This document shows, piece after piece, positions 1-35,444 of a stretch of 35,444 nucleotides of DNA (within the stretch, counting starts at the first letter, position 1; each line of letters opens with the position of its first letter). The notes beneath the pieces are model-generated. The model worked only from the letters and a program-made list of their open reading frames with translations. It had not been told where the DNA came from and ran no database searches. The position numbers were made by a program, and so were the translations under genes. Source of the DNA: Victivallales bacterium (GTDB lineage: Bacteria > Verrucomicrobiota > Lentisphaeria > Oligosphaerales > Oligosphaeraceae); the NCBI GenBank assembly GCA_017431255.1, contig JAFRLI010000172.1, positions 1 to 35,444 of the forward strand. The letters run 5' to 3'.

Positions 1-60
1 ACGAAAAATCAAAATCTGATTTGTAAATATGAAAATACATGATATATTCATAAAGATAAG

Positions 61-77
61 ACAATTTCTCAAATTGT
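61..77. promoter_or_regulatory. Hyphenated dyad in the AT-rich leader, possible operator
   Basis: The sequence shows a perfect inverted repeat, ACAATTT-CTC-AAATTGT. It sits in an AT-rich stretch about 170 bases before the GH5 gene. A second, weaker dyad (ATGA-TATAT-TCAT) lies just upstream near 40-52. Their position in front of a sugar-hydrolase gene would suit an operator, but the regulator and promoter are not identified. The rest of bases 1-244 holds only AT-rich sequence and one possible 32-codon reading frame. Confidence 0.25.
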
Positions 78-106
78 TTCTCAATAAATTCAAATGGAGA
101 AAAATC

Positions 107-205
107 ATGAATCTCGAAAATGGGGAGAGTTGCCTGGGAGTTTTTTCTGCTGAGAAAAAGTGTGGTTGTCTTTTGCGAAAGAGGGAAACTGGCATTATTT
201 TATAG
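107..205 (+). CDS. Possible 32-residue small ORF or leader peptide
   Basis: An ATG at 107 follows a good ribosome-binding site (GGAG at 96-99, 7 bases away) and opens 32 codons ending in TAG at 203-205. The peptide has three cysteines (SC near the start, then CGC) and a basic end. It has no recognisable family, signal peptide or membrane segment. It could be a translated leader for the GH5 gene 40 bases downstream, a remnant of a longer gene, or chance. The only support is the ribosome-binding site and position. Confidence 0.2.
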   Translation: MNLENGESCLGVFSAEKKCGCLLRKRETGIIL

Positions 206-244
206 AGAGGATTTTTGATTATAGCGACAGGAGACGAGTGTCCT

Positions 245-1366
245 ATGCATGCGTTTGGTGAGTTTCACAAAGGGATGGGAATCGGGGGGTGGTTGACGAA
301 TTACAAGCGATTCCATGTCTTGCCGCAGGAACAACGTATGTTGTTGACGGTCGGGGATATGGAACATTTCCAGGAATACATCACCCGTCGTGACGTCCAG
401 AATATCGCCGGAATGGGGCTGGACCACATCCGCCTAGGCTTCGACCAGATTGTGCTTCAGGATCGTGCGACGGGGCGGTTCCGTCAGGAGATCTGGGATT
501 TGCTGGACAATTTCTGCGAATGGTGTCGGGAAGCGGGGCTGTCGGTGGTGCTCAATCTGCACAAGGCAGTCGGCAACTACTGTGATATCCAAGAGGATGT
601 CATTTTGTTTGAAGACGCAGGGCTGCAGGACGGTTTTGTAGCGTTCTGGGAGGAGATGGAACGTCATTTTGAGGGGCGTGATGGACTTGTTTTCGAGCTT
701 CTCAATGAAATCAAGCACATAGAGCCCGAACGTGCCAATGCGCTGTTGCTTCGGACCGTGAAGGCCATCCGCGTTCGCAACCCAAAACGACGTATCATTC
801 TAGGAGGCATCGACTGGAACTCTGCGGAGGGAATGACCTATCTCCCCATCCTAGATGACCGCGTCGGCTACACGTGGCATTCCTATGCACCCTCCTGTTT
901 CACGCATCAGCGCGGTGTCTTGCAGGCACCGCATCTGTTTTACAACCGCAAGATGCCTTGGCCGGGTGACATCGAGCGATATCGTGACTTTGAGCGCGTC
1001 GTGAACGGAAAGCAGTCCTCCTACGAGAAGTACGAACGGATGGATATCCAGTATCTACGCGACTGTTATGCCCCCGCATTCCAGTTCACGGCAGAACATC
1101 CTGACGCATTCGTCTGGCTCGGCGAGTTTGGTACCATCCGCCACGCCGACATCCAGTGGCGCGAAAACTACATGCGCGATGTCATCTCCCTCTGCCTCGA
1201 ACACAATATGCCCTATTGCGTCTGGAACTATCTCTCCACTCCCAATGACGGCAATCGTTTCTCCCTTGTAGACGACGATTCCCGCCATATTCTCTCCCAA
1301 AACCTTCTCCGAATCATTCAAGGCAATCTTTCTCCCCAAAAAATCACCCAAAAATCTACCCAATAA
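245..1366 (+). CDS. Glycoside hydrolase family 5-type (cellulase-like) enzyme
   Basis: A protein of 373 residues resembling the GH5 (beta/alpha)8 glycosidases, which hydrolyse beta-linked glucans or mannans with retention. The acid/base Glu is seen in FELLNEIKH (about residue 155) and the nucleophile Glu in WLGEFGT (about 294). The motif YTWHSYAPSCFTHQRG matches the conserved His/Tyr strand of GH5. The common Pro after the acid/base Glu is Ile here. There is no signal peptide, so the enzyme is probably cytoplasmic and acts on imported oligosaccharides. ATG 245 is preferred over an upstream TTG at 215 because AGGAGA lies at 229-234. The gene stands alone, followed by a palindromic element. Exact substrate cannot be told from sequence. 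Confidence 0.85.
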   Translation: MHAFGEFHKGMGIGGWLTNYKRFHVLPQEQRMLLTVGDMEHFQEYITRRDVQNIAGMGLDHIRLGFDQIVLQDRATGRFRQEIWDLLDNFCEWCREAGLSVVLNLHKAVGNYCDIQEDVILFEDAGLQDGFVAFWEEMERHFEGRDGLVFELLNEIKHIEPERANALLLRTVKAIRVRNPKRRIILGGIDWNSAEGMTYLPILDDRVGYTWHSYAPSCFTHQRGVLQAPHLFYNRKMPWPGDIERYRDFERVVNGKQSSYEKYERMDIQYLRDCYAPAFQFTAEHPDAFVWLGEFGTIRHADIQWRENYMRDVISLCLEHNMPYCVWNYLSTPNDGNRFSLVDDDSRHILSQNLLRIIQGNLSPQKITQKSTQ

Positions 1367-1393
1367 TTCACGCTTTCCAAGCGTTTAAGAATG

Positions 1394-1475
1394 ATAGAGG
1401 TCATTGCAAAACGACCGCTCAACCGCCTTCACCGTGAAGGCGGTTGAGATGAGAGTTTTGCAAATGCCTCTATAG
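1394..1475. repeat. REP/MITE-like palindromic element, copy 1
   Basis: A nested palindrome fills the gap after the GH5 gene. The outer arms are ATAGAGGTCATTGCAAAAC and GTTTTGCAAATGCCTCTAT, and the inner stem is CTCAACCGCCTTCA/TGAAGGCGGTTGAG around a short loop. The left half matches a second copy at 30997-31021 at 22 of 25 bases. The right end shares AGAGTTTTGCAA with it. That identity shows a dispersed element rather than a one-off terminator. It could still end transcription of the upstream gene as RNA. No transposase lies nearby. Confidence 0.75.
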
Positions 1476-1506
1476 ATTGAACACCCATCATCCAAGGATT
1501 CATAAT

Positions 1507-3504
1507 ATGACAGAAAGCGACGTTCAAGCAAATGCAGTGGCTCCCGCTGCTTCTCCCAAACAGAATGAAGACAAACCGTGTGCATTGTGCAAATTGCTCG
1601 GCGGCTGCGGCAAAGGCGAGGAGCGCAGCAACGTACCTGTTCCCGCCTGGCTGACCTGGCTCTGCGCAGGTGCACTTCTGCTGATGCTGAACCAGATCAA
1701 ACTTCCCGTGGCGGGAGGCAAACTCGCATTGGCAGATTTGGCGTTTCTGGCGGGCTTTGTTCCTGTATTCCTGTTCTGCCTTATGAAAAAGCGCGGACTG
1801 TTCTATCCGGTATTCGGCGTGGTGGTCCTGTTTGCGATGGGAGTGGCGAACCTGTGCGCTGCGTCGGGGCTTTCGGGTGCCGTGGAGGTTGCGCAGTTGA
1901 TTCAAATGCTCTTCTGCGGGACGATGATGATTTCGTTCCTGGTGGAAAATGCGCCGCGCCAGGCGGTCTGGACGGTTCTGGCGGCCATCGGGTTGAATGT
2001 CCTGGTTGCGTGGGTCCAGTGGGGAAGCGTCGGTTTCGGGGCGCAATTGGCTCCTGCGGACGTGCTGGCGGTCAAGTGTGGATTTGGCGGCGGCTCGTAT
2101 TCCGGTCTGTTCCGTAGCCGTATGGCACTGGGATTCTTTCTGGCGTGTGCTCTGGCGTGGGTGCTGCCGTCTGTGTACGGGAAGAAGGCGACGATGCTAC
2201 GGTACGTGCTGGGGATGCTGCTGACCATCGTGGTCCTGCTTTCCATCGCTCATGGCGAAATGCTGTTCCTGGCGACGATTGCCGCGCTAGGTGCAGGATT
2301 CTTGCATAGCCGCCGCGCTGGCATTGCCACAAGCCTCGGCGTCTTCATCGTCATTCTGGCGCTCGCAGGGGTATTCCGCGGTTCCCACACGGACGGTCTT
2401 CTGCAGACCATGAGCCCCCTCAAACAGGGGGAATACGCTGGCGAACTCCGAACCAATCACTTGGATTTCTTCGCGGCTATGCGAATGGCGATGCGGCAAC
2501 CCTGGCATGGCATCGGTTCGGGACGATATCAGTCCTGCATCGGACGCTGCTACAGCGGACCCGGCTACGATGAACTTCCCAATCCCAGTTGGAACGACAT
2601 CGAGACCGACACCCAGGCCGGATGGGGGATTCTGACATCGACTCAGGGGCTTCCCGTGGCGGCATTGTTCTTTGTGTTGTTGCTGTCTGTGGCCGCTCTG
2701 GGATTCCGTCAATACGCCCGCTCCAACGGTGAGGAGACGACAGCACTTGGCGGGGCATTGCTTTTGTTGGTTGTCTTGGCAGGGATGTTTGTGACAGATC
2801 CGCTCATGCGCGGAACTGGCTGGCTCCTTGCGCTCGGTTTTGGTTCGGCGGTTTTGCCTGGCTTGCGGGAAAAACTGCAATGCGGTTGGCGGTTGTCTCC
2901 CGGTCTGGTCCTGTTTGCGGGCGTCCTGATGGCACTTCCGCTGGCGGCAGGTGCCGTCCGCAAAAAGGTAGCCGATCCGTTGGCGGGGGCACCCGTCCCC
3001 GTTCAGACGCGCACGCCTGGCGAAACGGAAACCACCTCGGGTGAGGACGTCTTCCTGGTTGTGGACGCTTCCCAGGCCAAGAACATCACGAAGCCCGTTG
3101 AAAAAGGCACGGATTCGCAGGCTGCCAAGAATGCCGTCCTCAAGATTCCCGATGGCAAAGGCGTCCCGCCAGATGACAAGGAACCTGCGATGCAGTACGG
3201 CGGTGCCGAGTTCGAGGTCGAACTCAAGACTGCGGCCACGGTCAAAATCTGGCTTCGCGTCTGGTGGGATGGCTCCTGCGGGAACACCCTCAACATTCAG
3301 GTGGACGACGAGGAGCGCTCCGCTACGGTCGGAAACGACGGCACCTACCGCGTCTGGCACTGGATGGAAGCTCCGCGAGTCTACAAACTTGAGGCTGGCA
3401 AACACAAGATTTGCCTGCTCAACCGCGAAGACGGCATTATGTTCGACCAGATGCTCATCACGGGCGATCCCCAGTATGTCCCGCAGGGAATCGAGGAGGA
3501 GTAA
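1507..3504 (+). CDS. O-antigen ligase/polymerase-like membrane protein with C-terminal beta-sandwich domain
   Basis: A 665-residue protein with about eleven hydrophobic segments between roughly residues 50 and 490. The motif HGIGSGRY in a large loop is typical of the O-antigen ligase (Wzy_C/WaaL-like) family, which transfers or polymerises lipid-linked glycans at the periplasmic face. The last 160 residues, after a Pro/Thr-rich linker, are soluble and look like a carbohydrate-binding-type beta-sandwich (AEFEVELK, VKIWLRVWWDG, GIMFDQMLIT). The cytoplasmic N-terminus has CALCKLLGGC, a small Cys cluster of unknown role. ATG 1507 is chosen over TTG 1477 because AAGGA lies 8 bases before it. It is followed 3 bases later by the LolA-like gene, suggesting one operon. 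Ligase, polymerase and exosortase-linked roles cannot be separated. Confidence 0.65.
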   Translation: MTESDVQANAVAPAASPKQNEDKPCALCKLLGGCGKGEERSNVPVPAWLTWLCAGALLLMLNQIKLPVAGGKLALADLAFLAGFVPVFLFCLMKKRGLFYPVFGVVVLFAMGVANLCAASGLSGAVEVAQLIQMLFCGTMMISFLVENAPRQAVWTVLAAIGLNVLVAWVQWGSVGFGAQLAPADVLAVKCGFGGGSYSGLFRSRMALGFFLACALAWVLPSVYGKKATMLRYVLGMLLTIVVLLSIAHGEMLFLATIAALGAGFLHSRRAGIATSLGVFIVILALAGVFRGSHTDGLLQTMSPLKQGEYAGELRTNHLDFFAAMRMAMRQPWHGIGSGRYQSCIGRCYSGPGYDELPNPSWNDIETDTQAGWGILTSTQGLPVAALFFVLLLSVAALGFRQYARSNGEETTALGGALLLLVVLAGMFVTDPLMRGTGWLLALGFGSAVLPGLREKLQCGWRLSPGLVLFAGVLMALPLAAGAVRKKVADPLAGAPVPVQTRTPGETETTSGEDVFLVVDASQAKNITKPVEKGTDSQAAKNAVLKIPDGKGVPPDDKEPAMQYGGAEFEVELKTAATVKIWLRVWWDGSCGNTLNIQVDDEERSATVGNDGTYRVWHWMEAPRVYKLEAGKHKICLLNREDGIMFDQMLITGDPQYVPQGIEEE

Positions 3505-3507
3505 CTG

Positions 3508-4230
3508 ATGCAAAAACTGCTTTGGATTCTTCTTTGCACCGCATTTGTTGCCGCACCGCTGGCTTCTGCCGCCGACGCTGAAAAAACTACTGATGAGCAG
3601 GAACTTGCCGTCCTCTCCCCGCAGGAGTTTCTGACGGAAATCCGCAAGCCCCTGCGCGTGGATGCCTGGGGCGAGTTCACGGGACGAATCACCCACAAGG
3701 GCGCCAAGGGCAACAAAAAAGGGGCCTTGCGCGTTCGCATGACCTTTGACCCCGAATCCATGCATACGCAGGTGGTTCTCAACGATGTCAATGTCTACGC
3801 CATCGAACAGATTCACAAGCAGGGACAGAATGTCACCGCCACCATTGAACGCCCGGAAAAGGAGGTCGCGCCAGGCTTGTTCGATTTCGGCGTGCAACCC
3901 GACGACCTGACGTTCTCCTTCATCTACTGGGACTTTCTGGAAGAACTTCCGCGACAGTCCAGCCGTCTTCGTGAATGCCGTGTGATGAGGTTGGCGTCTC
4001 CCAATGGGACGGATACCGTCTGCGTTTGGTTCAATGCAAAGCATGGGTTTCCGATGGAGGCCTGGTGGTACGCAAAGGACCAGCAGAAGCCCTGGCGAAA
4101 ACTGGAACTCAAAGGTGCCAAGCGTTTTGAAAACGGCCTTTGGTTCGTCAAAGAGATGCGCCTGGAGGGGCTGGATTGGAAAACCCAGGTCTATTTCGAC
4201 CACGTGGCGCTCAATCCTGTCGGGAAATAG
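3508..4230 (+). CDS. Exported LolA-like (outer-membrane lipoprotein-sorting type) protein
   Basis: A 240-residue protein with a Sec signal peptide (MQKLLWILLCTAFVAAPLASA, cleavage near residue 21). The body has features of the LolA/LolB-like half-barrel proteins: a run of strands with DFGVQPDDLTFSFIYWDFL, then a His/Trp-rich hairpin (FNAKHGFPMEAWWYAKD) and KELRLEG-like strands. Family members bind lipid or lipoprotein in the periplasm. The ribosome-binding site GAGGAG lies inside the last codons of the upstream ligase-like gene, so the two are translated together, and the protein may help move the glycan or lipid product. The family call is from overall pattern only. Confidence 0.6.
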   Translation: MQKLLWILLCTAFVAAPLASAADAEKTTDEQELAVLSPQEFLTEIRKPLRVDAWGEFTGRITHKGAKGNKKGALRVRMTFDPESMHTQVVLNDVNVYAIEQIHKQGQNVTATIERPEKEVAPGLFDFGVQPDDLTFSFIYWDFLEELPRQSSRLRECRVMRLASPNGTDTVCVWFNAKHGFPMEAWWYAKDQQKPWRKLELKGAKRFENGLWFVKEMRLEGLDWKTQVYFDHVALNPVGK

Positions 4231-4378
4231 GCTGGAGAGGCGATACTGGTAGGGGCTCTGTCCATTGCCTCCCTCAAAGAAGCATTGTCTTCGTCAGTCG
4301 AACGCTTGATTTTGGGGAAAAGGGAGAACGTTGTTTGGAGTTGCAGTTGGTGTGTTAGAGAAGCGAAGGCAGTCCAAC

Positions 4379-5233
4379 ATGAAGACGTATCGGGCGGAGA
4401 CGTATTTTCAGGATGGGATGGAGTTTTCCATTCGGCACGCGATCAATCTGGCGAAGGACTTTCCGGCGACGTCGCGTCACAAGCGCGAGTTTTGGAAGAT
4501 CACGTATATTGTGCACGGGAGCGGTCGTGCAGTCATCAATAACGGTCGTTATGCGGTGCAGGACGGTTCGATTCTGCTGGTGCATCCCGATGCCGAAACG
4601 ACCTGGGACATGGACTCGGAGGCATACGATGTGTACAATCTGCTATTTTCGAGCCGATTCATTGAAACCGAACTGAAGTCCTTGCGGGATTCGCATGAGT
4701 TCTTCACGATCTTCTCGCGGGAGTTCAGCCAGGACCAGGATCCTTCCATCTATGTGCAGACTGCCACGCCTTCCATTCGACGACGTGTCATGGAAATCTT
4801 TGACGAGTACAACATCCGTCCTCTCAACTACAAGGCGTACATCAAATCGTCCCTGGTGTTGCTGCTCATCCAGATGCTCCGCGAGAGTGGTCGAACGTTC
4901 CGAACCAACCACCATCTGCTCCCCGAATACATCATGCAGTATATGCAGAAGAACCTCTGCGCAACAACCTCCACCACTACGTTCGCCAGCAACTTTGGCA
5001 TCACCCCGAACCACCTCTGCCTTCTCTTTAAAAACGCCACAGGAAAAACCATCTCCCAGGCGCGCATCGAGACGCGGCTGGAGGCCGCAGCCGAACGTCT
5101 GCGCAACTGCAATGACGGCATTCTGGATATCTGCTTCTCCTGCGGATTCAAGGACGTCTCTTATTTCTATCGCGCCTTCCACGCAAGATACCAACTTACT
5201 CCCAAACAGTATCGCGCAAAATATCACACCTGA
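4379..5233 (+). CDS. AraC-family transcriptional regulator
   Basis: A 284-residue regulator with an N-terminal cupin-like sensing domain (FWKITYIVHGSGRAVING-type strands, LVHPDAETTW) and a C-terminal AraC double helix-turn-helix. The second helix-turn-helix is clear: DICFSCGFKDVSYFYRAFH followed by TPKQYR. ATG 4379 is chosen over TTG 4331 because GAAGG stands 9 bases before it. The cupin domain suggests a sugar or sugar-derivative effector. Its 3' end overlaps the convergent MFS gene by 10 bases, so the two may interfere at the RNA level. It plausibly controls the adjacent beta-galactosidase operon or the GH5 gene; that link is inference. The 148 bases upstream show no clear promoter or hairpin. 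Confidence 0.88.
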   Translation: MKTYRAETYFQDGMEFSIRHAINLAKDFPATSRHKREFWKITYIVHGSGRAVINNGRYAVQDGSILLVHPDAETTWDMDSEAYDVYNLLFSSRFIETELKSLRDSHEFFTIFSREFSQDQDPSIYVQTATPSIRRRVMEIFDEYNIRPLNYKAYIKSSLVLLLIQMLRESGRTFRTNHHLLPEYIMQYMQKNLCATTSTTTFASNFGITPNHLCLLFKNATGKTISQARIETRLEAAAERLRNCNDGILDICFSCGFKDVSYFYRAFHARYQLTPKQYRAKYHT

Positions 5234-6426
5234 GGCCTTTGCGTTCCTTTGCCGCGGTGAATGGCGAGTCCCAGCGCGAGCGCAAGACCGATGGCGGCGA
5301 TAGTGGCGCTGGTAAGGTACATCGGGGTGTAGCCGTGGCGTTGCAGGATGATGCCGCAGATGGCGCTGCCGAGGAGACCGCCGAGACCGACGGTGACGGC
5401 GGAGTAGATGGTCTGCGCGGAACCCTGGTTGGAGGCGGGGAAGAGTTCTCCGATGTAGGTCACCGTCGCAATGTGGAATGCACCGAAGGTGAGCGCATGG
5501 AGGGGTTGCAGAAGGATGACAATGACAAGGGAGTTGCTCAGCGCAAAGCCCGCGAGGCGCAGGACGGTTCCCACAAGCGCCGCCACGAAGAGCCACTTTA
5601 CCCCGATTTTGGCGATGAGGAACTTGCTCCAGAATATGACGGGAAACTCACAAAGGGACCCCAGCAACCAAATGTAACTGAGCGAGTGGTAGTGGCAGAC
5701 TTCTTCCAGATAGCGTGAGAAGAAACTGTAGTAACTCATCATGGCGAAGCGTCCCAGGAATGCCGCGAGAACGAAAAGGAGAAATGCCGGTCGAGCGAGG
5801 GTTTTCCAGGGGAAGGAGGCGGTTTGTTTGGTGGAAGAGGTTTGTTTGGGGAGTGGCGGCACTGCCAGGAGGGAGAGGCTTTGGCAGAGGAAGGTGCCGG
5901 AGAGGACAGCGAGGATGACGCGTCCCGTCGTGTCGTGGCTGATGTGGAAGACGCTCTCGAACACGACTAGGAGTGTGACAAAGCAGATGGTGCCGCCGAT
6001 GCGGCAGTGACCATAGTCTGCGCCACAGAGGCGAAAATGGCTGAAAGTGAGTCCGTCTGTGAGGGGAATGCCTGGTTTGAAGCAGAATCCGAATGCGAGA
6101 ATGATCAGCAGTCCCATGGAGGTGGACATGCCCGGGCGCAGAAGGTACAGCGATGGGATGGAGAGCAGGACGGTGGTGAGCAGAATGGCGCGTGGCGCGT
6201 GCAGGCGGTCGCTCAGCAGCCCCCAGACGGGAGGTGCTACCACCGCCATGAGTTCGATTGCTCCCAGAAGGTATCCGATTTGCTCATGCTGGTATCCGTA
6301 GAGGTGCAGCAACTGCTGCAGGAAGGGCGTGACAACGCTGTACGGTGCAAAAAGCGCCAAATAGACCAGCAAAAACCGACGCTCCATCTGGCGTGCGGTT
6401 AGGGTAGTGGAGGGGAGGGCGGTCAT
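5224..6426 (-). CDS. MFS transporter, sugar/nucleoside:H+ symporter type
   Basis: A 400-residue polytopic protein with about twelve membrane segments. The loop between helices 2 and 3 reads GLLSDRLHAPRAILL, a form of the MFS motif GxLaDRxGrr, and the half-way loop is hydrophilic (PPLPKQTSSTKQTASF). The overall shape resembles the LacY/HcaT/nucleoside symporter branch (MFS_1_like), which imports small sugars or aromatics with protons. It is the last gene of a minus-strand operon, 15 bases after the glycosyltransferase, downstream of beta-galactosidase. It therefore probably imports the galactoside that the enzyme splits. Substrate is inferred from context. A second Met at codon 14 is an alternative start. 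Confidence 0.82.
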   Translation of the reverse strand: MTALPSTTLTARQMERRFLLVYLALFAPYSVVTPFLQQLLHLYGYQHEQIGYLLGAIELMAVVAPPVWGLLSDRLHAPRAILLTTVLLSIPSLYLLRPGMSTSMGLLIILAFGFCFKPGIPLTDGLTFSHFRLCGADYGHCRIGGTICFVTLLVVFESVFHISHDTTGRVILAVLSGTFLCQSLSLLAVPPLPKQTSSTKQTASFPWKTLARPAFLLFVLAAFLGRFAMMSYYSFFSRYLEEVCHYHSLSYIWLLGSLCEFPVIFWSKFLIAKIGVKWLFVAALVGTVLRLAGFALSNSLVIVILLQPLHALTFGAFHIATVTYIGELFPASNQGSAQTIYSAVTVGLGGLLGSAICGIILQRHGYTPMYLTSATIAAIGLALALGLAIHRGKGTQRPQV

Positions 6427-6441
6427 AGGGGACCCGGCGTA

Positions 6442-7600
6442 TCAGAGGTTGCTTTCCATCAGGCGGCGTACGCCTTTGAGGAAATGCGCCTCGGAAAAAT
6501 GGGGAGCGACCAGACTGTGCCCAACTTGGCCCATACGTTCCCGAAGGGTGGCGTTGTTCAATAGAAGTTCGACCTTGCGCGTCATCTCACGGAGGTCTCC
6601 TGGCGTGACGAGGAACCCGTTCTCATCGTCCAAAACCGATTCTGTGACACCTCCCAACTCGAAGGTGACGACGGGCACCCCGTGGATGGCACATTCGGCA
6701 AGCACCAGCCCAAATGGCTCTTGCCAGCGCAATGGATACAGGAAAAGGTCCGCGTCCTTGTAGAACGGCATTGGATCCGATTGCCAACCCAGGAACTCGA
6801 CACGGTCCGACAGACCGAGTTTCTGGCAGAGTGTCTCCAGCGCTGGACGTTCTTCGCCGTCACCGACAATGCGCGCGTGGAAGGGGGAACGCAGTTTTGC
6901 GAGAACCTTCAGAAACTGGTCGCAACCCTTGCTGTGGATGAGTTGGCTGACGAAAAGAATTTCGGGGACTTCGCGGTTGGGGCGTGGGGAATAGGTGTCG
7001 GGACGTGGGAGGAATGGCGGGATGACGTGGACGCGTTCGGGTCCGAAATCGTTGAGGAGAAGATTGTCCCGCATGTAGGCGGAGAGGGCGACGACCTTGG
7101 GGAACCTCCGCAGGAGGTCGAGGCGGTCGGCGAAAGCGGAGACTTTGTCATCGAGTTCGGCGCGGAATCCGCCTCGCCATTGTTGCGGGTCCCTTGTCAT
7201 GCCGCAGCAGAGACAGGAGAAGTAGTGGTACTTTCGGAAGCAGTTTTGGTGGTTGAACGGGAAGTACTTGCATCCACGGGGGGCAGTAGTATTCGTGGTC
7301 GTGCATCCAGACTGCGGCATTCTCGCCGTATTTTTGGAGGAAGCGTCGCAGGAAAGTCTGGTCCATCACCTTCTGGATGCAGGCCAGCGAGAAGGGGCCG
7401 TCCGGGAGTTCGCCAGGTTCGCAGACATGGTCAAACGCCGTCAAGAAGGTCTCTTTGTCGCGACCGTCTTCGCGGAAACTGCCCCAGACTTCTGCCCCAT
7501 GGTGGCGGAGGAGGTTCGCCATATCGTAGATATGACGTTCCACACCGCCAGTGATGCCGGCAGTCTGGGAAACCATCAAGATGCGTTTGCCTTGGAACAT
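6442..7600 (-). pseudogene. GT4-family glycosyltransferase interrupted by a frameshift
   Basis: Two overlapping reading frames together make one GT-B glycosyltransferase of about 385 residues. The N-terminal frame (ATG at 7600) has ILMVSQTAGITGGVERH, the typical donor-domain glycine loop. It runs to MHDHEYYCP, after which the other frame continues with RGCKYFPFNHQNC, a well-known continuation in this family. The C-terminal frame holds GDGEERPALE and EPFGLVLAE, the E-x7-E nucleotide-sugar motif. The break maps to a run of six C on the coding strand (7278-7283); five C would restore the frame. Causes could be a sequencing error, a recent mutation, or slippage-based switching. It lies 39 bases after the beta-galactosidase stop with no clear ribosome-binding site, in the same operon. 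Confidence 0.8.
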
Positions 7601-7639
7601 TTTGGAAACCAAAGGGAACGCCCGGAGCGAGCGGTCTGC

Positions 7640-10915
<3,276 letters not shown>

Positions 10916-11806
10916 CTACATCCAGCGCCACTCGCTCTGGAGTTCGATCCCGTGCAGAGCCAGGACGCGGCGTTGCATTTCGAGGAAGAGGGCGCGGCAA
11001 TCGGAGGCGGTGGCGGGGGCATCGTCGAGTTTGACAATCCAATTGGCGTGTTGTTGACTCACTTGCAGGTTGCCGCGTTGGAGTCCCTTGCATCCTGCGA
11101 GTTCTAGAAGTTTGCCGGCAGGGGCTTCTGGGGGATTTCGGAAGACGCTTCCGGCGGAGTGTCCCCGTGGCGTGGAGGTTGCGCGGCGATGGAGTTCCTC
11201 CTGGAGAAGTGCTGCTTCGGACGTGCCGTCGACTGGGTCGAGTTGAATGCGGAGGGAGGTGATGACGAAGTTATCGGGCAGGTGGCAGGTGCGGTAGGCA
11301 AAGTCGTCGGGAGTGGGGTGCCATTCGAAGGGTTCGCCGTTGCGGAATCCCTGCACCGAAAGAACGCGGCTGCCGATTTCCTGTCCAAGCGCACCGGCAT
11401 TCATGGCGAGCATGCCGCCGAGTTGCCCGGGAATCCCCACTAGGCGCGACAGACCGCCACGATTGGCGTGCGCGGCTTCGCGAAGAAAACGTGCGATTGG
11501 CACCGCAGCACCGGTCTCTCCCGTCGCAATGTCGATTTGGTCGCAAGCATCCCGCAATTGCAGGACAACGCCAGAAAAGTCCTCATCGCTTCCCACGACA
11601 TTGGTTCCATTTCCCATCGGAAAACATCGCAGTCCCTCTTCATGCAGTATGTGCAGGGTTTGCTTCAGGCTTTCACAATCCTGCGGGGCAAACTCCCAGA
11701 ACGCGCCCAGACCGACACCGAGACTGGTCGCCTTCCACCAGTGCCGTAGGCGCAGCCGTCCGTTGTGACACCAGCGCTCCAGATTTTCTCCATTCGGGAG
11801 GGTCAT
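10916..11806 (-). CDS. murB: UDP-N-acetylenolpyruvoylglucosamine reductase
   Basis: A 296-residue FAD enzyme that reduces the enolpyruvyl group made by MurA to give UDP-MurNAc in cytoplasmic peptidoglycan synthesis. The FAD-binding region shows MGNGTNVVGSDEDF, and LVGIPGQLGGMLAMNAGA is the family signature. The catalytic Ser lies in SAGSVFRNP (about residue 220), and a C-terminal Glu is in HGIELQSEW. The length and the GSVFRNP form indicate the shorter, type II class rather than the E. coli type. ATG 11806 overlaps the murA stop as ATGA, which gives the start and implies translational coupling; an upstream in-frame extension inside murA is rejected. Its 3' end faces the beta-galactosidase promoter region. 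Confidence 0.93.
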   Translation of the reverse strand: MTLPNGENLERWCHNGRLRLRHWWKATSLGVGLGAFWEFAPQDCESLKQTLHILHEEGLRCFPMGNGTNVVGSDEDFSGVVLQLRDACDQIDIATGETGAAVPIARFLREAAHANRGGLSRLVGIPGQLGGMLAMNAGALGQEIGSRVLSVQGFRNGEPFEWHPTPDDFAYRTCHLPDNFVITSLRIQLDPVDGTSEAALLQEELHRRATSTPRGHSAGSVFRNPPEAPAGKLLELAGCKGLQRGNLQVSQQHANWIVKLDDAPATASDCRALFLEMQRRVLALHGIELQSEWRWM

Positions 11807-13089
11807 AGTTCGAGTTCCTGGGCTTGAATGCCGAGGGCGTTGAGTTTCGGGACCAATTCGCTGTATCCCCGGTAGATCATCTCCGCATTGTAAATGACCG
11901 AGGTGCCTCGGGCACATGCGGCGGCAACGACCATCGCCATCCCCGCTCGTATGTCTGGACTGGACATTTCAATCCCGTGCAAGCGAACGGGACCCGAAAT
12001 CACGACGCGGTGCGGGTCGCATACCACGGCATTTGCCCCCATCGCGACCAGTTTGTCCACGAAATAGAGGCGGCTTTCAAACATCTTCTCGAAGAATAGG
12101 GAGGTGCCGCGTGCTTGGGTCGCCACCACGACGAGGCAACTCATCATGTCGCTGGGAAATTGCGGCCAGGGACCGTCGGCGATGACGGGGATGGCGTTCC
12201 CGAGGTCCTTCACGAGTCGTGGAGCACTGCGGACTTTCATGGAAATCAGATTTGGCTTCAGCGTAAAATGGAGGGAGAACCGTTCGAAGACGCGTCGCGT
12301 CATCCAATAGTGTCTCGGCTGGATGTCTCCCTGCAGTTCAATCTGGCCGCCTGTCACGGCGCACAGGGAAAGAAAACTGGCGGCTTCCACGTGGTCCGAG
12401 CCGATGGTCATCTCGGCCCCGTGCAACTTCGACACTCCTTCCACCACGAGGATATTGCTTTCAATCCCCGAAATCCGTGCACCCATGGCGTTCAGCAGTT
12501 GCGCCAACTGGCTGACGTGGGGTTCGCATGCTGCATTGCGGATGATGGTTGTTCCCGAGGAGAGCACTGCAGTCAAAAGGATGTGTTCGGTGGCGGTCAC
12601 GCTCGCTTCGTCCAGAAAGATTTCGGAACCGTGCAGGCGCTTGTCTCGCGAGAAGGAGAACACGTAGGGAGTGGCTTCGATTTTAACACCGAGTTTCTGC
12701 AAGCCATAGAAATGCCCGTCCAGACGTCGTCTGCCAATGACATCGCCGCCAGGCGGGGCGAGACGCGCGGAACCGCAACGGGCGGTCAGCGGACCGGCAA
12801 ACAATAAAGAAGTGCGGATGCGACGGCACAATTCCGACGGCAGCACTGTCCCTGTAACATCTTTCGCGCAAAGTACCAGCGTGTCACCCTCCCAGGAAAC
12901 CTGGACCCCGAGCGCACGCGCAATCTCCAGCATCTGCTCCACATCCACAATTTTCGGGACGTTGTGCAGAATCACCTCGTCCTTCGTCAGAATGGACGCC
13001 ACCAACATCGGCAATGCGGCATTCTTGTTGCCACCCAGGCGAATCACGCCGTCCGTCTTCGAACCACCTTCAATCCGTATGCTTCTCAT
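11803..13089 (-). CDS. murA: UDP-N-acetylglucosamine 1-carboxyvinyltransferase with Asp at the catalytic Cys site
   Basis: A 428-residue EPSP-synthase-fold enzyme that transfers enolpyruvate from PEP to UDP-GlcNAc, the first committed step of peptidoglycan synthesis. Visible active-site residues are Lys22/Asn23 in GGNKNAALPM, Arg in RRIRTSLLFAGPL, Asp314 in WPQFPSDMM and Arg381 in SPDIRAGMAM. The mobile loop reads PPGGDVIGRRRLDGH, so the residue that is Cys115 in E. coli is Asp116 here. The same natural change in chlamydial and mycobacterial MurA preserves activity and gives resistance to fosfomycin. It is first gene of a two-gene operon with murB and is transcribed away from the Tad locus, from a shared 274-base region. 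Confidence 0.95.
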   Translation of the reverse strand: MRSIRIEGGSKTDGVIRLGGNKNAALPMLVASILTKDEVILHNVPKIVDVEQMLEIARALGVQVSWEGDTLVLCAKDVTGTVLPSELCRRIRTSLLFAGPLTARCGSARLAPPGGDVIGRRRLDGHFYGLQKLGVKIEATPYVFSFSRDKRLHGSEIFLDEASVTATEHILLTAVLSSGTTIIRNAACEPHVSQLAQLLNAMGARISGIESNILVVEGVSKLHGAEMTIGSDHVEAASFLSLCAVTGGQIELQGDIQPRHYWMTRRVFERFSLHFTLKPNLISMKVRSAPRLVKDLGNAIPVIADGPWPQFPSDMMSCLVVVATQARGTSLFFEKMFESRLYFVDKLVAMGANAVVCDPHRVVISGPVRLHGIEMSSPDIRAGMAMVVAAACARGTSVIYNAEMIYRGYSELVPKLNALGIQAQELEL

Positions 13090-13262
13090 CTCCGTTCACG
13101 CTCCAACACTCGTGCGATTTTTTGGACCATTTTTCAATATAGTTCTCATTCGGGACAAATCAAATGCCAAGGGGGATGAAAGGGGAAGGGGCAGGCGGGG
13201 CTGGGCGCAAAAACTAGAGGTGCGAGATTCTCTAGCACGTCTGGATTTTTGCAAGAGGTTAT

Positions 13263-13290
13263 TTGACAATAAAGAAAATGGGATTACTGT
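13263..13290 (+). promoter_or_regulatory. Candidate promoter of the Tad pilus operon
   Basis: TTGACA (13263-13268) matches the -35 consensus exactly. A weak -10, TACTGT, follows after 16 bases, in an AT-rich stretch about 75 bases before cpaB. The 13090-13363 gap between divergent murA and cpaB must hold both promoters and shows no other feature. The poor -10 keeps confidence low. Confidence 0.35.
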
Positions 13291-13363
13291 ACATTTGGTT
13301 TTTGTATTTGTATGTAGTTTGCATTCTTGTTGTAATTTTCAGAAGAGAACGGAGAAAGGAGCG

Positions 13364-14119
13364 ATGAAAAACATCATCCCGTTGATTGTGGCGGTGATTC
13401 TGGGGTTGGTAGCGGTGTTTGCCGTGAGCCGAACGATAGCCGGTAAGGATGAGAGCAAGGAGCAGAAGGTGGAAGTCGTTGCGGCGACGCGCATGCTGGA
13501 GGCGGGGGAGAACCTGTCGGATGGTTTCATCTATGCGCGTTCGGTGGCGGTTTCGTCGTTGCCGAAGCAGCACGTGAAGTGGAACAATCGCAGCATGATT
13601 ATCGGGCAGAAGCTGTTGCATTCGGTCGCGAAAGGGGACTATGTCCTGCTGTCGGATGTCGGTGGCGTGACCTTGAGCAAAGGCAACATCATTGGCGATG
13701 GCGAATGGGGGGTTCCGGTGAGTTTTTCAGACAACACGCTCGTGAAGATGTTGCAGCCAGGTGATGAAATCGCCATTGTGGGCACGTACAAACTTCAGGA
13801 GACCGTCAAGAAAGGCAAAGATGTCGATGCGGGGACGGACGTTGTTCAGCGCACGGTGACGACGGTGATTTTCCCGCGCGTGCGTATTTTGGAATTAACG
13901 CCGAGCGGGGTGCTGCTATCCCTGCCGCCTCAGCAGGCGCTGGCATTGACGGCGATCCAGCAGCAGGCCGACCTCTTCCCGCTGTTGCGCAAGACGAACG
14001 ACACCAAGGCCATGAACCGCAAGGACGGCGGCATCTACGAATCCAGCACGCTGACCGAGTTGGCCACGGGGTTGAATCACATTGAAATCCCAGCTGTTCC
14101 CTCCGAAATCAAGGAATAA
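13364..14119 (+). CDS. cpaB: Flp pilus assembly protein CpaB/RcpC
   Basis: A 251-residue periplasmic Tad component anchored by an N-terminal membrane helix (MKNIIPLIVAVILGLVAVFA). After it comes a SAF-type domain (VVAATRMLEAGENLSDGFI, then GQKLLHSVAKGDYVLL), as in CpaB/RcpC and FlgA proteins, which work with the secretin. ATG 13364 follows AAAGGA at 13355-13360; a much longer in-frame extension runs antisense through murA and is not real. It is first gene of the Tad locus, 15 bases before cpaC. Length and order fit the usual rcpC-rcpA pair. Confidence 0.85.
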   Translation: MKNIIPLIVAVILGLVAVFAVSRTIAGKDESKEQKVEVVAATRMLEAGENLSDGFIYARSVAVSSLPKQHVKWNNRSMIIGQKLLHSVAKGDYVLLSDVGGVTLSKGNIIGDGEWGVPVSFSDNTLVKMLQPGDEIAIVGTYKLQETVKKGKDVDAGTDVVQRTVTTVIFPRVRILELTPSGVLLSLPPQQALALTAIQQQADLFPLLRKTNDTKAMNRKDGGIYESSTLTELATGLNHIEIPAVPSEIKE

Positions 14120-14134
14120 CCAAAGGAGAATGAC

Positions 14135-15646
14135 ATGAAACTGAAGGGCGTTTTGTTTTGTTTGCTGCTGAGTCTGCTGGCTGTGTTTGGCGCGGAACAG
14201 GAGAAGTTCAGCTTGACGGTTGGCGCGGTCAAGGTATTGGATTTGCCGTTTGCACTGGAATCCTACCGCCTGAGTTCGAAGGGCAAAGTGACGGTGGAAG
14301 AGGTGAACAAGCAGCAGTTGCGCGTCATCGGCGTCGCCTTGGGCGAGTGCAACCTGACGGTCACTGGCGCCGGCGTCAGCATGGACTACAGCATCTCCGT
14401 GAAAGGCAACATCAACAACCTCCTCAAACGTCTGCGCACGGACTTGGAGAACATGCCGGAACTGGACATCTCCGTGAACCAGGACTACATCGTCATCAAG
14501 GGTACCATCAGCAACCCGACTAAGTGGGCGGATTACCAGAAGGTTCTGGGACTCTATGGCAATAACGTCCACAGTTTTGCGCGCTTCCAGCCGACCCCCG
14601 AAACCATGCTTAATCTCAAGAAGATGCTGGAAAATGACGGGTTCCCCTTCGTTGCGGAAGGCCAAAAGCCGAAGTTGGGCGAATTGGATATGAAAATTAC
14701 CCCCGATGCGGTCATTTTTGCGGGCGAACTCTGCAGTGCGGAAGCGATTGCCAAGATTCGCCAGACCTTGAGCACGCAGACCTGGCTGGACCTCAGCGGT
14801 GAGAACCCCTCTCCTGAAAGCGGAAAAATCCGCGGTATTCTGAACCTGAGCGTCGTTCAGACCCTCCTGGATGTCGAAGTGGTTTATGTGGCAGTGAACG
14901 AGTCTGACAGTTCCAATATCGGTGCCGGCGCACCTGATTTCACCTTGAACATCCGCTATCTCTATGACGCCGTGCTTGGCAAGGCCGCCACGAACAACTT
15001 GATGTTCGGTGCTGGCATGGGCCCGACCCTGAAGTTCCTCGCCCAGAACGGCATCACCCGTACCTACACCGCGGGACACATCACCTTTGCCAACCACGAT
15101 GACAAGGGCGGCGAACTCCACACCGGCGGTACCGTCTCCGTCAAGGTTTCCGGCACGGACAATGGCAGCCTCCAGGACATCGACTACGGTCTGACCATCA
15201 AGGTCAAGGGCGGTCTCGTTGCCCCGAACCGTGTCAAACTGGATTTGGATTTGACCAATACGTCCGCAGTCTCCTCCACGGGCGATGCCTACAGCCGCAG
15301 CACCGACACCACGAAGCAGGTGGTGTACTGCGAACTGGACAAGACCCTCGCCATCGCCGGCAGCAAGAAGATTTCCCAGGACATCTCCAACTCCGGTCTG
15401 CCCGGTTTCCGCAATACCCCCGTTCTGAAGTGGTTCGTTGCTTCTGAAGGGAAGGCCAAGAATGACACCCGCCTCTTGATTTTGGTCTGCCCGCGCGTCG
15501 GCGGTCCCAGCAAGGATTTGCAGATTGAAATCCCCCTGTCCGAGGACGGCAAGGATGTCTACAAGACGGGTTCTGGCGACCTGGAAGAGAAACTTGAAAA
15601 AGACCGCGCTGCGAAGCCCTGGTACAAGCGCTGGTTCGGGAAATAA
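14135..15646 (+). CDS. cpaC: Tad pilus outer-membrane secretin CpaC/RcpA
   Basis: A 503-residue secretin with signal peptide (MKLKGVLFCLLLSLLAVFGA). An N-terminal pilus-formation domain (FSLTVGAVKVLDLP, VTVEEVNKQQLRVIG) leads into a BON-like region (LDISVNQDYIVIKGTISN). The C-terminal secretin domain (about residues 240-460) contains the typical ending NSGLPGFRNTPVLKWFV and TRLLILVCPRV. It forms the outer-membrane channel for the Flp pilus. The ribosome-binding site AAAGGAG precedes the ATG. A strong hairpin follows the gene. No RcpB or pilotin-like gene is next to it, although the lipoprotein at 29295 could serve; that is speculation. Confidence 0.9.
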   Translation: MKLKGVLFCLLLSLLAVFGAEQEKFSLTVGAVKVLDLPFALESYRLSSKGKVTVEEVNKQQLRVIGVALGECNLTVTGAGVSMDYSISVKGNINNLLKRLRTDLENMPELDISVNQDYIVIKGTISNPTKWADYQKVLGLYGNNVHSFARFQPTPETMLNLKKMLENDGFPFVAEGQKPKLGELDMKITPDAVIFAGELCSAEAIAKIRQTLSTQTWLDLSGENPSPESGKIRGILNLSVVQTLLDVEVVYVAVNESDSSNIGAGAPDFTLNIRYLYDAVLGKAATNNLMFGAGMGPTLKFLAQNGITRTYTAGHITFANHDDKGGELHTGGTVSVKVSGTDNGSLQDIDYGLTIKVKGGLVAPNRVKLDLDLTNTSAVSSTGDAYSRSTDTTKQVVYCELDKTLAIAGSKKISQDISNSGLPGFRNTPVLKWFVASEGKAKNDTRLLILVCPRVGGPSKDLQIEIPLSEDGKDVYKTGSGDLEEKLEKDRAAKPWYKRWFGK

Positions 15647-15658
15647 TCACGCAACGGC

Positions 15659-15695
15659 GAGAGTGCTCCCCGTGGCCTGCCACGGGAGCACTCTC
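15659..15695 (+). terminator. Strong intercistronic hairpin without T-tract
   Basis: GAGAGTGCTCC-CCGTGG and CCACGGGAGCACTCTC pair over 16 base pairs with one bulged C and a 4-base loop (CCTG). No run of T follows, so it is not a textbook intrinsic terminator. It stands in the only sizeable gap (111 bases) between cpaC and the FHA-CpaF gene. It may attenuate transcription, stabilise the upstream mRNA end or be a processing site that sets different amounts of secretin and ATPase. Confidence 0.6.
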
Positions 15696-15757
15696 TGGCG
15701 CAGAATGCCTGCGGGAGACCGGAATCCTCCTGTGGGTATGATTTTACTAGAGGACGC

Positions 15758-17458
<1,701 letters not shown>

Positions 17459-17474
17459 TGGACGGAGGTGGAAA

Positions 17475-18356
17475 TTGTTGGACAAGCTATTCCAATCTAG
17501 TTCTTTTGTGTATGCGGTTGTATTTGCGGCGGTAACGCTGAGCATCTACATTTTGATTTCGACGCTGTACAAGGTGACGCTGGAGACGCAGGAGAACAAG
17601 CGTGGCGAGTTCGAGGAACTGAAGCGTTTCGTTAGTCTGCCGAAGTTGCTTTCGATGCGATTTTCGGGATTGTTCCTGCTGGGAACGGTGCTGGTTGTGA
17701 TTTTATTGCTGTGCGGTGTTGAAAATCCGTTCATCTACATTCCCATCGGTCTGGTCATGAGTGCCATAGGCTGGATGGCGCCTTTGTGGTATTACCGCTG
17801 GAAGGCGGCGCAGCGCAAGGAATTGTTCGAGGCAAAGTTGCTGGATTTCACGATGGGACTGGCCAGCGGTATGCGTTCCGGTCTGGGGTTGCCCCAGGCT
17901 CTGGAGGCGACCGCCAAGCGCATAGGGGAACCAATGCAGGAGGAATTGCAGACCGTCTTGCGGGAATATCGTTTCGGAATGGAACTGGCGGACGCGCTGC
18001 AGCGCCTCAACGAGCGAATGCCTAGCGAGGATATGAGCCTGCTCGTCACCACTATCAAACTGACCACCAAGACCGGCGGAAGCCTGGTCGAGGTGATGGA
18101 CAAGATGGTGGAGATGATACGCGGCCGCCGCGAGTTCCAGGAACGCCTGAAGAATATGACGGCGCAGGGGAAATTCGAGGCGATTGCAATGTCCTGCGCT
18201 CCTGTGGCCGCGTTCTTCCTGTTGTATTTTGTGGACCCTGATTTGATGCGGCCGATGGTGACAACGGGAATGGGCTGGTGCGGCATCGGGGTCGTTGCCG
18301 TGATGATTACCTGCGGCTATCTGGTCATCAAGAAGATTGTGACGATTGAGGTGTAG
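17475..18356 (+). CDS. tadB: Tad pilus inner-membrane platform protein TadB
   Basis: A 293-residue T2SS GspF-type membrane protein that forms the assembly platform with TadC. It has an N-terminal helix, a central pair of helices (FLLGTVLVVILLLCGV, IYIPIGLVMSAIGWMAPLW), the GspF domain (FTMGLASGMRSGLGLPQALEATA, KTGGSLVEVMDKM) and two C-terminal helices. No ATG fits: the start is a TTG at 17475 or 17478, after GGAGG at 17464-17468. A further upstream TTG at 17442 would overlap cpaF. It ends two bases before tadC. Confidence 0.9.
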   Translation: MLDKLFQSSSFVYAVVFAAVTLSIYILISTLYKVTLETQENKRGEFEELKRFVSLPKLLSMRFSGLFLLGTVLVVILLLCGVENPFIYIPIGLVMSAIGWMAPLWYYRWKAAQRKELFEAKLLDFTMGLASGMRSGLGLPQALEATAKRIGEPMQEELQTVLREYRFGMELADALQRLNERMPSEDMSLLVTTIKLTTKTGGSLVEVMDKMVEMIRGRREFQERLKNMTAQGKFEAIAMSCAPVAAFFLLYFVDPDLMRPMVTTGMGWCGIGVVAVMITCGYLVIKKIVTIEV

Positions 18357-18358
18357 CG

Positions 18359-19267
18359 ATGAATCATTCAGACTTGTTGACATATGTCGTCGTCTTTCTG
18401 GTGGTGTTTGTGCCGTACCTGTTCCTGCAGTTCTGCCTGGACAACCAAGGAAAGAAAAAGGAAGATCGGAGCCTGGATGAACTGCCGTTGGCGTTTCGCT
18501 GGTGCTTTGGACTGCTGAACCAACTGTCGGATGTGGGTGGCAGGCAGTTGGCGGCCTTCCAGGAAGAGCGCGCGAAGGACATTCGGAACAAACTCGTCAT
18601 CGCGAATCTGCCGATGAAGGCGGAGCATGTATTTGCGGCGGAGGCACTTTTCGGGATTGTGGGGACGGTGGTGCCGTTGCTGTTTTTTGCGCTGGTGACC
18701 AAGCGAATGGACTATGCGATTGGCGCGGGATTGCTGTTTGGAGTGGTCGGCGGACTCTATCCGTCCATGACCGTGGCAAGTCTGGCAGACAAGCGGCAGG
18801 AACTCATTATGAAGAATCTGCCGTTTGCGATTGATTTGATTGGCTCCGCCATGCGTGCCGGACTGGACTTTTCTGCGGCCGTGCGGTATTATGTTTCGAC
18901 GGAGAAAAAGACGAATCCGCTGGCGGTGGAGTTTGGTGTGATGCTGCGTCAGATGGAACTGGGGAAGACGCGCGTGGAGGCACTGGAAGACGTGGCGAAT
19001 CGCGTGCAGACGGACGATTTCCGCTCGTTCTCCGGTGCGGTGGCGCACGGAACGGAGATTGGTGCGTCCATTGTGGACACGATGCGCGTGCAGGGGGAGG
19101 AGATGCGCCGAGCGCGGTTCAACCGTGCGGAACGAAAGGCGGCGCGTGCGCCTTCGATTATGATTTTGCCGATCGCGGTGTTCATCATGCCTGCGATTTT
19201 CGTGGTGATTGGAACACCCGTTCTGATTAAGATTCAGTCCAGTGGTCTGGGAGCAATGATGCAATGA
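18359..19267 (+). CDS. tadC: Tad pilus inner-membrane platform protein TadC
   Basis: A 302-residue GspF-type platform protein, partner of TadB. An N-terminal helix (LTYVVVFLVVFVPYLFLQFC) and a mid pair of helices precede the GspF domain (LPFAIDLIGSAMRAGLDFSAAV, GTEIGASIVDTMRVQGEEMRR), ending in a hydrophobic hairpin (PSIMILPIAVFIMPAIFVVIG). The ribosome-binding site GAGGTG is within the last codons of tadB. Its stop overlaps the next ATG as ATGA. Order cpaF-tadB-tadC is the usual Tad core. Confidence 0.9.
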   Translation: MNHSDLLTYVVVFLVVFVPYLFLQFCLDNQGKKKEDRSLDELPLAFRWCFGLLNQLSDVGGRQLAAFQEERAKDIRNKLVIANLPMKAEHVFAAEALFGIVGTVVPLLFFALVTKRMDYAIGAGLLFGVVGGLYPSMTVASLADKRQELIMKNLPFAIDLIGSAMRAGLDFSAAVRYYVSTEKKTNPLAVEFGVMLRQMELGKTRVEALEDVANRVQTDDFRSFSGAVAHGTEIGASIVDTMRVQGEEMRRARFNRAERKAARAPSIMILPIAVFIMPAIFVVIGTPVLIKIQSSGLGAMMQ

Positions 19268-20916
19268 AATACCAGATTCGATTCACGGAAGGCGAATTGC
19301 AGGGGAAGACCTTCCCCCTTGGCCAGAATGCGGTCTCCATTGGACGCTCGCATTCCAATGACATTCGCGTCGGAACTCCGGATGTCTCCTCGAAGCACGT
19401 TCGGCTCACCCTGGAACCGGAAGGCGTTGTGCTCGAAAACCTGAGTTCCCGCGTCACGCAAATCGATGATATGGCGTTGCAGTTGGGTGACCGCAAGCCG
19501 CTCATGGCGGGGCAGGTTGTCGCGATGGGAAGTCTTGTCAAGTTCACCGTGGAAGTGCTTGCGGACGCGCCCGCGCCTGCGCGTGCGTCCACTGCGGATG
19601 ACAATGACGCTACCACGCCACCGCCGCCCAAGGCACCTGCCGCAAAACCCGCTGCCTCCATGGATTCGGACGTGACAATGCCGCCAAAGGCCGCCCCGAA
19701 GCCCGCGTCTCCCATGGATTCGGATCGAACGACGCCGCCCCAGGCCGCGTCTGTCGTCCCGAAACCCATTCCGCAACCGTCTCCCATGCCGACGCCAGTT
19801 CCGACGCCAGTGCCTGAGCCGGTATCGGAAGAGGGTGCGGACTCTGGGAACGAGACCATTGCGATGCAGACGCGCATGGCTTCCGCGGAAGAATTGGAGT
19901 TTATGAAGAGCAGCCATGAGAAGAAAAAGATTCGGAAGACAGGGCTGTGGCTGTTCCTGCTCGTTGTGCTGATTGCGGGTCTGGTCGGCGGGTACTACGG
20001 ATTCCTGTACAAGCCGCCAGAGAAGTTTGTCTCCTGGCCCGTGGACGAGACCGGGAAAAAACTGACTGCTGCGGTTCAGATGGAGAATTGCCCGTATCTG
20101 AAGGATATCGATTTCGAATATCCGAAACTGCCGACGACCGAGGTGGCCAAGGCACCTGGAAAGATTGTGGTGAAGACCGCGCTTGGCAAGTATCGTGACG
20201 TGCCGCTGCGCCTCACGCTGGATTATTTCCAGGACAAGAACTCGTTGACCGAGGAACGCACTTCCACCCTCGAACGATGGATGACTACCAAGACAACGGG
20301 CAGCGAAAACTGGAACTTTGACCTCATCCAGCCCATCGCCTTCTACCAGAAAGCGCACGGAATCCCCTATCTCGCAGTCTCCTACAGCCGCACGGAAAAT
20401 AACGAATCCTACGTCGGAGTTGCGGTACAGATTCGCATGGCGGACTGGATTTTCCTGCTACAGAAAGAGATTCCGACGCGTGACCGCTGGCGCGCAGAGT
20501 GGTACATCCAGCAGATGGCGTTCTTCCGTTTCTCGGAGGCATTCCTGATGAACCACTGGGAAGGGACCTCGAAGTTCCAGGAGGGGCAGCCGGCTTCCAT
20601 TCTCGCGGAGGCGAAGTCTCTGCTGCACCGCCGTTCCCCGTCGGTCTGGTTCAAAGCGGAATACCTGTTGCGGAGTGTTCTGTGCCAGGCGCAAAAGGCA
20701 GGGGAGAAGCAGGTCGTTGCGGACGCCGTCGAACTGGTTCGTGAATTGCGTGCCAGCCAGATTGAATACTACAACCAGCAGAAGATCACGTATCTGCTGG
20801 CGAAGACGCAAAAGAACGAGAAGGAGATGAAGAAAATCAGTGCGGAACTGCGCGGGGTTTTCTCCTCCGAGGAAGACTATAGATTTCATCGAATCAGGCA
20901 GGACAAATGGGATTGA
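19264..20916 (+). CDS. FHA-domain membrane protein with Thr-rich acidic linker
   Basis: A 550-residue protein. Residues 1-100 are an FHA domain (VSIGRSHSNDIRVG, VSSKHVRL), though the usual NG motif after the Ser is missing. A Pro/Ala linker (101-215) carries three copies of an Asp-Thr-Pro motif: DNDATTPP, DSDVTMPP and DSDRTTPP, then GNETIAMQT. A single membrane helix (about 226-247) puts the remaining 300 residues in the periplasm, in a region I do not recognise (PPEKFVSWPVDETGK, then helical). The linker Thr residues look like kinase targets that other FHA domains could bind. It sits between tadC and another FHA protein, overlapping both, where TadZ/TadD might be expected. Function is unknown; a signal-transducing part of the pilus platform is likely. 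Confidence 0.8.
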   Translation: MKYQIRFTEGELQGKTFPLGQNAVSIGRSHSNDIRVGTPDVSSKHVRLTLEPEGVVLENLSSRVTQIDDMALQLGDRKPLMAGQVVAMGSLVKFTVEVLADAPAPARASTADDNDATTPPPPKAPAAKPAASMDSDVTMPPKAAPKPASPMDSDRTTPPQAASVVPKPIPQPSPMPTPVPTPVPEPVSEEGADSGNETIAMQTRMASAEELEFMKSSHEKKKIRKTGLWLFLLVVLIAGLVGGYYGFLYKPPEKFVSWPVDETGKKLTAAVQMENCPYLKDIDFEYPKLPTTEVAKAPGKIVVKTALGKYRDVPLRLTLDYFQDKNSLTEERTSTLERWMTTKTTGSENWNFDLIQPIAFYQKAHGIPYLAVSYSRTENNESYVGVAVQIRMADWIFLLQKEIPTRDRWRAEWYIQQMAFFRFSEAFLMNHWEGTSKFQEGQPASILAEAKSLLHRRSPSVWFKAEYLLRSVLCQAQKAGEKQVVADAVELVRELRASQIEYYNQQKITYLLAKTQKNEKEMKKISAELRGVFSSEEDYRFHRIRQDKWD

Positions 20917-23258
20917 AGCCAAAAAAAGAGTTGCAGTTGAGGTTGGAGCACGAAGGGAAGGTGCTCTACGAGGTGTCTGCGTCGGACATCAAGGATGAAC
21001 TCACGATTGGGCGTGCCCAGGAGAGTACTTGGTGCATTCCGCCGACTGACCGTTCTGCGAGCAACAAGCATGCCGCCATCATCAAGAAGCGCGGCAACTT
21101 GATTGTCGTGGACCGTGGCAGCCGCAACGGCATTTATTTCCAGGGTTCGAAGGTTACCGAGCACAAATTGAGCGCGGGCGACCAAATCGGCATTGGCGAT
21201 TGCCGCCTCTATGCGGAAATGCCTCCCGACAAGGCGGTCAACGGTCCCGAGCGCGAGTTCAACCTGCTGGAACAACTCAACGGCGAGAAGAAAGGCACGA
21301 TGTATCAGTTGGACAAGCCGACCATCCGCATTGGCTCCGCCTCCGATTGCGACATCGTCCTCAACGATTCCGTTGTCTCCCATTTCCATGCTTCCGTTGA
21401 ACAAAAGAGTGATGGCGGCAGTTGGCTCCACGACCTCGGAAGCCGCAACGGAACCCAGGTCAACGGTACTCCCATGTCCGGTTCTATGAGCGATAGCGGA
21501 CGACTGCTCAAGGACGGAGACATCATCACGATTTCCTATATCGAACTCAAATACTGGGACAAGTACGCTGTCCACGTGCGTTCCCACTGGTTCCTCAAGA
21601 TTGTCACGGTCGTTCTGACCATCGCGGTGCTTCTGGGAGGATATTACATGTGGCAGACGGCACGCCCCTCCGCCAAGAAGGAAATCGACCAGGCGCGCGA
21701 GTTGGCGCGACAGTGCAACTTCAATGGAGCGCGCGTCCATCTGGAGAATGCCAAGACGGCTCGTCAGGCGGAACGCTATCGTGCGGAGCGTCGAGAACTG
21801 GCGTCGCAGGTGGACCAGTGGGAGGACACGGTCAAGAAGTGGGCGAAGGTCAAGACCCTGTTGGCAGACCGAAAATGGCTTGACGCCAACAAAATCCTCA
21901 GTCCGTTGCTCAGCCAGAATATGGAGATGTGGCGCTGGAATGACACGGAGGCGAACGAGGCCAAGAACGAGGCGGTCGCTACCAAGCAGGTCATTGACGC
22001 GTATGTGGAGGGACGCACCGTCCTGATGGAGGACGATTCCTCCATGGAACGTCTGGAACGTTCGACGGAAAAACTCTCCGCAGAACTCAACTCGTTGCGG
22101 CGCAAGATGCCAGATTACTGCAAGGAACTGGTCAAGTTTGCAACGGACATTGAAAATGAACTGAAGTGGACGACCAATGCCATCCATTCCATCGAAAAGA
22201 CCTTGCAGGGACTGGACGCGCTGGAGAAGTTGGACGGTGTCATCCATGACTTGGAGACGAGCCGCGACGAGGCAAAGAAGCACCTGGACGCGCGTGCCAA
22301 AACGATGATGCGCAGATGGCTCTCCCACAAGCCTTTGCGAATGGCGAAGGATGTGTTGGAACCGCTGTACAAGCTGAAGCGTGCAAAGGATGTCTTGGAC
22401 GGCAATTATGCGGCAGTGGCCTCCTTGAAGTTCTCCAAGATGGAGAAGGAACTTCCGTTGCCGACCGTCGAAGAGTGCGCGGTGTATCCGGTGATGGCGG
22501 ACAAGCGGCTGCTCATTGAGAAGTTGTTCAAGCAGTTGAACGATGATTCGCTGCAGTTGGAGCGTATTGTGAACTCTCTGAGCCGCGCGGGAATGTCCCT
22601 GGGGAAAGTTCCCGAATGCCTGAAGGCGTTGGGCGATTCCAAGTGCATTGACGCGGTTCTGGCGTGCGATGTCTTGCAGGGACCGATTCCGAAATGGAGC
22701 CGCAAGGAACCTGTCGGGGAATACGACAAGGTCGTTGGTGTGGAAGTATTTGCGGAATACTTGTCGCAGTTGCCAGGCGAATTGGACTCGAGCATTTTGG
22801 ACGAGCGTCCATTCCTGCCGGCGGTGTTCCAGGCACGTTCCATCTACGGCTATCTGGAGACGCTGTTGACCTTCCTGGACAAGGGGACGATGACGATGAT
22901 CAAGGCGCAGAAGAAGGACAACAAAGTGATGGAATTGGCGCTGGCGGTGGACGATTTGCTGGCGCAGCGCGAGGCACTGGTGGAGGATTTGATTGCACGC
23001 TCGAAGGCGTCGGAGAAGCGCGACGGTGTGATTGCGGGTGGGATGGCGTTGCTTCTTGCGAAACCGAAGCGGTTGAGTTCGGACTTTGGGGAGGAAGTGC
23101 AGGATAAGTACCGTCGGATTCGGAGGAAGATCATGGCGATGGAGGAAGGGGAGAAGACCCCGGAGCAAACCATTGCGATGCGGAAGGCGATACTGGAAAT
23201 CGGACTGCCTGGGGATTCTTTGATGAAGCAGGCGTGGGCGGAGGAGCGTGCGAAGTGA
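20907..23258 (+). CDS. Double-FHA membrane protein with long helical periplasmic region
   Basis: A 783-residue protein with two FHA domains in tandem. The first (about 10-103) has LTIGRAQES, SNKHAAI and GSRNGIYFQG. The second (118-216) has IRIGSASDCDIVL, VSHFHASV and GSRNGTQVNG, a complete phosphothreonine-binding set. One membrane helix (about 229-249, LKIVTVVLTIAVLLGGYY) follows. The last 530 residues are mostly charged helices, starting with TPR-like segments (IDQARELARQCNFNGARVH), probably periplasmic. Its ATG overlaps the preceding gene by 10 bases and its stop overlaps the next pilin gene. It may link phosphorylation in the cytoplasm to a periplasmic assembly step. No known family is recognised for the C-terminal part. 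Confidence 0.82.
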   Translation: MGLKPKKELQLRLEHEGKVLYEVSASDIKDELTIGRAQESTWCIPPTDRSASNKHAAIIKKRGNLIVVDRGSRNGIYFQGSKVTEHKLSAGDQIGIGDCRLYAEMPPDKAVNGPEREFNLLEQLNGEKKGTMYQLDKPTIRIGSASDCDIVLNDSVVSHFHASVEQKSDGGSWLHDLGSRNGTQVNGTPMSGSMSDSGRLLKDGDIITISYIELKYWDKYAVHVRSHWFLKIVTVVLTIAVLLGGYYMWQTARPSAKKEIDQARELARQCNFNGARVHLENAKTARQAERYRAERRELASQVDQWEDTVKKWAKVKTLLADRKWLDANKILSPLLSQNMEMWRWNDTEANEAKNEAVATKQVIDAYVEGRTVLMEDDSSMERLERSTEKLSAELNSLRRKMPDYCKELVKFATDIENELKWTTNAIHSIEKTLQGLDALEKLDGVIHDLETSRDEAKKHLDARAKTMMRRWLSHKPLRMAKDVLEPLYKLKRAKDVLDGNYAAVASLKFSKMEKELPLPTVEECAVYPVMADKRLLIEKLFKQLNDDSLQLERIVNSLSRAGMSLGKVPECLKALGDSKCIDAVLACDVLQGPIPKWSRKEPVGEYDKVVGVEVFAEYLSQLPGELDSSILDERPFLPAVFQARSIYGYLETLLTFLDKGTMTMIKAQKKDNKVMELALAVDDLLAQREALVEDLIARSKASEKRDGVIAGGMALLLAKPKRLSSDFGEEVQDKYRRIRRKIMAMEEGEKTPEQTIAMRKAILEIGLPGDSLMKQAWAEERAK

Positions 23259-23518
23259 TGAAGAAGCCGTTGGAACAATCGAAAGGCGAGGGCGGCTCCA
23301 TTTTGATGGAGTACGCCTTGCTGGTGTTTCTGGCTGCGATTCCCGTCTACTTGGTGTGGAACGGATGTTCCGTTCCGCTGGATTGGGGCGGTGGCAACGC
23401 AAAAATCGAATACAAGGGAATTTACGACTTTGCTAAGGGCCAGTACAAGGGCTATGGCAAGGACATGCAAAAGTTTTTTGAAATGGTGCAGGACGGAATC
23501 GCCCTGCCCATCCCATGA
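23258..23518 (+). CDS. Flp-type prepilin or minor pilin
   Basis: An 86-residue protein with a Flp-type prepilin site. EGG/SILMEYALLVFLAAI gives cleavage after Gly with Glu at +5 and Tyr at +6, followed by a hydrophobic helix. The mature part is longer and more polar than a standard Flp (GGGNAKIEYKGIYDFA). ATG 23258 overlaps the upstream stop as TGATG and has GGAGGAG 11 bases before it; a GTG eight codons earlier is less likely. It precedes the second pilin by 59 bases, so it may be a minor pilin or initiator of the fibre. Confidence 0.72.
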   Translation: MKKPLEQSKGEGGSILMEYALLVFLAAIPVYLVWNGCSVPLDWGGGNAKIEYKGIYDFAKGQYKGYGKDMQKFFEMVQDGIALPIP

Positions 23519-23577
23519 ACCCGGAGGAAGGGGATGTGCCTCTTTCTTCCAAAAAACAAACAAAGGAGTAACACACA

Positions 23578-23940
23578 ATGACAAGCATGAAAATGAAACT
23601 GGAACGTGCAAAACGCACCATGTTCGGCCGTTTCCTCTGCCGCATCCTGGGCGACCAGTGCGGTGCCGTGGCAATGGAGTACGTTGTGATCGCGTTGCTG
23701 GTTGCGGCGGCAGTCGTCGGTGTCGTGATGGTCTTCGGTAGCCGTATTGCGAAGATGTTCTCGCAGTCCACGCAGGCACTGACCACGACCGAAAGCGGCA
23801 TGGCTGGCCTGGCGAGCGAAGTTTCGCAGTCCCGTGAAACGGACGCTGCCCGTGTCAAGGAGATGGAAGCGCAGGGGAACACCATTCGCGGTTCCGATGG
23901 CGGCGACAGTGAAAGCGGCGAAGGGAGCAATCCTCAGTAG
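23578..23940 (+). CDS. flp: Flp-family major pilin candidate
   Basis: A 120-residue prepilin. The leader is long and basic (MKMKLERAKRTMFGRFLC). The cleavage site CG/AVAMEYVVIALLVAAA has the Flp signature Glu+5 Tyr+6, followed by a helix of about 22 residues. A polar Ser/Gly-rich tail ends at Gln-120. AAAGGAG lies 10 bases before ATG 23578, one of the best ribosome-binding sites in the locus, fitting a highly made pilin. A purine/pyrimidine hairpin near 23522-23550 lies just upstream. It is a substrate for the TadV peptidase encoded next. The tail is longer than in typical Flp pilins of 50-70 residues. Confidence 0.82.
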   Translation: MTSMKMKLERAKRTMFGRFLCRILGDQCGAVAMEYVVIALLVAAAVVGVVMVFGSRIAKMFSQSTQALTTTESGMAGLASEVSQSRETDAARVKEMEAQGNTIRGSDGGDSESGEGSNPQ

Positions 23941-23949
23941 TCTCTGCGT

Positions 23950-24060
23950 TGCCCTTGCTCCGTGCGGAGTAGGGCGTTTGCGCACGGTCGGTTTGCAGGT
24001 TGTGCTCTGTGTGAACGGAGGCACCTGCAAGCCGGGCGGAGCATTTGCGGACATTCGGCT
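23950..24060. repeat. Cluster of small inverted repeats between pilin and peptidase genes
   Basis: The 190-base gap after the pilin holds TTGCAGGT (23993-24000) and ACCTGCAA (24023-24030), an inverted pair, and GCTCCGTGCGG near 23957. Both motifs recur in the palindromic region at 35240-35384 (ACCTGCAA and GCTCCGTGCGG). This suggests a remnant of the same repeat family. A weak stem CCCTTGCTCCG/CGGAGTAGGG could also slow transcription after the pilin gene. Confidence 0.4.
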
Positions 24061-24130
24061 TCGCGGGTGTTCCTGGCGCGACCCAACGCGTGCGGAAGAA
24101 AAATCGTAAGGAATGAGGAATACTTGGTTC

Positions 24131-24649
24131 ATGTTGGTTCTGGCGACGCCGTGGCTTGCGGTGTTGTGCTGGAATGATTGCAAGTACCGCCGTCTTCCCA
24201 ACTATTTGACGTTGGGGATGTTGGCGGGTGCATTGATTTGGCGTCTGGGATATGGGCGATTGCCGATGTTTCTGGACGGTCTGTACGGAGGTTTGGCGTC
24301 TGCGCTGTTCCTGTTGATTCCGTTTTTGCTAGGAGGTGCGGGAGGCGGAGACTTGAAGATGTTGAGTGCGGTCGGTTGCATGTTGGGGTTGCGTCGCATT
24401 CCGATGTTGTTGTTTTGCACATCTGCGTCGGGGTTTGTGATGGCGGTGGGAATGTTGATTGCGGGGAAGGTGGACGGCAGCCGTCTGAAGCATTGGGCGC
24501 GTTGCGTGTTTGACTGGCGGTACGACCGCAAGGCGGGGCGCGAGGCGTTGCCGCCGAAGACCGATGAACGGGTGCGGCTTCCCTTTGGGGTGGCGATTGC
24601 GTTGGGTCTGTGGTTGACATTGGGTTTGGAACTGTTCGGGATTTCGTGA
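24131..24649 (+). CDS. tadV: Prepilin peptidase TadV/CpaA
   Basis: A 172-residue aspartic (A24) peptidase that cleaves Flp and TadE-type prepilins at the membrane. The two catalytic Asp are in CWNDCKYRRLPN (about Asp16) and GGAGGGDLKML (about Asp74, the GxGD motif). About four membrane helices are visible. Like other Tad peptidases it lacks the extra methylase domain of PilD. ATG 24131 is chosen because GAGGAA lies 10 bases upstream. The in-frame ATG at 24113, six codons earlier, has AAGGA directly against it, too close to work. It overlaps tadE as TGATG. Confidence 0.87.
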   Translation: MLVLATPWLAVLCWNDCKYRRLPNYLTLGMLAGALIWRLGYGRLPMFLDGLYGGLASALFLLIPFLLGGAGGGDLKMLSAVGCMLGLRRIPMLLFCTSASGFVMAVGMLIAGKVDGSRLKHWARCVFDWRYDRKAGREALPPKTDERVRLPFGVAIALGLWLTLGLELFGIS

Positions 24650-25314
24650 TGAAGCGCTGGAAGTTGGACATCCAAGACGACAAGGGGACGGCTCTGATGG
24701 AGTTCGTGCTCGTGATGCCGCTTTTTGTCTTCATGATATTCTGCATCATCCAGTTGGCACTGGTCTGCATGGCGAAGCAACTTCTTCACTATGCGGCATT
24801 TTCCGCGGCGCGTGCAGCGATTGTGTACCATCCGTCGGAATACAGTCAAAACGGGGTGTTTTATATGAGCAATGGGGTGGCGCACCAGGCGGCGTGCACG
24901 GCAATGTCCTGGATGGCACAGCTGCCTGGCGGTCCCAGCCCCTTGAACATTCCCGGCTGGGGAGATGTGCCGGGGTCTGGTTTCGCGTTCAATCAGGTGT
25001 TCATCGACCCGGACAACAGCGCGATTCTGCCGGATGTGCCCGCCGTGAAGGTCACAGTTGAGTTCTACTATCCGTTGCATATCCCGTTCGCCGGGGCGAT
25101 CATTGGCTATTTCAACAATGACGGCAAGGTGGATGGCAAATGGACGGAGGCGGGGCTTCTGCCTGAGGATATGGTCGAAACGTTGAGCAGCAGTAAGGTT
25201 CAGGGAGTCAATTGCTTCCGCATGCAGGAGACCTGCATCATGCCGATGCCGTGGGACAGCAATCTGTTCCCGCGCGCGGAGAAGACACCTTATCTTGGAA
25301 CGGAGGGAATCTGA
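24649..25314 (+). CDS. tadE: TadE-like pseudopilin
   Basis: A 221-residue pseudopilin with the TadE signature: DDKG/TALMEFVLVMPLFVFMI, Glu at +5 and Phe at +6 after the predicted cleavage Gly, then a hydrophobic helix and LLHYAAFSAARAA. The rest is a periplasmic beta-rich region (VKVTVEFYYPLHIPF). It is expected to be processed by TadV and to help start the fibre. The start overlaps the tadV stop, and its own stop overlaps the next ATG as TGATG, so the three genes are translationally linked. Confidence 0.83.
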   Translation: MKRWKLDIQDDKGTALMEFVLVMPLFVFMIFCIIQLALVCMAKQLLHYAAFSAARAAIVYHPSEYSQNGVFYMSNGVAHQAACTAMSWMAQLPGGPSPLNIPGWGDVPGSGFAFNQVFIDPDNSAILPDVPAVKVTVEFYYPLHIPFAGAIIGYFNNDGKVDGKWTEAGLLPEDMVETLSSSKVQGVNCFRMQETCIMPMPWDSNLFPRAEKTPYLGTEGI

Positions 25315-28226
25315 TGCAGAGCCGTACCTGGAATATCGCCATTCGCAAGTTTGCCTCGCTAGGTCGGGACGACAGTGGTGCCGTGCTGGTCATCACCCTC
25401 GCGATGTTCTTCTTCCTGTTCATGCTCGTGTCGGGCGTCTATGCCATCGGTGAATCCGTCCGCAGCCGCATTGAATTGCAGAATGCCTGCGACGCTGCCG
25501 CTTACTCCGCCGCGGTCGTGCAGGCGGACGGGCTTTCCCGCATCGCAACCGTCAATCGTGCGATGGCGTGGACCTACGTCCAGATGGTGAAACGCCAGAT
25601 GGACTACATCACCTACCGCTGGCTGAAACTGACCTACAAGCAGTTCAAAGAGGACCGCGATAACGCCGAAGATTGGTTTTTCCATTTGCTGCCGTGTGAC
25701 AAGCACCACGACCGCAAGGGAACAGGCTGGTGGTGCGGGCAAGGTTCGGGGAACGGGATGGACATTATCCGCCTCAACTACCGGATGAACATCAAAAAAG
25801 ACGATTTGAAGAAGACCCTGGACAAGATGGATTCCGCCATGGGAGACGGCAAAGGAGCCTCCAACTCTAAGGATGACAGCAGCGGTGGCGGTAGCAGTAG
25901 TGGAAGCGGCAACAGCGGCAACAGCGGGAATGTCAGCAATTCGATGTTTGGGGAAGCGGATCAGATGTTTGGAATCAATCCGCTCAATCCTGTCAAGACG
26001 GAAGTGTATGATAAGATTACAAAGATGACGGCAGCCGGGCAGAATGTGGGAGCGGCCGAGGTCGAGCAGATTTACAAGGACATTTTCACGCGCTCGTTTC
26101 CAGAGCCGCCGATGTATATTCCAGATCCCATGAGGAAAAAGCAGATGATCCTCAATCCCAAGTGGACGATGTGGAATGAGCAGTTCCGACTCTTCGTCTC
26201 TGGGAATAAAATCAATGTAAATGATTATATTTGCAAGATTTGCGGGCGTGCGATACGGGGCAATGACCACAGCGCCTGCATGCAGCACATGATGGATCAG
26301 GCCAACGAAAAGGCGCAGGCCGGGGCCTCTCAGGAACCGCCCGAATCGCCCGATCAACCCACGAAGGCTCCTGTCTCGAAATATAAGTGGGGGAACAAGT
26401 TGGCAGAGCAAATCAAGAACGACAAAAAGAGCATCGAAATGATGAATCTCGCACTGGACGCCATCAGCATGAATATGGCTCTGGGAATGCGAGAGGCTGC
26501 GCGAAACGTCCTCGAGTTCAATCTTCCACGCAATCGGGACGATGAAGTCTCCGACGATTTCTACTACACCATCCACATTCCGACGGGAAGCAACCCCTAC
26601 GGTGCGTCCCAAAGCGGAGACGCTTCCCTCGCCGGCATCTTCTCCCCTGTGTACAACACGGAGGAGTTCGAGACTCTCTTCCTGAACATGATGGATGGCG
26701 AGGTCCACGACTCGCTCCTGGAGTATTTCACGGGTACCAAATCTTCGGGCATTTTGGGCACGTTGTTCGGTGGCGGCAACAAGGCGGGCGGTCTTGACCA
26801 GTGGTTCATACGTACCTACCCGAACGAGACTTACAAGAACAATGAGAAGCACATCGAACCGACTTCCCAGAGTTACTACGCGGAGGGCATCAGTCGTTCC
26901 TACAAAAACGCCAACCGCAAGGAAGGCCGCGGCGCACTGGGGCACAACCGTGCCAACCATGTGATGTCCATTGGAGACAATCTGGGCGTTGGTGGCGGCA
27001 GTGACATGTTCGGTCTCATGAATATCTTTTCCTCCATCCTGGATTCCCTCAAGCAACAAGTCGACCTAGCCCCGAGTTGCATCAACCGTCGTACCCGTTT
27101 CCCCGAAATGTGCGACAAGATTGACGATTCCGTCGCTCTCGTCTCGCAATATCGTTGGTGTTCAGCCAAGTGGTTCTGCTTCTTCACCATCTACCTCTTC
27201 GGCATCGAGTGGCATCATCCCTTCTTCCCCAAGTTCTGGTGCGGCGACCACGGCTATGGCTTCATTTGGATCGGAGATGAACTTGACGCCCTGTTCAATG
27301 GCGGGAAGGCCCGAAAAGACTATCGCAATTGCTTTATGGGATTCGATGATACCTTCATCTTCAAGGGACATGCCCGAATCTACGGGGATGACCGCGACCT
27401 GGTGGATGAAAACTACACGGGCACCCCTGCGCGACCCTGGCTCCTCAACGAGAAGTTCTTCGGCGGAGACGGCACCATCACCGTCGGTCTCGCGCGGCGT
27501 CAGCGCAACCCGTGGCAGCGCATCATCAGCTGGCTCCACGCCTACGACTACAACAGCCCCAACCTCAGCAGCGGTATCTTCTCCCTCTTTAATGTCAATG
27601 CGGACAACTACCAGTGGACCGTCAGCACCGCCCGCGCGGCATATCGCCGCCGGACCGATGGCGTCGGCTCCACCAGTTCCGATTCGGGAGGGCATTTACC
27701 CCTTGTCTGGGAGACTGCGGGGGAGGGACCGCTGGGACTCCATTTGGGTGGCGGACAGGAGGGAGGCACGTCTGCGGCGTCCTGGCACGATTCGCATGCG
27801 ACGGGGTACGACATGAAGTTCGACGCGTCCGCCTGGCCGAACGCTCTGAAAATCAACTACGCTTCGGGCGCCAGCGGCGACCTGAAGAAACTGCGTGTTG
27901 GCTGCGTCTGCGGCAGAGGGGACAACCATTCGCGCCTGGAGCATGCCTGGAACCTGGGAACGACGGACTGGGATGCGACGCTGCTGCCCGTTCGCTATGC
28001 GAAGGGGCATTTGGCGAAATACGAATCCTGGAAGGAGAGCGGGGCCTCCTGGTCTGCGTCAAACGGGGAGGGCAGCAGTGTGTTCGGGCTTTTGGGCGGC
28101 CTGAAGTGGAGCGGATTCGGCGAGAACACCGGTTCCGTTTCGGGTGCCAGCATCATGCAAACCACCAACCAGGAAGACCGTCCTCTCGGCTCCCTGGAGG
28201 AACTGGAGAAGTTGAAAATCTACTAG
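25314..28226 (+). CDS. Very large TadG-like Flp assembly protein
   Basis: A 970-residue protein starting like the TadE/G-like family (DDSGAVLVITLAMFFFLFM, then LQNACDAAAYSAAVVQADGLSRI). It has the membrane helix but no Glu at +5, as expected for TadG-type proteins that are anchored. The long periplasmic part has a Ser/Gly/Asn-rich stretch (about 183-210) and a Cys/His cluster, C307-x2-C310-x8-H319-x2-C322-x2-H325. Its C-terminal half is rich in Trp and Gly. No von Willebrand domain is obvious. It is about twice the usual TadG length, so it may have an adhesin or fibre-tip role. The start overlaps the tadE stop; a longer in-frame extension lies inside tadE and is rejected. Confidence 0.75.
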   Translation: MQSRTWNIAIRKFASLGRDDSGAVLVITLAMFFFLFMLVSGVYAIGESVRSRIELQNACDAAAYSAAVVQADGLSRIATVNRAMAWTYVQMVKRQMDYITYRWLKLTYKQFKEDRDNAEDWFFHLLPCDKHHDRKGTGWWCGQGSGNGMDIIRLNYRMNIKKDDLKKTLDKMDSAMGDGKGASNSKDDSSGGGSSSGSGNSGNSGNVSNSMFGEADQMFGINPLNPVKTEVYDKITKMTAAGQNVGAAEVEQIYKDIFTRSFPEPPMYIPDPMRKKQMILNPKWTMWNEQFRLFVSGNKINVNDYICKICGRAIRGNDHSACMQHMMDQANEKAQAGASQEPPESPDQPTKAPVSKYKWGNKLAEQIKNDKKSIEMMNLALDAISMNMALGMREAARNVLEFNLPRNRDDEVSDDFYYTIHIPTGSNPYGASQSGDASLAGIFSPVYNTEEFETLFLNMMDGEVHDSLLEYFTGTKSSGILGTLFGGGNKAGGLDQWFIRTYPNETYKNNEKHIEPTSQSYYAEGISRSYKNANRKEGRGALGHNRANHVMSIGDNLGVGGGSDMFGLMNIFSSILDSLKQQVDLAPSCINRRTRFPEMCDKIDDSVALVSQYRWCSAKWFCFFTIYLFGIEWHHPFFPKFWCGDHGYGFIWIGDELDALFNGGKARKDYRNCFMGFDDTFIFKGHARIYGDDRDLVDENYTGTPARPWLLNEKFFGGDGTITVGLARRQRNPWQRIISWLHAYDYNSPNLSSGIFSLFNVNADNYQWTVSTARAAYRRRTDGVGSTSSDSGGHLPLVWETAGEGPLGLHLGGGQEGGTSAASWHDSHATGYDMKFDASAWPNALKINYASGASGDLKKLRVGCVCGRGDNHSRLEHAWNLGTTDWDATLLPVRYAKGHLAKYESWKESGASWSASNGEGSSVFGLLGGLKWSGFGENTGSVSGASIMQTTNQEDRPLGSLEELEKLKIY

Positions 28227-28293
28227 ATTGTTCCCGAAAGGGCCGAAAGGACCGAATCTTTCTCACCAATCCCATAGTTTCAAACCAACGTCC

Positions 28294-29295
28294 ATGAAGA
28301 ATCCAATGAAACGAATCTTGTTGATGGCATGTTTTGCTGGTCTGATGTCAACGTCCTCCTTTGCTGCGGAGAAGGAGGCGCAACCATTGTCTCCCGAGAC
28401 GGTTCAGGGCACGAAAGTCCTGCTTACGGCGGCGACGTTGCGGGATTTGGCGGCGAGGAAAAGTGAATCGGCGGTGAAAGCGTTGTTCTCTTCGCGCGGG
28501 GAGTTGCGCTGGCAACGCGTGACCAGCGAGTTTTCCGAGGAGCAACTCAATGACTTCTTCCTCGGCTCCATCATCATGGGCAGCAAGAACCCCGATTACT
28601 CCGCGCTCTACAACCCCTTCTGGGACACCCTCCTCCTACTCAACTCCACAGGACTTCCCGATGTCCCGAAGGTCGACCGCTTCGCCTTCGTGAGCGGACA
28701 CAAGTTCCGCGGGGAACCGTATGCAATGAACCCCGAAGCCGTGGAGGGCACCGTCCCGGATGCAAATCCCTACGCCGTAGACCTCTGGAACGTCTGTTCG
28801 CGTACCAAGAAGCATTATGAGACGCTCTACGCCCCGAAGGCGGCGTCGGAACTGTCCCGCTTCATGGTGACGGACCTCAAGGACATCGAACAGATTCAGA
28901 TTCGCTCGGCCATCCGCCTGCGCCTGTTGCTGAAGTTCATGAAGAACAAGCCGATGCAGCGCGAAGCCCAACGGATTTCGCGGTATCTGACTGCCGGGAA
29001 CGAGGAGAAGATGAAGAAGTATTTCAAGGATGGAGGTGCCAATTTCATCCCGCAGTTCGTGCGGTTGAACCCGTTGCTGCGCCAGAAGTACATCCCATAT
29101 TGCTACTTCCCCGGAAAGGACGCGACCCTGTTCGTGTTCTTCAATTCGGAATTGCCGCGCATCATCGCCACGGTGACGATCCCCAGCAAGAGTTTCACCC
29201 GCATCTTCGAATGGTATGACCTGATGGCGTCCGAGGAATTGCTGACGGCGTGGAACAGCGTCAAGGAAGTCAAGGAAGAGAAGGAGAACAAATAA
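28294..29295 (+). CDS. Exported protein of unknown function in the Tad locus
   Basis: A 333-residue protein with a Sec signal peptide (MKRILLMACFAGLMSTSSFA) and otherwise no recognised domain. The mature part is soluble, mixed alpha/beta, with many basic residues and a C-terminal EKENK tail. Two Met codons (28294 and 28306) are possible starts and neither has a good ribosome-binding site. I use the first. Its stop overlaps the lipoprotein ATG (TAATG). It is probably periplasmic and part of the pilus locus by position only. Confidence 0.65.
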   Translation: MKNPMKRILLMACFAGLMSTSSFAAEKEAQPLSPETVQGTKVLLTAATLRDLAARKSESAVKALFSSRGELRWQRVTSEFSEEQLNDFFLGSIIMGSKNPDYSALYNPFWDTLLLLNSTGLPDVPKVDRFAFVSGHKFRGEPYAMNPEAVEGTVPDANPYAVDLWNVCSRTKKHYETLYAPKAASELSRFMVTDLKDIEQIQIRSAIRLRLLLKFMKNKPMQREAQRISRYLTAGNEEKMKKYFKDGGANFIPQFVRLNPLLRQKYIPYCYFPGKDATLFVFFNSELPRIIATVTIPSKSFTRIFEWYDLMASEELLTAWNSVKEVKEEKENK

Positions 29296-31076
29296 TGAAT
29301 AAGATGAACAACTGGATACGCCTCATTTTGGTGGCTTTGGTTTCCTTCCAATTGGCGGCCTGCGCAGATGGCCTGGCGGATTCTGCAGATGATTTGTTTG
29401 ACTTCTTCAATAGTTTTACGACTGAAGCCTCGGAGAAATTGTCGGACGCTGAGAACAGTTTAGCCAAAATCGGCGAGGCTGTGAACGAACTCAAAGACAA
29501 AACGGACGACTATGTGAATGGTCTGCTGGACACTCTCAACGACAAATCCAAACTCCAGAAAGAACTCGAGGGAGCCGCGGGCGAACTCGCAAAGTACCTC
29601 GAAAAAGAAGGCTTTGACAAAGGGACCATTAGCGCCGCCAACGAAGTGCTCAAACAGATTACCTCCGGGAAGAGCATTGATGGCGACAAATTGCTCGAAC
29701 TGGCGACCGATATCGCCGTCGACAAAGCCAAGGCAAGCCTTGGCAAGCACATCGGCGAGGAGAATGCCGCCAAAATCGTCGATTACGCCCATCAGATCAT
29801 CGATGGCGATATGAGCCTCGATGAGGTCTTGACCGACGGGATCGAAAACTTCGTTAAGGACAAGCTCCCGCCCGACACCGCCAAGGCGGTCAACGAACTC
29901 ATCACTTCCATCGTCGAAGGGGATGACCGATTGCTCGACCTGGCGACCGATCTTGCCCTCGACAAGGCCAAAGAGAGCCTCGGCAAGTACATCGGCGAGG
30001 AAAATGCCGCCAAAGTCGTCGATTACGCTCATAAAATCATCGATGGCGACATGAGTCTTGAAGAGGCTCTGACCGACGGCCTCGAAGGTTTCATCAAGGA
30101 CAAACTCCCGCCCAACACCGCCAATGCGGTCAACGAGTTCATCACCTCCATTGTCGAGGGCGAAGGTCTGGATGACATTATGGGAAGCATGGGGGATATG
30201 CTGCAGTCCGCTGCTACGGACGGCATCGCCAGCCTTCTGGACAAGACGGGGCTCACCAAGGAGCAGAAGGAGTCGGTGATGGACGTCGTCGATTCTGCGA
30301 TGAATGGCGATTGGGAAGGAGCCTGGGACAAGGTGAAGGACGGGGCAGGGGATTACCTCGCCGGAATCGTCAAGGACAAGTTCGGCGAGAAGGCTGGCGA
30401 GGAGGCAAAGCAAGCCATTAGTTCGCTTCTGAATGGCGACACGGGAGAGTTCCTCAACAGCGTCTTGGACTTGGGGTCCACCATCGCCACCACCCAACTG
30501 GAAAAACTCATCAGCGGACAACTCGATAAATTGGCCGCAAAGTACCCCATCCTGGGCGATGTCTTCAAGAAACTCGGCATCGACGGCGGCAGCGTCATGA
30601 GCGCGATCACCAATTGCTGGAACGCCCTCAAGGACGGCAAGTTGACGGAAATGTTCACCAACCTCATGGGCAAAATCACCGATTATCTCAACAACCTTAC
30701 CGACAAGTTGAAGGACTTTGCGCAAAACTTCCTCTCCAAAATGATGAACGTCGTCACCGATTTCTTTGATGGACTTCTCAACGACTTGGTGGACAAGATT
30801 GCCGGAGCGGTCAAGGCGGCGCTCGGCGGTTTCGTGAACAGCCTCAACAAACTCATGGAGAAGATTGCTGGCGCGTCCAGTTATTTCCTCGGCAACGAGG
30901 GCGGCGAGGCACCGGCCCTCATCGACATCAAGAACAACATCAAAGATGCAGTTCAGACAAAGGTCTTCAAGGCACAAGGAGCACAATCGAGAGGAAATTG
31001 CAAAACTACCGCCCACCCGCCCAAACGCCGCGCGCCGGGAAGGTGGTGTAGAAAAGAGTTTTGCAATTCTCGCTAG
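29295..31076 (+). CDS. Lipoprotein built of helical tandem repeats
   Basis: A 593-residue lipoprotein: signal peptide and lipobox SFQLAAC (Cys near residue 18), then long amphipathic helices rich in Lys, Asp and Glu. Two adjacent 80-residue units (starting LLELATDIAVDKAKASLGKH and LLDLATDLALDKAKESLGKY) are about 82 percent identical in DNA by hand count, with more distant copies after them. AAGGAG lies 8 bases before the start. There is no Asp at +2 after the Cys (Ala is seen), so outer-membrane sorting is possible. The last 27 residues or so are encoded by a palindromic repeat element and look unlike the rest (basic, Cys-containing), so the natural end was probably changed. No known family is recognised. 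Confidence 0.75.
   Translation: MNKMNNWIRLILVALVSFQLAACADGLADSADDLFDFFNSFTTEASEKLSDAENSLAKIGEAVNELKDKTDDYVNGLLDTLNDKSKLQKELEGAAGELAKYLEKEGFDKGTISAANEVLKQITSGKSIDGDKLLELATDIAVDKAKASLGKHIGEENAAKIVDYAHQIIDGDMSLDEVLTDGIENFVKDKLPPDTAKAVNELITSIVEGDDRLLDLATDLALDKAKESLGKYIGEENAAKVVDYAHKIIDGDMSLEEALTDGLEGFIKDKLPPNTANAVNEFITSIVEGEGLDDIMGSMGDMLQSAATDGIASLLDKTGLTKEQKESVMDVVDSAMNGDWEGAWDKVKDGAGDYLAGIVKDKFGEKAGEEAKQAISSLLNGDTGEFLNSVLDLGSTIATTQLEKLISGQLDKLAAKYPILGDVFKKLGIDGGSVMSAITNCWNALKDGKLTEMFTNLMGKITDYLNNLTDKLKDFAQNFLSKMMNVVTDFFDGLLNDLVDKIAGAVKAALGGFVNSLNKLMEKIAGASSYFLGNEGGEAPALIDIKNNIKDAVQTKVFKAQGAQSRGNCKTTAHPPKRRAPGRWCRKEFCNSR
29691..30170 (+). repeat. Two 240-bp in-frame tandem repeats
   Basis: Unit 1 is 29691-29930 and unit 2 is 29931-30170, each 80 codons. 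I count 43 mismatches in 240 bases, with most in third positions and the last ten bases. The units share IGEENAAK, VDYAH, IIDGDMSL and KDKLPP motifs. In-frame duplication and mainly silent differences show protein-level selection since the duplication. Confidence 0.85.
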
Positions 31077-31761
31077 ATTCTGGGGACATGACAGGGGCTC
31101 GGTGTTGACGGAGTTCCTCGTCGTGGCACCATTGTATCTGTTGCTGTTTGGCGGCTTGCTGCTGAGCCACGACTTGATCCGCATCAAGAACAAGATTCTG
31201 ATGCTGGACGGGTTTGTCACGGTCACGGGTACGCAGCGGTTCATGCGCAGTTCGGGGGATGGGATTGTCAAGCAGGTGAACAAGACCTGGGGGGATTTCA
31301 TGCCGAAGGCGGTTTCCACGCCCCTGATGATTGCGAATGAGTATGAGACCAGCCAGGGCAAGAATCTCTCCAACAAATGGAATGCGGTCTATGCGGGGCG
31401 AGTGGATGTGGAGTACAAATTGCCCTCCCACATCAACTCCCTGCTTTCCGTCCAGCGAATCGTCTTCGGGGATGAGAACTCCCCCGCACCCATTCAGAAA
31501 TACCGCTTTTTCGCAGACCCGAAGACCGGTTCGTTCCCTGTGGAGAACGAGTGCCGCTTCCACATCATTCAACGCCACTGGGGACCTGGTGGCGACAGTG
31601 GGTACGACCGCGCGGCAGACGCATATAAACTCATCGGCAGCAAAATCATGACGAACGTCCTTCAGGATGGCTGGCTTTTTGCGGACAATGTCCAGGGAGT
31701 CGAGACCACCGAGGGAAACGACGCAACCTACAAGCAACAGTTGGCCCAATATGCGGAATAG
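30946..31761 (+). CDS. Second TadE-like pseudopilin, start disturbed by a repeat element
   Basis: A TadE-like protein: HDRG/SVLTEFLVVAPLYLLLFGG gives cleavage after Gly with Glu +5 and Phe +6, then a hydrophobic helix and a periplasmic part of about 210 residues. Its 5' end is unclear. The only in-frame ATG (30946) lies 131 bases inside the lipoprotein gene and would add an unusual basic leader translated through the palindromic element at 30991-31070. Normal TadE proteins have about 10-20 residues before the Gly. A rare ATT at 31066 would give that length. The insertion may have removed the original start. The small exported gene overlaps its 3' end. Confidence 0.65.
   Translation: MQFRQRSSRHKEHNREEIAKLPPTRPNAARREGGVEKSFAILARFWGHDRGSVLTEFLVVAPLYLLLFGGLLLSHDLIRIKNKILMLDGFVTVTGTQRFMRSSGDGIVKQVNKTWGDFMPKAVSTPLMIANEYETSQGKNLSNKWNAVYAGRVDVEYKLPSHINSLLSVQRIVFGDENSPAPIQKYRFFADPKTGSFPVENECRFHIIQRHWGPGGDSGYDRAADAYKLIGSKIMTNVLQDGWLFADNVQGVETTEGNDATYKQQLAQYAE
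30991..31070. repeat. REP/MITE-like palindromic element, copy 2
   Basis: The ends are GAGGAAATTGCAAAAC and AGAGTTTTGCAATTCTC, an imperfect inverted repeat. ATTGCAAAAC-ACCGC-CA-CCGCC on the left matches copy 1 (1403-1427) at 22 of 25 bases, and the right end shares 12 consecutive bases. Its centre is GC-rich (GCCGCGCGCC). It lies exactly at the boundary of the lipoprotein and TadE-like genes, supplying the last codons of one and upstream codons of the other. Confidence 0.75.
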
Positions 31762-32101
31762 CCTGTTCGCCATCCTAGTCTCTTGCCTCTTCCTCTGGCC
31801 TGCGTTGGCGCAGGACCCCGGGTACGGCTCTGCGTTGACGGAACCCGTCCCCTCGGGCGGCTGGCAGAAGAATGGCGAATTGCCTTGCTCCTTCGGTGCG
31901 GCGAAAGTCCGCATGAGAACGCAGATGGAACGCAAGGGTTTTACTCTCAAGCATGAAATTGACCTTGGAAATCGGGGGGAACGCTGCTTGCAACTATGGC
32001 AGAGGGACCAGGACAACAAGCAGTGGCTGGTGATGCTCTGGCGGAAAAATGTCGATTTGACAGGGTATTCCATTGGGGAAATCCAGGAAAAGAAAAAATG
32101 A
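31751..32101 (+). CDS. Small exported protein of unknown function
   Basis: A 116-residue protein with a signal peptide (MRNSLFAILVSCLFLWPALA) cleaved before QDPGYG. The mature part of about 96 residues is polar with strand-like segments (GFTLKHEIDLG, QWLVMLWRKN) and has no recognised motif. The ATG overlaps the end of the TadE-like gene and no clear ribosome-binding site is seen, so coupled translation is likely. Its stop overlaps the phosphatase start (ATGA). A periplasmic role in the pilus locus is inferred from position. Confidence 0.6.
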   Translation: MRNSLFAILVSCLFLWPALAQDPGYGSALTEPVPSGGWQKNGELPCSFGAAKVRMRTQMERKGFTLKHEIDLGNRGERCLQLWQRDQDNKQWLVMLWRKNVDLTGYSIGEIQEKKK

Positions 32102-32940
32102 CTATGGACGGTGGACGATACAATTATGTAGAAGTTGCGGCGATGTCCGACATGGGACGGATTCGCAAGAACAATGAGGATTCGTTTCTGAGCGAACCCG
32201 AAGCCGGTTGCTTTGTGGTTGCCGACGGATTGGGCGGCGGAGCCGCGGGGGAGGTCGCCTCGGAGATGGTGATCACCAACCTGAGGAAAGCCGCCACCAG
32301 CACGGCGGAGGATTCTCCAGGATGCCGGAAATACGCGCTGCAACAGGCGTTGCACAAGGCGAACGCAAGTGTCGTGAACTATCGGGATTCCCATCATTAT
32401 TCCGCGATGGGGTCCACCGTGGTGATGCTGGTGCTGAATCCCTGGAAGGCAGAGGACGCGTTTGTGTGCCACATCGGGGACAGCCGCCTGTACTGCTTCC
32501 GTGGCGGAGAATTGTTCTGCGTGACACGCGACCACAGCGTGAGGAATGAAATGAAGAGCAAGGGCATCGATAAGTCCATTCCCGAAAAGGTCGCCAAGGC
32601 GCTCACGCGTGTCATCGGCGGCAATGGCTATCTCGTGCCCGAATGGCAGAAGGTCGCCATTTGCCCGGAAGACCGTTTCCTCCTTTGTTCGGACGGCATC
32701 CTCGTGCTGCCTGACGAACAGATTGAACAGGTCTTCCGCGAGAAGACCACGCCGCAGGAAGTCGTCGAGGAACTGCGAACCCGCGTCCTCGCAGCAGGCG
32801 CTCCCGACAACCTGACCGCCATCTGCGTGAAGGTCGGTTCCACCCTTCCACCACCGGAAACCATCGACAAATGCGACCAGGAGGAGAGTGACCTCCTTCT
32901 CAAAGTCGCAGAGGAGAGAAAAGACTATGGAGCAAACTAA
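32098..32940 (+). CDS. PP2C-family Ser/Thr protein phosphatase
   Basis: A 280-residue PPM/PP2C enzyme that removes phosphate from Ser/Thr using two metal ions. Motifs are in order: SDMGRIRKNNEDSF (Asp18), VVADGLGGGAAGE (Asp43), GSTVVMLVL, HIGDSRLYCFRGGEL, DRFLLCSDG (Asp199) and APDNLTAICVKV (Asp237, Asn238). It is cytoplasmic, with no membrane segment. ATG 32098 overlaps the preceding stop and follows AGGAAAAG. The gene sits inside the Tad locus with three FHA-domain proteins, its likely phosphoprotein partners. The matching kinase is not in this window. The layout recalls the PpkA/PppA/Fha module of type VI secretion. The 14-base overlap with the next gene points to joint expression. Confidence 0.92.
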   Translation: MTMDGGRYNYVEVAAMSDMGRIRKNNEDSFLSEPEAGCFVVADGLGGGAAGEVASEMVITNLRKAATSTAEDSPGCRKYALQQALHKANASVVNYRDSHHYSAMGSTVVMLVLNPWKAEDAFVCHIGDSRLYCFRGGELFCVTRDHSVRNEMKSKGIDKSIPEKVAKALTRVIGGNGYLVPEWQKVAICPEDRFLLCSDGILVLPDEQIEQVFREKTTPQEVVEELRTRVLAAGAPDNLTAICVKVGSTLPPPETIDKCDQEESDLLLKVAEERKDYGAN

Positions 32941-34000
32941 TTCCTTTCTGATTCTGTTTCTGGCACCCGTCAAGGAGTTTCTGGAGGACGACGATGTCTC
33001 CGAAATCCTCATCAACGGCCCCAATCAAATCTACATCGAACGGCACGGCAAACTGGAGAAGACGGACGCAAAGTTCGTCAGCGAACCCTCTTTGCGCGCG
33101 GCGGCATCCAACATCGCGAAGTCCGTCCAGCGCATGCTTAATGACGACAATCCGCGACTGGACGCCCGTCTGCCCGACGGCAGCCGCGTCCACGCCGTCA
33201 TCCCGCCCCTGAGCCGTTGCGGCACCGTCATCGCCATCCGCAAGTTCAAGAAGGACACGCTGACGATTGACAAGATGCTTTCCTACGGGAGTCTCTCCCC
33301 TGACGCGCAGAAACTCATGCGCGCGGCGGTCCTCCTGCACAAGAACGTCATCGTCTCGGGCGGTACCTCCTCCGGTAAGACCTCCGTCCTGAATGCGCTG
33401 AGCAGTTTCATTCCCGCGAACGAGCGCGTGCTCGTCATCGAGGACGCGAGCGAATTGCAGTTGCAGCAGGAGCACGTCGTCAACTTCGAAACCCGCAAGC
33501 CCGACAAGAACGGCAACGGCGAAGTCACCATCCGCGACCTGATCGTCTCCTCCTTGCGCTTGCGTCCCGACCGTCTCGTCATCGGTGAAATTCGTGGCGG
33601 CGAGGCACTTGACCTCCTCCAGGCACTCAACACCGGCCACGCCGGCTCCATGTCCACCATCCATGCCAATACCCCGCTGGACTGCCTGTTCCGCTTGGAA
33701 ACCTGCGCGCTCCTCAGCGGCGTCGAAATCCCCTTGATGGCCTTGCGCTCCCAGGTCGCTTCCGCCATCGATATTGTCGTGCATACCGCACGCCTTTCGG
33801 ACGGATCCCGCAAGACCATGGCCATCTCCGAAGTCCTGCCGCTTAAGAACGGCGAATACCAGACGCGCGACCTCATTGCCTGGAAAACCGAGGGGCTCAC
33901 CCCCGAAGGCAAGGTCAAGGGATCTTTCGTTCTGAAGGAGAAACCCACCTTTGCCGAGCAGGCTGCTTTGATGGGCATCGAACTTCCGGAATACCCGTAA
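32927..34000 (+). CDS. Second CpaF/TadA-type secretion ATPase
   Basis: A 357-residue VirB11/CpaF-family ATPase without FHA or long N-terminal domain. It shows VSEILINGPNQIYIERHGK, DARLPDGSRVHAVIPP, Walker A GGTSSGKTS (145-153), LRLRPDRLVIGEIRGGEALDLLQALNTGH and STIHANTPLDCLFRLE. It is clearly paralogous to the FHA-CpaF at 15758 but not a recent copy. ATG 32927 follows GGAGAG within the end of the phosphatase gene. A second motor could retract the fibre, serve the second set of pseudopilins, or form mixed rings. In type IV pili PilT does retraction, but a dedicated Tad retraction ATPase is not generally known, so this is speculation. Confidence 0.9.
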   Translation: MEQTNSFLILFLAPVKEFLEDDDVSEILINGPNQIYIERHGKLEKTDAKFVSEPSLRAAASNIAKSVQRMLNDDNPRLDARLPDGSRVHAVIPPLSRCGTVIAIRKFKKDTLTIDKMLSYGSLSPDAQKLMRAAVLLHKNVIVSGGTSSGKTSVLNALSSFIPANERVLVIEDASELQLQQEHVVNFETRKPDKNGNGEVTIRDLIVSSLRLRPDRLVIGEIRGGEALDLLQALNTGHAGSMSTIHANTPLDCLFRLETCALLSGVEIPLMALRSQVASAIDIVVHTARLSDGSRKTMAISEVLPLKNGEYQTRDLIAWKTEGLTPEGKVKGSFVLKEKPTFAEQAALMGIELPEYP

Positions 34001-34039
34001 TCCCCATTTGCGGCAAGGCATTTTGCACACAGGAGCGAT

Positions 34040-35230
34040 ATGGCAGAAGACGCTTGGAAAAATCGATTGAGAAGTGCCGGGAACATGCATTCGGAGCATC
34101 TGGTGTTCCGTGACAGTTCCATTCGTGTGGAACCGACGTTGCAACTGCATATCTTTCTGAGCATCTTTACGATTTTCGGTGCTGGGGCACTTTGGTTTGC
34201 TTTTCGAGATCGCCAACATATCATCTGGATTCTTGCGTGTGTGGGTGGCTTTTTTGTATTGTTGGCGGAGTTGATGCGCTGGAGCATGCTTTTGGGGAAG
34301 CGTGCCTTCTTTGATTTGGACGCGAGAGTCTTCTATCCCGAAGGAAAAGGTTCTGCGACCCTTCCCATCGGAATCAGTGAAATCCTTCAGTTGGAACTTG
34401 TATCCTCCACGGTCACAGGTAGTAAGGGGAGTCATTACATGGCATATGCCTTGCTGGCCGTGACACGTGCGGGGCAGCGCTACGCCATCTCCGTCTCCGG
34501 GGTCGAAAAGGCAATCCGCCAGGAAGCGCAGAAACTTGCCCAGACCCTGCTGCTCAGTCTGAACGAGTGGTCGCTGGATTCCCAAGATTCTCTCGCGGGA
34601 ACACTCGATGCGTCGCAGCAATCGGAAGCGCAATCGCTTGCGCAACAAATGAATGGACAGAACCAATCCCCGCAGATGCGCCAGGTGCGTCCCGCGCGTC
34701 CGATGTCCCCTGCCGCGAAGAAAGTGGGCGTCCTTCCCGGGATTCTGTTCGGACTGGTCTTCTCGTGCATCGGAATTTGGTTCGGGTGCTTTTTTGTGAT
34801 TTTCCCGTGCATCAAGGTTTGGCAGAGCCGGACATGGCGCACTGCTCCCGCCGTGGTCATTTCCTCCAGGCTTGGCACTTCTCGCGGGAGCAAAGGTGGA
34901 ACTACCTACAGGATTGAAATCGAGTACCAGTATCAGGTCGATGGAAAGACTTGGTACGGAAAACAGTACGACTTCTTCAGCTCGATGCACACCAATGTGG
35001 GCGTGAAGGGGATGCGCGAGGCGGTGAACAAGAATCCAATTGGCGCAAAGATCGAGTGCCTCTACAATCCCGCGCAGCCCTCTGAATCCGTCATCTCCAG
35101 TGACATTCCCGGAAGAGTTTTCTTCTTCGCATTGTTCGCTTTCATCTTTTCCCTTCCTGGAATCCTCTGCTTCTCCGTATTCCTGAAATCCTCTTCCAAA
35201 GAGGAAACACCGAAAGAGATGACACCGTAG
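34040..35230 (+). CDS. DUF3592-like membrane protein
   Basis: A 396-residue protein with four hydrophobic segments: two near residues 37-80, one near 230-255 and one near 360-385. Between the last two lies a DUF3592-type domain (WRTAPAVVISSRLG, YRIEIEYQYQVDGKTWYG, IGAKIECLYNPAQPSESV), whose function is unknown. AGGAG precedes ATG 34040. It is 39 bases after the second ATPase and on the same strand, so it may be the last gene of the locus or an independent neighbour. After it only repeats remain before the window ends. Confidence 0.7.
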   Translation: MAEDAWKNRLRSAGNMHSEHLVFRDSSIRVEPTLQLHIFLSIFTIFGAGALWFAFRDRQHIIWILACVGGFFVLLAELMRWSMLLGKRAFFDLDARVFYPEGKGSATLPIGISEILQLELVSSTVTGSKGSHYMAYALLAVTRAGQRYAISVSGVEKAIRQEAQKLAQTLLLSLNEWSLDSQDSLAGTLDASQQSEAQSLAQQMNGQNQSPQMRQVRPARPMSPAAKKVGVLPGILFGLVFSCIGIWFGCFFVIFPCIKVWQSRTWRTAPAVVISSRLGTSRGSKGGTTYRIEIEYQYQVDGKTWYGKQYDFFSSMHTNVGVKGMREAVNKNPIGAKIECLYNPAQPSESVISSDIPGRVFFFALFAFIFSLPGILCFSVFLKSSSKEETPKEMTP

Positions 35231-35247
35231 CACCGAAGCGTTTGTGA

Positions 35248-35269
35248 CCGCGCGGAGCGCGACCTGCAA
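35248..35269 (+). repeat. Direct repeat copy a of a 22-bp hairpin motif
   Basis: CCGCGCGGAGCGCGACCTGC followed by AA is present here and identically at 35334-35355. Inside it CGCGC-GGA-GCGCG forms a small hairpin. It lies just after the DUF3592 gene. Confidence 0.8.
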
Positions 35270-35297
35270 GGGCCGCGTGGGGCATGCCACCCTGTCG

Positions 35298-35360
35298 GTT
35301 TTGCAGGCCGCGCACACAGGCGGGGGCTTATGGCCGCGCGGAGCGCGACCTGCAAAACCT
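35298..35360. repeat. Palindromic REP-like element near the window end
   Basis: GGTTTTGCAGGCCGCGC (35298-35314) pairs with GCGCGACCTGCAAAACC (35344-35360), 16 of 17 bases. The right arm overlaps the second copy of the 22-bp direct repeat. The GTTTTGCA end resembles the elements at 1394 and 30991, so these may be relatives. Confidence 0.7.
35334..35355 (+). repeat. Direct repeat copy b of a 22-bp hairpin motif
   Basis: Identical to the copy at 35248-35269. Two copies 86 bases apart around a palindrome suggest a compound REP-type element. Confidence 0.8.
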
Positions 35361-35384
35361 ATAGCACTGCACGCTCCGTGCGGC

Positions 35385-35444
35385 CCACTAACCACTAACC
35401 ACTAACCACTAACCACTAACCACTAACCACTAACCACTAACCAC
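35385..35444 (+). repeat. Heptamer tandem repeat (CCACTAA)n, open at the window end
   Basis: The 7-base unit CCACTAA repeats perfectly about 8.6 times and is cut by the end of the window. Seven is not a multiple of three and no frame continues through, so it is probably non-coding. Such short heptamer arrays often break assemblies, which may explain why the sequence ends here. Confidence 0.95.

Follow-up and report, generated by a model that had tools for sequence, protein, structure and literature searches.

Conserved linker threonines in an FHA membrane protein of a Tad pilus locus from Lentisphaeria: candidate sites for a phospho-switch

The DNA analysed here (the window) is a whole contig, C198, of 35,444 bases, from a 3.54 Mb assembly (89.8% complete) of a Victivallales bacterium. 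It encodes a membrane protein with an FHA domain, here called FHA-TM, and the original prediction, made from the letters alone, was that repeated threonine motifs in the linker of this protein could be kinase targets bound by the FHA domains of neighbouring proteins. The locus raises the question of whether these threonines are kept as functional residues would be, and of which encoded proteins might phosphorylate, read and dephosphorylate them.

Gene content of the cluster

The cluster encodes, in order, a CpaB-like protein, a secretin, FHA-CpaF, TadB, TadC, FHA-TM, a double-FHA membrane protein (FHA2-TM), Flp, a prepilin peptidase, TadE, and a TadG-like protein, followed by two proteins without Pfam assignment, a TadE-like protein, a PP2C-family phosphatase, a second CpaF, and a DUF3592 protein (Table 1). 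The CpaB-like and TadE-like assignments were made by eye, and the Flp pilin scored 29.4 bits against a Pfam cut-off of 32.2. With secretin, CpaF, two T2SSF proteins, Flp, prepilin peptidase, and TadE/TadG clustered, the locus is, judging from the encoded families, a Tad pilus system. A Pfam scan of 19 window proteins detected no T6SS family, and the overlap with T3SS was restricted to the secretin family, the remainder being Tad-type or other. TadC, FHA-TM, and the double-FHA protein were adjacent in all 10 distant neighbourhoods inspected, which had been picked for holding FHA-TM.

Table 1. Coordinates of the pilus cluster and of the linker motifs of FHA-TM in the window.
Feature	Position	Strand	Basis or remark
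Secretin	14135..15646	+	Pfam
FHA-CpaF pilus ATPase	15758..17458	+	Pfam T2SSE + FHA
TadB and TadC platform proteins	17442..19267	+	Pfam T2SSF
FHA-TM protein, 550 aa	19264..20916	+	ORF; Pfam FHA and Yop-YscD_cpl; AlphaFold2
Copy 1, DNDATTPP (T117/T118)	19600..19623	+	
Copy 2, DSDVTMPP (T138)	19663..19686	+	Thr column kept in 9/9 rows
Copy 3, DSDRTTPP (T156/T157)	19717..19740	+	T156 column kept in 9/9 rows
Juxtamembrane element GNETIAMQTRMASAEE (T198, T203)	19846..19893	+	contains NETIAMQTRMA
FHA2-TM, membrane protein with two FHA domains	20907..23258	+	Pfam
Flp pilin, prepilin peptidase, TadE	23578..25314	+	Pfam; Flp under cut-off
TadG-like protein	25212..28226	+	Pfam Tad
PP2C-family phosphatase	31996..32940	+	Pfam PP2C_2, 1e-11
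Second CpaF-type ATPase (CpaF2), without FHA	32888..34000	+	Pfam
DUF3592 protein directly after CpaF2	34040-35230		Pfam

Two proteins encoded at 28228-31076 gave no Pfam match above cut-off, and the second of them contains internal repeats, recognised by eye, with counterparts of varying length among relatives. No counterpart of the DUF3592 protein was found in the relatives' clusters searched. A search of 72,556 plasmid records (E 1e-5) gave no match to FHA-TM. A relative is encoded on each of nine named contigs, most of them labelled Victivallales or Lentisphaeria/Lentisphaerae, and faeces, rumen, or omasum is mentioned in the labels of five.

Threonines in the linker of FHA-TM

FHA-TM is composed of an FHA domain (residues 1-100), a linker (about 102-204), a helix that includes the transmembrane segment (208-248), and a C-terminal domain (250-545). 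In an AlphaFold2 model built on a 15-row alignment, pLDDT was about 90 for the FHA domain and mostly over 90 for the C-terminal domain; it fell below 50 for linker residues 102-166 and 171-204, and the linker is predicted to be disordered. The position of KKKIRK, immediately before the helix, suggests that the FHA domain and the linker lie on the cytoplasmic side, and the C-terminal domain would be periplasmic. The protein scored 32.2 bits against the FHA profile PF00498 (cut-off 20.7) and 39.2 bits against Yop-YscD_cpl (cut-off 33.2), and a Foldseek search with the model returned matches to YscD/PscD domains of FHA size. Cyanobacterial PsbP (2xb3; E 9.3e-6, 172 columns, TMq 0.21) was a further hit of this search and appears to correspond to the C-terminal domain. 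No ABC transporter domain was matched in FHA-TM by Pfam at E 0.001.

As had been reported, the linker carries DNDATTPP, DSDVTMPP, and DSDRTTPP, then GNETIAMQT; these lie between positions 19600 and 19872. The three copies share the pattern D-x-D-x-T-x-P-P, and GNETIAMQT (T198, T203; nt 19846-19872) is a separate motif and not a fourth copy. The threonine codons differ (ACC for T117, ACA for T138, ACG for T156), which makes it unlikely that the copies arose by tandem duplication very recently. The corresponding DNA pattern, chosen post hoc once the copies had been seen, had four matches in the 3,539,594-base assembly, three of them in this linker, and the fourth is apparently antisense because it sits opposite a 411-aa ORF; the reversed pattern, used as a control, had one match. 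When the threonines of the window protein were relabelled over non-acidic positions, the presence of Thr at one common offset from the three acidic clusters gave p 0.008, and a looser count of acid-preceded Thr was not significant (p 0.055 by full shuffle, 0.12 relabelled). The common-offset test gave p below 0.01 in seven of nine proteins (the window and eight orthologues), and was failed by G021 (p 0.94) and G024 (p 0.18). The principal support for the reality of the repeats is the orthologues and not single-protein statistics.

These nine rows are the window and the eight family orthologues with a complete linker; G022, split over two contigs and with an incomplete linker, was excluded. Three to four acidic-Thr copies were found in the window and in each of the eight orthologues (8/8), with variable flanks (for example, DDDKTKPPP in G006, DDDATVPPP in G028, DDDATNLNIK in G025, and DEDRTAIDL in G021). 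When every ordered pair was compared, motif threonines were matched by Thr at 182/233 aligned positions vs. 70/348 for the other linker threonines, T198 and T203 were each kept in 72/72, and a lost motif Thr was never seen replaced by Ser. These results bear out the earlier proposal that Thr is the constant residue while the intervening sequence drifts, and the loss of Thr with retention of Pro/Ala composition, named beforehand as the outcome that would speak against it, was not seen in the alignment. The full D-x-T-x-P-P form did not hold up as well: Thr was kept, but Pro-Pro after it was found only in the window, G006, G018, G019, G027, and G028, and was absent from G021, G024, and G025. The adjacent FHA-CpaF also has a linker rich in Pro and Ala, and in this linker acid-preceded Thr was absent in 10/10 proteins, with rule-based, uneven linker limits that extend into the ATPase in G018, G006, G021, and G024 and take in part of the FHA domain in G022 and G025. 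A metal-binding D-x-D-x-T site is disfavoured, as Thr is constant while the acid spacing drifts. In the window, FHA2-TM also has TIAM at its C-terminus; this was set aside as a coincidence, being absent in the six other orthologues aligned there.

T198 and T203 were invariant in all 15 rows of an alignment with 22-71% identity to the window (G005, G013, G022, and G045 excluded), and were the sole invariant residues of the linker. The spacing T-x4-T was found at the juxtamembrane site of 45/52 proteins, a count that allowed, for G018b, G008, G029, and G033, a looser pattern at the second Thr, set by eye; the 15-row alignment independently positions the juxtamembrane Thr of these four. G013 has one additional residue between the two threonines, and six members of one subfamily have the second Thr only. 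T198 and T203 are thus, from their conservation, the strongest candidate sites of the linker.

Across the class Lentisphaeria, 52 linkers from 45 genomes were compared, the window included (18 proteins, 14 loci, and 20 stretches). They are a subset of the 92/197 genomes with a match, some of which match over the FHA domain only; the N-truncated G045 was left out, the sequences of G005 and G022 are partial, and linker ends were set by rule, with a few mis-cut (15 residues for G101_L172, 399 for G163_L173). Other families have repeats of their own, such as KKTVIP, DPDKTAIP, and DKTILDEP, and GETRTDPGEMKTCPGE in G161. Averaged over 50 proteins, the context of linker Thr was enriched in acidic residues at -2/-3, in Lys/Arg at -1, in aliphatic residues at +1/+2, and in Pro at +3. 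The slot (D/E/N within 4)-?-[VIAMTNKL]-[ILPV]-P was occupied in the 52 linkers by Thr in 55/93 cases vs. 8.2 expected and by Ser in 5 vs. 7.6, counts that are partly circular, the form of the slot having been set after the Thr profile was viewed. Acid-preceded Thr numbered 139 vs. 93.4 expected, the highest of 400 relabellings reaching 120; singly, just 7/52 linkers gave p<0.05, and the distant linkers of G018b, G029, and G030 had none. As shared ancestry is left in by the shuffles, these class-wide numbers are descriptive and no proof. The linker of G094 (L171) contains eight tandem EEGEMTSVT units, and its Thr sites thus appear to have multiplied recently. Elsewhere in the window genome, a second, small FHA protein (L001, G000:C308) has a Thr-rich stretch ahead of a hydrophobic segment.

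Candidate readers, kinase and phosphatase

An Arg, a Ser, and an Asn of the FHA fold are the residues that contact phosphothreonine. All three are present in FHA1 of the double-FHA protein in 8/8 rows, and in its FHA2, Ser replaces the Arg in 8/8 rows. The FHA domain of FHA-TM keeps Arg and Ser, with Asn in 1/9 rows (G028); in that of FHA-CpaF, Arg and Ser are likewise retained, and the Asn slot is filled by Ala or Gly in 10/10. In the window, Arg, Ser, and Asn thus occur together in only one of the four cluster FHA domains, and phosphothreonine reading by all of them cannot be assumed. Since it has the three residues, FHA1 is the likeliest reader, and FHA2 is probably not one.

A Ser/Thr kinase gene lies directly behind CpaF2 in 8/8 family relatives for which the junction sequence was available (G006, G019, G021, G022, G024, G025, G027, and G028), and a PP2C gene precedes this pair in six of the eight. 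CpaF2 and the kinase gene lie apart from FHA-TM in G022 and G025, on another contig with no recognisable Tad neighbours; in G013, kinase and PP2C share a contig with FHA-TM. Among the 10 distant neighbourhoods, a kinase-like match was found near FHA-TM in eight (seven of them scoring above 140 bits, the match in G089 just 43) and PP2C in seven, and where CpaF2 was within the stretch (n=5), the kinase followed it immediately only in G126. No kinase was found within the stretches examined of G161 and G124, nor a kinase match in those of G018b, G029, G030, G033, G008, G004, G005, and G045. L183, L185, and L188 are FHA-kinase fusions, recognised by eye, near a Tad cluster in G094, G113, and G167.

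In the window itself, PP2C is present, and the DUF3592 gene stands behind CpaF2, with no kinase there. The window genome has 21 Pkinase matches, and its best match to the cluster kinase of the relatives, in a one-way search, reached 75% over 342 aa. This kinase (L099 3792-7127) carries a C-terminal FGE-sulfatase domain and is encoded on a 12-kb contig, C144, without Tad genes; it has perhaps relocated and gained a new C-terminus. The kinases of several relatives have repeated Thr motifs of a related kind in their own linkers (DVTMPTMA in G019, ELEVTLQTMPQ in G027, ETALTIDQIP in G021, and AELTMETIAQP in G025), and that of the window genome has a single GVTLPTMAG. When the kinase and FHA-TM linkers of seven family genomes were compared, the true clade labelling ranked first (48/5040 permutations, i.e., 1/105 distinct labellings; 240/5040 with positions +1 to +4 only). 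The match did not extend over the class (p 0.11 for 13 genomes, 0.30 for 11 lineages), and covariation of the two linkers is not claimed.

Proposed switch, alternatives and known systems

The phospho-switch reading of the original prediction is partly supported by the adjacent FHA and PP2C genes and by the kinase gene of the relatives. We propose that FHA-TM may be a phosphorylation-controlled membrane scaffold or anchor of the Tad pilus and a multisite substrate. The membrane Ser/Thr kinase encoded beside CpaF2 in close relatives would phosphorylate threonines of the cytoplasmic linker, namely the juxtamembrane T198/T203 and the repeated D-x-D-x-T sites, the latter raising valency. The phosphothreonines would be bound by partner FHA domains, above all by FHA1 of the double-FHA protein and perhaps also by that of FHA-CpaF, and this binding would gather ATPase, platform, and scaffold into active assembly, and the PP2C of the cluster would reverse the phosphorylation. 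The probable explanation, held with moderate confidence, is that Tad assembly is controlled by a kinase/phosphatase switch in which FHA-TM is the substrate and partner FHA domains are the readers; phosphorylation, kinase identity, reader-site pairing, scaffolding, and the effect on the pilus are all steps that we infer. A broader and more tentative suggestion is that, several Lentisphaeria families may assemble their Tad pili on a multivalent membrane scaffold driven by phosphothreonine and made up of a transmembrane kinase that has a Thr-rich linker itself, PP2C, an FHA ATPase, and two FHA membrane proteins. Such a scaffold could condense and disperse as linker sites are phosphorylated, the number of these sites being tunable (three repeats here, eight in G094) and T198/T203 forming the core switch.

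T198/T203 might alternatively be the sole regulatory phosphosite, the mid-linker copies serving as kinase docking sites, decoys, or minor secondary sites. The invariance of the pair (15/15, with T-x4-T in 45/52) fits this, as does the variable number of mid-linker copies and their lack in several distant members, but several families have such copies with their own flanks and the same Thr, and in close orthologues, these threonines are kept at the rate given above (182/233); we regard a single-site switch as unlikely. Somewhat less likely still, the linker could be a plain flexible acidic Pro/Ala tether, with Thr kept for some other short-motif or solubility reason and with structural FHA domains acting free of phosphorylation. 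The missing canonical residue in three of the four window FHA domains would agree with such a tether, and the part of PMC11217815 available to us describes FHA domains of the T7SSb protein EssC that have no binding site and function without phosphothreonine. Against a plain tether stand the Arg, Ser, and Asn of FHA1 in 8/8 rows, the linkage of PP2C genes and, in relatives, of kinase genes, and the FHA-CpaF linker, which is also Pro/Ala-rich but has no acid-preceded Thr in 10/10. Linkers rich in Thr, Pro, and Ala, as that of FHA-TM is, are also a common setting for glycosylation. O-glycosylation is nevertheless highly improbable here, as the linker is on the FHA side of the membrane segment, which is taken to be cytoplasmic from KKKIRK, and Ser is not favoured in the Thr slot.

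The favoured kinase/phosphatase switch has partial precedents. FHA domains on Tad components have already been noted elsewhere, in Kil and in CpaF class III; what is added here are specific candidate sites. The locus offers such sites (T198/T203, then the repeats), a phosphatase, a reader, and a kinase family, linked over many genomes, and with these sites and partners, the phospho-switch idea is directly testable with peptides and mutants. The accessible portions of PMC12019362, PMC8460266, PMC11217815, and PMC4858521 give no account of such an arrangement, the subscription literature being mostly outside this survey. Few motifs have been described for bacterial phosphosites; those given in the part of PMC6888350 that could be consulted include pT-x-P and an acidic residue ahead of pThr.

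Kil of Myxococcus xanthus is described, in the excerpts available of PMC8460266, as Tad-like and rich in FHA proteins, its CpaF ATPase also starting with an FHA domain; a signalling role of FHA, or a phosphorylation cascade, is suggested there, and no phosphosite is named in those excerpts. Kil has, according to the same excerpts, a single ATPase and no TadG, whereas the present cluster encodes a TadG-like protein and a second CpaF ATPase besides FHA-CpaF. CpaF class III ATPases have an N-terminal FHA domain, a disordered region, and CpaF, with no phosphosite named in the part of PMC12019362 at hand; FHA-CpaF resembles them in its N-terminal FHA domain, but the Thr linker sits in a separate membrane protein. 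FHA-TM has a YscD-like cytoplasmic domain, as has the T3SS inner-ring protein YscD, but among the 19 window proteins scanned, only the secretin family is shared with T3SS.

A further comparison is with Rv1747 of Mycobacterium tuberculosis, whose condensates are favoured when PknF phosphorylates it and are reversed by PstP, as stated in the available part of a review (PMC9312465). Both are membrane proteins with an FHA domain and a disordered linker containing several candidate phosphothreonines, and FHA2 of the double-FHA protein matches an Rv1747 FHA chain (E 1e-7). Unlike Rv1747, FHA-TM is no ABC transporter and has a different domain order.

In T6SS, a membrane Ser/Thr kinase, a phosphatase, and an FHA protein are encoded with an envelope machine that phosphorylation activates, as set out in the portion of PMC12607579 that was accessible. 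The present cluster, with FHA and PP2C genes in the window and a kinase gene behind CpaF2 in close relatives but not here, resembles PpkA-Fha-PppA of Pseudomonas and Acidovorax, and TssL-Fha of Agrobacterium. It differs from PpkA-Fha-PppA in that the machine is a Tad pilus, in having three FHA proteins, including the ATPase, and a multisite Thr linker, and in that the switch is a proposed one here. If the proposed switch is real, threonine phospho-switching of envelope machines would extend beyond T6SS.
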